Assembly: GCA_964017185.1 (NCBI GenBank)
Contig: OZ024879.1
Location: forward strand, 23,563,456 to 23,627,455
DNA: 64,000 nt
Direction of reading: 5' to 3'
Origin: Rugalucina vietnamica
Taxonomy: Eukaryota; Mollusca; Bivalvia; Lucinida; Lucinidae
Made by a program: the position numbers and the translations under genes. The notes beneath the pieces are model-generated. The model worked only from the letters and a program-made list of their open reading frames with translations. It was not told the DNA's origin and ran no database searches. This document shows positions 1 through 64,000 of this stretch, piece by piece. Positions within the stretch are counted from its first letter, which is position 1. Every line of letters begins with the position of its first letter.

Positions 1-640
1 GCTGCGAAAAAAATCAATGATTTTGGGGGTAGGGGTGAGAAATATCTTATAACCTGAGTATACATGACACAAATTGATTTTAACCTAAACTGATCAATTA
101 TGGTATTAATATTGTAATTTAATTTCAAAAGGGACACTTGGCCCTTTTGTTTTTTGTTGCCTAGCAACGATAGAATTTGGAAATTGCTATAAGCCAGAAT
201 TAATAGAGGAAAATGGTTGCTAGGCAACCACGTCTCGAGCACTAGAGCAAGATTCAAATTGACCGAAGCAAACTTTTTCAGAGATGAATGTTAACACAGG
301 TAGTACTCAATTATTATAAGATACCGTTTTTTAAATTTGTGACATAGCTTGATTTATATACACTACGTTTGTTCGAATGGGCAAATGGTGGCCATAGATA
401 CTGCACGAGTGGTTCTTAAATAACCATAGCAACCAAAGTGGATGAGAAAATTTGATAAAACACGCTCCGTAGAGAGATCAGATGTGTATCTAGTGAACAA
501 AAGTAGTTTTTTGAGCCAGTCAATAAGGTTTATAAAACAAGAGAAAAGTCTCAATCATTATTGGATCATCCTCGTAGTCGGGCCCGGAAATGGGGTGTGA
601 GTTTCAAATCCGTCATGATGCAGCTGACGAACAAATGGAC
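1..640. other. AT-rich spacer, no gene
   Basis: No convincing coding region. The one notable structure is a pair of 13-base arms in inverted order, GTTGCCTAGCAAC at 156-168 and its reverse complement at 216-228. Each arm resembles an RFX X-box half-site pair, but is one base shorter than the usual 14-mer. Confidence 0.5.
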
Positions 641-1262
641 TAGTAAAATTCCGGCTTCTTACAAACTTGAGGGTACAGTGTTGGAAAATATTGAAAGTAT
701 CAAATATCTCGAGGTAACAATAAACAAGGATTGAAATGGAATACTCATATCAGCAATGTGTGCAGAAAGGTCACTAGGATCTTTTTTAGACAAAATCTGT
801 TTTCTTGCCCCCAAGATGTGAGAGAAGCTGCTTATAAAGATCCGGTGAGACCTATTCTTGAGTATGGTAGCTCGGTTTGTGACCCTCGTTATGAAGGTCT
901 GGTGGATGAATTGGAGAAAATGCAAAAGCGTGCAGCTAGATTTGTAAGTAGGAATATACATATGAAAAAGGTAGTATGATTTAAAATCTACAATGGTAAT
1001 CTCAGCAGAAAAGAAGGAAGGATAATAGAACTATATTGCTTTACAAAGGTCTAAAAAGGAGAGCAAAAAATACCCACGGATGACCTTTTCCCCACAAATA
1101 GGCGTTGTAGGAATCAACACTCCTTGGCATTTCAGATACCTTCAGCAAGTACAAATGCCTATTTACATAGTTTCTATTAGAGATTGGAATTACCTCTCTG
1201 ATTCTCTGATCTCCTCTGCTGAAATATCGGATGATTGTGTGTCTAAATTTACTTTTCAGAGC
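640..1262 (+). mobile_element. CR1/Jockey-like LINE, 3' part of the RT ORF (fossil)
   Basis: Broken reading frames encode the C-terminal part of a non-LTR reverse transcriptase. At 731-979 they give KWNTHISNVCRKVTRIFF, then a stretch with EAAYKDPVRPILEYGSSV and EKMQKRAARFVSR. A second frame at 1080-1262 gives RDWNYLSDSLISSAE, which corresponds to the usual IRDWNDLPDSL near the end of such proteins. The catalytic core is absent, so this is a 5'-truncated, frame-disrupted copy. Fragments of the same family occur at 12045-12660, 40480-41260 and 44165-44640. Confidence 0.8.
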
Positions 1263-1612
1263 TCGGGACTAAACCCGGTCAAAAGGGTGGTCGAGTGGGA
1301 ATATGGGCCCCCACCAATTGCGGCCTTGGAGACATACAGATGGGCTGCTTGTGCCTCATGGCAAAGCTTCTAATCTACTGACCGACCATCTGATTACTGG
1401 TTAACCAATCATGTCTGAGTCTGCCCAGGAAAAGTGGTCTAGTCAAACCATCTATACAGACAAGCCTTATTAGCTTAGTTGGGAAGCACATTTTGCGTGT
1501 CATAACATCCTCATGTTGGGTAAAAGTCCCATAAAATGGAGGCAACGTCCCGACATGACCATTGCTTTTGACTGGGACGTAAGCATCAATTCAAACTAAA
1601 TAAACCCGGTCA
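1262..1612 (+). repeat. SINE-like repeat, family 3, copy 1
   Basis: About 350 bp shared with 63060-63380. Common blocks include GGGCTGCTTGTGCCTC, ACCATCTGATTACTGGTTAA, GGGTAAAAGTCCCATAAA and a tail reading ACTGGGACGT...CATCAATTCAAAC. The tail is close to that of SINE family 2 (31850-31895), which suggests a shared 3' end used by a partner LINE. No clear tRNA promoter was seen in this copy. Confidence 0.6.
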
Positions 1613-2735
1613 AGCCACCTCCCCCTTTTGTGGTATTGTTAACATGACGTTTCACCATACTGTTTTTCTGCTCTTAAAGGACCTCAGTTTTATTTGCTAT
1701 TTCTACAGCTGGCGTTGTGCCGTGTGGCGGCCTAAAAGGTCTCCCCGTACATCATCCATAGTGCAGATTATATTTTCCTTTTGATCCTTTGAAATATGTG
1801 GGGGTATTCCGAGAAATCAGAAAATAATTATCGGCTTAGATTCATTTTCTAACCAACGTTTAATATATTTGGCTCCTTTTTGATTATTATAGTCTTTGTA
1901 CCGACTATTCTTTTGAAAGTTGTAAAATAACAGTAATTCTCTTTGGCTTCATGTTGCCAAATCATTAGGGTCACTGAAGAGGCTTAACTAGCCGAAACCG
2001 CGGTATGGCACATCCCCTTTCTCATTAATATACTCACTGCTCTTAAAGGATCTCAGTTTTATTTTTATTTATCAAATCAATTCAATTCTTTATTCCCTAA
2101 GTATTATATTCATATAGGAAATGAACTGAATGCAGTTGTCTGTGTGCGTTCCTTTACCGGAATGGGACGATAGATACCGGAATGGACGTTTATATGCGGC
2201 ACAGAGTACTTTGAATGTAATTTGTATGCACAAAGATTACTTTTGAATTCATATAAGTAGTTTGCATCAGAAGATTCATCTAAGTATAGCAAAACTAGCT
2301 CTCCATGGTTTAGGGTAGCTCTGTAGATGTGTGGTCTGGGGTGAGGCTTTTGTTCACAGGTTTCTTTAGAGATCTCAGGGGTGGTTCTACATCACAGGTG
2401 CAAATAGAACTTAGTAAAAGTGTTGGCACCATGACAGTGACACAGGCGTACATGAGCATTTGAGCTAGGCTTCTTTCCCATCGTATGGAACACAATAGAT
2501 TTATCATTCTTTTTGTTGCGATTATCGTTTTGCTCTAATCAGAATAGTATGACTGGTTTTCCTTGCTGCACAGGATAGGACTTATACATGTATTTGTGGT
2601 AAAATACGTCATCAACTGCTTCAGATATACATGTAGACAAATTATCACTTTGCATGACCGACTCCCAAACCGCTTCTATGAAACATCACCGGAGTCTTTC
2701 AACCTGAGAAGTTGAGTCGGGTCACTCATGTCTAG
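1613..2735. other. No gene recognised
   Basis: AT-rich DNA. Short open frames at 2110-2507 on the minus strand show no recognisable motif, splice context or biased composition, and are treated as chance. Confidence 0.5.
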
Positions 2736-2935
2736 GATTTGCTCTATAGAAAGGTACAAGTAGGCAAAGATCAGGAAAAGGCGCAATCAGAAAAAGATTC
2801 CCACTCCAAAAACCGAGGTGGGAAAAAACCAAACCAATAATCAGGTACCTATACCATGAAAACATTTCGTAAGCTGAATGAGCAGCTATTTTCCCAATAG
2901 GTGGCCACTCAGTTACTTTAACTTAACTAAACATA
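2736..2935 (-). repeat. Unclassified interspersed repeat (ACTGAGTGGCC family)
   Basis: Reverse complement of a block also found at 12806-12925, 18031-18180, 41470-41505 and 43862-43985. The shared core reads, on the repeat strand, AACTGAGTGGCCGCCTATTG, then AATAGCTGCTCACTC, then CCCACCCCTCGGTTTATGG. No coding content. Copies usually sit next to LINE fragments, so it may be part of a LINE untranslated region. Confidence 0.6.
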
Positions 2936-3249
2936 TGCAAACATACATAAGGCGCCAACAGCACAAAAATATTTTGATTACCAAGACATAAAACAAAAAG
3001 AACCACCACAGAAGTATCGACTTGGAACGATCAGTAACACAAAGTTACTGGCAAAAGTTATAGAGGTTGCAGTCTCTTCGACAAAATCGGCATAAGTCAC
3101 CAAACTCATTGTCACCAGTGACGAATCAGAAGCCTGGTGAGGGACATTGACGGAAACATCTAAAAGAGTATTTGGTGCTATGGAAACATCAGAACCAGTT
3201 GGTTAGATAGTCATGTTTTCCGCTCGATGTTTTTCAGCTGAACATTTTC

Positions 3250-3331
3250 AATGTTTAAAGCTCAAAAAATCTGTTTATGGCCTGGGCAAGTTTTCAGAAT
3301 GTTGAATGGACCAAAAACGGTTCTATCCTGT
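3250..3331 (-). mobile_element. pogo-type transposon fragment, 3' of the SINE insertion
   Basis: Closely matches 13603-13690, the C-terminal coding part of the pogo-like copy: AAAGCTCAAAAAATCT, GGGCAAGTTTTC, then TGGACCAAAAACGGTTCT. The match stops at about 3331, where SINE family 1 begins. It resumes on the far side of the tandem array at about 5255. This is the left half of a transposase ORF split by the SINE. Confidence 0.8.
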
Positions 3332-3672
3332 TTTGTTTTTGTTTTGTTTTCTTGTTACTCCCATGAATCAATTTCTGGTTATTCTTGGGAGGTCATTGTA
3401 CACTTCGGTGTGTTTGCAGGATGAGCCTACATGCATGAGGATAGAACCTGTGTAGGGATCTTTAACCTCCACAGGGGATGACTGTCCCGACACAGGGGGC
3501 CTCCAGTTAACGTCCCGATCCGAAGGACGGCGCACTGTATCATGTCATTCCTGCAAATGACACGAAGGGAAGCGTGTTCGGACCATCATATTTTCCTCGC
3601 GCCCGGTGGAGATCGAAGCCGGGACCTCTAGCACAAGAGGCCAGTGCGCTAACCACTCGGCTACCTCGCTTC
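3332..3672 (-). repeat. tRNA-derived SINE, family 1, copy A
   Basis: About 340 bp in minus orientation. On the minus strand the head carries a pol III A-box-like TAGCCGAGTGGTTAG and a B-box region diverged from GGTTCGATCC, preceded by a type II (Leu/Ser-like) tRNA pattern. The body follows with the ACAGTGCGCCGTCC and AATCAGAAATTG-like blocks shared with copies at 21656-21975 and 49268-49613. The head points into the tandem array, and the array monomer contains this head. Confidence 0.85.
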
Positions 3673-5282
3673 TTCTCCAGTGGTTGCAGATAGTGCGCTA
3701 ACCACTCGGCTACCTCGCTTCTTCTCCAGTGGTTGCAGATAGTGCGCTAACCACTCGGCTACCTCGCTTCTTCTCCAGTGGTTGCAGATAGTGCGCTAAC
3801 CACTCGGCTACCTCGCTTCTTCTCCAGTGGTTGCAGATAGTGCGCTAACCACTCGGCTACCTCGCTTCTTCTCCAGTGGTTGCAGATAGTGCGCTAACCA
3901 CTCGGCTACCTCGCTTCTTCTCCAGTGGTTGCAGATAGTGTGTGCAGTGTGACGGTACTCGGCTACCTCGCGTCTTCTCCAGTGGTTGCAGATAGTGTGT
4001 GCAGTGTGACGGTACTCGGCTACCTCGCTTCTTCTCCAGTGGTTGCAGATAGTGTGTGCAGTGGGACGGTACTCGGCTACCTCGCTTCTTCTCCAGTGGT
4101 CGGCTACCTCGCTTCTTCTCCAGTGGTTGCAGATAGTGTGTGCAGTGGGACGGTACTCGGCTACCTCGCTTCTTCTCCAGTGGTCGGCTACCTCGCTTCT
4201 TCTCCAGTGGTTGCAGATAGTGTGTGCAGTGTGACGGTACTCGGCTACCTCGCGTCTTCTCCAGTGGTTGCAGATAGTGCGCTAACCACTCGGCTACCTC
4301 GCTTCTTCTCCAGTGGTTGCAGATAGTGCGCTAACCACTCGGCTACCTCGCTTCTTCTCCAGTGGTTGCAGATAGTGCGCTAACCACTCGGCTACCTCGC
4401 TTCTTCTCCAGTGGTTGCAGATAGTGCGCTAACCACTCGGCTACCTCGCTTCTTCTCCAGTGGTTGCAGATAGTGTGTGCAGTGTGACGGTACTCGGCTA
4501 CCTCGCTTCTTCTCCAGTGGTTGCAGATAGTGTGTGCAGTGTGACGGTACTCGGCTACCTCGCTTCTTCTCCAGTGGTTGCAGATAGTGTGTGCAGTGGG
4601 ACGGTACTCGGCTACCTCGCTTCTTCTCCAGTGGTCGGCTACCTCGCTTCTTCTCCAGTGGTTGCAGATAGTGTGTGCAGTGTGACGGTACTCGGCTACC
4701 TCGCGTCTTCTCCAGTGGTTGCAGATAGTGTGTGCAGTGTGACGGTACTCGGCTACCTCGCGTCTTCTCCAGTGGTTGCAGATAGTGTGTGCAGTGTGAC
4801 GGTACTCGGCTACCTCGCTTCTTCTCCAGTGGTTGCAGATAGTGTGTGCAGTGTGACGGTACTCGGCTACCTCGCTTCTTCTCCGGTGGTTGCAGATAGT
4901 GTGTGCAGTGTGACGGTACTCGGCTACCTCGCTTCTTCTCCAGTGGTTGCAGATAGTGTGTGCAGTGTGACGGTAAAGACCACTCGGCTACCTCGCTTCT
5001 TCTCCAGTGGTTGCAGATAGTGTGTGCAGTGTGACGGTAAAGACCACTCGGCTACCTCGCTTCTTCTCCAGTGGTTTCAGATAGTGTGTGCAGTGGGACG
5101 GTAAAGACCACTCGGCTAACTCGCTTCTTCTCCAGTGGTTGCAGATAGTGTGTGCAGTGGGACGGTACTCGGCTACCTCGCTTTTTCTCCAGTGGTTGCA
5201 GATAGTGTGTGCAGTGGGACGGTACTCGGCTACCTCGCTTCTTCTCCAGTGGTTGCAGATAGTGTGTGCAGTGGGACGGTAT
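3658..5282. repeat. Tandem array of about 31 SINE/pogo junction units
   Basis: About 1.6 kb of tandem units starting with CGGCTACCTCGCTTCTTCTC. I counted four forms: 49-bp units carrying GCGCTAACCACT (first five, and again at 4242-4437), 57-bp units carrying TGTGTGCAGTGTGACGGTACT, short 27-bp units (4074, 4158, 4609), and roughly 64-bp units with GACGGTAAAGACCACT near the right end. Read on the minus strand, the 57-bp unit encodes LPSHCTHYLQPLEKK, matching the pogo DDE segment LPPHTTHxLQPLD, followed by the SINE head. The array therefore amplified the junction between a SINE and a transposase gene. Long open frames across it are side effects of unit length. Confidence 0.92.
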
Positions 5283-5745
5283 AGAAAGGAGAGTACTATT
5301 TTCATCCAATGCACTCTCTATGATGGCGAGAGTTGCATGAGAAGATTGGTTTTCAAATAGTAACAACTGCGGTCTGTTAGGACCACAGCTTCCAAAAAAC
5401 TTCATCAAACTACTTCTACCCAATGTCATCAGTGATCCAGCCTTACAGTACCTTTTGGTGCATCTGTTTTGCCTTTCGTGATAACAAGAGGTGGCAATGA
5501 GGCACCGGCGCCGTTTACACAAGCAATTAATATGCTATTACTTGATTTTGGGTTTGTTTAGTCTACCACAGATTTTGACCCTCTTTCTGTTACAAATTTT
5601 GGTTGGCTATGTTCAAAGTTTACACCCGTTTCGTCACAATTCCAAACTTCTTTTGCTGTCACCCCTAACTCAGATTTGACTTTTTTATGTCCGAAAATTA
5701 ATTGTTTACAACTCAAAGATGTAGCCTGCTCTCCTTTCGAAGTCT
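5255..5745 (-). pseudogene. pogo-type DDE transposase fragment (broken)
   Basis: The minus-strand frame gives SCGPNRPQLLLFENQSSHAT, then LAIIESALDENSTLLSIPSH. This is the central DDE block of pogo/Tigger-like transposases and is collinear with the copy at 13607-13966 (GPKRPQMLLIDGHSSHETLA). The expected catalytic Asp of LLIDGH is replaced (LLFENQ), and reading frames are interrupted further upstream. It is the right half of the ORF interrupted by the SINE and its tandem array. It is inactive. Confidence 0.8.
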
Positions 5746-5899
5746 GAGTCTCTAGAAAGGAGAGATCACTATTTTAGAGCGAACGACAAAGACACCCATT
5801 TTCTGAATTTGGTGTAGTTATTCTCTAATGAAAAAAAACGATATACGTTTATCGGCCGCTCTTCTTTCAATGTGATTTGGTCTACTTTGGCTACAACGA

Positions 5900-6143
5900 T
5901 ATGAGCCGCCTCGTGGGAAAACCAACAATGTGGTTTCCGACAAGGTCCGACACAAACCGGTCTGTACAATCATAGAAAAGGGCTAGAAGCTTGAAATTTC
6001 GGATTTAAGTAGAAGAGGAATTGTACTATCCGAGTAGCGAAAACAAAGGCGCTGATCAGCTTCGCAGTTGTTACTGCGAAGCTGATCTGCGCCTTTGTTT
6101 TCGCCTATGCCAGATTGTTGGTTTTCCCATGAGGCGGCTCATA
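5900..6143 (+). mobile_element. MITE-1 copy 1 (TATGAGCCGCCTCGTG ends)
   Basis: About 244 bp bounded by inverted ends TATGAGCCGCCTCGTGGGAA and its near complement, with a further ACCAACAAT in each arm. The interior holds a strong palindrome, GCGCTGATCAGCTTCGCAGT facing its complement, and the constant text GGTCCGACACAAACCGG. There is no coding capacity. The outermost TA/AT could be a TA target duplication. Eight copies lie in the window, so it is a young or efficiently amplified family. Confidence 0.9.
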
Positions 6144-7430
6144 TAAAAGATTGAAACCATGCAAATTTTTCAAGCTTTAATTTTATTAGAAACTCATACG
6201 AAATTCTTCTCTCATGGCAATTATCTCATCATTCATGTGTTCATAATCATACTTCAGGCTGAGTTCTTGGATCTTCTGAGTATACCCCTCAGAACATACT
6301 TGGTTGGCTTTATTGAAGTTAAGGTTATCTTAAAAACTGGTAGTTTAAGGGAATTTAATGTTTATAACAGCCTGATAGAACAATTGTAAAATGTAACTCG
6401 TAAACGCTGCATAACTTTCTGTATATCAACTAGTGTACATTTTATCTTTACCATAGAATTGTACATTGTCGTGCTTAACTTGTGAAAATAAATACATTCA
6501 TTTAACAAGCAGAAACTGCATTAAAAAGTGTTATGGTGCCCTTTATTAAGATGTCACAATCACCGCACAGGTTACACCTTTTCGTAGTTTCAAATTTTGT
6601 CAATTGGATTGTGTGGGGAATATCTCAAATTGATAGTTATCTCAAGTTTGTCTAAAATGGTCTAAATGGACATTCGCTGTAAGTTACAATACAGACAATT
6701 TAACATTTCCTTCACATATAAGGTGGAGCAGGTGCTTAATTTCTAAGAGAGCTGTCCGTCTCTATCATAAATGAAACACTGTCAAATTTCGTGATTGAAA
6801 ACGTCAACCAAAACGCTTCTAGAACTTACCAAATAAATAGATTTTTTGAAGTTGTAGTAGTATTTGTACATACTATTATTATGGTATGTACAGCTCTTCC
6901 ACTGACATTTTGTGTTATCTTTCAAAATGTTATTACTCACAAACAAAGATGTTAGTGGATAGATAATCCAAAACTTATATCAATGGAATCAGCAAAGATC
7001 TGACACAAAGTAGCATTAACATTTTGGATGAGTCATAACCGGACAGGAAATTATTAGGCTCTGAAACTTCTATTTCGACGTTTATTCAATTTATCAACAC
7101 GTAAAAACTGGCATAGTACTAAGTTTACAGCTCTCGTAAAACTTGTAATTTCTGTTTTAGGAAAATAAGGTAATGGAGATCCCACAGGTATAAAATCGTG
7201 ATTCTAACCCTTTTAATTCAAACATTATACTGTTTATTGGGAAAGGGTGAAGAAGGTATTTGCAGTGTCATAAGGGTGCCCCTCTTTAGAGTCTCGATTT
7301 GCTATGATAAATTGCACCGTCCTAAAATTGTTGGGTGATTTCAATATCGCAAAGAACCCATCTATAATAACCAAGTCTTTTTGCTCTGTGATAGATGCTA
7401 GTTTAGGAGAAATTGAGTCGATGACAAGAA
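6144..7430. other. AT-rich spacer, no gene
   Basis: I see no exon with plausible splice sites, no repeat shared with the rest of the window and no conserved peptide. Short open frames such as 6159-6389 look like chance. Confidence 0.5.
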
Positions 7431-7760
7431 TTAAAGAACACCCCTCGTATGTTGCATGGGCAAGTTTTCGTAATTAAATGGTCTATTTATTTCTAGGAGT
7501 TCCTTTTCCGTTGAGAGGCGTTCTTTGTCAATTGCAAGACGTTGCTTTTCGATTTGCAAACGCTCCGTCTCCACTTCCAGTCGCGTCTCTTCTATGATCC
7601 GAATCAGTCGCTCTTCCGACGATATGCCGGGAGATTTTGGCATTCAGTTCTTCCGAAGATATCCCGGGAGATTTAACAACGTTGTCAATAGATTTCTGAA
7701 ATTCTGTGTAAAAAGTAAATTTGTGAAAGATAACAGGCGATATCATTTTATGTATTTTTT
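7431..7760 (-). pseudogene. Coiled-coil fragment, possibly the tail of a transposon-linked DNA-binding protein
   Basis: The minus-strand frame 7431-7643 has a charged heptad-like run: EETRLEVETERLQIEKQRLA, then IDKERLSTEKELLEINR. Such (R/K)LE(I/V)E runs are common at the C-terminus of Myb/SANT-like proteins carried by Harbinger elements and of their host relatives. Just upstream the sequence KSPGISSEE appears twice, in two frames, from a short tandem duplication near 7620-7670. An acceptor-like TTTACACAG lies near 7713. No start, HTH domain or complete gene is visible, so identity is uncertain. Confidence 0.3.
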
Positions 7761-8485
7761 TTTTTTTTTGAAATATGCGCAACAACCACGGATAATCAAT
7801 ATTTTGAGCCATCGTATTGAAAATATAAAACAAAATTCATTTTTACAACAAAAACAAAAATACAACGCATTGCATGGGCTTGTTTCGAAATCATATTGTT
7901 ATAGATCAGTGCTGTTAGGATCTGTTTAGATCTAGTTTCATTCCTCTCATTTAAAAAGAAATAGTTCATTAAACTGTTTTAATCGACAAACATTTATTTT
8001 TAAAGCTGAAATCATAATCTTGCTCAACACGGGTTCTAAAGGCCTGACAGCTGTAGTTGATTGACATTTTAAACAGCGATTGCATGCAGGAGATAAACCT
8101 TTAAACCATGAAACCGTTTGTGCCGGTTGCGATGATGCATTTGTACAGTGGTACACAATTCGAGTACTTCAAACGTGCAAAAGTGAATTTTAGCAAGATC
8201 GGATCAGAAATAAAACAGTTAATGCATTTCGAGGGTCGACCATAGATAACTCGACAAAAGCTGGTGTAAACCATTCGTAACCGGGACGACAACGGGCTAT
8301 TCCGGCACAAACCGGGAATTCATCGGAACTACACCATAATGAACCGCATGATAAACATAGCTGTAATATAATGCATTTAACAGAAATTCATATGGGGTAT
8401 TAACATAAAAATCTAAGTCTGGAATCGATATAGTCGCAGCTGCACCCAATAAATAAACAGATTTTATGTATCTATGACAATTTCC
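7761..8485. other. No gene recognised; one piece of a CCGG-word repeat
   Basis: AT-rich. The block 8262-8335 (CCGGGACGACAACGGGCTAT, CAAACCGGGAATTC) is related to 19660-19870 and looks like a fragment of the same unclassified element. Open frames here show no protein signature. Confidence 0.45.
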
Positions 8486-8520
8486 ACGATAAAGAATATT
8501 TATTTTAAAGGCGCAACACG

Positions 8521-8572
<52 letters not shown>

Positions 8573-8718
8573 TTTTGTCAATATCTACGATAAAGAATAT
8601 TTATTCCTAAGGCGCAAAACGTCCGTCTCTCTCTCTCTCTCTCTCTCAGAGAAAGAAACGTTTTACGCCTTTAAAATAAATATTCTTTCAGAAAGAGAGA
8701 GAGAGTTTTTTTTCTTAA
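8486..8718. repeat. Foldback with (CT)n tracts
   Basis: The motif AAAGAATATTTATTTTAAAG plus GCGCAA and a CGTC/(TC)n run occurs twice in direct orientation (about 8492 and 8590) and once inverted (8660-8692, AAACGTTTTACGCCTTTAAA). The second and third copies would pair into a long hairpin closed by (TC)n/(GA)n. The flanking microsatellites probably mutate quickly. Confidence 0.85.
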
Positions 8719-8754
8719 AGAGATAAGCATCAAGTTTATCCATCAGACATTTGT

Positions 8755-9180
8755 ATGCCCCGCCCCCTAGGACAGGGGATAACGGGGATACAGTAGGGCT
8801 AAAGTGCCGGGTTTTATCCTCCGATGAGCCCCGGCTGTGCTGGAGATGTGCCGAGGTTTTTTATCCTCCGATGAGCCCCGGCTGTGCTGGAGATGTGCCG
8901 AGGTTTTAATTCCCCACCAATACATGGTCACATTACTTCAAATCAGATATATCATTTAGTTGCATTTTAATATTTACCTGTACATTTACATGCAGAAATT
9001 CAAGCATCCGTCTCATATTTTTTCATTAGAACAACTCTCAGCTGTTGATCCACTTTCTTGTCAGCCTCCTTGGAGCCGAGTTTCACCACAAATCTGACCC
9101 CGCAGTGTCGGGCTTTTTGCGGGGCTTTAAACACTGAAAAGTTAAACGCCCGGCTATTCCCCGGTCCCAGCGGTGGGGAT
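8755..9180. repeat. G+C-rich unclassified repeat with internal tandem duplication
   Basis: The base composition jumps in an AT-rich setting. A block starting TTTTATCCTCCGATGAGCCC and ending GGAGATGTGCCGAGG is present twice in tandem (about 8813-8906). The far side contains GACCCCGCAGTGTCGGGC and CGCCCGGCTATTCCCCGG. The CCCGG/CCGGG-rich ends in opposite orientation suggest a non-autonomous DNA element, but I could not fix its boundaries. Confidence 0.55.
8999..9125 (-). other. Unassigned short open frame
   Basis: Minus-strand frame reading CGVRFVVKLGSKEADKKVDQ, then QLRVVLMKKYETDA and a stop. It is well formed (alternating charged and hydrophobic residues) but lies inside the G+C-rich repeat. 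It could be part of a mobile-element ORF or an alternative last exon of the candidate at 9237-9382. I do not recognise it. Confidence 0.25.
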
Positions 9181-9236
9181 CACATTTGGATACAAATGAC
9201 TGGTGCATGATGGACACATGTCGCCTTACTTTGAAT

Positions 9237-9382
9237 TTAAAAATGCTTGCAATTAGTTTCTTTTGTTGATGAAGTCTTCACTTCTGATGTGTCAAGACCG
9301 TCATCAGTTCCTCCTAGGGCGGTAGGTCCCATTATGGCCGCTATCTTTTCATCGATTGGCGTCCATGGTAACGGCTCCCCTC
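9237..9382 (-). CDS. Candidate last coding exon of an unrecognised gene
   Basis: On the minus strand a good acceptor (TTTTATTGCAG) is followed by 2 nt and 47 in-frame codons, then TAA at 9237-9239. The peptide includes GEPLPWTPIDEKIAAIMG, then PTALGGTDDGLDTSEVKTSS, ending NCKHF. The codon choice and acidic, structured peptide look more like a protein C-terminus than chance. I found no partner exon upstream (9.4-25 kb on the minus strand), so it may be a stranded exon, have a very long intron, or belong to a mobile element. I cannot name a family. Confidence 0.35.
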
Positions 9383-11176
9383 CTGCAATAAAAGGAACAA
9401 GAAATGCTTTGCTATATCTAAAATAATAATGATGAAATTTAATAATAATAATGATAATAATAATAAAAGTAAGAGGAAAATATTTAGAAAAACAGCTTAT
9501 TTCAAATATGATAATCTAAATAATATGTAGTATATATTTTACAGACAGACATACATATGCCCTACAAAAAAGAAGCACAATGGTCACAGTGAGATTTTTT
9601 TGTTAAGATCTTCATTCGTTAAAAATTCAAAACGTCATAAAATGTCTATTTCTCATAAAGTCTTACTAACATTCACGTTGAACATACATGAAGATGTATT
9701 CTATACACAAACAAAGTAAGAATAGAGAGACCAGGAATTGATGCAATTTGATTTTAAGTCCCCCGACATACAGGCCCGTTTTGAAACGGACCTGTAGACA
9801 CCAGGTGGGAAAGAAATTACATAAAGCACAACGTAACATTATTCCGACAACTCACTCGAAGAGCAGAATGACTAGCTCTTTCCCAACAAGATAGCCATCC
9901 GGCTATGTTTTAACAGGAAGGAAAGGCAAAGAGCACAACAGAGAGGCAGGCACAATTAACAGTAGTATAACTTTTCCTGGGACACATATCCATGGCGTAC
10001 ACAAGTCTTATTGTTTTGGACCCCGAGATACATTTCACTCTGCCTGAGATGAAAGGTATCTCGGGTACAGTTGGTGCAAATTACAAAGTAATAAAATAAT
10101 TAACTCCCCCAGTGCTACTGCAGTCATTATGCAAATTTTGCTATGCCATGGTTATCTTGTGATTAATTATCTGTTGATAATTGATATATCTATATAAAAT
10201 AATTGATATATCTATATAAAATCAGAATATTTAATTCTACATTTTAGACGAAAACAAAGTAAAAATTCATAATTATCAGAATATTTTGAATAAAATTGCA
10301 TTTTCAATCAGTTTTCTACATGAAATATTAACGATTTTGCACATTGATGAAAATAGTTTTCATCTGACATGATCAGCTAATTACACACACCCTGCAGTGA
10401 GCTGCGGCATCAGCAACACTTTATTTCCCAGTTTTATAGTTGAAACCATATGCCAACTTCATGGTTCAGGGAAGAAAAAATGCACAGAAATTTTATAAGA
10501 GATGTGTACGCTATGGGTTTTACTGGGGACAAGTATGATGAAGATAAACCACTTTTCCTGGGACACAATTAATCGTTTTTACCGGGAACAACGCCGAAAA
10601 CTATTTTTCCTGGGGACAACCTCCAATTAATTAAGAAAGAAAAATAAAAACAAAAGTGACGAACATATGTAACAAAAAACTTTTGATGTAATTATGTTAA
10701 AATCCCAACCACATACACCAGAAATACCGCGATTATCATTCTCATTAATAAAACCATTTTTACTAGGACAGCGAAATTACCATTTCTATCAGTACAGCGA
10801 AAATGTATTTGCGATTATTAAAAACGAATTAGAATAGATATACCAAGATTTCAACTGGCTAACACATGTACATGTATTACAAAATGTTGCTGCAAATAAA
10901 GCCGAAAAACCTCGACCCAAAGATACTAGGCAGGGAGGAGAGCAATTCCACTGGTTCATCAAGATGTTCATTCACGAAACTAAACAAGAGCCCAACAAGA
11001 CAAACAGCAACTCGACCATAATAAGTCCTTAGGCCTTTGAAAGAAAAGTTATTTTGGGTGATATTTCAGTCACACTTTCATTCAGTAAACACAAATCAGT
11101 AGGCTTGCAGTAGTCATAGCGCAGCTTATAGATCATTTGGCAATCTAAATACATTCTTTTTCTTGTACACACTCAC

Positions 11177-11207
<31 letters not shown>

Positions 11208-11450
11208 AGGGGGGTCCTTGCATTCTTGACATTAAGATTTCTGATTCATAAACAGCGGCGTGTACCAGTATACCATTCACTGCACTAGCGGCCCTACACT
11301 AAGCAATAAAATATTGAAGTTTTTTTGGATGTGAAACTCCGATTATTGTATTTTTATTAAGCATTTTTGGTCTTTCAATGGTTTAGCATCATTTTGTCTT
11401 GACTTCCACCTGGAAAATGGCGGAACATATGGTAAAAAAATGAAAAATCT
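9383..11450. other. AT-rich region with short-word repeats, no gene
   Basis: Contains (AAT)n-like text at 9425-9470, a strong hairpin (10022-10065), a scattered CTTTTTCCTGGGACA-like word (9971, 10517, 10551, 10575, 10599, 10753, 10779) and an (AG)n microsatellite at 11176-11208. No exon with plausible splice sites or recognisable peptide was found. Confidence 0.5.
10022..10065. other. Strong 16-bp hairpin
   Basis: The arms are CCCGAGATACATTTCA (10022-10037) and TGAAAGGTATCTCGGG (10050-10065), pairing 15 of 16 positions around a 12-base loop. The stem is shorter than a usual animal pre-miRNA and no extended lower stem is obvious, so a regulatory RNA is only one possibility. An element-end palindrome is another. 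Confidence 0.6.
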
Positions 11451-11466
11451 GTCATGCTAGGTAAAT

Positions 11467-11682
11467 TTGTCAGAGATGTACGTCTTAGCAATCTATGGTA
11501 AGTTTAGGGAAGTGCTGTGGATGGGACCTATTGGGAGTCTTCATCTGTGGTACATGATTCCAGATGACCGCACAGAAGAGAATAGAGTCATGAAAATGGT
11601 AGGATTTCACCATGTACCGGACACCGTTTTCACCAGGATTGTATCAAATTGTTTTATCGCCATGCCCCGTCCCGCAAAATGA
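11467..11682 (+). other. Unrecognised open frame
   Basis: A 71-codon frame with peptide blocks VLAIYGKFREVLWMGPIGSL and HHVPDTVFTRIVSNCF. Hydrophobic spacing is protein-like but no family is recognised, no splice signals frame it, and the region is repeat-rich. It could be a transposon remnant. Confidence 0.2.
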
Positions 11683-11871
11683 TCAAGTTCCTTTACTCGG
11701 AGGAAGAAGAAGAGAAGAAGACTATCAGAAAGGATCAGTATACTTTACTAGTGAAACGCAAAAATGACATCACACGAATAATTAGTTCTTAGATCTCACA
11801 AGGCAAGTTGAACACACAATCATAATTATGTGATTTTATTGATTTTTATTTGACCCAGATTACCTTCATCC

Positions 11872-11987
11872 TACCCAGCAGGCAAATGACGTCATATCGA
11901 CGTCGATGCGACGTCGGCATCGACGTCTTGACGTCGCATCTACGTCGATATGACGTCATTCTGACGTCATGTGCCTGCTGGGTAGAC
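11872..11987. mobile_element. Short MITE built of GACGTC words
   Basis: About 115 bp with perfect inverted ends CTACCCAGCAGGCA / TGCCTGCTGGGTAG. Almost all of the interior consists of repeats of the palindromic word GACGTC joined by short linkers (for example TCGACGTCGATGCGACGTCG), so the whole unit can fold on itself. No coding capacity. Confidence 0.88.
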
Positions 11988-12044
11988 TCCCTATGGAATT
12001 GACATCTGACATCTAGTATTTGCAGATCTTTTTCAACAACCTAT

Positions 12045-12660
12045 AGACTTGGGTGAAATCGCAAAAGGATGGTCTCTAGAAAACAATCGTCCCCTGCATG
12101 ATTCTTCCTTGCAATTATCGCCCAGTTTCTTTTACCTGCGTACCCTGCAAACGTCTGGAACATACCGTGTGTTCAAATATCATGTCTCATCAGGTTGAGG
12201 TTTTGTCAGACAGGCAATATGTATTCAAGAAATCACATAGTTGCGAAACCCAGTTAGCTACAGTGATAGATGATAGGGAAAAATCTTAAAAAATCAATGT
12301 CAGTTTGATACATTTATTTTGGATTTTGAAAAAAAAAAAGCTTTGACACTCCCCCACGCACATTGTTCAGTTATGGAATTGAAGGAAAGACAATTAAATG
12401 AATTGATGCTTTTCTGTGCCGTAAAAACAAAGAGTCGTGGTTAATTAGCCTCATTGCTGATGACTGTGTTTGTTATCGTGAAATTAGGACTGTGGACTTC
12501 AGAATGATATTGATCTTTAGGTAGTTGGGCTCGGAAAGGGATTTTCTTGCCCCCAGGATATGAGAGAAGCTGCTTATGACGGTCCTATAAAAACTATTAT
12601 TGAGTATGGTAGCTCGGTTTGAGACCCTCGTTATGAAGACCCACATCAAAGTTTTGCTCA
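12045..12660 (+). pseudogene. CR1/Jockey-like LINE fragment (broken)
   Basis: The frame at 12098-12289 encodes NYRPVSFTCVPCKRLEHTVC, then SHSCETQLATVIDD. These match RT motifs upstream of the catalytic site (NYRPVSLTC..K.LEH and SCETQL). Further on, at 12540-12640, scattered C-terminal blocks appear (AEYGSSV-like, DPRYE-like) without the catalytic YADD. An internal deletion and frameshifts have removed the RT core. Same family as 640-1262. Confidence 0.75.
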
Positions 12661-12805
12661 TATAAATATGTAAGTCATGTGTTCTTTTTGGGAGAAATGT
12701 AAATCAAATCTTTCAATTTTTCTGTTGTGGTTCTAATTATTTTGTGTTTTGGAGTCGAATTTTTGTGCTATTTGAGCCTTATGTACGTTTTAATATTTTA
12801 GTTCA

Positions 12806-12925
12806 GTCCGGGTAACTGAGTGGCCGCCTATTGGGGAATAGCTGCTCACTCGGCTTACGACATGTTTTCATGGTATAAGTACCTAGGTGTCATTTTAGTT
12901 TTTCCCACCCCTCGGTTTATGGGGT
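12806..12925 (+). repeat. ACTGAGTGGCC repeat copy
   Basis: Direct copy of the block described at 2736-2935: GTAACTGAGTGGCCGCCTAT, GCTGCTCACTCGGCTTAC, CCCACCCCTCGGTTTATGG. It lies just downstream of a LINE fragment, as do the copies at 41470 and 43862. Confidence 0.6.
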
Positions 12926-13329
12926 TGTATATCGTCGGATATGCGGTCGGATTTCTTTTTCTTTTACGGCGACGTGCCAGAAGAGTAAATCTGTGACTTG
13001 GATAAGATAAGTTCTAATACCTAAATTAATAATAAAATTATTGATTGGTTGTTTCAGGTTATAATATATGATGAAGTTAAATGCAAATACAGGGAGTGAC
13101 AACCTCAGTCTATTGTACTATAAAAGTATACAAACCATTCCTTTCTGGCACATCAGTAGAAGTACTGGGACCAAAGGCTGATAATGGTGTCGCTACAACC
13201 TGTCGACTGGGTATACCCCCACATAAGACGAATCCGCTCTTAGTAAGCTTTGTTATGCAAAGAAGGGAAGGTCCACTTGTTTATGATGTGCAGCGAATGT
13301 TCAGCCATAAAGTCAGAACAGTGTTCATT

Positions 13330-13535
13330 ATACGCCTTTTTCATCAGGAAAACATGTACATGTATATCCCCTTAAACCCATCTTTTATATAGCAAAACTG
13401 GGGTATGCAAGGGTACACCTATTTTTCTTATTTTTGCTCCAAAACATAGATTGTGAGTACTCGTTAGAACCGCCTCGCCGAGCCTAACGTGTACTCACAA
13501 TCTATGTTTTGGGCAAAAATAAGTAAAACCAAGTA
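13330..13535. repeat. Foldback repeat, copy 1
   Basis: Inverted arms AAAACATAGATTGTGAGTAC (13442-13461) and GTACTCACAATCTATGTTTT flank a short centre containing CGTTAGAACCGCC. An inverted, diverged copy with the same flanks (GGGTACA, TGGGGTAT) lies at 26425-26610. Probably a MITE. Confidence 0.75.
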
Positions 13536-13602
13536 GCTTATGAGACTCTGTCTCATATGCTCTTGGTAAAACATAAAAAAAAAATTCCGCTGAAAATTTT
13601 CA

Positions 13603-14425
13603 ATTTTTAAAGCTCAAAAAATCTCTGTTTATTGCATGGGCAAGTTTTCGAAATGTTGAATGGACCAAAAACGGTTCTGTCCAGGGTTTCATGTGGCGGT
13701 AAAGAAAGGAGAGCAATATTTTCATCCAATGCACTCTCTATGACGGCGAGAGTTTCGTGAGAAGAGTGGCCGTCAATTAGTAACATCTGCGGTCTTTTAG
13801 GGCCATAGGGTTTCAGAAAAACTTCATCAAACAACTTCTCCCCTATGTCGTCAGTGATCCACCCTTTTTCCTGATAGCTCCAAACAGTACCTTTTGGTGC
13901 ATCTGTGGTCTTAAAACCATGTACCGACTTAACAGTTTTGCCTTTTGTGAAAACAAGAGGTGGCATTGAATTTGCGTTACCCCTATCTCAACCTGAATAT
14001 GACTTTCTCTAAGTCAGAAAAGTAATTGTTTACAACACAAGGGTTCATCATACGGTGCGCTCTCGCGGTTGATAGCTTGCTTCTCTGTTTTAGTGTGATT
14101 TCAGGATGGCGCCGTTTCACCCCTTGCCACCAATCTTTACCCGCCTTGAAATTGGGATAGTTAGTATGAATTTTAATGCGTTTGCACAGAATATTTGTCC
14201 TAGAAAGAATTTGTTTTCTAATTATACCTAATCTGGCAGCTCTTTTAACGGAATCGACTATTTTGTTTTTCACCTCAATGACAATTGCAGGGGGTCTCCT
14301 ATGATATCAAAACACCCTGAAATTCTGTCACAAATCGCGCATTTTGGTATTCATATTTTGCTGAAGCTTGTCGTATGGAGTCACCAGATTCAACAGCATT
14401 AAGAGCATTTTCAAGATCTTGATTA
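13603..14425 (-). pseudogene. pogo-type DDE transposase, near full length but broken
   Basis: On the minus strand, in order: a psq-type HTH near 14299-14420 (NNQDLENALNAVESGDSIRQ, then ASAKY); a CENP-B-like second DNA-binding segment at 13983-14273 (GKDWWQGVKRRHPEITLKQR, then SKLSTARA); and the DDE core at 13607-13966 (FTKGKTVKSVHGF, QEKGWITDDIGEKLFDEVF, GPKRPQMLLIDGHSSHETLA, ESALDENIALLSLPPH). The catalytic Asp in LLIDGH is kept. The third motif is shortened: LPPHETLDRTVFGPF lacks the TTHxLQP segment seen in the 3658-5282 array. Frames are shifted between the three blocks, so no active enzyme is expected. Confidence 0.85.
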
Positions 14426-14880
14426 TTTATACTGCACCAGCTCTCTAATCTTTGATACTCGGGTTTTGTATGTGCCCATATCTTTAGATGTTGCAAGCCC
14501 ATCTTCTCCAAATATTTTGGACAACACCTCTTATCTGTCGCGCAGTGGGTAGTTGACTTGGTCTTCTAGCTGTCGATTGACGTTCTGTTTCAGATGTCTT
14601 GTACACAGCACGTGGTAGAACTGGCGAAGCATCTTGATATAGCTGACTTGAAAGCTGCTTCTTCGTTGCTGCTGATGATTAGGTTCTTCTAGTTCTGTGT
14701 CAGTGAAATTATCTGCAACGTCGTGCATAAACAAAGAGTACGCCTTTGTAGTTGAGCTGGTATGAATAAACGTCGGGCCGATACAGATGGTATTTCCGTC
14801 GTTATTCCTTAGTTGTTTATCATTTCTGTGTTTTTCAAAGTCGTCTTTCGTCTCTAGGTTCATGTTTCTAGCGACTGTCT
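14426..14880 (-). pseudogene. MULE-like transposase fragment
   Basis: The minus-strand frame 14531-14863 encodes NTICIGPTFIHTSSTTKAYS, then RQFYHVLCTRHLKQNVNRQL. The RHLKxN block with a preceding LC resembles the region after the DDE core in MULE-type transposases and their domesticated relatives. The frame continues past one in-frame stop (RDR-stop-EVLSKIFGEDGL) to about 14425, where the pogo N-terminus begins, so the pogo element appears to have landed next to or in this older fragment. Confidence 0.5.
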
Positions 14881-15179
14881 TTGATGTTTGAGCTGGTCCT
14901 TGAGATCTGTCATTACAGTCTTACATAAATGGAGTTGGTGTCTTTATTCTTGACATTTCCCTGGACAACACGCTGAGTGAATTCCCCTATATATTCCACT
15001 ATCGGCTACATTGTAGGAAGTGACATGGTGTCTGGAACTTTTTTCTAACCACGATAATCGCCGTTTAAAGTGTTAACTGCCACTCTGACTGGCCACGAGG
15101 CTCTGGTACATTCTGCGTAGTAGTTAGCTATAGTTTGGATCTGAATAAAGTGGTATGGGTGTGTAGTTCTTGTCGTTCG

Positions 15180-16860
15180 GGTCTTTGTTAGGTTTGATGC
15201 AATGATGTGTTCCATCAGTTTGCAACAGATGCAGATTAAGGAGATTGGTCTACAGTTGCCGGGGTCGCACTTGTCACCTTTTTTGAAAAATGGTGTGACA
15301 AAAGCCTTTTTCTAGTCAGAAGGTATCTGGCCAGTGTGTAATGAATGCTGGAATATTGCTGGAGTATGAGGGCTACTTGATCCTTTAAGGATCTGAGCAC
15401 AACAGGTTTTATTGCGTCGGGACCGACATCTGCCTGCTAACGAGATTTCAATTTGGGGCATCTCAGGGACCTTAGGCCTGAATGTTCTTGGGATGTTATC
15501 TTCTTTAAGGGTGCCTTTAGCCAGTCCTTCTAGTATGGCGCTCTCGGAGAGCTGATTTAATCAGAGAGGTGATACTGGGGTGAAAACAGATTGTAATGGT
15601 CATTGATTAGATTTGCTTTGTCGGTGTTGGTATGGTGGTCACGAAGTGGACAGATACATGTCCTGGCGAGAATTCTTCAAAAGGGAAAATAATTTCATGG
15701 GTGCAAACTTGGAAAGACCTGTCTCACCAGCGGGTGAGATGTTTTGGTCAGGATTATTGACACCTAGCAAGTCCTCCAAGTAGCGGTTGTATGCCTGTTT
15801 GATTTTTGTTTTGACTATGTGGCGTGTTGTGACAAATTGTTTTCTGTATTTAGGTCTTGATGACCTTTTGTACATTTTGTAGAGAGAGTCCCTTTTTCGG
15901 ATCAGGCGTTTTATTTCCTATGTGATCCAGGGAAGGCTCCTCTTTGAACCAATCTTTTTGCAGGGAACAAATTTAGAAAGGCCTTCATTGATGGATAATT
16001 TAAGCAAAATCCAAAGTTCTTCCACCGACTTAGAATAAATAAAATATAAAGACTTAGAAGTTGTACTTGCCAAAATTTCCTCTTTGACCTTTTCCATGTT
16101 CTGAAAGCCTCCCTAGTCTGCTTTTCTATACAAGTATGCAGACCTGGGCGGCTGCCTAGTTTCAACTGGTTTGGTAAAGACCTCCGAAAAGACCAAGTCG
16201 TGATCAGAAATTCCTGGTTTGACATCAACATTGTTCACCAAAGTGTAATTAGAAGTTAAGAAAAAAATCCAAGATGTTTTCTCCTCTAGTTGGGTTTTGC
16301 ACCATTTGTACCAAGTTACAGTCATCCCATGTGTAATGAAATCCTCATAAAGTTTAGGAGAGCTACAGCCGGGTTTGACAGATGGTACGTGTTCTTCGCT
16401 CCATGATATGTCAGGAAACACAGACATCACTTTTCAACTCAGAGACATGTTCGAGAGATTTCCTTAGTTCTTCAAAGCTATGCAAATCGCCTTCCTGAGG
16501 CCTATAGTATGAAGCAGTATACCATGACTTGCATACCTCTAACTCAAGTTTGACCCAAAGAATTTCACAGTCAGTTTGCAGTTCTTTTTGCTCACTTGCT
16601 ACAAAAGTGTTCCGAACCAAAATGAAAACTCCTCTACCCTTAGTTTCAGAGCATCTGTCCCGCCGGAAAGATGTATAACCCAAGGACTGCGGAAAAAAAA
16701 TCACTATCAAGGTGATTTGAGGTCAACCAAGATTCAGTGCCAATCACAATATCTGGGTTATGACAATTCAGTAATGAGTAAAATTCTGCTTTCTTGTTAA
16801 CCACCGACCGAAACCTAAATCGCTTTCTGAGTTTTGCGGAGTCTAATATTTGTTTGAGTA
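15180..16860 (-). pseudogene. Degraded APE-type LINE ORF2 copy
   Basis: Minus strand. The endonuclease part comes first (16411-16710: TKGRGVFILVRNTFVASEQK, SYYRPQEGD), then SNYTLVNNVDVKPGISDHDL (16113-16430), where PGISDHD is the APE His-containing motif. A linker (15639-15875: KIKQAYNRYLEDLLG) and then RT text at 15180-15480, interrupted by stops, follow. At least three frame breaks are evident. The right edge abuts the inverted-repeat element beginning at 16874. Confidence 0.8.
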
Positions 16861-18030
16861 CCAGATATATGGAACACAGTATGTTAACTTATTACGTAAT
16901 CAATGTACTTCAATCGGATGTGGATCGTGTGTAAACAATGATTACACATATTCGTGTGTATCTAGTTGTCGGATGTTGCACGTTTGTCAAAGCGTTTCGC
17001 ACCAGGAAATTAAGAATTATACTTGATTTGCGTCTGGAGAATCAGCCCAGGTAAAGTTGACGTCTCTTTCACATTTTTGAATCTTAAAACAGCATAAAAT
17101 TGTAAAACTCGTTCCAAAGACATTGTTTAACAGACAGAACTTGCGCTAAAACAGACCCGCTTTGTGAGATCAGTGTGGTTTTCCAAAGATGTATGGTTTA
17201 AATGTAATCCATAAATACCTTATTTCATCAATGTTTAATTGATATGGTTGTGGTATCTTACATAATAGGGAAAACTTCCGACAAATAGACGGCCTGTTGT
17301 ATTTTCGAGTGTCCCTTTTTCCGTTATTCCTAATGGAAAGAGTGTACCATTACCTGATGAGTCGATGTACCATTTTCAGTGATGAAAAATTCTTTTAGCT
17401 GCAGTAGATGCGTTTAGATCAAAGTATATTACAATAAATAAACTTTTCTTTGGTCTCTACCGTGCTTTTTTCAAAACTTGTTAAGGCATAAAACTTTATG
17501 CTGACCACAGATATTCAGTTTATTGATGCACGGAATTAATATACAGAAAAAATCACTAAATTGCTGTTTTAGCTCACTTGCGGTGAAAGATAAAACGCTA
17601 GGTTAAAGAATCAGACTCTTTTCGGCATCCCCGAGTGCGTTCGTCCGTCCAGGTGTCAACATTTTCAAACATGGATAAACACATTTTTCACGCTTGTTGA
17701 AATTACCTGTTTATTTTCGGCTTATACAATGTAGCAGTGTCAAAGGTAGTTCAGTCAAGGCCGTGGTGCCGCTTATAAAATTGCAATTCTAAGCGAAGAA
17801 CTGTATATGTAAGTAAGTCGTCTGTACTGACTATGAGAATGCTTAACCGGGGCAATGATATGCGATTAAAATTAGTGGACAATACTATTATTAAAATAAT
17901 CTTGACCAACGTGTTTTTGTCAGCATATCATGTGTAGTCTGCTCTGTGTGATCTTCGAATGGAAAGCCCCTGCAAGGTTTCTCAAGCAAAGCAAATATAT
18001 TTGTGCTGTTTGCACATTCTGTGCGTTTTT

Positions 18031-18180
18031 GTGTTTTTGGTTAAGTTTGGTAAATGAGTGGTCACCTACTGGGCAAATAGCTGTTCACTCTGCGTATGAT
18101 ATGTTTTCTTAGTATAAGTTCCTGATTGATTATTCAAGTCTTATGCCACATCGGCTATTGGATTGGTAATTTCCTGATCG
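18031..18180 (+). repeat. ACTGAGTGGCC repeat copy, diverged
   Basis: AAATGAGTGGTCACCTACTG, then AATAGCTGTTCACTCTGCGT and TTTCCTGATCGTTGCCTAC match the repeat of 2736-2935 with many changes. It lies inside the 4.8-kb element. Confidence 0.5.
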
Positions 18181-18929
18181 TTGCCTACTTTTACATTTTT
18201 CTAGCCTTCATCTGTGGCTGTAGAGACTGATGTTGGACCTGGTCCGAATGACAGAAAACCGAGTTTCACACGGCACGGATAATTTACAATGAAAACTTCA
18301 TACCCTATAAATGGTGTCGTAAATTTCGTTTTGTGCAGAGATAAGCAACTTAGTATATAATTAAATGTGCTGTATTTCTCATAATCTGTATCTAGCAGTT
18401 AGCACCGCATTATACATGCTCAATATCCTTTCTATACAATTCTCACTTACAATTATATATAAAGATTATTTGTTTGAGGTGAATACTAAATCATCGGGTA
18501 GAATTTTCACAATTGCGCAGCACAATTGAAAAACACTCTAGGTTGTCAACACACAAGATGAAATAGATTTGCTTTTTGCTGAAATAAAAGTACTTTTGTA
18601 TATTTGAAACAATAATGGCCTGTACAATACCTATAACACGGATAAACGGTGAAAATGCAAAATCAAAAATCAATTATATTTTGTAACCTAATAATGACGA
18701 TGTTACGTTTTCACACAGGAAACCAACCATCCTAATCATGTCTCATATAAAAGTTTATTGCCTTTGGCTAACATGTCTCAAGAATACTCATTTGTAAAAA
18801 TGTTACAGCCGCACGGATTCCCTGGCGCACGGACGGGCACCCCCTATAAGCTCACCTTGTGAACCTTCGGTTCACTTTTGATAAGCCGGGTTGAACCGTG
18901 ACAGAACCGTAGCGCTACCGTGGCAAACT

Positions 18930-19645
18930 GGGGTAAAGGCCTATTTACACATTCACGATTTTTAGCTACGGTGGCAATACGAGTCGCCACGATTTGTAAA
19001 ATCGTCGTGTACCGTGGTGAATCGGAGTAGAACCGTGGTAAATCGTGATGATTCGGGAAACTCCACGGTAGCGCTACGGAAGTTTTAAATTGTTTAAAAC
19101 ATTCGTGGCGTATCGTGGCGAATCGTTGTGGTTATTGGGCGTTGCCTTATTCGTAGCGCAACCGTAGCGGAATCGTGCTTATCCGAACTGACACCGTAGC
19201 TATATTCGCGGCTATTCGTGAGAGATCGTAGCCAATCGTGGAGCTCCGAAGCAAAACCGTGGAATCCTAGACTTCAAAAACTCTTACAATTCACCACATT
19301 GTGTACGGTTGTCCTACGAATCACACACGGTTTCGCTACAAAACTCCACGATTGGCCATGACGGCTACCGCTGTGAATCGTAGTTATACCGTATCGAACC
19401 GTACAAGCACCGTGATTATTCGTTGTGCCACCGTTCACCGTAGCGTTGCCGTCATGAATCATCATTGATTCGTAGCGATACCTTACAGACACCGTACTTA
19501 TATCGTGGACATTCTTACCGGAATCGTAGTGACACTGAATATTTCCACTTTTCGGCCACGATTCATCCCGATTTTTCAGACCAAAAGAAATCGGAGTGAA
19601 TCGTAGAGGAAAGCGTGAATGTGTAAACGGGGCTTACCGGGGAGC
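18930..19645. mobile_element. Short-word MITE, CGTAGC/ACCGTGG type
   Basis: About 700 bp with inverted ends TTTACACATTCACG and CGTGAATGTGTAAACGGGGC. The interior is a dense, irregular mix of ACCGTGGTAAATCG, AACCGTAGCG and their complements. The same outer ends occur at 40215. No coding capacity; the frame at 19274-19492 is a by-product of repeated words. Confidence 0.75.
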
Positions 19646-19659
19646 CTTCACGATTTTAT

Positions 19660-19870
19660 TAAATATTTAATGCAACCAGGGCGAACCAGGAGGGATGTCA
19701 AAAACCGGACAACAGCGGGGATACACCGGAACAAACCGTGAGACCACCGGGGCTCGACCGTCATAATCCGGCATAAACCTTCAGTAATCGGTACAACTAC
19801 GGGTTATTCCGGCAAAATCAGGGGTTTCACCGGAACGCCATCGGCGGAACTGGTGCAAACCGTCGTTAAT
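19660..19870. repeat. Short-word repeat, CCGG type
   Basis: Spaced copies of words such as AACCGGGG, CACCGGAAC and ATCCGGCA in both orientations, related to 8262-8335. Together with 18885-18930 it may be one older element split by the 18930-19645 insertion. Confidence 0.45.
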
Positions 19871-19879
19871 AGCCTGTCA

Positions 19880-20160
19880 CACATTCACGTATCAGCGGCC
19901 TATCGATCGCGTATCTATGAGATTTTCGATACGCCGAGGTCTGAGCCGTATTTTGTTCGAGCGACGTGTGTAGCACGTACGTCTGACGTTCTTACTACGT
20001 TCCAGCGTCGTATCAGTGACGTATCAGTATTCCAATGAAATTTCACTTTCGTATGTACGGCGCATCAAGGCGAATGTTCTACGTACGTATGCCGTATATA
20101 TGGCATATAAAATGTACGCGTGACGTATCTGCGACGTATGTACTACGTTCCATTCCTATC
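19880..20160. repeat. Short-word repeat, CGTATGTACGTC type, part 1
   Basis: Words such as ACGTATCAG, GACGTATG and TACGTACG recur in both orientations. The same vocabulary resumes at 20520-20790 after an unrelated 360-bp stretch, so an insertion may divide one element. Confidence 0.6.
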
Positions 20161-20519
20161 TGCGGTGTATCTGTTCTGTACCAATTGCTTTTTAATACCT
20201 AGGCGAAAACAAACGGTTGTGTTCACTTTGTTCAGGCAAGCAATTCGTCGCACATTACAGAGGTGGAAGATGCCACCGGCAAAATCTACATAATCTAGAT
20301 TAACACCGAAGAAAAAAACGAGGTGGGGGGGGGGGGTCTCCAAGCTCCCCATCCTGGGCGTAAGACGACATGATCAAAGACAGAGGCCACACAAAGCGTA
20401 CATTTGAACAATCACTGCACGGCACCCCGAACCGTGAGAAACATCTGATCCATGACTTCGGAAGAACGAAAACAATTATATAGAAGCATTAAGATTTTCT
20501 TGGAAAATTTTCCTAATAC

Positions 20520-20790
20520 TCCTTATACGTCACACATACTCTACAACAGCGATACGTACGCAGCACATCTGCCACATTGCTGGAAATCGTATGTACGGCG
20601 TATGTGTGACGTATGTACGGCGTATCGGACCTGCTACGTACGTGCTACGATTTTTTAAGTGCACAAATAAAAAACGTAGCGCCTTGGCGTATGAGGTGTA
20701 TGAGCTACGTGTCGAGGAGTATGAGCTACGTATGCTCACGTATGTACGACATACGCGTGACGTACCATCCAAGTTAGCCACAAAGGCTTA
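20520..20790. repeat. Short-word repeat, CGTATGTACGTC type, part 2
   Basis: Continues the vocabulary of 19880-20160 (GTATGTACGGCGTATGTGTG, GAGCTACGT repeated). Open frames on both strands here arise from the palindromic words. Confidence 0.6.
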
Positions 20791-21655
20791 TAATATGCAT
20801 GGATGGTTTGACTTTAACCACTTTTCCTGGGCAGGCTCAAACCAAAATAGTTTAACAGTAATCAGATGGTCTTCTTAGAAAGAGTTAATAAATAGGTCAT
20901 ATATAATATATTCCAAATCATACCTTTACTCAGGTTTGGGTTAACATAAAATGAAAATCTTATTTAAATAGTCAACGAAACTCGTGCATGTATGAAGAAA
21001 GGTAACGAAAGAGTGCGTAAAAGTAGTAGTGGCTACCAAAGTTATTATTAGTGGTTCAGTAAGTAGTATCAGACATAGTGACCGAAATAACGGGTACATA
21101 AACTGCAATAAAAGGATGCATTTACTGCAAGAACGGATGCATTAACTGCAGGAAATGGTATATTACTGCATCATATAAAATCATTAAGTCGTACACCTTG
21201 CAGTCAAAAAATGGGACAACTTTAGATTTGTAGTGGGTGTCTTTTAGAATCAATTTAGAACCTTTTCTCGGAGGAATCTGATAGAATCCTTTGAACAACC
21301 TCTAGATAACTAAAATACCTATTTCATCCACTAGTATAAAGATAGATATATGACCTTTTACGTTTAAAAACTCGACATGTAAGCGATCAGTCGGCCACGA
21401 AAAGTTTGCCTGGGCAGTGAGTTTATCATTGAACAAAAGAATTAAAACACAAAAACATACGAAAATACTTCTAACTTACCCTATTCAGGCGACCGAAGCT
21501 AAATCATATTATGTCACACAGTTTTTCCGAGATGAAACCTCAAATTATAAAGATTTCCATAAACATGTAACAAACGAATATGTGTAATCATTGTTTACAC
21601 ACGATCCACATCCGATTGTAGTACATTGATTACGTAATAAGTTAACATACTGTGT

Positions 21656-21975
21656 GGAAAGGTTGTTTTGTTTTCTTATTACTCCCATCAATCAATTTCT
21701 GATTATTCTTGGGAGGTGTACATTGTACACTCCGGTGTGTTTGCAGGATGAGCCTACATGCATGAGGATTCTTTAACCTGCACAGGGGATGACCGTCCCT
21801 ACACAGGGGCCTCCAGTTAAACGTCCCGATCCGAAGGACGGCGCACTGTATCATGTCATTCCTGCAAATGACACGAAGTTTGGACCAACAAATTTTCCTC
21901 GCCGTCGGCGGGGATCGAACCCGGGACCTCTAGCACAAGAAGCCAATGCGCTAACCACTCGGCTACCTCGCTTCC
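21656..21975 (-). repeat. tRNA-derived SINE, family 1, copy B
   Basis: About 320 bp. The minus-strand head has TAGCCGAGTGGTTAG (A box) and GGTTCGATCCCCGCC (B box). Body as in copies A and C. It directly abuts the right end of the 4.8-kb inverted-repeat element. Confidence 0.85.
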
Positions 21976-22019
21976 TTCATGTGGACCATCATATGAAGTT
22001 CTTCTGATAGCGTTGAGAA

Positions 22020-22690
22020 ATTATTTGAAGTGGTACTTGCTGCCACTGGAGACAGTTCTTTTTCTATCGGTGGTGGTGGTGTCTTTGGAACATTGATTGT
22101 TGGTCCTCTAGATCTGCTTTTTTGGTACTAATCGACACGATCAGCATCAGCGTCCGAGTCACATTTACTTAACACATCGAACTTGTTTAGTGATTAGAAA
22201 CTGATAGGTCTCTTCTCGGAAACTTGCACCTATATGTCACTATACAACGGAGGTTGGTGTTCCGTGGGTAGATCCACGAGCGGCACGAAATTATTTGGTG
22301 TCCACAATGACCCTGGTCGGTTTCGCTTGACGAAGGAATTCTTCTCCGGAATCACAGTATTAATCCACATGATGGTCAATGCACCCTTCTCTGGATCCGA
22401 AAACGAAGGTTTGAAAAGATGGTTCATGGATTTAAACGGCACTGTTCTGCAACCACTCACTCCTGGATACACAGAATGTATTTGGAATATTCAGGGGGTT
22501 GGACAAAGCTATGACCAGTGACCCGGATTGGCACAACTCGTACCCTTTTATTTTTACGGGTTCATATGCTGAATGGAGGTCTTTGGGGGTGAATTCTTTT
22601 GTTTTGGATGTTTGTGATACTTTTATACGATAGAGCAAGTTTAAGAAACAAATGCTATATAACTGGTATAGTAAAGAAACAAAAGCCATA
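22020..22690 (-). other. Unrecognised, interrupted ORF
   Basis: Two overlapping minus-strand frames (22432-22689 and 22230-22472) together look like pieces of one protein: TKEFTPKDLHSAYEPVKIKG, LSNPLNIPNTFCVSRSEWLQ and, in the other frame, NTVIPEKNSFVKRNRPGSLW. The peptides are rich in Pro/Asn and look genuinely coding, but I do not recognise a family. Probably part of a mobile element. Confidence 0.3.
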
Positions 22691-23164
22691 TAAATTATAC
22701 ATTTGTTTTCCTTTATTTTCCCTCTGTTTTACAATTGATGCTTATCATTTCAACAAATAAAATTAACAATATAAAGATTAACAGTCTAGATAGTATAATC
22801 CCTCTACTTCATAAACATGTAATTCCACTGTCTAGCTAACGTGTTCCTGGACAGCCTGGTTTGTGTCGAACCTGATCGGAGACTCAAAGTTTTGTTTTGA
22901 GAAATTAAGAAAGCATTAATACGCTAGAAAGCATTTTACATAATTTGCATGCACAGTCTTATCACAAAACTAATGATTGCATAATCGTACGATTGCTTAC
23001 GATTCAGTGGAACTGGCACTTTAAGAATTTTATGTTATCCATCATGTAAACACTTATATTCCATTTACCTATTAACTGATTTCTGATATAACACTTAATT
23101 CATAACCCTAGCACATAACATTGTTTATCAGTTATTTAATCACTTTGAATTGTTCTTACTCTCA

Positions 23165-23399
23165 ACGGTTCACTGAAGGCTTGTAGGTGCAGCTGATCTG
23201 CTTGAGTAGTCCCGTTGCTGAAACCTCAACTCTGGCGTAGCTCTTCCACAGATTGAAGATCTGGCCCTGGGTTTACTGGCGACGCTGGTACCTGGTCAAC
23301 TGTACGCCACCTGCCCTTCGTCGGCGAGGAGTCTGACCAACAGGTAGAATGGAGGAGCGGTACCGGCTCTGCCGTTCAGACGTCGATGCCCTCCTGAAA
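23165..23399 (-). other. G+C-rich exon-like block
   Basis: An island of higher G+C in AT-rich DNA, preceded on the minus strand by an acceptor-like TTCTTTTTTTCAG (about 23400). One frame gives RASTSERQSRYRSSILPVGQ, TPRRRRAGGVQLTRYQRRQ and a stop; after the stop the same frame is open again (TQGQIFNLWKSYARVEVSAT). It could be a last exon with its 3' UTR, or a decayed element ORF. Identity unknown. Confidence 0.3.
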
Positions 23400-24039
23400 A
23401 AAAGAATAATAATTTTGTTATTTTGCTAAATATGTCATGTTACCAAATTTACGTATGGTTACTATTGTAGTTGAATGCAGTACCAGAATACGCTGCACAC
23501 AAGGCTCGCACACAAACTTCAGTTCTTCACCGCCGAAAAGTACTGGTCTCTAGTTATCCCGGAAAAAATTTAATACAAAGTCCGCAAATAGCAAAAACAA
23601 GAACATATTTCTATACTTCATATTAAGTATGCTTTACGAAAAAATGTCCTGCCCTGAGTGAAAGACGCAAGATTTTATATTTTAGTACATACCTAGAATA
23701 TTTGCCCGTTGATTCCACTGTCTAAAAGTTTTTGTTATAATTGTAGTTTATCGAACGTCGTACTTGTATTCCTGTATTTGTAATGTTTGACTTGTATTTT
23801 TTGCATGTTTTGTATTTGTCACTTTATGCTTGTTAGCAGTATCCTTGCTGTATCACCAATATTATTATGTATGGAATCAGCTTAATTATTGTGTGTATAT
23901 AATGTCGAAATGTAAACATCTTCTCCGCAGATACTCTACCGTGGTCATAAAGAATCATATTATTATTCTTTTATCGTTATCCAAATTTGGCCTTTCTATC
24001 ATGATGTAAATTTGTTATAGACATTCACTTAAATGGCAT

Positions 24040-24535
24040 TTTTGGGTATCAAGCAGTTAAATGTTGTGTTGTAGTATACAACGAATCTGAAACAGACTTC
24101 AATAGATGTAAAAATGTAAGACAGTGGTTTTTTAGGAACCGACAAAGTTACTGAATCGACAGAATATTAAACATTTAGGAATAATTTTGGACAAATATAT
24201 GTCACTGTCAGAAAATGTAAATGAATCTTGCTCAAAACTCAAAACAACCCCTTTTAGTCTAGTAAATAGTGGAGTTAACGATTCTGGTTTCAAACCTATT
24301 ACATCATTTCACTTATATAGGTCAATTGTTCTACCTAAAGGCTTGTATGGTGCCGAACTCTGGAATTGTAGATATCTCCAAGTCAGGAAGAAATGCCTGA
24401 ACGAGCGCACAGATTTTGTATAAAATTAATCCAAGGTCTGCCAAAGCAGACGCGATCTGTAATCGCGTTAGGACTTAGAGGTTCAAATCCAATCATTTCG
24501 GAGATTGACAGAAAAAAGTTTAATAGCTTTATTAA
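24040..24535 (+). pseudogene. LINE RT C-terminal fragment (same family as 29310-31130)
   Basis: The frame 24187-24423 encodes DKYMSLSENVNESCSKLKTT, then SFHLYRSIVLPKGLYGAELW. It aligns with DKNMSIDNNVKVACNKLKNT and SKRIYNSIVLPKALYGCELW of the larger copy in N6AMT1 intron 4. Frames shift before and after, and the RT core is missing. Confidence 0.75.
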
Positions 24536-24539
24536 CATT

Positions 24540-25256
24540 ATTTTCTACTGAAGTTTAAACAAATAATAATAAAATATCAAACTAATAAATGTGTAATGCA
24601 AGTAATCATACAAATAATCTTATTTTTATAAAACAATTTGGAGGGCTCAATTTTAAAATGAATTTGTTTCTAGCTAAAACGGTTTTGCAAAAATTAAAAG
24701 TGCGTTTTCTAAGATATAAAAAATGTTTAATTCTAAATAAAAAGTTTTAATGCCAGCACAAGCAAGTTTACAACCGTTAAAATGATAAAAACACACAGCT
24801 GAGTGATAAATTGCTAAAATAATTCGATGACATAACCTTAAAATGAGTTAATTTATAGCTAAAACATTAAAAGTTAGTTTCTAAGGTATAATAATATTGA
24901 TTAATCTCTAAATAAAATATAGTTAAAATTGATAAAATCATAAAACTGATAAACCTTTATTTAAAATATTTTTTAAGGCGCAGTCGTTCCCATTCTGCAT
25001 GGTCATGTAGGTAAACTATTCAATTAACCGTTACTATTATGTAGTAAAATCCGATCACTCAGGTGATGATTTACGTCATGCATGTCTAAGCCTGAAAAAT
25101 TCTGCTCACACGGTCAATGATTTAATTAACTAAAGCATAAATACGTCATGCATGTAGTGCTTGTGATTACATCTTTTTTCAAGAAAAGGCACAATAAAAT
25201 GCAAAACATCATATTTGTCAAATAAATATTCATAAAATATATAAGATTATTTCAAA
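24540..25256. other. AT-rich stretch, no gene
   Basis: Strongly A+T-rich, with partially repeated text (TAAAATGA, AGCTAAAAC, AATAAAATAT at 24655-24915). No exon seen. Confidence 0.5.
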
Positions 25257-25383
25257 AGTACGAGTTGACCCAAAAAAGTACGAGTTGGCTAAAGGTACGA
25301 GTTTACGTCAGTACGAGTTCACCAATTGAAAAGTACGACTTGACTAGGGACTAGTTGGAAAAAGTACGAGTTGACCATAACCC
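25257..25383 (+). repeat. Dispersed word array AGTACGAGTTGAC
   Basis: Seven near copies of AGTACGAGTTGACC or a close variant with uneven 5-15 base linkers. It ends about 115 bp before the N6AMT1 start codon, in the presumed promoter region. Not an ordinary microsatellite, because the spacing varies while the word is kept. Confidence 0.8.
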
Positions 25384-25498
25384 GTCCATTCCTTCCGGTA
25401 GGGGAACGCAATGCAGTTGTCGATATAAAAAATATTGAAATGCAGTTGTAGTTATAATTTGATAATTACGAGTTATCTCTTAATTTTCACTATCAGCA

Positions 25499-28400
25499 AT
25501 GTTTACAAACACGCCTAGTTTTTCACACATAACAAAAGAAGATTTTGAGCATATTTACGAGCCGGCAGAGGACACATTCCTGCTCCTCGACGCCCTTGAA
25601 AAGGATATTCAGACATTAAAAGATTTAAAGTTAGTAGTTCCTTTGGGAGGGTGGTGCTGACCGGTGGTGCTGCATAGCTAGAATAGAATGTTACATTCAA
25701 CACTGTGCAACCAACTGGTTAAGGGAATGGCATCTAAGCATCCTTTTTCTGTTTTACCATTAAGTCTAACATTCCTATTTTAACGTGAGCCAAACCAGCA
25801 ACAGCTAATCCCTGTCAGTGGAAAAGCAGGCTCTTTCACGGTTTCACCAAGGGTGCAGATTTACTGTGCTCTATATGCGTCACTTACTAACTTCACCAAC
25901 TACTGAGTTGGAAATTTGCATATCTATTTATAGCAGAAGAGTCATCCCGAGTCTTGGCCTTGAAACTGCATGGCATAGAGCTACAAGTGATACATCTTAG
26001 AAGCCAAATAGGGATATATATTTACTTTTTGAAATAGGGAGAATGATTAAACAAAGAAGGATTTTTTTTATTTCAAATAGGGAGATCTGAAATTTGGAAT
26101 AGGGAGATGTATAAGTTATATAGGGAAATTTTGAAATTCCAAATAGGGAGATTAACTCATAAATAGGGAGATTCCTCCAAAATAGAGAGATATCACATAT
26201 ATGCTACATGGGTATGACAACTCTGGTCTGGCAGTTGTCATTTTATCTCAACAATTGTAACGTGAGCTGAACCAGCAACAGCTAAACCCTGTCGGTGGAA
26301 AAGCAGGCTCATCCACCAAGGCCGGGTTAACTAGGCTGAGTTAAATCGGCCTAATATTCGAAGTATATCAGCTGGCTATAGCTATTTGTTAGTAACTTTG
26401 TGATGCTATAAGATTTTTAACCTTCAATTTAGATTGTGGGTACACAAGGCTAGGCGGTTCTAACGAGAACTTACAATCTATGTTTTGGAGCAAAAGTAAG
26501 AAAAATATATACACCCCTGCATACTCCATTTTTGCTATTTAAAAGTGGGGTATATGGGGGTACATATAACACAGACATGTTTTCCTAATGTGTACCGGCT
26601 TTTCTCTTTAAATCCTTTGTAGAGTAAAATAAGTCTGTTTATCTATCTCTATATACTGCCATACGCCCTCGCGGACATTTTTGGCAGTTACTGTTATCCT
26701 TTCTTTCTTTCTTTCTGTCGTGTTTGTCATTTTAATTCCGTAAGGATGCCAGTCATTTTTCCGTACAAACATATTAAAACTTGTGGATATTTTCTGATAC
26801 TGGTTTGTAAGGTTTGTCTCCACTATGCGTCGGTAACACTTTGTCGTAGCGGAACTATTCGTTTTGGGCTTTGTTTGCTAAAATCCATGAATTCTGTTTT
26901 CCAAGCAACAGATACTGTAGAATTATGTGGTTTGACGATCAAACAAGAAATTTTAGATCCGATGTCTTTATTCAGTCAAAATGATCGGATTCAACATTTT
27001 ATGCCTGTTTCGCTTTACAAAATTTAGTTTTGCGGAGTGCAGAAGAAAAAAGGCAAACTCGTATTCAGTAAAAGAGGAGTTTTTCAAGCATGTCATATTC
27101 TATTATCCGTAGCACAAAAACGGATAAAATGATTTGGACTTCCATAAATTGGCCTGTAGGTAGGCCAAGATATGAAATACATGTGATAAAAAAATCAGTA
27201 TCGCCAGCAGAAGACAGTAAATTGGAGTTTATCAAACTTTTCCAGAGAGTTAAAAGTGTTCCCTGACTTTCTCCCATGTGTATATATTTTGATAACTTCA
27301 TAATAATGTATTGGAGTTTATTTCACAGGCCCTTGATTTGTGTGGAGATTGGCAGCGGTTCTGGGCTTTGTTCAACGTTCCTGGCTACACTGATTGGGCC
27401 GTCCGCACTTTACATGTAAGTTGTCGATGTATGCAAAATCTAAGCTGAAATTATGCATTTTACATCTGTTAGATTGATTGATTGATGGGTCATTAACCCA
27501 TCAATCAATCAATCAAATTTAAGTTGAGAAAATAACTACTTTTTGGTAAACATATTCAAAGATTACATTTGCCCCGATCGCCATACGACCTTTTTGGTCT
27601 GCGATTTTCCCTACGACATATTTCAGACATCGTATGTTATCAGGTCTTTGGTTACGATACATACTGTACGATTTCTTGCTCTGGCTTTCGTCGACGTTCT
27701 GAGACAAAACCGCACGGAGTCGTACGGTAATCGTCTCCGCAGACTTGGAGATTAGACGGAGTCCGTGCGATGTACGTACGGAATCGCCAGGACTCCTGAC
27801 AGCCCTTGCGGTCTCCCTACGCCCGACGTACGATTTTGTCCCGAAATCGTAATACAAAAATCGTGCGGTGACCGCACGATCAACGCAGTGTCTCCGTACT
27901 GCGCCCGTGCGATGCCACTGCGACGTGACGACGGGCTATGGTCTTACCATTTTTAAAAATTTGTGAAAGTGCACACTATTACAAAATCGTAGAGGCTACG
28001 GAGATCGTAGGAAGCCGTAGAATCGTAGGAACATCGAAGGGTCACCCTGCGAAGTTCGAACGAAAATGCAAAAATTGGCATCGGGCGATCATCGCAAGTT
28101 AATCGTAGACCAAATGTAACCGAGGTACCTGACTCAAGGTGACATTATTTTTTGATCAGGCGAGAATTGAGCCACCGCGGGCGAAAACCAACAACGTGCT
28201 TACTTAAGTTCAGTTGAATATGCAAACACAATTCAGAACTCGAGTGCAGCAAGTCGCCTACAATGCAGTAGATCTATCAAACCGGGGTTTTAATTGACCC
28301 CTTCATCTGTTTATAAGAGTGTTTGCTCCGCGATTTACAAGTATTTGCAATTTATAAGAGTGTTTGCATCGCGGCATAGCAGTATTTTAATAGCCATAAA

Positions 28401-31400
28401 GACGTTTTTCACCTTCTTTTTGTTTTTTTCCCTTCATAACAGTTTCATGGCTTGCTTGTAGATGTACCGACATTAATCCACGAGCAGCCGATGTCACCAG
28501 GCGCACTGGAGAGGTCAACAATGTCAAACTGGAGCCGGTCATTACCGATTTGGTAAGTCCAAAATGATTGTCTGATTGTATCGCTTGCGGATACGCCGCG
28601 GAAGAGATTCACGATTTAAAATTTTAGAAAAGGATCCCGCAGAATAAATCAATTATTCATGCGTAGTTGGACCCAATAAATATGCTACATGCAAAAAGTC
28701 GCACCCTAGTAATTAAAACACACGGCGGCTTCGAACGCTAGCCTACTTTATAACAAAACTGATAATTACATGCAATAGATGGTCATGTTACTTTCTCAAA
28801 ACGAAGTGCTATTTGAACCGCCACATTATTTTCATAGAAAGCGAATTGGATATTCCCGTCTCCATGTGACCCTGGGCGGTATAGCGTAAAACACAACAAT
28901 CACCGCACCATCAACAAATTGAAGGTACATGTAGTTAGATGTGTCATGTACTAAACTGTGAGACTGTGTGTGTTGTCTTTCAGACATATGGTTTGACTGA
29001 GAGGCTAGCCGGCTCTGTGGATGTGGTGCTGTTTAACCCGCCTTATGTTGTCACACCGTCGGAAGAGGTACGTAAAATGTTCTCCCGTTTTGCTGCCTTC
29101 GTTTGTATTGTTGTTTAGCGCCCTACTATGTAGACAATGCATGTGCGTATTGGTGCATTTCTAGCGCTGTGGTATTTTGATAAGAGACCGTTAGAAACAA
29201 TAAAGCATATCAGAGAAAATGTCAATTCACGGTGACATGGCATAATGACCTGGCCCATTGGTCATTAGCGTAACGTGTACATTGAACTTACATTAACGTT
29301 ACATGACACGTGTAGTACACATTGTCAGAACAAGGTCTTCTTTTTATTTCTTTTTGCGTTCTTTTTGTCCGTTTAGGTCTTCTTGTATACGCTATATTCT
29401 GTGGTTGCCCAACTGTCGCCGATGATATGCTACTCAGTTCTTTTTCGAAAAAGGCTCTTGAAAAGATGCTTGCGATTTGTTTAAAGTATGCTAATAAGTG
29501 GCGGTTCGAGTATGGTATAATTAAGTGCCTTGTTGTTGTTTTTAATGAAATGAAAAGAGCATTCGTACAGGCAAACCGGATTTGGAATTTTGGGAACGCG
29601 CAAATCGAGGAAGGTCTTGAGTATAAACATCTTGGCGTAATCTGCGATAAGAATATGTCTATCGATAACAATGTTAAAGTTGCTTGCAACAAACTTAAGA
29701 ATACGTTTTTGAGTATTGTTAACTGCGGTATCCATCAGGATGGACTGAATCCCTTGACGTCCAAACGCATATATAACTCTATAGTGCTTCCAAAAGCTTT
29801 ATACGGATGTGAACTATGGTCCAGTTTGAATAAGAAGCAAATCATGTCACTGGAACGCGCACATCGGTTTTGTATAAAGTTCATGCAATCACTACCTAAA
29901 TATACTAGTACTGATGTAAGCCTTGCATTAATTGGAATGTACCCAATTGAAGCTGAAATAGATTACAAGAAACTTATTTTCCTAGGTCAGCTGTGTCGCT
30001 TACCTGGAGGGTACAGGGCCAAAGAGATTTTTACACACAGACTAATTCACTTCAATGAAAGCCCTGCTAAGAAACTCGGATTTTTCCCAGATATATTTCG
30101 CATTTTAAACAAATATTCAGTTTCCCAGGTACTGAATGAATATATACAAACAGGGGTTTTCCCAAATAAAGTTGCCTGGAAAAATATCGTACGTAGTAAA
30201 ATCAATGCGTTGCATACGGATGACATGCTTATCAGAATTAACTCTTCCGAATTAGTTTCCCGAATAGTTCATGTGCATTCAGGATTATCGTCTTACCCTC
30301 ATGCTTTCGGGATATTATGTAGGGAACATCCACGTTATAAAAAGTACGCACATGTGGCTGTTCGCCTGATAGGGCTTATGTTTTGTGGAAGATGGCGCTC
30401 TCCATGTCATATATGTGGTGAAAACGTTGTTTCAATAACAGAACATGTTTTATTGTTTTGTCGGAGTAACAGTTATTTCAGGACGGAGTTGTGGCAAAAA
30501 CTTATTAAACGTTTTGGTTCAGCTTTTTACATAGAATATATTTCGCTATCCGTCTCAGAGCAAGTTAACGCATTGCTGTCAGGGTTTAGTAATATGCTTC
30601 AACTTGAAAGTGACAGGTTTGATTCAATGAAGCTTTTTCTTAAGGCACTGAAGCTGTTAATGCTTGAAAGCAGATACCAAAATATAATAACATTGGAATA
30701 GAAATAGTACCTAATCGTTTGAGAATAAGTTTTGAGCTCTGTCTGTATCAAGACAAAATAGATGTTATCCTTAATGTTTCTCTTTATACAGGTTGCATTC
30801 ACGGTAGCGCTCAGAGACGTTTCGAATCAGAACCTGCGCATGCGCGCTCTGATCCGGGACTTCCCTGGATGCATGTGATAACTTGTTGAATCGTGAATTT
30901 CATTGATGTGAATGTGCATAAACACCACTTTCTACTTTTCATCGTATATTATTCATTTTCTTGTCATTTATTCTGGTCATGTGTGTATGTGTGCGTGCGT
31001 GTTTCTCAGGGTAATAATGTTATTATTGCTATGTATGTAATTTGTATATGTATGTCTCATGTATGTATTTTTGTATTGTATTTTGCTCTCCAAATATGGA
31101 GGATAATAAAATATCTATCTATCTATCTATCGTTTGGTTTGTTTACAGTTTTATTTTAAATATCATTTTGACGAACAAATTGCTTACTCCGAATTTTAAA
31201 CCTCTTCCTCATACTTTAGTATCCTTTTGTGACATTGCACACCTGTTTGTGACAAACCTGGTCGGAAACTTACAACACAAACATTTCTAATAAAAAAAAA
31301 ACAAACTTTTAGATAAGTGTTTTGTTCTACCTATATAGTTGCCAATGGTTGGCCCGCGTGGCCGCCAAACCCCTGGTACAGAAGTCATACGTTCTTGATC

Positions 31401-32795
31401 ATGCTGCATCAGAATACCGAGTCATCCGAACTGCCGGGAATCTCGATTATTGAGATATGAGCCGCCTCGTGAGAAAACCAACAATGTGGTTTCCGAACAG
31501 GTCCAACACAAACCGGGCTGTACAAGCACAGAAGATGGCTAGAGACTGGAAATTTTGGATTTAGAAAGTAGAGGAATTGTACTATCCGTGTAGCGAAATC
31601 TAAGCCGCTGATCAGCTTCGCAGTTACTGCGAAGCTGATCTGCGCCTTTGTTTTCGCATATGCAGATTGTTTGTTTTCCCATGAGGCGGCTCATATTTTG
31701 TTATGGAATTGCATATCTTAAAGTTTCTTACTTTCATGGGAGAGCTCGGTGGTAGACCGTCGGACTCGAACCTAGAGGTTCTTGGTTCGGTCCTTTCTTG
31801 GGGCACCGGAGTGCTGGTTAATACCCAGGAAGCGGTCTCTCTGTGCCGACATGACTGAAAAATAGCTGAATGGGACGTTAAACATTAATTCAAACTTACT
31901 TTCTAGATGGGTAGTCATGGTATTGAAGCGGCTTGGGCCGGTGGGGAGCGAGGTAGGGAGGTGATTGATAGAGTTTTGCCGCTGGTGCCAAAGTTGTTGT
32001 CCCAGAGAGGGGTATTCTATCTTGTCATAATTAAAGAGAATAACGTGGGTGAGTGATGCCTCTATCTTGACGTTGAAGCATCGGATTCATTACTTTAATA
32101 TGAGCCTGCGCGTGAGAAAACCAACAATGTGTTTTGCGAACAGATCCGACGCAAACTGAGCTTTACAAGCACAGAAGAAGGGCGAAAGGTTGGAAATTTT
32201 GGATTCAAGTAGAAAGTAGAGGAACTGCACCATCTCTGTAGCGAAAACAAAGGCGCTGATCGGCTTCGCAGTTACTGCGAAGCTGATCTGCGCCTTAGGT
32301 TTCGCATAAGCAGATTGTTGGTTTTCCCATGCGGGGGCTCTTATATTCTTTATTTTCAACATTTAAAAGCTGAAGTTGTCATTTTAATAGCAATTGGTAG
32401 GTGAACATTTGAAATTGATTTTGTGGACATTGTCTGTGCATTTTTGTTCTACACGAACTTATTAACGATGTCTTGTTTCCAGATCGTATGATTTGTAAGT
32501 TTGTCTGTGCTTTGACGTCACAGTCAACAATTTTTTGATCATGACGAGAAAAGTTTTCTAGATATTAACCAGTACTGTGGAGAGTTAATGTTGTACTTAT
32601 GGCCACAACCCTGCACCAGAACGTCCAACTTCTCTCTCCGTAGTCCTAACCTCTGTTGCCACTAGGCTAACAATATTCCGTTTGTTTTCAGATGAGATAG
32701 AGAGTATTATGAGAAAGGAAGGTTTAAAGATGAATGTGGTTTTATCCAGAAGAGCTGGGCCAGAGTTTTTGTCAATTCTGCGGTTCCAAGGATGA
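25499..32795 (+). CDS. N6AMT1: HEMK2/N6AMT1 protein methyltransferase
   Basis: Six coding exons: 25499-25629, 27329-27415, 28462-28552, 28984-29067, 31907-32048 and 32692-32795. Every intron is GT-AG and phases are consistent, giving 212 residues (human 214). The family is a SAM-dependent methyltransferase that works with TRMT112 and methylates the GGQ glutamine of release factor eRF1; histone and DNA substrates have also been claimed. Visible signs: N-terminal IYEPAEDTFLLLDAL; SAM loop E50-IGSGSG-G56; CTDIN at 74-78, where the Asp contacts SAM ribose; catalytic NPPY at 121-124; SHGIEAAWAGG and FYLVIIKENN in the C-terminal half. No frame damage. Intron 4 is large and holds a sense-strand LINE and a MITE; the exon 5 acceptor lies 11 bp from a SINE. 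The start is chosen from the family-like N-terminus. Confidence 0.96.
25785..26330. repeat. Repeat block in N6AMT1 intron 1 with AAATAGGGAGAT words
   Basis: Between two direct copies of a roughly 55-bp block (25785-25840 and 26260-26315; AACCAGCAACAGCTAA, GGAAAAGCAGGCTC) lies an array, 26005-26200, of about eight near copies of AAATAGGGAGAT with uneven linkers. No coding function. The flanking direct blocks may be two insertions of one short repeat or a duplicated segment. Confidence 0.65.
26425..26610. repeat. Foldback repeat, copy 2 (inverted)
   Basis: TAGATTGTGGGTACACAAGG and ACTTACAATCTATGTTTTGG form the arms. Flanking text (GTGGGGTATATGGGGGTACA) matches the copy at 13330-13535 in reverse. 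Lies in N6AMT1 intron 1. Confidence 0.65.
27472..27514. repeat. (TTGA)n palindrome
   Basis: ATTGATTGATTGATGGGT, a 6-base centre (CATTAA), then its exact complement. Perfect hairpin of about 18 bp in N6AMT1 intron 2, 60 bp past exon 2. Confidence 0.85.
27562..28120. mobile_element. Short-word MITE, CGTACGG type
   Basis: About 560 bp with short inverted ends (ATTACATTTG / CAAATGTAAC). The interior is packed with CGTACG, ATCGTA and TCCGTA words in both orientations. No coding capacity. It sits in N6AMT1 intron 2 and resembles 18930-19645 in design but uses a different vocabulary. Confidence 0.65.
29310..31130 (+). mobile_element. LINE copy: RT C-terminal half with microsatellite tail
   Basis: A 459-codon open frame (29322-30701) carries CPTVADDMLLSSFSKKALEK. 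ADDM is the RT catalytic box, with Val where Tyr or Phe is usual. Then follow EYKHLGVICDKNMSIDN, SIVLPKALYGCELWSSLNKK, RAHRFCIKFMQSLP and, near the C-terminus, a Cys/His block CHICGENVVSITEHVLLFC. The 3' UTR ends at AATAAAATATCTATC and a (TATC)n run near 31130, typical of LINE 3' ends. It is 5'-truncated just before the catalytic box and inserted in sense orientation in N6AMT1 intron 4. The open frame suggests a fairly recent insertion. The start codon of the frame is not biological. Confidence 0.85.
31456..31695 (+). mobile_element. MITE-1 copy 2
   Basis: Ends TATGAGCCGCCTCGTGAGAA / TTTTCCCATGAGGCGGCTCA, internal palindrome around TTCGCAGTTACTGCGAAG. Lies in N6AMT1 intron 4, shortly after the LINE tail. 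Confidence 0.92.
31738..31895 (+). repeat. tRNA-derived SINE, family 2, copy 1
   Basis: The head reads GAGCTCGGTGGTAGACCGTC, ACTCGAACCTAGAGG, then TTGGTTCGGTCC (degraded B box). The body has TGCTGGTTAATACCCAGGAA and the tail GGGACGTTAAACATTAATTC. Its end is only 11 bp from the acceptor of N6AMT1 exon 5, so its tail contributes sequence close to that splice site. Inverted relatives lie at 32505-32660 and 35945-36166. Confidence 0.75.
32099..32345 (+). mobile_element. MITE-1 copy 3
   Basis: About 247 bp, TATGAGCCTGCGCGTGAGAA to CCCATGCGGGGGCTCTTATA. Internal GCGCTGATCGGCTTCGCAGT palindrome. In N6AMT1 intron 5, only 50 bp after exon 5. More diverged at the tips than copies 1 and 2. Confidence 0.9.
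32505..32660 (-). repeat. SINE family 2 fragment
   Basis: GACGTCACAGTCAACAATTT, then ATATTAACCAGTACTGTGGA and GTACTTATGGCCACAACCCT match 35970-36090 (GACGTCCCAGTCAACAATTT, TTTAACCAGTACTGTAGGGA). The tRNA head is missing or eroded. It ends about 30 bp before N6AMT1 exon 6. Confidence 0.65.
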
Positions 32796-32974
32796 AATAT
32801 AACAACGTATTCGGGGAGAGAGTTGACTCGCGGGAGTGGGTCCGAACTCTAGAGAACGGGTTCGAAGCACATTGGCCACGTGGTGTGTTCCTGAGCAAAA
32901 GGCATGGCTCTGCATAGTACTGATCGGTGGCTTAGGCTTAATTTGGACGTAACGCCTCAAACGCGAACAAAAAC

Positions 32975-33152
32975 AACAGTTTGGTGTTACGACCAGGTCT
33001 GACACAAACCGGCCTGTACAGTCACAGAAGGTGGTTGGAACACGAGGACACGAGGGATTGTACTATCCGTGTAGCGAAAACAAAGACGTTGATCTGCGGC
33101 TTTGTCAAAGTTTCGCCTATGCAAATTGTTGGTTTTCTGATGCAGTGGCTCA
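32975..33152 (+). mobile_element. MITE-1 copy 4, eroded
   Basis: Retains GGTCTGACACAAACCGGCCT, ACTATCCGTGTAGCGAAAAC and ATTGTTGGTTTTCTGATGCA, but the left tip and much of the palindrome are lost. Lies 180 bp beyond the N6AMT1 stop codon. Confidence 0.8.
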
Positions 33153-34033
33153 CAACACATTCTCGTATAGAAATCCCGGGATGATGAGGAAGGGAAATCT
33201 TGTCGAGTTATGTTGACATTTGCTATCAAGTAATTCTGTACTATTCAGAATCATATTCAGCAGATTCTAGATGTGCGATGGTCTTTAAATTTTAGCTGTA
33301 ATATCTTAATTCTAATTAGTACTGGTCTGTTAGTGCTATTGCTTAACGTCCACGATCAACAGTTAAGGTAATTTCGGGATGGTCACTTATCCTTGCCACG
33401 CTGTTCCTTTGCAAGTCTCCCATAGGCTGGTAACCAGTGCTTTTTGTAATGACCATATCTTCATGAAAGAAGTGTAACAGGCGTGACGATCTACGAAGCG
33501 TACACGCTACCAATCGAGCTATTACGTCTGGTCTGCGTGGGCTGGTGTGGTATTTATGAAAAAAAAAACAACCAGTCGTGATACAAAGGACTTTATTTTG
33601 ATTATATGCATACATGACAAACATATACATGACAAACATTACAAAAATATATATTGTACGAGAACCTGTACGTTACAAGTAATATAATTTATTAATATTC
33701 TAGACAAAAACACATAACATGGATATCGTCTGCAAATAATGAACAACATCTATAATTGACAACTCAGAAATCATTTTGACCAGCGAAGCCATAAAAAATC
33801 TGTAAAAGCCTGATCAGTTGTCACTGTTTGTTTTGATAAAGCTTATTTCCTTAGCTATACTTAGAAAATATGACTCGGGCTTAGTAAATCGTTAGAAGTG
33901 TTTGTTGGTTTAGGTACATGTACGATGCATTACAGATTCAGTCATATGTCAATTGCGTATCAAATATGTAGATCAGACTGCGTGAATGTACATGACTGTA
34001 TTATTTTGCTGGTATTACTATATAATGCTTATG

Positions 34034-34072
<39 letters not shown>

Positions 34073-35370
34073 TCCGCACCTCCACCCCTTCGGACTCCAG
34101 TGCAGGTCTTGCTTATATTACATAATATATATTTACATATTTACATTTTGTATAATATTTATGTTTTATTCTCTTGTATGTATGTATGTATGTATGTATG
34201 TATGTATGTATGTATGTATTGTATTGCACTGCATTGCATTAATTGCATTGCATTGTATGTATGTATGTATGTATGTATGTATGTATGTATGTATGTATGT
34301 ATGTATGTATGTATGTATGTATGTATGTATGATAGGAGGGTGTAGAGTTTTTTGCATATTTGTATATAGTATATCGTACTGTTATATTTTTAGGTTGGTG
34401 TTTGGGTGCAGGGATTTTTGTGGGTAGGCATAAATTAAATGTTGTATTTTCGCTGTATGGAGGTAAGTGACTCTGGGTAAATGCGAATGTGCGTGATTCC
34501 TAGGTAGAAAAAATGGTGGTTACGTAGATAAATATAAGATTGTGGCTCGATGCATTCTAATGATTGATATATATAGGTGCGTATGATTCTCCGTGGGTAT
34601 CTGTCTAGGGCAATACATGAATGGTAAGATGTGGGAAATTGTTTTTGAGCTGCTGGATGTTTTTGACAGATTTTGGGGAAAAGATGACAGTATGTTGGTG
34701 GAGCGCATGTTGGTGGCAGTATGTCTGCGATCTCAGATCCAAAATATTAGATCCAAGGTGTGAATGTAGGAAAGATAGAAGTAGTAAAAAGAGTATTTTT
34801 ATATATGTCAAATTTGATGCAAGGACACGCGTGCACACACACAAATATGTGCATGTACTCGTGCAAGCGCTAGCGGGAGGAGAAGTAGACGTTTGTTGTG
34901 GCGTATTTACGTGTTTGTATGTCGGTGAGTATTACGTTCTGATCCCGGGGTTCTGATATTGTACTTTAGAAATTGTTTCCAAAAAAAAAACATATAAAAG
35001 ATCGTAAAAGGATTTGGGTTGCTTATGCTGCTGCTGATAAATGATACATGCAAAAATCTTATTAATAACATACCTATCGTATGGCAATCAAAGTACATGT
35101 ATGTTCATTAACGTACTATTTATGTCTTGTTAACAGTATATGTATAAAATACTGACAAAACACTAACATCTACAATTATTTACAATCATCAACACAACAA
35201 ATCACATGTAGCATACGATCTCGCTCGGACATTGAAATAGCCAAACTGATTATTCTCGCATGTTTTGGCAGCTATGCGACATTTTATCTGTCCGAGGTGA
35301 CCCGTATCTTACAGTCAGGATTTTGTGTATCATAATCTGGCCAAGCATTATCTGCAATCCACTTTCAGGA
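33153..35370. other. Intergenic region with simple repeats, no gene
   Basis: Holds a long T tract (34027-34071) and (TATG)n runs at 34176-34219 and 34257-34331, broken by an ATTGCATTGC stretch. Open frames of Tyr/Val/Cys/Met here are translations of the microsatellite. No exon recognised. It separates the convergent 3' ends of N6AMT1 and the glycine-rich gene. Confidence 0.6.
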
Positions 35371-35377
35371 TGGGATA

Positions 35378-35383
35378 TTTATT
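35378..35383 (-). terminator. Poly(A) signal of the glycine-rich gene (candidate)
   Basis: AATAAA on the minus strand, 128 bp after the stop codon at 35511. Position and hexamer fit a cleavage signal. Cleavage would fall at about 35355-35365. Confidence 0.5.
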
Positions 35384-35510
35384 TTGATGTTCAGTTTTGA
35401 AAAATTAATTTACATGGCCACAATATTAAGTATCAAAATATCTCTAAAATGTTCATCTTGTCCGAAAAGTTACGCACTTTAGCAGCCAGTGCTCGCATTT
35501 CGCGTTGCAG

Positions 35511-35893
35511 TTAATAGTAACCATACTTCTTCCTGGGTTTGTATCCCCTTCTGTGGCCCCACATTCCACCTACACGGGGATAATTCAGTCTACCCCCTGT
35601 CCCCGCACCGAATGACGGGTCGAACCCACGTCTTATGATTGGGCGTCGTATGATCGGCCGAACGATGCGTGGGCGAATGATTGGTCGAACAATTCGACGA
35701 ATTATTGGTCGGTATATAGGTCTGACAATACGATTTATGATTGGTCGACGGATGATTGGTCGGACTACACGGTTGATGATTGGTCGTTGAATAACTGGAC
35801 GAACAATCTGAAATTAAAAAAAAAGAGTTATTATAGCACGTTCAGAGTCGCGCCTCGACAAGGTCTGCCACAAACGGGTCGGAAAATATTTCT

Positions 35894-35929
<36 letters not shown>

Positions 35930-38900
35930 GGAAAAAAACGTGAAAAATAGTAGATTTTTGTTTGTTTGTTTATCTTGAGGCTTGACGTCCCAGTCAACAA
36001 TTTTTCAGTCATGTCGGAACGGAGCCATCTCTTCCTGGGTTTAACCAGTACTGTAGGGAATTAATGTGTCATGCTCAAGGACACAACACGGTGATGCCTG
36101 TGGGGATCGAACCCCGGACCTCTCGATTCGAAGTCCGACGCTCTACCACTACTCCACCGCGCTCAAAGAAAAACAAAAAGAAATGTATTTTTGTCATAAA
36201 TTTAGAACGAAAGGAAGGGATTGTGCAGAGCCTGGAATAACCAAGTTCATGCCCGTTGTGTTCGGGTAAGACCGAGATAACGTCTGAAGGCGGTAAAACC
36301 AGATCATCATCATTAGCACGGAAACGTTAATCAGGAACGGGACAACCAACTTGAATTTCGTCCATATTAGTATTTTCTTAAATTAAACTGTCTACCTACC
36401 CTTTTTACGACGGGTCTGACAACAGGTCGAACAATAGGTCTGATCACCGGTCTCACTATCGTTGTTATATGGGACTTGTGTCTCATCTCCTTGCCTTTCA
36501 TACCGTGGTAGCCCATCCCTCCAACCGGCCCACCCAGCACAGGCCCTGCCCCCACCGGTCCCACTCCTCCGTCCATTATTGGTCCGTCCACAATGCCAAC
36601 TCCCGCACCGCCGACGATTCCCGCTCCGCCGACCACTCCTGCTCCCCCGACGACTGCAGGGCCACCGACAATTCCCGCGCCACCGACCACGCCCGCACCA
36701 CCGATCACGCCCGCACCACCGACTAAGCCCGCACCACCGACCAGCCCGACGTCTCCGTTACCGTCAAAACCACCGTTATCGATTCCGTTATCAGTGCCGA
36801 TGAAACCTCCTCCGTTACCGACAATGCCTCCGTTGCCGACAATGCCTCCTCCGTTGCCGACAATGCCTCCTCCGTTGCCAACAAAACCTCCGTTATCGAC
36901 AATTCCTCCTCCGTTGCCGACAAAACCCCCTCCGTTACCAACAACTCCTCCACCATTCCCGACGAAACCTCCGTTGCCGACAACTCCTCCATTCCCAACG
37001 AAACCATCGTTTCCGACAAAACCACCATCATTTCCGTTGAAACCACCATTTCCAATGAAACCACCCCCATTGCCGACAACGGCGCCCGCATTACCGACTA
37101 TACCGCCATTCCCTAAGACTCCACCGTTTCCTGCAAAAATATGAAATTAGAATTTATACTGTTTTAGCCAAGTAGAGTTTGATGGACAAATCAAGCAGCC
37201 CCTGGTCGCTTGGAATAGCGGAGAATTAAAACAGGTACAATTCAGAGAAGTATCTCGACTGAGATAAATATCAAACCGCAACATTAATTCGACGTTACGG
37301 CAAAGTATAACAAAGTTCAGACTTTTTTTTCGATGCCTGCTTATTTGGATCGGGAATAAAACTATGCCACTTGTGGTCTGTGCACTCATATATACAGTAT
37401 TAATTTCATTCAACATACTTAGGACCAGGTCTGCAGTTATGCAAGTTGTACCCATCTATGTATATTTTAATCGTCTAATTCTATATAATGAAGGCGTTTA
37501 ACTTCATTTTAACAGGAGTTTATTCAATTTAGTTCATCATTTTATATGCGTGTCAGAAGCGACCTAGGGAAAGTAGGGAAAGCCCAATCAGACAGTTATC
37601 TGACACGCACCTTCAGTTTAAGTTGTCGTTTTAAAATGATTCACTCATCTTAGCATATTTAATTGATTATAAAACCAAAACTGTAACTCAACATTGCACT
37701 CTGTTTTCATGTTTGAAAAATTTATTTATTTAAAAAGCTTAAAATCCCATTTTTAAATCATAACGTTTAAAAAGCACACACAAATCTTTCTATCAGTTTC
37801 CGTTGACTCACAACAAATATTTTAAGCTGAGTGCCTTAAGCACATATGCATTATTCTATCAATTTCAGAGATTTACTTATATCCTGTTTCCTTGACTTAT
37901 TTTAAATGTATGTATATATATATTGTACAAATTGTTAATAATTGTGTTCTATTCTTCAGTTGCAGAGGACCATATGTTAGATAAGTAATTCTATTTGCCT
38001 AATATGTCATCCTCTTAAAATAAAGAATGTATTATTGTTATAACAAATTATATTCAAAGTAAACCTTACCAACAAATCCTGCGCCACCGTTGCCATTGAC
38101 AACCCCACCTACGCCGCCGACTCCTAGGTCGTCGAAAGTACCAAGATCTAAAATTAATATGAACGATCATAAGTATTCTTTTAATTAAAATGCGTGTATA
38201 ATAAAAAGATGGATTCCGACAGCATTTGAAATGACGGAAAGCAAAATATAATGAAAGTGTTTTGTTTGTTGTAAACGAATCTAATTATTGTTGGAAAAGG
38301 TTTGTGTGTCTTACATATCTGCAAATACTATACCGTTTTGTCCATTGACCACCCCCGCGCCGACTGCAGGTCCGGAGAATCCAGGATCCACCACCCCGGG
38401 GCCGCCTCCGACTCCACCGACACCGAAGTCCGGATCCACCGGCACGCCACCCTGACCAAAACCTGGGTCGACAACTCCACCGTGTCCGCCGTGCCCATGC
38501 CCTATATGACCACCGTGACCTTTTGCCACACCCAACGAACCTATGTATGGAACGAAAAAGATGCTTTAACTATTTTAATATATAACTTCTATTCCTTGTA
38601 TCAAAATCAGTAAACCTGTGTGGTACTTTCATTCATTCTATCTGTCTTTTCTGTCCGTCCGCATGTCCAGTTCATTCATTCATTCATTCTTTCTTTCTTT
38701 CTTTTTTTCTGTCTTTCCGTCATTATGGACAATATTGCAATTGACGGTTATATCTAAAATGATTGTGTGGTATAGTCAGCACTCGTCAAGTTTTTATCTT
38801 TATCTGACTGCTGGATGCACACTTCACCATGTCCACTTCACCGTTGCTTCCATTGTCAAATCGGCTACTGTTACCTGGTCCCGAGGACGAGGTTACAAAA

Positions 38901-39202
38901 CTTTTTTCATGCTCACCTCAGCTGAGACTAAAATTATCCTGCTGATAAATGTTAAAATGCCAACAATATTTATTGTTGTCATTTTAACATTTATTAGCAG
39001 CAAAAATTACTAGAGTTTGTGACCTAAACCTGAAATTTCAATTTATTTATGATATTTCAGTAATTAAGAGCAATTTAAAGTTCATGCTCAGCTGAGTTGA
39101 GCATGAAAAGAGTTTAACAACCTCTGTACCTGGTTACTCACCTTGGAAGTTCAAGGTCACCACTAGGAAGCAAAGGCACACGGACGTTGTTGTAACCTCC
39201 AT
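35511..39202 (-). CDS. Secreted Gly-rich protein with basic Arg-Pro-Ile repeat tail
   Basis: Five coding exons on the minus strand: 39202-39142, 38540-38334, 38147-38070, 37130-36400 and 35807-35511. All introns are GT-AG and phases agree, giving 457 residues. Residues 1-20 (MEVTTTSVCLCFLVVTLNFQ) form a signal peptide. Exon 2 is Gly/His-rich (GHGGHIGHGHGGHGG), then has VDPGF repeats. Exon 4 has about 20 units of the GNGGG(I/F)VG type, then VVGGAG repeats, then a basic turn (MKGKEMRHKSH). The last 100 residues repeat IVRPII / IRRPII and end RRGYKPRKKYGYY. No cysteine follows the signal region. The architecture recalls mollusc shell-matrix or other extracellular structural proteins (shematrin-like Gly-rich body, basic tail), but I recognise no specific family. 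Assigning it to shell, byssus or mucus is inference. Confidence 0.85.
35890..35926. repeat. Long A tract
   Basis: About 37 A residues directly beside a partial MITE-1-like piece (AAGGTCTGCCACAAACGGGT at about 35860). In intron 4 of the glycine-rich gene. Confidence 0.9.
35945..36166 (-). repeat. tRNA-derived SINE, family 2, copy 2
   Basis: Minus orientation, about 220 bp. The head reads GAGCGCGGTGGAGTAGTGGT, AGAGCGTCGGACTTCGAATC, GGTTCGATCCCC (clear B box). The body contains the complement of CAGTCAACAATTTTTCAG. Lies in the last intron of the glycine-rich gene, in the same orientation as that gene. The acceptor stem does not pair, so it is not a tRNA gene. Confidence 0.8.
38877..39133. mobile_element. 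MITE-2 copy 1, next to a splice donor
   Basis: Inverted ends CCTGGTCCCGAGG / CCTCTGTACCTGG, with inner arms TTTTTTCATGCTCACCTCAG / CTGAGTTGAGCATGAAAAGA and a central palindrome (TGTTAAAATGCCAACAATAT). A second copy in opposite orientation lies at 58925-59163. It occupies intron 1 of the glycine-rich gene, starting about 8 bases after its exon 1 donor GTGAGTAA. TTA on both sides may be its target duplication. Confidence 0.85.
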
Positions 39203-39384
39203 ATTCTGTTGGAAAAAAACAAATGACACATGTACTTACTCATAGAAATAAATCTTAGTATGCAGAACCGCTTTTGAACGGTCAGTTGCGAATTTACCGT
39301 TTGGGTTAAATTGTCTGTTGTGAGTCAAAATAGAATTCCTTTTTAAATGAGCTTTGTAGCTCAACTAAGGAGTATGTTAAACAA

Positions 39385-39417
<33 letters not shown>

Positions 39418-39527
39418 AACAAACAAACAAACAAACTTACTTTTGAAAGGAATTACAACCATCACATTAAACAATAACTGAATACAAAATATTAATGATT
39501 GAGTATTATAATTCATAACTATCTTAC
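39203..39527 (-). other. Intron in the 5' UTR of the glycine-rich gene
   Basis: A donor GTAAGA (39527-39522) follows a short leader exon, and an acceptor TTTTTTTCCAACAG lies 3 bases before the ATG at 39202. It contains a (CAGA)n(CAAA)n microsatellite at 39385-39436. Leader introns directly before the ATG are common in mollusc secreted-protein genes. Confidence 0.6.
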
Positions 39528-39552
39528 CTCAGTCAGGGCGAGCGGTCAATTA
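39528..39552 (-). other. 5' leader exon of the glycine-rich gene (approximate)
   Basis: Non-coding text ending CGCCCTGACTGAG before GTAAGA. The start is placed about 30 bp downstream of the TATA box and is an estimate. Confidence 0.45.
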
Positions 39553-39578
39553 CAATAATTCGTATTTTGTTGCTGCGT

Positions 39579-39586
39579 TATATATA
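39579..39586 (-). promoter_or_regulatory. TATA box of the glycine-rich gene
   Basis: TATATATA on the minus strand in the context GACTATATATAACGC, about 50 bp upstream of the leader-exon donor. A strong TATA box fits high, tissue-specific expression of an extracellular protein gene. Confidence 0.65.
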
Positions 39587-40214
39587 GTCACCAAACTGTG
39601 GAGGTTTTTGTATAGCAAGCATGTCCAGTTTCTGACCACCTTCCCGCTGTTGTTGTTTACCCTGCAAAGCTGTCCGAAGCTCGGATTTTAACCAAGCTCC
39701 ATACAAATCCACATATTCTGATGGTTTTTAATTTGGTATACGGACAGTGTAGAACGGACCACCGACTTTTGCTGCGCCGAAATCGGTGCACCTTTGTATA
39801 AGATGCCTTTTATCGATACTCGCCGAAAACGCTAATTATTCTGACAAATGTATCTTTTTTGTTTTCTTCTTATAAAAAAGGTGGTTGATCAGCAAGATCA
39901 GTGTACGTGTCATGTCGCTAAAGTTGTAACATGATTGACCCTTGTACAATGCACATGTCTAGGGCGAGCCATGTGAGTGGGTGGCTGGGGTCGTTCGACG
40001 CAGGACGGAAACATGCCGTTTCATGGCAATTCAAATGACACTTCATTTGAGGTGGGGTGGAGGTGCGAGACTAATCCCTGCGGTAAAGAAATGCAAGGGC
40101 ATTGGTTGGACAGTTTCTCTTTCAAAGTTCAATCTGTAGGTATTTTCAGTCTAACATGCAAAAGAATGGGACGTTCTGAATCCTTGGGGTAGTAATTAAA
40201 TCGGGGTTAAATTT

Positions 40215-40478
40215 AGGATGTAAGCCCCGTTTACACATTCACGGTTTTCTCTACAATTCACCACGATTCACCCCGATTTCTCATGGTCAGAAAAATCAGG
40301 ATGAATCGTGGTGAAAATTGGAAATATTTAGTGGTACTACTATTCCAGGAAGAATGCCCACGATATTAGTACGGTGTCTGTAAGGTATCGCTACGAATCA
40401 ATGACTGAATCATCACGATTCATCAAGATTCACCACGATTCACCACGGTTCTACTACGAATCACCACGGTACATTAGT
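40215..40478. mobile_element. Short-word MITE, CACGATTCACC type, truncated
   Basis: Begins GCCCCGTTTACACATTCACG, the same end as 18930-19645, then runs of CACGATTCACCACGGTTCTA-like words. The opposite end is missing; it abuts LINE text at about 40478. Confidence 0.7.
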
Positions 40479-40479
40479 C

Positions 40480-41256
40480 CCTGGCTCTCATAAGAGATGC
40501 GAACTTGACACACAGTCATCAGATATTTCAGCAGAGGAGATAGAGAACCAGGGAGGTCATTCCAGTCCCTGATAGTCTGTGGAAAGAAACTACCTTTGTA
40601 CGCTTCTTTGTTAGCTGAAGGTATCTGAAAAGCCAAAGAGTGTTGATTTCTACAACGCCTATTCTTCGCGATAAGATCATCTGTAGGTATTCTGGCTTTA
40701 CCCTGTAGACCTTTGTATAGCAATACAAGTCTACTATCCTTCCTCCTTTTCTTAAGAGACTCCCATTTCAGTTCACCTAAAATGCCAGTCATGCTCCCAG
40801 TTTCAAAAACATAATTTGCAGTCATAATTTTGGACCTTTTCCAGTTCTTCCTGGAAGGTCCCAAACTGAGCTTCCATATTTCCATATTCCAAGACCGGCC
40901 GCACCAGTCCTTTATAAGCTGCTTCTTTCACATCTGGGGGACAAGAATCAAGAATCCGAGAGTTCTGTTAGCCTTTGTACAAACATTGGAAATATGAGTA
41001 TTCCATTTCAAATCATTTGTGATAGTTACACCAGATATTTTATGCTTTCAACGTTTTCCAGTACAGTGTCCTCAAGGGTGTAGTTAACCTGTACCATTTT
41101 TCAGCATGTTGCATTTGACGGATTGAAATCTCATTCCCCATTTCCTAGCCCAACTGCCTAAACGATCAATGTCTCTCTGAAGTTTCAATGTATCCATTCT
41201 TGATTTCACGATAGCAAACACAATCATGAGCAAAGAGTCTTTGTAAAAACTGGTAC

Positions 41257-41257
<1 letters not shown>
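40480..41257 (-). pseudogene. CR1/Jockey-like LINE, C-terminal RT part (broken)
   Basis: The minus frame 40454-40885 encodes YVFETGSMTGILGELKWESL, RLVLLYKGLQGKARIPTDDL and SFFPQTIRDWNDLPGSL, the standard C-terminal region of this LINE family. Text from 40890 to 41257 continues upstream into ICTKANRTLG- and RFQSVKCNML-like segments, with several frame changes. No YADD box. A roughly 40-base A run lies at 41258-41297. Confidence 0.82.
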
Positions 41258-41299
<42 letters not shown>

Positions 41300-41499
41300 T
41301 AAAAACTACTTTATAAAACTGGTTTAAGCCCCCAGTAATTTTATATTACTGATCGTTCTAAGGCGGTACTTCTGCTGTTGTGGTTCTAATTGTTTTGTGT
41401 TTTGGAGTCGAATTTTTGTGCTGTTTGAGCCTGTTTGAGCCTTATACATGTACGTTTTCATATTTTAGGTCAGTCCGGGTAACTGAGTGGCCGCCTATT

Positions 41500-43855
41500 T
41501 ATCTATCTTCTGATACTGAGTCGATCAATTTCTGATCATCACCTCAGGTGTGGGGTGGGTGGCTAAATTTAGAATTTAGTCAAGGGAAAATTAAACATTT
41601 GGGGTGGACCATTAAAACTATTTACAAGATATAGATGAGAGACATACTAAAACGCATGCCTCTGGGCCAATGATTTAAATAGAAGCCTTAAATTCCTCAA
41701 TGGTCTTAGATAGGACCACTGAAGAAGGGAGACTATTCCAAACCGGAATAGTTCTGGGGAAAAATGAATTTTTCAGAGCATCACTATAGGCAAATGGTCT
41801 TGTGTATTGTGATTCATGTGATGCCCGAGTATGCCTTAGATTGGGTGCCGGGGTCAGGTATTTGTCTTTATCAAGAGACACTGTACCGGAGTGTATCTTG
41901 TAGAAGAAGGTTAAGGAGGACCGCTCCCTGCGAGACTCCAGGGATGGCCACTCAAGTTCGTCTAGCATTTCACCGACGCTACTGGTGTTCCTCCATCGCC
42001 TGCAGGTCCACCGGGCAGCAGTCCTCTGCACCTTCTCCACCATCTCAATCTGAGTTTCATGATAGGGATGCCAAATAGGAGCTGCATACTCAAGTTGAGG
42101 CCGAACCAATGTTTTGTATGCAACTTCCTTAGTATGCCTAGGTGCCAGTGCCAAATTGCGCCGAAGAAAACCCAAAGTCTTAGTTGCCTTGCATGTAATT
42201 TCAGAAATGTGTTGACCCCAATCAAGATCATCTGTGATAGTTAAACCGAGGTATTTAGCGGACTGAACCTGTTCTAATGTTTGCTGATGCAGTGTGTAAT
42301 TGAAATCTATATGCCTGCTTGGATGTAGCCGCGTCACCCTTATTGAATGACATTTGCTGACATTGAATTTCATTTGCCAATCCATTTCCCATTTGGCCAA
42401 GCTATTCAGGTCATCTTGTAAAATTTGACAATCCAATGGTGACTTGACATTTCTGTATAAAACACAATCATCAGCAAATAGCCGAACAGATGACCTGATG
42501 TTGTCAGGAAGATCATTAATGAAAATAAGAAATAGGACCGGTCCTAAGACCGATCCTTGTGGGACACCAGAAAGAACCGGGACTGGGTCTGAGGCACGGC
42601 CATCTAATACCACTTTTTGAGAGCGCTCAGAGAGCCACGAGTCGATCCACTTATCGCTTATGTGTAGATCCTCTAATCCCGTAGAAGTCAAGTTTGTATA
42701 ATAACCTTTTATGTGGGACCTTGTCAAAGGCCTTAGCGAAATCCATGACAATCACATCCGTCTGCCTGTGGCCACGACCCACTGCTCGGTCCAGATTACT
42801 AACCAAATCATGATAAAACTGAACTAACTGGGTTTCGCAAGACCTTTGACTTCGGAACCCATGCTGACAGTCAGCAAGAATGTTTTCAAGAGCCAAGTGT
42901 TTGTTTATGTTGCTGACTATTATATGCTCTAGAGTTTTGCAACAGATACAAGTAAGCGACACCGGTCGATAATTAGCTGCATCGTATTTCTCACCTTTCT
43001 TAAATACCGGGGCTACATTTGCCTGTCGCCAATCGTCTGGTACAGCACCCTGAGCAAGCGACTCATTGAAGATATAGGTCAGTACAGGAGCAATTTCAGA
43101 ACTACATGTACATTCCTTCAACACCCTAGCACTCAGGCCATCTGGCCCAGGCGCCTTATGTATATTCAAGTTATTCAACAGTTTAATGACCCCATTGGGG
43201 TCAACTGTAATTTCACCCATAGCGGTGAAAGGACTTGTGCCTTTGGAGGTGATTTCATCATCTGATTCGCGAGTGAAGGCTGACTGAAACTGCCTATTAC
43301 AAATATTAGCCTTATCCAAAGTGTCAGTCTTCAAGATACCATTTTCTCTAAGAGTATTGATCCCAGACGCGTCTTTCTTTAGGGACTTGACAAATGACCA
43401 AAACTTTTTTGCCTTTTCATTTTTTCGGGGACAATCGGGATCAGGGTTATCATTTTCAAAGGAGAAGATATTGGTAATATGCTTCCAATATGCATCTCTA
43501 ATGCTCTTTTGAACATGTGCTCTGAACCGTTTGTAATGGTTCTTAATGTCAGGGCTGCTTGACTTGCGAGCACGAAAGTAAAGTTTATCACGTTTCCTTA
43601 TCAAGCGTTTGATCGAGCTATCGATCCATGGTAAGCTATATTTTGTCTTGGTCATTTTTGATGGAATAAACCTTTCAATAGCCGAGAGAACCTCCGACTT
43701 AAAACTGACCCACATGTCATTGACTGACACCTGACTATGGTCAGTTGAAAGGAACGAATCCCTATAGCGCGCTAGATGGTCATGCAGACCGTCCATATCC
43801 GCTCGTTTATATAGGAAAATCTTACGCGGGGCCTGCTGAATCCGTTTAGCCTTTA
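41500..43855 (-). mobile_element. LINE, RT domain nearly intact with one frameshift
   Basis: Minus strand, two long frames: 43796-42651 (381 codons) and 42751-41675 (358 codons). The first holds a linker (FIPSKMTKTKYSLPWIDSSI), NYRPVSLTCICCKTLEHIIV, QHGFRSQRSCETQLVQF and DVIVMDFAKAFDKVPHKRLL (RT motif A Asp). The second holds [29 protein letters not shown] (catalytic FADD near residue 92 of that frame), and the C-terminal RTIPVWNSLPSSVV. The frames overlap; one frameshift near 42680 separates motif A from the rest. The endonuclease domain is absent, so the copy is 5'-truncated. Age moderate to young, given one lesion in about 2.1 kb. Confidence 0.9.
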
Positions 43856-43861
43856 TGTCAT

Positions 43862-43985
43862 ATTCAAGGAATAGCTGCTCACTCGTTCTTGCATGGTAAG
43901 TGTCATTTTAGTTTTTTCCCACCCCTCGGTTTATGGAGTGGGAATTTCTTTCTGATTACGCCATTTCCTGATCATTGCCTACCTG
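43862..43985 (+). repeat. ACTGAGTGGCC repeat copy
   Basis: AATAGCTGCTCACTCGTTCT, CCCACCCCTCGGTTTATGGA, CCATTTCCTGATCATTGCCT. It joins the 5' end of the preceding LINE copy to the next LINE fragment. Confidence 0.6.
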
Positions 43986-44164
43986 AACCTTTTTATTTCG
44001 GATTATGTCATTTATATACAAGGAAAAGAACGTTGCCCTGAGGGATACCCGACACAACCGGAGCCCAATCCGATTTAATACCATTTACCACTACCCGTTG
44101 TTGTCTGAAACAAAGGAAAGCATTTGTCCAATTCAGAGTTGTTCTACCTATTCCATAGCTACAC

Positions 44165-44640
44165 AATTTGCTTTTAAGGAGTTCATGGGGAGGAGTATCG
44201 AATGTCTTTTAAAGTGTCAACCTGGGCTGTTTTGGCCCAATCATTTATCACCGTAGTCAACTGAGTTACACAGCTATGCCATTTTCTAAAATACGTGTTG
44301 CCTGTCCGACAGGGTTCATCAAGATGGGCCATAATATTTGAGCATACAATATGTTCAAGAAGCTTACAAGGAATGTATGTCAAAGAAACAGGGCGGTAAT
44401 AGCGGGCAAGAGACCTGTCGCCCTTCTTAAACAGGGGGCAAATATTAGCAAGAGACCATTCCTTAGGAATTTCACCTGTATCAAGATGGGCGAATACCGG
44501 ACCTTATTCCATTGTCAGTTCCGTTAGGACTCTAGGATGAAGCTCATCAGGCACTCAGGCTTTACACGGGTTAAGTCATCTGAGAAGTTGGGTCACCCCT
44601 TCCTTTGTGACCACATTCTGAATCTGCCAAGTACTCCAAA
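44165..44640 (-). pseudogene. CR1/Jockey-like LINE, mid-RT fragment
   Basis: The minus frame 44183-44383 has MTYIPCKLLEHIVCSNIMAH, then FRKWHSCVTQLTTVIND. Upstream text to 44640 gives the complement of FKKGDRSLARYYRP-like and GEIPKEWSLANICP-like segments in other frames. Same family as 12045-12660, which keeps a comparable part. Confidence 0.75.
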
Positions 44641-44689
44641 CACCTCATAAACAGAGTATTACATGGAGCTCCCATCATTGAAGTTATCT

Positions 44690-44853
44690 TTTTTGAGAGA
44701 AGAGAAGCCAGTGCTTGCCTTATTAATGCTGAGCGCCAAACAAGGTAGCCACTGGTACCATTTTTAACGTCTTTGGTATGACGCGGCCCGGATTAGAACC
44801 CGCGCCTCCCGCTTCCGAAGCGAACGCTCTAACCATTACGCTATCGGGACCGG
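44690..44853 (-). repeat. tRNA-derived SINE, family 4
   Basis: The minus-strand head GGTCCCGATAGCGTAATGGT, TAGAGCGTTCGCTTCGGAAG and GGGTTCTAATCC resembles a tRNA with boxes A and B. The 3' side of the acceptor stem does not pair with GGTCCCG, so it is a SINE head rather than a gene. The body (GGTACCAGTGGCTACC) follows to about 44690. Confidence 0.65.
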
Positions 44854-45051
44854 TATCATGCATGAATGGGGCAGATCTATCCAGAAGAAGGACACCGTAT
44901 TTTAGGCTTGATTTCTACAGCGTCTATTGTCAAACTAACAGAATCAGATCAGAGGCTTAGACCAAAGTGCTTAGGCATTGGATCGAGATGGCCAGGAATG
45001 ATCGACACGGATTTCGAACCACTAGTCAGATGAAGTCGCGCGTGACAATTG

Positions 45052-45065
45052 TTTGGCATAGCAAC
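45052..45065 (-). promoter_or_regulatory. Candidate RFX X-box of EFHC1
   Basis: On the minus strand GTTGCTATGCCAAA, matching the X-box form GTTGCTATGGCAAC at 12 of 14 positions. It lies 72 bp upstream of the EFHC1 ATG, where X-boxes of ciliary genes usually sit. RFX control of cilium genes is established in animals; its use here is inference. Confidence 0.5.
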
Positions 45066-45136
45066 GACAACAACGAGGCAAGGAAACAGCACCACAAGTA
45101 AACAGATAAATAATTTCAAGCTTTGAAGCCGTCAGC

Positions 45137-48100
45137 ATGGAGGGTTTACCTTTCTTACCTGGCAATACGTTTGGCAACCCAACAGTAAGTTCTTACGAGT
45201 GGTTTTGAATGTTTCATTCTCTGAGAAAAATGCAGTTTTCATAAATTGAATAGACATAGACATAGAAACTTTATTTAACGTCGAATATGATTAACTACAA
45301 CATAAGCCCAGTAGGGCTTTTATTTCGACAAACATATGTAAAATAATTAAAAGTAACAGAGTATATCACAGCATGCACATTTATATAAACACGATTATTT
45401 ACAAGATGAATCACAGATAATAGAAAGTACTTTTATATCACGGCAAGCAAATTGTTGTAATTTTTAAAATTAATATAATAATAACACATTATCATATAGT
45501 TATTTGAAATGTTTATAGAGACAAAGATGCCTGGATCCCAATGGTTACCTTTGCTCGAAAACGAAAACTTAAAATAGGTGCAAGTCAAAATAAAATTAAA
45601 TTTGGGGTCAGCAAGGAGACCACAAAGGGTAGGCTCCCACAGTAGCTCCTTACAGACAAGGACCAAAAAGGGGAGGAGGGAGAAATCTAAAAAGAATTTA
45701 ATCAAAGGAAACTGTGGGACAAAGCATCCCAGGTCTCAGCAACCTGTAAAATAAGAAAATGATACATAAAAATTTAGGGTTTTGACATAACTGAATGAAA
45801 ATGGAAAGAACATAACACATGTATGTAAAAAATGAACAAAGAATAAAATAAAACTGAACAAAGAATTTTCAAAACAAGAAATCAGGCAGAACAAGAAGGA
45901 CACTTACAGTTGAGTCCGTCCCAGGCCCGGAGCAGCCTCCGGAACTGAGGATAAGATTCTGCCAATCTCAACTCATTTGGGAGGCTGTTCCAGATCCGGG
46001 CCGCCTCATACCGGAAGCTCCTTAAGCCGTACCTGGTACTGTTTACACGAGGGATCTGTGCCTGCTTCTCAGATCTGAAATCATAGGGAGAGGACTTAAG
46101 ACTTATCAAGTCATGCAAATAGGATGGAGCTATGTTGTTAACAATTTTAAAAACTTCCCCAGCCATAAGTTTCATTCTGCTGATATGCAGAGGTAGTACT
46201 CCATTTTGTTGTAGAAGATCCGGCAGAGGAGACTCAAAGTCATCACAGATGAATCTGAGGGCCCTCTCCTGGATCTTCTCCATCTTATTTGCACTTGACT
46301 GATTGCAAAAATGCCATACTATTGGACAATGATTAAAATTTGACATTATAAAAGATTTATAAATCATTAATTTGCCTTGTTTAGTTAAAAACTTTCCTAT
46401 GCGCTTAAGAACAGCTAGCTGCTGAGATGCTTTAGTACAAATTTGAGATATATGGTCCTTAAAATTCAATTGAACATCTAAAGTAACACCTAGCAGAGAA
46501 ACCTTGTCCTCACATGTAATCTTAGTGTTACCCAGTTGAAATGATGTAATAGCATCAAAAGTTCTTTTACCAACACAAATAGCCTGAAACTTATCAGGAT
46601 TTGCTTTCATGAGATTATTTTCAAACCACTGAATCAATGAAAGACTTTCCTTGACTAACACTTGATGCAGAATTTCTATTTTTTTGTGAATATAAGCAAG
46701 GGTGTTATCATCTGCATAATTATATAGTGAACATTTTTCAACAATATAAAATATGTCGTTGATGAATACATTAAAAAGTAAGGGGCCTAATATAGAACCC
46801 TGAGGGACCCCCTTAGTGAGGTTTTCCCAATCACTAGTGTTAGATCCCATTCTAATCTGCTGACTCCTGTCACTTAAATAACTTTCAATAAGTTTCACTG
46901 CATCTTGAGACACTCCATATGCTTGAAGTTTTGCCAACAGTAAGTTATGAGGAAGACAGTCAAATGCCTTGGACAAATCCATGAGTATTGCAGCAACATA
47001 CTCATGTTTGTCCAAGGCACTCCGCCAGTCTTCAAGTAGGCGTAGCAGGGTAGTTTGGCATCCATAGCCTTTCCTAAAGGCTGCTAAAAAAGGATTGAAC
47101 ATATCATCTAGATACTCAGATAACTGCTCATGTATGACTCTTTCAAAGATTTTTGAAGTAGTGGGCAGTATGCTAACAGGTCTATAATTTTCTTTGTTTA
47201 AAGAATCTTTCTTTTTATACAGAGGTATAACTTGTGCATTTTTGAGCCTACTGGGAAAAATACCCTTAGCAAATGACAAATTTGTAAGACTGGACACAGC
47301 ATGGCTGAGACTTGGAGCACATGCCTTTAAAAGTTTTGCTGAAATATTGTCTACACCAGTGGACTTTTTGACATTTAACTTTGAGAAAATCTTTCTAGTT
47401 TCATTTTCAGAAATGGGCCGAAATGAGAATTTTTTATCACTAAAATGACCATTTTTAAGAATATTTTGAATGCTGGGATGTGTGGAGAAGTCTCTGTCAT
47501 ACTGAGTACAGTCCTTACCTATGTCCTTTGCCACATTAACAAAATATGAATTGAAAACATTACACACCTCCTTCTGATCTGAGATAATTTTATCATTTTC
47601 TGAAAGAATGATTTCTGATCCACCACCAGACCCCTTCTTAGATAGAAAAGGTTTGATAGTGGGCCAGAAATCTTTAGATTTAGGGCCGCCAGAACAACGC
47701 TCAAAAAAGTAATGCCTCATAGACTGTTTTTTCAATTTTGTAACTGCATTTCTTTGTTTTCTGTAATTATCCCAGTTCAGACCAGATGGGCATTTTTTAT
47801 ATTTGTTGAAAAGCATTTTTTTCTTAAAGACAGCTCGCCTCAGATCACCATTTATAAAGGCTGGTTTTTTGGGTTTTGAAATTCTCTCTTTTATTGGTGC
47901 ATGTTGATTTATGACATCATTCAGGAGCCACTCATGTGCCCAGTAGATGTCATCAACATCCTCAAACACATGAGCTACATGAAATGGCACCTGGCTGATG
48001 TCATCGTTGAAACACTTTTCATCAAAATTTTTATAACTTCTATATTTAATTTTTTGTTTCTCAACCTTGGGGGCAGCACCCTTGACCAGCACACCTATCA

Positions 48101-51100
48101 TGTTGTGCCAGTCACTGATGCCACACCCAAAGTTGATAGGGTTAAAACAAAATTGTGATTTATTGGTGAGGACCACATCCACAAGGGAAGGTGAACAGTT
48201 TTTCATAAAGCATGTTGGGTCCTTAATCAGATTTTTAAAATCAAATATATCACATATATCAGTAAGAGTTTCAGATTTTGTCTTATCCAGACAGTCATAA
48301 TTAAGATCCCCTATGAGTATCATATTGTCAAAATGTATTGAGATCTTATCAAGTCCTTTTGTAAGGATATCAGTAAATATACTATCCTTAACTGATGGGG
48401 GTCTATATGCCCCTATAATGGCCCACTTTCGACTGTTTATTTGAATGTCAAGGACGATAGTTTCTATGGGTAGGTCAAGTTCAAGGTCATGTCGCCTTCT
48501 TGCAGGTAAACTGGATCTCACATATGCTATGAGACCACCACCAGATGAATTTCTGTCATTCCGAAAAGTTTTGTAATTTGGAATGTTAAATAAATTAATA
48601 TTGAAGGTGCTGTCTAACTTAGTTTCGGCAAAGAAGCACACATCTGTAAGTTTGTCATATAGTATGTCACTAATTTCTGCCAGTTTGTAACGCAAGCTGT
48701 TTATATTTAAGTATGACACAATGACATTGTTTTTGTGTTTATGCCTTACTTTCTACGATATACGATTTTACGATTTCTTGGAATTCCAACATAAGTAAAG
48801 GTACCCCCATGTTTATCCCTGATGTCAAATGTCACATGGAGTTGCGCACTTCATTTATTTGACATTAGCAGAGGGCTTTCCATAAGAAATATTGTATTTG
48901 AATAGATAATTGTTGAAGCTAGTCTTGTTTCTAGCTGATTGGTAAGAAAAATATGGTTTACAGCAGCCCAATGAATAGATAATTAGGACAATGCAATACA
49001 CTAGGTAAACAAAATGACTGCCATGTATGTTTTACTTAAACTTTCACCGTCTGTTCTGTTCATGGATGCTCAATCTATGATATTTTGCATCTTTGGCTTC
49101 TATAATTATGTTAATTGATAAAATGTTACTAACAAACGATTGTAAACTTTCATGCATTAGTTCCGAGACACTAAAATATGACATGCGCAAGTCCATGTGC
49201 CGCGCAACTCCAGGAGACTCAACTGTATTTGAGAAAATTCTATCTATCTATCTATCTCTATATATCGCGGACATGTTTTGTTTTGTTTTCTTGTTACTCC
49301 CATCAATCAATTTCTGATTATTCTTGGGAGGTGTACATTGTACACTCCAGTGTGTTTGCAGGATGAGCCTACATGCATGAAGATAGAACCTGTGTAGGGA
49401 TCTTTAACCTGCACAAGGGATGACTGTCCCTGCACGGGGGGCCTCCAGTTAACGTCCCGATCCGAAGGACGGCGCACTGTATCATGTCATTCCTGCAAAT
49501 GACACGAAGGGAAGCGTGTTCGGACCAACAAATTTTCCTCTCCGCTGGCGAGGATCGAACCCGGGACCTCTAGCACAAGAAGCCAGTGCGCTAACCACTC
49601 GGCTACCTCGCGACATTCTAGGCAGGTCTGCGCAACGTCTGTTAGTATCAGACAGAAAAAGAAAGGGTAAAGAAAGATTTAAAAGCATTAATAAGGGGAG
49701 GATAAAAACAGATGATAGGTTAAAATAGTTCCGTAATTCCGTAATTAAGCCACAATTAACGGCTATAGAGGCACTCGGTATGTTCTCTTCTTAGTATTTG
49801 ACATCTCGCGTATAATCTTGCGGTAAGATTAGCTAAAATCAGCTGTAGTTAAGATTAGCTAAAATCAGATAAAAACAACTGAATTGGGATCTAAGGGCGA
49901 GAGTGTTGCAGCTTGCAGACTGCGGTCTTAAAGACCTCGATGCTCTGCAAGCATGCAACAGACTCGGGAGGGCATTCCATTGTACTATTGCGAGGGGGAA
50001 GAAGGAGTATTTGTAATAATCTGTAGAAGTAGAGACCTGCCTGAAGGTCATGGAGTGACAGTATCTAGATATTCTGTTACTGTACTGTATATAGTCCGGA
50101 AGAGGTACAGCTACGAGGCCATGAACAACTTTGAACTCCATATCCCACCTGGTGTCCCATCTTGATAGTAAGTCCAAGTCATTTTGTAGTATTGAACCAT
50201 GGTCTTCGCTTTCTATCGTGAGATACAAGGCTGTATCATCAGCAAACAAACGCACCTGGGAGGAGACCTCATCAGGCAAGTCATTGATGTAGATGAGGAA
50301 CAGAATAGGTCCAAGGACAGAACCTTGGGGTATGCCTGATGTTACTGGTACAGATTCTGATTCCTCCCCATCAAATACTACCTGTTGTGATCTGCTCCCA
50401 AGAAAAGCTCGGACCAAGTCCAACACATGCCCACGTATGCCATACTGATGCAGCTTCCAGAGGAGTTTACTGTGATTTACTTTGTCAAAAGCTTTAGAAA
50501 AGTCTAGTAGACTGTAGTATGATGTCTGTCTGTTTTCCCGCACTCACATTCCTCGCAAGGTCCTCTATGAGCATGATGATGTCCAGGGGCTGGTTTGGTA
50601 GATTCTTAGTATTCATTGTACTTCTCCCGTAGGTTCAAAATATAAAGACGAACGCCTGTAATTATATGAAATAATATAATTATGAATATTCCAAATATAA
50701 CACAGAAAAACGAACTTGTTCAAAAGTATCGTAAATGGCAAATGCCAAGTACAAAGTACATAAAATGACATAAAGTGACATATCTGGAATGGCTTTGGTC
50801 TACCTTGCAGCTAACCTTAAATTGCACAGACATTGACAATTTACCATGACACAGCTAACTTATTTACAACATAACATCAAATCTTGTTAATAATAATTAT
50901 CAAATATTACACTTCTTAATGGTGAAATGACACTAAAGATGCTGCAGCTTATCAGTTGTAAAGGATGGCTTAAAACAACATACCTGTAATTATATGAAAT
51001 AATATAATTATGAATATTCCAAATATAACACAGAAAAACGAACTTGTTCAAAAGTATCGTAAATGGCAAATCGGTTGAGACACAATCAGGGTTGCCTTTA

Positions 51101-54100
51101 CTACCTTGGTCATGTTATGCATCTGTAATTCAGTGTGATATTATCCAATACCTAATGCTTTTATTCTATTATAACACTGGGATAATAAGCTTTCTGGCGA
51201 TATATAATGATACCATATTGTGTACAATATTTTGCGTCAGGGAGAGATTATATGCTAAAAAAACACTGTTTTTCACATGTCATGATGTTGCACTTTTATT
51301 TTGGGTGTTTTGTAAACATGTTTGCTTTAGTATTCATGAATGAAATATGTTGCATATGGCTCTAGAACTAAGGAGACATATGCCCCCTGTAATATACTTT
51401 TTACGGCTTTGAATTTGGACTAAAATTAATGAAAATATGGAGAATGAAGTGAAACTGTTCATTTGTAGGATTTTAAGATTTTCTTGGTGTCTACAGTTCA
51501 CATGCTGAAATAATTGGACAAATGCTTTAAATAGTTTTATTTTGTATTAAGTCTTTCTTGATGAAGCCAAATGACAGATTAGAATCAACAAAAATTGAAA
51601 TTAACTTCTCAGAGAAGAGCAATGATTTTCAAAAAAAAAGTCATTTTTATGTAGAGTCCGTAGCCCCTAGGTTTGAAATGATATTAAAAGATCAGGTTCC
51701 GATTAAATGAGTTGATATGGCCTGATTGTTTTTCAGACTGTGGTCTAGTACAACCCATCAAAATGATATCTCCAGACATTATTAAGGACAGAAGATATAG
51801 CACAATTATTTTTAGCTCACCTGAGCCGAAGGCTCATAGGTGAGCTTATAGTATACCCATGCTCCGGCGTCCGTCCGTCCGTCCGTCGTCCGTCGTCCGT
51901 CGTCCGTCGTCCACAATTTCAAAGATCTTCTTCTCTGAAACCGCTGGGCCGATTGTTCTCATATTACACATACACCATCTACAAGTAGGGGGAAAGAATA
52001 ATTGTGTTTTTTGCTTTGATCGGATAAGGACTCTGGTTGCTATGGCAACTTATGCTTCCCATAGACTTATAATGGAAAAAAGTGAAAATTGCAAGTATTT
52101 GTTGTCTTGTTGCAGATATTTGAATTTTGTTTTTGCAGAAATGTTTATTGAGTAGTCCTCTACGTTTCATGTGACTTTTGTCCTAATCCTTTATTTTGAT
52201 TGGTTGCAGGGGCCCCATATAGGGCAAAATTTCGAAAAACATTCAAAAATCTTCTTCTCAGAAACTGTCAAGGGGATGAAGCCTGTACTTTGTATACATG
52301 TTCCTGACAGTGACCTCTACATAATTTGTGTTTTTTATTCCAGGCGGATAAGAACTCTGGTTGCTATGGCAACTTAAAGTTTCCATAGACTTATAATGCG
52401 AAAAGTGGAAATTGGCTATTTTTCCGCTAAAATTGCAGACATTTGAATTTTGTTTTTGCAGAAATGTTTATTGAGTAGTCCTCTAAGTTTCATGTGACTT
52501 TTGTCCTAATCCTTTATTTTGATTGGTTGCAGGGGCCCCATATAGGGCAAAATTTCGAAAAACATTTAAAAATCTTCTTCTCAAAAACTGTCAAGGGGAT
52601 TAAGCCTATACTTTGTATACATGTTCCTGACAGTGGCCTCTACATAATTTGTGTTTTTTATTCCAAATGGATAAGAACTCTGGTTGCTATGGCAACTTAA
52701 AGTTTCCATAGACTTATAATGGGAAAAGTGGAAATTGGCTATTTTTCCGCTAAAATTGCAGACATTTGAATTTTGTTTTTGCAGAAATGTTTATTGAGTA
52801 GTGTTTGACATTTCTTGTGAGTTATGTCCTAATCCTTTATTTTGATTGGTTGCTGGGGCCCCATAAAGGGCAAAATTTTGAAAAAAAAAAAACATTCAAA
52901 AATCTTCTTCTCAGAAACTGTCAAGTGGATGAATCCTGTACTTTGTATACATGTTCCTGACAGTAGCCTCTACATAATTTGTGTTTTTTATTCCAGTCGG
53001 ATAAGAACTCTGGTTGCTATGGTAACTTTAAGTTTCCATAGACTTATAATGGGAAAAGTGGAAATTAGCTATTTTTTGAAAACTATTGCAGCCTGAGATC
53101 TGAAAAGTGGTAGATGCAAACAACTAATGGATTAGATGAAGGTATATGATTAATTTAGGTCAAGGTCATCTCTTGACCTTGGCCGGTCTGTCGTCCATAC
53201 ACACTTTTCAAAGATTTTTTTCTCTGAAACCACTTGGCCAATCAAAGCCAAATTTTATATGAAGCATCTATATGAAGTGGGAATCAATGTGTATATAAAT
53301 AATCCAGGTCACTTGACCAAGATGGCCGCCATGTCCATATATGGTAAAAACCCTTAAAATATCTTCTTCTCCAGAACTGGTTAACCGATTTCAACGAAAC
53401 TTTGCATGAAGTATGGGTGACTCAAGTATTACAATGTATATATAAATCATGACCCTGTGGTGACCTTGACCGATTTTATGGCAAGGTCAACATAGGTCGT
53501 CAATGCATTTGAATGGGGAAAACTTTTAAAATGTCTTTTAAAGTGAAAGTCTTGCAGGAAATGGGCAGTAGGACTGAATATTAATGATTCTGAAAAAAAA
53601 ATGGACCCCAGGGTCTCATCTGCTTTTAAAATGTTATTTGAAGAGGAACACCAGCAGGAGATTGGCAAATGGACAGAATATTGGTTATTCAGAAAAAAGA
53701 AAATGACCCAAGGGCTTCATCTGCCCCTGCACTGGGGTTAAATACCATAATATTCAAATATGTTTATTGGTATATGAAGCAGATCTCAGGTGAGCGTTTA
53801 CAGGACCATTGGTCCTCTGGTTTTCTATGGCCTGTAGAGTCCGTAGCCCCATGTTAAGAGACACCCTAGAAATAAAATGTGTGTTGCAGTCAAGGTTTCC
53901 TTCAATTTTTCATATGCAACCACACATGTTACATTGTATTAAATTAACTTCACCATGGAACAATGACTTATGTAGGCTGCATGTGATCTTATTTAAGCAG
54001 CCCAAAACACTGGTTTGAAGCTCCTTTTCTGAACTATTCCCATTACCCACTATGGTGAAATTTGAAAAACGCGAGAGCCAAAAGAATTATTACTGGAATA

Positions 54101-57100
54101 TAAACCTGATAGCTCATACGTTATTATAAACCAAGAAAAATGAAAATATAAAGAGGTTACATTTTTGCCTCAAGTGCAACACAAAAGGCAACCCTGATTG
54201 TGTCTCAGCCGAAATGCAAAGAACCGTTACATGCGTGAACGCTTGTTAGTATCAAGTATTACATAACAATACCACTAAAACTACCTATCTACCTATACTG
54301 GCCAAGACTAACTACGCTACCTAAGTATGCAATACCTACTAATTTCCTGTAGTGCCATATACAATTTCCTGTAAAATATCTGGAATTCTGCGCCATAATA
54401 TAGGACATAAAGGGGACGTAAAGGCCAATAAAGGACGATAAATAAACACTAAAATAGATATAGATTTTAGAATTTACTGACCCTATGACAATGAGCTGGG
54501 TCTGGCATGACCACTTTTCTCTGAAGCCATGCTGTAGGTCATACAAGATACCATGCCCATCAAGATGCTTAACTATATTAGATGCTACCTATATATATGT
54601 TCAAGCACCTTGCAAAGGATGCAAGTGAGGGAAATTGGTCTGTAATTGGCTGCCAGAGATGTGTCACCTTTTTTGAAGACAGGCATGACGTTGGCTGTTA
54701 GCCATTCTGCCGGGAACTTGCCTGTCTGTAATGATCTATCAAAGATGATTTTGATGATCGGAGCAATCTCTTCTCTGAGCTCTCTAAGCAAAAGGGGTTT
54801 CAGCCTGTCTGGTCCAGCAGCCTTACCAGGTATGAGTAAATTGTATGAGTCTCAGTCATGTCAGCTTTACTGCAAGTAGCCCTGTTCACGGGCCATAATT
54901 GTTTGTTTGATTGGGACTGATGCGCTTTAAGGGATGCTAAATATCTGGTGATCAATTTCTGACTTTTTCCTCAGAAGCTGTGAAATTGTGACCTGCTAAA
55001 GGCCACAACCAATGGGAGCCAAGGCTGAGGATCAAACCTGGGACCGGAGTCCTACACTGGACACCTGTGTTAGTCCTCTCCACTCTTTTCTGTCTATATA
55101 AGATCGCCACCCGCTATTAAAAGTGCATTCTAGCCGTTGGATTTGCTCCATTATATCCCAGACAACCATTTGTGAGTTTCTGTCATATTTTGAATGCCGC
55201 CAATATGGACATGTTATTTAATTTTCTATAATTACAGAAGCTGGTGCTTTCTTCACAACAATGGTATTATGATTGTCAATACCCTGACTAGGCTCCACTC
55301 CAAGTTTCTGAGTGACAATAATTGTTATTCTTCGCCATACTTTTATTTGATCTTTGTCACTTGTACTTGTAGAACCAGGTGGCATATTGAAATTATGTCA
55401 CCCTTGTCAAGATGGTACAAACCTTGACTGCCATATTATATCCTCAGTCTCTCCACACTACTCACTTAGTTCATGTTCCAAGTTGAAAACAATCTTGAAA
55501 AATTGTTGACTGGGGCACTAAGCAGTAATACACTTTATTTCTTTCTCATTGCAGCGTTCCAAATTTCACAGAAGTCACTCTTTAGGCTACAAGAATGGTT
55601 ATGCTCTCCAACAACAAAAGACAGTTGGAATAGGCGGTGAGCCCATCAACTATAACCAGCTATCCGAACAAGAGCTTGACGAATTGGCAAACTTCAACCC
55701 AACCTTGACCTATGGTCAAGCTAGGGAGGCACCACCAGAGGACTTTGTACCAGGTCACGTGGCTTGGGATAAAAAGGTTTTTGACTTTTGTCAAAATTAT
55801 TGTGTTAGCTTTGGAATAAATGACTACTGTCAGTAAGCAATGATTGAATGTTTTAAATGAGCCACTGCATAAGAAAACCATCAAATTACTTGGGGGAAAA
55901 CAAAGGCGCAGATCAGCTTCACGATAGCCGCGAAGCTGATCAGCACCTTTGTTTTCGCTACAGGGATAGTACAATCCCTCTTCTTCTTAAATACAAAATT
56001 TCAAGCCTCTAACCATCTTCTGTGACTGTACAGCCCGGTTTGTGTCGGACTTGGTCTGAACCCAAATTGTTGGATTTCTCACGCACAGGCTCAAATAGAA
56101 TGGCTGTTACTTGTTAGCCTATTATAATGTTGTTTCTTTGGGTAGATTTAAATTATTTTTGCAACATGAATGGGGTCCGAGTAAAAAAATTATAAAAGAC
56201 AAATACATGACATGAACAGTTTTAATAAAACCATTTTCTTACATCATAGAAGTTTACTAAGAAAGTCACTGGTAATACACATGACCAAAAAGGACAATGT
56301 ATGAAAAAATTGCTGTTGTTTTTTTTCTATTTTAAAATCACCTGAAATTTATTTATTTATTTTAACATTACTGAAATTCATCAGATGTCAAACCAGATGA
56401 TTTTTTTGACAGTTTCTTAACAAAATCATCAATTTCAGGTGCTGAGATTCAATGCCTACTTCAAACAGACCGTCCATGAATCCCAGAATGAATATTTCCG
56501 AGTTCGACCCGTTGACATTTACTATTATCTAGAGGATGATAGCATTGCAGTGATTGAGCCTCATGTCGAGAACTGTGGTATGCCACAAGGTAGGAGCTAA
56601 ATATGAAATATATAAATTCTGTGGTTGACTGGTTGTACAAAATTCAACATTTAAGCATCTAGCTACTGGAAACCAACTTAATTGTCTTGAGTGATTTAGT
56701 TTCACAATGTTTGTGAGGAACCAATAATCACGGAAATGAATAGCCGCAAACACATTGGCTTAAATGAAAAATCCTGAATAGTTTTGGGGTTTGTGACTAA
56801 AAATGAAAAATCCTGACACAGTTTTGGGGTTTGAGTTTCAGTGTTACATTAGAATGTATAAGTTTGTGCTTGTTGATCTCTTAATAATCTGCCAATTATT
56901 AGCCAAGGGATCAATTGTACACTAAAAATCTTGATTCAACCAAGCTGTTTGAACTTTTTCTACCTGCTACTATTTTCCTGGGGTTTAGCATGATAACTTT
57001 GAGTTGTACGAGTTCGCTTATGCAATTGCTTACTAAATGTTTCCAGGAAAACTGATCAAGCGTCAGAGACTGCCGAAGAATGACCAAGGCGATCACTGGC

Positions 57101-60100
57101 ACTGGAAAGATCTCAATCTTGGAACTAACGCTACTTTCTATGGCAAGGTGTTCCATCTAGTCAACTGTGACAAATTTACAAAGGTAAGATATTGTTGTCA
57201 GTGTCGTTGTCATTGTCAGCATCATTATCATCATTTTTAAAGATAATGAGCATACATTAAACTCTTTGCACTTGATCATTCACATGTTCCATTTCAGCCG
57301 TGACACGAGAAAAACAGGCTTCAGGGTTTCCAACCAGGTCAGACGTGAATTCGCCTGTACAGTCACAGAAGCAGGCTACAGGCTTGAAATTTTGGCTATA
57401 AGTAGAAGAGGAATTGTACTATCAGAGTAGCGAAAACAAAGGCACTGAACAGCTTCGCAGTTACAAAACCAAAACAAAGGCACTGAACAACTTCGCAGTT
57501 ACTGGGAAGCTGATCTACGCCTTTGTTTTCGCACAGACAATAATCCGGTTTTCTCACGACGCAGCTCATTTGTTACAAAGCATGATAACTTGATTGATCC
57601 TAACAATTTCTTCTTCTGCTGATTTGTCAGTTAGTGGTGAAGGAAATGTTCACTAAGTACTGGTAATTTGCTTCTGGCCCAGGAAGTTGTTTTTAGAATA
57701 GCTGACCATAGACATAAAACAATTAAGAAACATAAAACAAACAAATACAACTTTTTTTAGAGCTTTTTAGCTCACCTGAGCCGAAGGCTCACAAGGTGAG
57801 CTTATAGTATAATAGTCGAGCCGGCGTCGGTGGGTGCGTCCGTCCGTCCACATTTTCAAACTTGAATATCTCTAAGACAACAAGGCCAATCGTGACCAAA
57901 TTTTATCTAAAGTTTCATGGAGGAGCGGGAAAGGTTGTATTAGGTTTTGGGCCAGGTCGGATCAGAACTCTGGTTTCCATGGCAACGGATAGCTCCCATA
58001 GACTTACAATGGGAAAAACATAAAATATCTTCTTCTCAGAAACCACAAGGCCCAGAGCTTTCATATTTTGTGTGTAGCAATGTATAATGGTCCTCTTTAT
58101 AAATCCTGCCTACCATGCCCCTGGGGTCCATACGGGCCCCGCCCCGGGGTGTCATGGGAAAAACATAAAAAATCTTCTTCTCGAAAACCACAAGACCCAA
58201 AGCTTTCAAATTTTGTATGTAGCAATGTTTAGTGGTCCTCTATATAAATCCTGCCAATCATGCCCCTGGGGTCAAAAATGGCCCTGCCCCGGCCAATCCA
58301 GACAAGAGCTCTTCTGCTGATGTAAGTAGGGTTTCAAGGTCACGTGACCAAGATGGCCACCATACCCATATATGATAAAAAAAAAACAATTACTTTGTCC
58401 AGTGACTGTACTTGTTGACTCACAGGTGAGCGATCGTTGCCCTTGGGCTACTTGTTCCTATTTCCTGTGAATATAATTAAAACATTTTTCATGCTGAAGA
58501 TAAAGATTTTTCTGAACTTTACAAAATTGTTAAATTTTCAACTTGTAGGATTTCCTGGAAAGTGAAGGTATAATTGTCAACGAGTCAGAAGAGATCCCGA
58601 CAGATCCCTATGTCGAGAAGAGGAAGACCGCGGCAGCTCTACGAACCTACACCACGCCTTCAGCGTTTGACAAGCAGAAACAGTTCCTCGAGATGGACAG
58701 AAAAGTTCTGAGGTTTTACTGTGTTTGGGATGACAGGGACAATATGTTCGGAGAAATGAGACCATTTGTTATACATGTAAGTAGAGCTCATCCGACAGCA
58801 GTTGTTTTGTTATTTCAACATATCAACTTTCATGAATGAAGATCAGGAAACGCGCATAAGAAGCAAAATTACTCTGTGTTAATGTGGTTATTTTTAACTC
58901 ACCTGAGCCTCAAGTCTCACCTGGCCCCCAGGTTATAAAACTTTTTTCATGCTCAGCTCAGATGAGCATAAAATTTAAATTTATCATAAATGACAGAATA
59001 GCCCAAATAAATTGAAATTTCAGGTTAAGATCACCAAAGCCTGTAATTTATCCTGCTTGTAATTGTTAACAATTGTTGGAATTTTAACATTTATGAGCAG
59101 GATAAATTTTAGTCTCAGCTGAGCTGAGCATGAAAATGTTTGATAACCTCAGGACCAGGTTTACTATTATTTAAGCACACAAGGCAAACTGTGCAGACAC
59201 AGATCAGTCTCCTCCTGGAGGATCAGTTAAAGAGAGTCTGATCATGATTTACCCTGTTTGCATTTCTTTTTGCATCGCTTTGGTCACCCTTTAGTGATAC
59301 AGAAATTCAGAAGTGACTTGCAGTTTAAAGCATCCTTTGCAGTTTTAAGTTAGCACATAAATTTTATTTTTTTGCCGTATATCAAATGCGCGGAAATCAT
59401 ACCCTGACGTTGTTTGAAATGCGAGTGAAATCGAGGTATCAAATGCACCTGTAGATCACGTGTAAGGTACTTAGCCACTCAGGTAACCTGTGTTCACACT
59501 GGCTTTGGGCAGGTACAACCGTTATGTTAGTCATATTTTACCATGCTTTTATATGTTTTAGACGTCTTTATAGTGTTTTTAAATTGTATTTTATCCAAGA
59601 ATATTATTTTGAATATTATTATTACAGAATTGATGTTGTACTCAAAAGCGGTGATATTTCTTGGAGGCGTACGAATAAGAAATGAGCCGCCGCATGGGAA
59701 AACCAACAATCTGCATAGGCGAAAACAAAGACGCAGATCAGCTTCGCGGTTACCGCGAAGCTGATCAGCGCCTATGTTTTCGCTACACGGATAGTACACT
59801 TCATCTTCTTCTTAAATCCGAAATTTCAAGCTTCTAGCTCTTTTCTGTGCTTGTACAGGCCAGTTTGTGTCGGACCTGTTCGGGAACCACATTGTTGGTT
59901 TTCCCACGAGGTGGCTCAAATGTAAATGTCAATTGAGAACAGACAGTGCTAACGGAAGAACTATGGTTGAATCTCACTATCATAACTTTGGTCTTGATAG
60001 CGAGATACAATCATAGCATAAACCTTAAAAATACCTGTAAAAGCAATTAATTTCAGCACTTTTTAAACGCGCTAGTCTTTAAACGAGCTAGTTTTTAAAC

Positions 60101-62996
60101 ACGATAGTCTTTTTTCCGCGCATTCGTAACAAAAAGCTGCGCATTTGATATATCGATCCGTGCATTCGTAAAACGCTGTTATTTTTGATAAGAAAAAGGG
60201 AGATTTCATAATCATTAAATGGTCTTGTGTTTTAGTATGAATTTTACATTTTGAAGAAATATAATCTTTGTTTTCCAGTACTTCCTAGTTGACGACACTC
60301 TAGAAGTTCGAGAAGTGCACCTACCCAACGACGGTCGCGATCCCTTCCCAGTTCTCATTGGTCGTCACAAAGTTCCTAGAAATAGATATGAAGTAGAATC
60401 GTCATTCCCTGCTGTCGTCATGGAGCTATCACAACACGAGATTAAGGAATATTTCACACCAAAAGACTTCAGTATTGGAGACACAGTGATGATATATGGT
60501 CGACGATTCTTGATTTACGACTGTGACAATTTCACAAAATCATTCTACTATCACACATTTGGCATTTCTGAATTCCCAACAGTGGATGTTTCAAATAAAT
60601 TGAAAGATCTACCAAAAATGGTGAGTAGCTTTAGCTGTACATGTGTAAAGTATGCTGGGTTTACCACTAGTTATTCAACAAATAGGCCAGTTATATTAAT
60701 ATGAACTTACGGTAATCCAGGGTATCAGTATTTCCTGAAAAGTGGCCGGACTTGGCTTGCTATACTAATTTTTAGGGCATCCTGGAAGATTGGTGAAATC
60801 TTGCTCATAAAATAAAGTTACTAACTTAATTACTGTTTTTATACCCCCCGCAAAACGAAGTTTTAGGGGGGTATACTGTTTTCAGTCTGTCCGTCATTCC
60901 GTGATTCCGTCATTCCGTGATTCCGTCATTCCGTCATTCCGTCATTCCGTCAACATTTTGACATCTTTGCTGAATAACTTAAGTAGTTTTTGCCCTATGT
61001 TCTTCAAATTTTCAACACACCTGCACCATTAGACAACACATGTGTGATATGAATTTAGGGGCCAAAGGGTCAGTTTTGCAAGAGTTATGGGACTTTTTAA
61101 ACCTATACATAGAATGTTTGCCATAGTGCTAATAGTGCATACTTTGTGAAATCAACTCCTCCTACAGCTTTCAATACTCTCTTTTGATACTTTGCAGATA
61201 TGTGCCAGAGATATTGAAGATATGCATGAAGAAGTATTATGCTGAAAAAATGATTTTTGACAAATTTACAGCATTTTGAACTTAGCCAATTTTCGATAAT
61301 TGCCATATTCAACAATGGTTGGAAGTGCATAGTTTGTGAAATCAACTCCTCTTAGGGCTTTCAGTATTTCTTTTCAATACTTTGTAGACATGTTCCACAC
61401 GTATTGAAGATGTGCATGAAGAATTATAATGCTGAAAAAATAATTTTTGACAAATTTACAGCAGTTTTTAACATAGCCATTTTTTGACCATTGCTTATAC
61501 AATAATGGTTGGTAGTGCATACTTTGTGAAATCAACTCCTCCTACAGCTTTCAATATTCTCTTTTGATACTTTGCAGATATGTGCCAGAGATATTGAAGA
61601 TATGCATGAAGAAGTAGTATGCTGAAAAAATTATTTTTGACAAATTTACAGCATTTTTAACTTAGCCAATTTTCGATAATTGCCATATTCAACAATGGTT
61701 GGTAGTGCATAGTTTGTGAAATCAACTCCTCTTAGGGCTTTCAGTATTTCTTTTCAATACTTTGCAGACATGTTCCACACATATTGAAGATGTGCATGAA
61801 GAAATATAATGATGAAAAAATAAATCTTGACAAATTTACAGCAATTTTTAACATAGCCATTTTTTGACCATTGCTTATATACAATAATGGTTGGTAGTTC
61901 ATAGTTTGTGAAATCAACTTCTCCTAGGGCTTTCAGTATTTCTTTTCAATACTTTGCAGACATGTTCCACATATATTGAAGATGTGCATGAAGAATTATA
62001 ATGCTGAAAAAACATTTTTTGACAAATTTACAGCAATTTTAACATAGCCATTTTTGACCATTGCTTTTACAACAATGGTTGGTAGTTCATAGTTTGTGAA
62101 ATCAACTCCTCTTAGGGCTTTCAGTATTTCTTTTCAATTCTTTGCAGACATGTTCCACACATATTGAAGATGTGCATGATGAATTATAATGATGAAAAAA
62201 TAACTTTTGACAAATTTACATCATTTTTCAACATTGCCATTTCTTGACCATTGCATATATACAATAATGGTTGGTAGTGCATACTGTGTGAAATAAACTC
62301 CTCTTAGGGCTTTCAGTGTTACTTTTAAATTCTTTGTAGATTTGTTCCAGATACTTTAGATGTGCATGAATAATTTTCATGCTGAAGAGTTAATTTTTGA
62401 CAAATTTTCAGCTTTTATTTAACTTAACCAATTTTTTACCATTTCTCATGATAAACAATAATGATCATAATGCATACAGTGAAATCAACCTTAAGCTTTC
62501 AATATATTCTTTTAATATCTTATAGATGTGACTGGCATACTGAGGATGTATAGTGAAGAATTATATGCTGAAAAGATATCTTTGACAAATTTTCTGCATG
62601 TTTAATTTAGGAAGTTACCCGCCAGCGTCAGATAATTTTGCGGGGGGTATACTGAAAGCCTTGCTTGCAGCCAATTTCTAGTTACTTACTATTACATAAC
62701 ACATACATCACTGAAATTGACATGAAGAAACAGAACAAACCACGACAGACTTCCACCTTAGAGTGGTCAGTAATGACTGGAGTGCTTTAACCAATTCAAC
62801 AGCTTGTTAACCTCGAAAAGGCTTTGTTACTTTATTTAAAAAATTGCTTTTCCAGGAAATTCCCCCCTACAACCAGTTTGGTTCCCTAGAAGATTCATTA
62901 CAGTCCTGCTTGTCACTTATACCTCAACCACCGAAGAAAGATTTCATCAAAATGTTAGAAAATGACCACAAAGTTCTACGATTTGAAGCTATCATG
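45137..62996 (+). CDS. EFHC1: EFHC1 (myoclonin-1), partial at the 3' end
   Basis: Seven exons: 45137-45184, 55555-55776, 56439-56589, 57047-57183, 58549-58776, 60279-60620 and 62856-62996. They give 423 in-frame residues, with the remaining roughly 200 beyond the window. EFHC1 lines the lumen of ciliary doublet microtubules and binds tubulin through DM10 domains. Visible: N-terminal [27 protein letters not shown]10-1 from about residue 86 ([36 protein letters not shown]); DM10-2 from about 236 ([38 protein letters not shown]); and the start of DM10-3 (KVLRFEAIM). [20 protein letters not shown] favours EFHC1 over EFHC2. The donor after exon 2 is weak (AAG|GTTTTT). Intron 1 is 10.4 kb and full of mobile elements. 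The C-terminal EF-hand region is not in view. Confidence 0.96.
45248..48770 (-). mobile_element. LINE with a 945-codon open endonuclease-RT ORF
   Basis: The minus-strand frame 48719-45882 is open for 945 codons. It has an APE endonuclease ([53 protein letters not shown]) and an RT ([82 protein letters not shown] at 668-671), then the C-terminal [12 protein letters not shown]. The frame starts without ATG: it opens at TAG near 48770 and the first listed codon is GTG, so the 5' end and any ORF1 are missing. The 3' UTR runs to an AATAAAG-containing end with TATGTC repeats at 45248-45285. Inserted antisense in EFHC1 intron 1. The intact RT suggests a young copy of a recently active family. Confidence 0.93.
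49268..49613 (-). repeat. tRNA-derived SINE, family 1, copy C
   Basis: About 345 bp. Minus-strand head GTAGCCGAGTGGTTAGCGCA and GGTTCGATCCTCGCC; body as in copies A and B. The apparent peptide [20 protein letters not shown] on the minus strand is the SINE head read as protein and is often mis-annotated. Confidence 0.88.
49839..50576 (-). pseudogene. LINE RT fragment, downstream half of a split copy
   Basis: The minus frame 49839-50543 has [40 protein letters not shown] and [15 protein letters not shown]. Then an internal deletion joins MEFKV to the C-terminal block [16 protein letters not shown]. Just upstream, in another frame, lies [19 protein letters not shown]. It continues at 54495-54840 across a 3.9-kb interruption. 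Confidence 0.85.
50655..51071. repeat. Identical 89-bp direct repeats
   Basis: 50655-50743 and 50983-51071 are identical over 89 bases (CCTGTAATTATATGAAATAA ... CGTAAATGGCAAAT). The second copy ends exactly where the inverted-repeat element begins; the first continues into different sequence, as if showing the site before insertion. Confidence 0.9.
51072..54211. mobile_element. 3.1-kb element with 28-bp inverted ends
   Basis: Ends CGGTTGAGACACAATCAGGG (51072-51099) and the complement at 54184-54211, 27 of 28 positions matching. The flanks read AAAT on both sides, a likely 4-bp target duplication. The interior has no recognised transposase; much of it is the CTCACCTGAGCC repeat (51829-53822). 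The 18-base word TGTAGAGTCCGTAGCCCC occurs at about 51653 and 53830. Probably non-autonomous. It sits inside the interrupted LINE in EFHC1 intron 1. Confidence 0.85.
51829..53822 (+). repeat. CTCACCTGAGCC repeat with three ~320-bp units, copy 1
   Basis: Begins TAGCTCACCTGAGCCGAAGG with a hairpin to TAGGTGAGCTTATAG, then (CCGT)n text, then three tandem units of about 320 bp (from about 52160, 52485 and 52810), ending CAGGTGAGCGTTTACAGGAC and CATTGGTCCTCTGG. The leading segment and each unit carry one X-box-like 14-mer: 52036, 52360, 52683 and 53013. Non-coding; a shorter copy is at 57768-58445. Confidence 0.85.
54495..54840 (-). pseudogene. LINE RT fragment, upstream half of the split copy
   Basis: Minus frames give [40 protein letters not shown] and [19 protein letters not shown], then in another frame [18 protein letters not shown]. 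The text after CQTQLI resumes as MLIEDLARN at about 50576, so both halves belong to one copy. Confidence 0.82.
54950..55095 (-). repeat. Possible SINE remnant
   Basis: The minus strand has a B-box-like GGTTTGATCC and a tRNA-like GTAGGACTCCGGTCCCAG. No convincing A box. No other copy was seen in the window. Confidence 0.3.
55857..56095 (-). mobile_element. MITE-1 copy 5 (reverse orientation)
   Basis: ATGAGCCACTGCATAAGAAA to GATTTCTCACGCACAGGCTC. The asymmetric part (CCCGGTTTGTGTCGGACTTG) lies on the right, opposite to copies 1-4. In EFHC1 intron 2, 80 bp after exon 2. Confidence 0.88.
57296..57571 (+). mobile_element. MITE-1 copy 6 with duplicated core
   Basis: CAGCCGTGACACGAGAAAAA to TTCTCACGACGCAGCTCATT. 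The ACAAAGGCACTGAACA / CTTCGCAGTTAC core segment is present twice in tandem, making this copy about 30 bp longer. In EFHC1 intron 4. Confidence 0.8.
57768..58445 (+). repeat. CTCACCTGAGCC repeat, copy 2
   Basis: TAGCTCACCTGAGCCGAAGG, GGTGAGCTTATAGTATA, (CCGT)n, then two units containing AAAATCTTCTTCTCGAAAAC-like text. Ends CTCACAGGTGAGCGATCG. Carries the X-box-like GTTTCCATGGCAAC at 57973-57986. In EFHC1 intron 4. Confidence 0.82.
58925..59163. mobile_element. MITE-2 copy 2
   Basis: CCAGGTTATAAAACTTTTTT and CATGCTCAGCTCAGATGAGC on the left; GCTGAGCTGAGCATGAAAAT and ACCTCAGGACCAGG on the right. The interior is in the opposite order to copy 1 (38877-39133). In EFHC1 intron 5. Confidence 0.82.
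59681..59920 (-). mobile_element. MITE-1 copy 7 (reverse orientation)
   Basis: AATGAGCCGCCGCATGGGAA to TTTTCCCACGAGGTGGCTCA, with the internal CAGCTTCGCGGTTACCGCGA palindrome well kept. In EFHC1 intron 5. Confidence 0.92.
60836..62692 (+). repeat. CCCCCGCAAAA repeat with seven ~190-bp units
   Basis: Starts ATACCCCCCGCAAAACGAAG with a hairpin to GGGGGGTATACTG, then (CCGTCATT)n, then about seven tandem units of roughly 190 bp starting near 61136, 61327, 61517, 61707, 61899, 62086 and 62277 (TGCATACTTTGTGAAATCAA, TGTGCATGAAGAA, GACAAATTTACAGCA). A decayed eighth follows. Ends TTTTGCGGGGGGTATACTGA and CAGCCAATTTCTAG. Odd and even early units alternate in sequence, which suggests growth by a two-unit step. 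Fills EFHC1 intron 6. Confidence 0.88.
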
Positions 62997-63059
62997 GTAT
63001 GTACATGGACCTCTTTATAAAATGGTTCATTACAATACAGTTTGGGATATAACACTGTT

Positions 63060-63380
63060 TGGGGCCCCCGCCCATTGGGGCCTAAAGAAATAAATGGGCT
63101 GCTTGTGCCTCCAGGCAAAGCTTGTTCGCTGCTGACTGACCATCTGATTACTGGTTAACCGTTCAGGTCTGAGCTTGCCCAGGAAAAGTGGTTTCAAGTC
63201 AAACCGTTCACACATGTAAGCCTTTATGGCTTTGTTGAATGGTTATATTTTAAGCACTTGTTGGATGTCATGACATCCTCATTTTGGGTAAAAGTCCCAT
63301 AAAGTGGAGGCAACATCCCGACATGACCTGAGCTGTTGACTGGGACGTAAAACATCAATTCAAACAAACAAACAAATTGA
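63060..63380 (+). repeat. SINE-like repeat, family 3, copy 2
   Basis: GGGCTGCTTGTGCCTCCAGG, ACCATCTGATTACTGGTTAA, GGGTAAAAGTCCCATAAAGT, tail GACTGGGACGTAAAACATCA, then ATTCAAACAAACAAACAAA. Collinear with 1262-1612. Lies in the EFHC1 intron after exon 7. Confidence 0.7.
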
Positions 63381-63614
63381 TCATTGTTGGACACTAATTT
63401 GACTATTTTTGCTATATGTCTATACATTTTATGCTGGTTATAACATGAATTGGATAACTAACATGGAAGTTGGCTTGGACCCCAGCAATTGTGCTGTAAA
63501 GAGGTTGAGGTAGATGGACAAAAGATGTATACTGTCTTAGTGTAGGATCCAAGAGACCTGATGATGGGATTTTCTGTCTGTGTCTAAAAACATGTTAGAA
63601 GAAGGCCATTAATA

Positions 63615-63855
63615 TATGAGCAGCGACGTGAGAAAATTGTTCTTTGGGATTTCCAAACAGGGCTGATACAAACCAGCCTGTACAGTCACAGAAGATGGCT
63701 TGGAGCTCGAAAATTTGGAATGAGAAAGTAGAGGAATTCTACTCTCCGTGTAGCGAAAACAAAGGCCCTGATCAGCTTTGCAATTACTATGAAGCTGATC
63801 TGTGCCTTTGTTTTTGCAGATGCAAAATGTTGGTTTTCTCATGATGCAGCTCATA
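63615..63855 (+). mobile_element. MITE-1 copy 8
   Basis: TATGAGCAGCGACGTGAGAA to GTTTTCTCATGATGCAGCTC, keeping GGGCTGATACAAACCAGCCT and the CTGATCAGCTTTGCAATTAC palindrome. More diverged than copies 2 and 7. Confidence 0.88.
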
Positions 63856-64000
63856 TGAATTAATGCAGTTATGTTTCATTCAAAATTTTGGCAATTAAAA
63901 TGTATTACAACACATTTTGGTATTGTTACGTGCCAGGCGTAACTAGAAGATTAAGGAAACCAACAAGTTGGTTAGCCAGCAACAAGCTTTGTTTAAAATT

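Follow-up and report, generated by a model that had tools for sequence, protein, structure and literature searches.

A Gly-rich protein with a basic Arg-Pro-Ile repeat tail, a candidate shell matrix protein of the lucinid bivalve Rugalucina vietnamica

Shell-forming secretomes are described as fast-evolving and as consisting largely of proteins without known relatives (PMC4897951). Because of these properties, a clean two-block gene with visible constraint on its protein sequence is well suited for studying the origins of matrix proteins. Among the described shell proteins, pearl-oyster shematrins carry the basic C-termini RKKKY, RRKKY or RRRKY (PMC11358866); in Pinctada, five shematrin genes are arranged in tandem on two scaffolds, and the family is said to occur in the P. 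fucata lineage only (PMC4759782). In the zebra mussel, six shematrin-like transcripts are reported to belong to the most strongly expressed and most mantle-specific ones, encoding basic, Gly-rich proteins that are not alignable to Pinctada shematrins (PMC9210306). KRMPs combine a basic Lys-rich region containing 6 Cys with a following C-terminal Gly/Tyr region (PMC3191542; PMC4498902). In KRMP-3, the Gly/Tyr region is reported to bind chitin and the basic region to affect CaCO3 (PMC4498902), and KRMPs are thought to join acid-soluble to hydrophobic framework proteins (PMC3120837). Gly/Asn repeats are also found in the Gly-X-Asn domain of the shell protein nacrein (PMC4498902).

Outside the shell, several byssal proteins of the quagga mussel are described as having ends of opposing pI; Dbfp5 contains the C-terminal acidic repeats G(Q/X)GNVVG(E/Z)Q, and Dbfp13 has a very basic, Arg/Pro-containing N-terminus with a pI of 13 (PMC6474901). 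The byssal proteins of that study span 4.3 to 21.8 kDa; as a group, they have a high content of Pro, Gly and Tyr and also contain significant Cys (PMC6474901).

Gene structure and coding constraint in the repeats

We analysed a stretch of 64,000 nt of the R. vietnamica genome (assembly GCA_964017185.1, contig OZ024879.1, positions 23,563,456 to 23,627,455), hereafter the window. Its minus strand encodes a 457-residue protein (ATG start at 39202, stop codon end at 35511), with one open frame spanning all five coding exons (Table 1). The introns between the coding exons are in phases 1, 1, 1 and 0; together with a leader intron of 322 nt just before the ATG, all five introns are GT-AG, and their acceptor tracts contain 11 to 15 pyrimidines per 17 positions. 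The gene is real, and the original prediction of a complete gene with five exons, a leader exon, a TATA box and a poly(A) signal was confirmed in coordinates, strand and exon count. The predicted His/Gly segment, GNGGG(I/V)VG repeats, Arg-Pro-Ile tail and GYY end are likewise all present in the translation, and the whole protein contains 14 GNGG motifs.

Table 1. Features of the gene, numbered by position in the window.
Feature	Position	Strand	Remarks
TATA box TATATATA	39579..39586	-	58 nt upstream of leader donor; consensus match only
Non-coding leader exon	39528..39556	-	Donor GAG|GTAAGATA after 39528 seen; 5' end inferred ~30 nt past TATA box
Coding exon 1	39142..39205	-	ATG from 39202; putative signal segment MEVTTTSVCLCFLVVTLNFQ, hydrophobic; donor in phase 1
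Coding exon 2	38334..38540	-	His/Gly segment GHGGHIGHGHGGHGG, then V-D-P-G-F and Gly-Val repeats
Coding exon 3	38070..38147	-	DLGTFDDLGVGGVGGVVNGNGGAGFV
Coding exon 4	36400..37130	-	GNGG(G)(I/V/F)V repeats, GGAG(V/I)V repeats, first RP(I/V)(I/V) repeats
GN array	36739..37130	-	Residues 116-246
GGAG(V/I/L)V hexapeptide array	36595..36738	-	Residues 247-294
RP(I/V) repeats, first part	36400..36459	-	Residues 340-359; dibasic KR at exon junction
Coding exon 5	35511..35807	-	Residues 360-457 and stop; 27 K/R, 1 D/E, pI 12.0
RP(I/V) repeats, second part	35628..35807	-	Residues 360-419; five 9-13-residue units such as IVRPIIRRPIIRR
C-terminal Tyr/Lys end RGYKPRKKYGYY	35514..35549	-	
Poly(A) signal AATAAA	35378..35383	-	127 nt past stop

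The N-terminal hydrophobic segment reaches a best 11-residue mean hydropathy of 2.75, with no positive residue ahead of the hydrophobic stretch. The (-3,-1) rule is satisfied at 5 of the 17 cut positions tested, including Ala26, which the rule would favour as cut position. The signal peptide is a putative one, predicted from the hydropathy and the (-3,-1) rule.

Because a 297-nt frame is open at 520 of the 18,202 positions tested within the window (the gene included), open length alone is weak evidence for a gene. Low-complexity arrays may moreover be open in several frames, and the plus strand opposite exon 4 is open for 210 codons, as might be expected if the locus were a non-functional simple-sequence expansion that is open by chance. 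The repeats were examined by ungapped self-alignments of the DNA alone, a codon count based on protein motifs having been dropped as biased. For the CDS, 1209 of 1209 aligned nt were at offsets divisible by 3 under the stricter setting, with mismatch rates of 0.113, 0.061 and 0.365 at codon positions 1, 2 and 3. A tail stretch of 249 nt, scanned under the looser setting, gave 1271 aligned nt, again all 1271 at such offsets (mismatch rates of 0.30, 0.21 and 0.57); 200 mononucleotide shuffles of this stretch averaged 53 aligned nt and never exceeded 162. The repeat signal of the tail depends on the looser scan, because the stricter setting yields only a single 29-nt segment for the tail alone. 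A third-codon-position bias was present in the GN, GA and RP arrays. This bias and the restriction of the offsets to multiples of three, together with the five in-register GT-AG introns and the promoter and poly(A) signals, argue against a non-functional origin, which we consider extremely improbable; a non-coding simple-sequence expansion was rejected on the in-frame offsets and the third-position pattern.

The 80-residue core of the tail consists almost entirely of R, I, V and P. All 14 of its prolines follow Arg and 13 of them precede Ile or Val, and the core draws on the full sets of six Arg and four Pro codons. Because the Arg-Pro order is constant despite this full codon variety, the protein pattern has been kept while the codons drifted. 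Coding constraint was shown in both repeat blocks.

Charge, composition and relatives of the two blocks

The Gly-rich body (residues 21-325, 305 residues) contains 1 K/R and 16 D/E and consists of 44.3% Gly and 3.6% Pro, with a single Tyr. With a pI of 4.05, it is mildly acidic, and the earlier description of it as neutral is wrong. The cationic region comprises residues 326-457 (132 residues; 37 K/R, 2 D/E, net +35, pI 12). As predicted, the tail is very basic and Pro-rich (17.5% Pro in the core, 14/80; 12.9% in the 132 residues), but it exceeds the predicted roughly 100 residues and extends beyond one exon, because the first RP repeats close exon 4. Residues 21-457 together have a pI of 11.28, basic through the tail alone. 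The whole protein has a mass of 44 kDa, contains 7 Tyr among 457 residues (1.5%) and lacks Cys past residue 20. Four Tyr are located in the last 12 residues, a number equalled by 0.09% of 20,000 tail shuffles, for a motif chosen post hoc.

Shematrins were reportedly described originally by Gly-rich repeats in which two or more Gly are followed by a hydrophobic residue. This pattern is found here in the GNGGGIV and GGAGVV arrays of the Gly-rich body, and the protein shares with shematrins an overall basic pI, owing to the tail alone. Further similarities are the predicted secretion, the richness in Gly with hydrophobic residues, the basic, Tyr-bearing C-terminal end, and the low-complexity, lineage-specific character. 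In contrast to the terminal pentapeptide and Tyr-rich body of shematrins, the present protein has an Arg-Pro-Ile/Val tail of 118-132 residues and an Asn-rich, acidic body. Its chain end is PRKKYGYY and not RKKKY, RRKKY or RRRKY, and exact shematrin membership was rejected. Whereas the Pinctada shematrin genes are in tandem, no paralogue was found within the window and 60 kb on either side.

With KRMPs, for which a linking role between soluble matrix and framework has been proposed, the protein shares the two-block plan of a basic and a Gly-rich region. It differs in being rich in Arg instead of Lys, in its reversed block order, in a mature chain without Cys and in a Tyr-poor body, and exact KRMP membership was rejected on the Arg richness, the block order and the absence of Cys past residue 20. 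Compared with nacrein, no carbonic anhydrase domain was detected (no Pfam match), and only 2 G-x-N triplets occur next to the 14 GNGG motifs. The build, originally predicted to be unusual, is less so than claimed, as shematrins, KRMPs and several quagga-mussel byssal proteins have comparable plans. By this comparison, it resembles shematrins, KRMPs and the block-charged dreissenid byssal proteins, and the tail itself was not found in the databases searched.

The full protein and the tail matched 0 Pfam-A families at E up to 0.1, and no PDB sequence was matched by the tail (E up to 10) or by exon 4 (E up to 0.01). Searches with the tail, which reach close relatives only, returned 43 pattern-matched stretches in IMG/VR and 234 in prokaryote genomes, none of which was confirmed. 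In the 1.09-Gb genome of R. vietnamica itself, the only matches of the tail and of exon 2 were to their own sequences (4, 1 and 1 first-look candidates). The tail query used against Pfam, PDB, IMG/VR, prokaryote genomes and, in part of the searches, the own genome included 2 extra residues (FQ) from the end of intron 4. Across Pfam, PDB, IMG/VR, prokaryote genomes and the species' own genome, nothing contradicted the claim that the tail belongs to no named family. Literature on RPII-type letter strings was unrelated among the matches listed, judged by titles and abstract starts, and none of the matches listed for exon/intron structure mentioned shematrin.

Within the window, tblastn of four protein parts gave 74 matches, with E values of 0.33 or worse for those outside the gene. 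The GNGG DNA pattern was not enriched genome-wide (544 matches versus 585 in the reversed control). The genome contains at least one further multi-exon Gly-rich gene (L009), without a detectable tail of the Arg-Pro-Ile kind, which was recovered by pattern and tblastn and missed by the exon 4 protein search. Because the genome protein search misses some low-complexity similarity, the case for a single copy is strongest at the tail and exon 2; on the available sequence, the gene is apparently single-copy.

Possible roles of the protein

Apart from the neutral body, the reading best supported by this sequence is the one originally predicted, an extracellular structural protein with a tail that could attach to acidic matrix or mineral. 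More specifically, we lean towards a secreted two-block matrix protein that is made by the mantle and resides in the organic framework of the shell or in the periostracum, tissue and location being suggested by composition. The Gly/Asn/Val-rich body would stay flexible and associate with itself into a framework resembling silk, perhaps with chitin as its support. Arg-Pro recurs every 4-5 residues in the +35 tail, placed between Ile/Val pairs, and the tail would bind polyanions, for which acidic matrix proteins, sulfated polysaccharide and carbonate-bearing mineral surfaces are candidates; it may also condense with the acidic body. The terminal GYKPRKKYGYY would fix the chain by tyrosinase-type tanning. 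With a framework body, a polyanion-binding tail and a tanned end, the protein would form a bridge between the acidic, soluble matrix and the insoluble framework.

In favour of such a matrix linker, we counted the complete gene, the third-position divergence in both blocks, the opposite block charges and the lack of mature Cys. Also counted were the terminal Tyr cluster, the further Gly-rich gene, the 13 tyrosinase-domain stretches of the genome, which may include hemocyanin units, and the KRMP and zebra-mussel precedents. Counted against it were the single Tyr of the body, unlike GY-rich chitin-binding regions, and the lack of a nearby paralogue, unlike the tandem Pinctada genes.

Alternatively, the protein might be a byssal or adhesive protein of foot or mucus glands, whose oppositely charged blocks would coacervate on secretion and be set by Tyr/Lys cross-links. 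The charge split between body and tail follows the same logic as in quagga byssal proteins, and Dbfp5, Dbfp13 and the opposing-pI ends count for this reading, as does one clone with shematrin-4 as best homologue in a zebra-mussel byssogenesis array (PMC2894042). Features shared with dreissenid proteins are the repeats of Gly-Asn-Val or Gly-Asn type in Dbfp5 and Dbfp9, the opposite pI of the two ends and a basic Arg/Pro stretch (Dbfp13). However, they differ in size, Tyr and Cys, being smaller, richer in Tyr and with significant Cys, and an RP(I/V) array was not found in the available descriptions of them (PMC6474901). We regard a byssal or adhesive role as rather unlikely.

A third reading is an elastomeric or mucus-type extracellular protein of vessel wall, ligament or pedal mucus, with an elastic Gly-Val body that the tail would anchor to sulfated glycans. 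The GGAGVVGGAGIV and GNGGGIVG repeats of the body are elastin-like in composition, and the strongly cationic tail would fit such anchoring; the Pro content of the body is low for an elastomer, and we judge this role improbable.

The dibasic KR precisely at the exon 4/5 junction ahead of the tail would also be compatible with a cationic Pro/Arg antimicrobial precursor, in which the C-terminal 98 residues would be freed at KR 358-359 to disrupt microbes or enter them and the acidic Gly-rich part would be a pro-region. Natural PrAMPs contain 14-49% Pro (PMC11678341), a range that includes the core (17.5%), next to 12.9% for the whole tail. Mytilus myticalins are described with a cationic Pro/Arg/Tyr region and an anionic region across a dibasic site, a first exon of 5'UTR only, and an intron of 303 or 340 bp directly ahead of the ATG (PMC5577615), a layout to which the charge blocks, leader exon and 322-nt intron found here are similar. 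In contrast to myticalins, the block order is reversed, the repetitive Gly-rich body of 305 residues is large for a pro-region, and a second tail copy was not found in the genome. PRP motifs, which only some PrAMPs carry, number 0 in the core, and an RX(K/R)R furin site is absent. Weakened by the latter two findings, an antimicrobial precursor has, in our estimate, little probability.

Returning to the matrix protein, we tentatively suggest, as a possible but doubtful extension, that the tail represents a novel module for binding polyanions or mineral, which arose by expansion of a short IVRP unit in a single lineage and became joined to an acidic Gly/Asn block resembling silk, giving a one-chain charge diblock that would self-condense at the secretion site before tanning. 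The general plan of the protein is only moderately surprising, because shell proteins that combine a Gly-rich body with a basic end have been described before. Should the tail bind polyanions or carbonate, the simple grammar of an Ile/Val pair, Arg and Pro would provide an easily synthesised material module. At the chain end, RKKY is located three residues short of the C-terminus; of 20,000 tail shuffles, 0.9% had [RK]{3}Y within the last 12 residues and 11.5% had it at any position.

Gene structure and coding constraint

The gene is real and its repeats are under coding constraint. The complete gene model lies on the window's minus strand and encodes 457 residues; its ATG-to-stop span is the 35511-39202 of the original prediction. 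All 5/5 introns are GT-AG, and the four separating coding exons have phases 1, 1, 1 and 0.

Gene model and satellite-like tandem arrays in the window
Feature	Position or length	Strand	Detail
TATA box	from 39586	-	TATATATA; gene model
Leader exon	donor after 39528	-	donor GAG/GTAAGATA; gene model
First intron	322 nt	-	gene model
Coding exon 1	39142-39205	-	gene model
Coding exon 2	38334-38540	-	gene model
Coding exon 3	38070-38147	-	gene model
Coding exon 4	36400-37130	-	gene model
Coding exon 5	35511-35807	-	gene model
AATAAA	35383	-	gene model
Satellite-like tandem array	3643-5285		unit 27-198 bp
Satellite-like tandem array	51998-53076		unit 323 bp
Satellite-like tandem array	61133-62459		unit 190/380 bp

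Coding was tested independently of the protein by ungapped self-alignment of the DNA, with repeat offsets checked for divisibility by three; a biased count based on protein motifs was left out of the coding evidence. Offsets divisible by three accounted for 1209/1209 self-aligned nt of the coding sequence and, in a looser scan, for 1271/1271 of the Arg-Pro-Ile region, where none of 200 mononucleotide shuffles exceeded 162 aligned nt versus the 1271 observed. Mismatch rates at codon positions 1/2/3 were 0.113/0.061/0.365 for the coding sequence and, in the looser scan, 0.30/0.21/0.57 for the tail; with in-frame offsets only, that scan gave 0.206/0.224/0.564 for the GNGG-type repeats (residues 116-246) and 0.184/0.039/0.542 for the GGAG(V/I/L)V hexapeptides (residues 247-294). 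The in-frame offsets and the codon-position bias of the mismatches show that the repeats have drifted apart with the protein pattern preserved. Under the stricter setting, a single 29-nt segment was all that the tail yielded; of the intron controls, intron 4 (592 nt) gave three such short segments and intron 3 (939 nt) none. A 297-nt frame is open at 520 of 18,202 tested positions, and open length alone is weak coding evidence.

Were intron 4 retained, the chain would end at 36367-36400 (-) in ...VVKRVGRQFNLRKY, an xRKY end resembling those of shematrins, and would lack the tail encoded by the last exon; neither AATAAA nor ATTAAA is present in this intron.

An acidic body joined to a basic tail

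The N-terminus is hydrophobic and is followed by GHGGHIGHGHGGHGG. The (-3,-1) rule is passed by 5 of 17 tested cut positions, and we prefer a putative cut after Ala26. Such a cut would expose an N-terminal Lys-Gly-His, which would make a copper-binding ATCUN start, a lead only. The body (residues 21-325), in which GNGG motifs (14 in all) precede GGAG(V/I)V hexapeptides, had been predicted to be neutral; with 1 K/R versus 16 D/E and a pI of 4.05, it is not. The tail (residues 326-457) carries 37 K/R and 2 D/E (pI 12.0). Its 80-residue core comprises 24 R, 23 I, 14 V, 14 P and 5 others; Arg precedes all 14 prolines, and Ile or Val comes next after 13. The 9-13-residue tail units, such as IVRPIIRRPIIRR, start exactly at the exon 4/5 junction. 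Four of the protein's seven Tyr lie in the last 12 residues, RGYKPRKKYGYY, a count matched by 0.09% of 20,000 tail shuffles for a feature chosen post hoc.

We lean towards a mantle-secreted linker as the most likely mechanism. The Gly/Asn/Val body would form a flexible, self-associating framework, the +35 tail would hold polyanions or mineral, and the Tyr/Lys end would be cross-linked. The analysis shows only the anatomy, the charge split and the coding constraint; tissue, location, partners and cross-linking we infer.

Relatives and comparable proteins

None of the collections searched yielded a relative of the gene. Pfam gave no family match, and PDB searches by sequence were empty for the tail (E cut-off 10) and for exon 4 (E cut-off 0.01). 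None of the 43 stretches in IMG/VR and 234 in prokaryote genomes that fit the pattern was confirmed. The genome containing the window (1,089,854,562 bases, 47 contigs; window at C11:23563456-23627455) held no second match for the tail exon, its last 38 residues, exon 2 or exon 4 among the best first-look candidates, the only ones scored, in a search that overlooks low-complexity kin and whose self-only matches are no proof of single copy. Across the flanking 60 kb on each side, tblastn found nothing better than E 0.15, and open stretches of at least 30 residues with at least 22% Gly (one left, three right) had no such repeats. Among the matches listed from the open-access literature, a scope outside which most subscription papers on molluscan shells fall, nothing was apparently related to the tail.

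The GNGG pattern had 544 matches in this genome, and a cluster of four among those listed pointed to a stretch of contig C2 (62696000-62705999). At 778-4958 (-) of that stretch lies another Gly-rich gene of several exons, with GGGAIGG repeats, GGGAIGGGAIGG, and, by eye, phase 1 exon borders. With composition correction off, the three Gly-rich parts of the present protein match it at best E values of 6e-11 to 1e-21, which have little bearing on kinship for sequence of this kind; the tail had no match there (best E 0.84), and no Arg-Pro-Ile tail was detected in the 10 kb. The tyrosinase domain matched 13 stretches of the genome, two apparently in one open frame; hemocyanin units could be among them.

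By analogy, the protein may work most like shematrins and KRMPs. In the excerpts of the papers cited here, shematrin C-termini are RKKKY, RRKKY or RRRKY (PMC11358866), P. fucata has five shematrin genes in tandem on two scaffolds (PMC4759782), and zebra-mussel shematrin-like proteins are Gly-rich, basic, highly mantle-specific and not alignable to the Pinctada ones (PMC9210306). KRMPs are a supposed link between acid-soluble and framework proteins (PMC3120837), and KRMP-3 binds chitin via a Gly/Tyr region and affects CaCO3 via a basic region (PMC4498902). On these excerpts, exact membership is ruled out for shematrins by the lack of the terminal pentapeptide and for KRMPs by the absence of Cys after residue 20, Arg instead of Lys and the reverse block order. 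The giant-clam shell protein Tcr_618259, compared by its excerpted description and not by sequence, is rich in G and R and combines a GI-rich region with a poly-Asp stretch in the C-terminus (PMC8217771). Secreted Gly-rich matrix proteins that end in a basic stretch are a kind already known, and the present protein is a variation on it.

A byssal protein is unlikely, yet a serious rival because of dreissenid precedents: as excerpted, the ends of several byssal proteins of the quagga mussel have opposing pI, Dbfp5 has GNVVG repeats (PMC6474901), and shematrin-4 is the homologue listed for one clone of a zebra-mussel byssogenesis array (PMC2894042). An antimicrobial role is improbable. Myticalins, in the excerpt, combine cationic Pro/Arg/Tyr and anionic regions with a dibasic site between, and share the 5'UTR-exon layout of the present gene (PMC5577615), but the large Gly-rich body and the absence of PRP and furin motifs weaken this reading.

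Other features of the window and flanks

Intron 4 contains a SINE-like insert (35895-36180) adjoining a run of 32 A; its tRNA likeness was seen by eye and was not reported by ARAGORN or Rfam. With 35950-36180 as query, blastn found seven more partial matches in the window, e.g. 31749-31878 and 63334-63376. ARAGORN calls just one tRNA across the window, a tRNA-Lys(ctt) at 49541-49613 (-) within an apparent dispersed repeat, where Rfam had no match at gathering scores. Two dispersed repeat peptides (22 and 15 residues) occur at seven places (6134, 31686, 32334, 55962, 59690, 59787 and 63749) and appear to be opposite strands of one element. By their likeness, such repeat peptides suggest a mollusc as the source of the DNA. 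Open frames at 45885-48752 (-) and 42654-43907 (-) have reverse-transcriptase matches; because the former also matches Exo_endo_phos, it is LINE-like.

DM10 domains at 58549-58836 and 60255-60701 (+) lie in what we take to be an EFHC-type gene (58549-60701, +), perhaps running from 55522 to about 65400; Pfam had no match for 55522-55833, and the right flank has a similar open frame at 65020-65400. Farther right, an open frame at 84491-85414 (window numbering) reads like what is presumably the start of exostosin-1.
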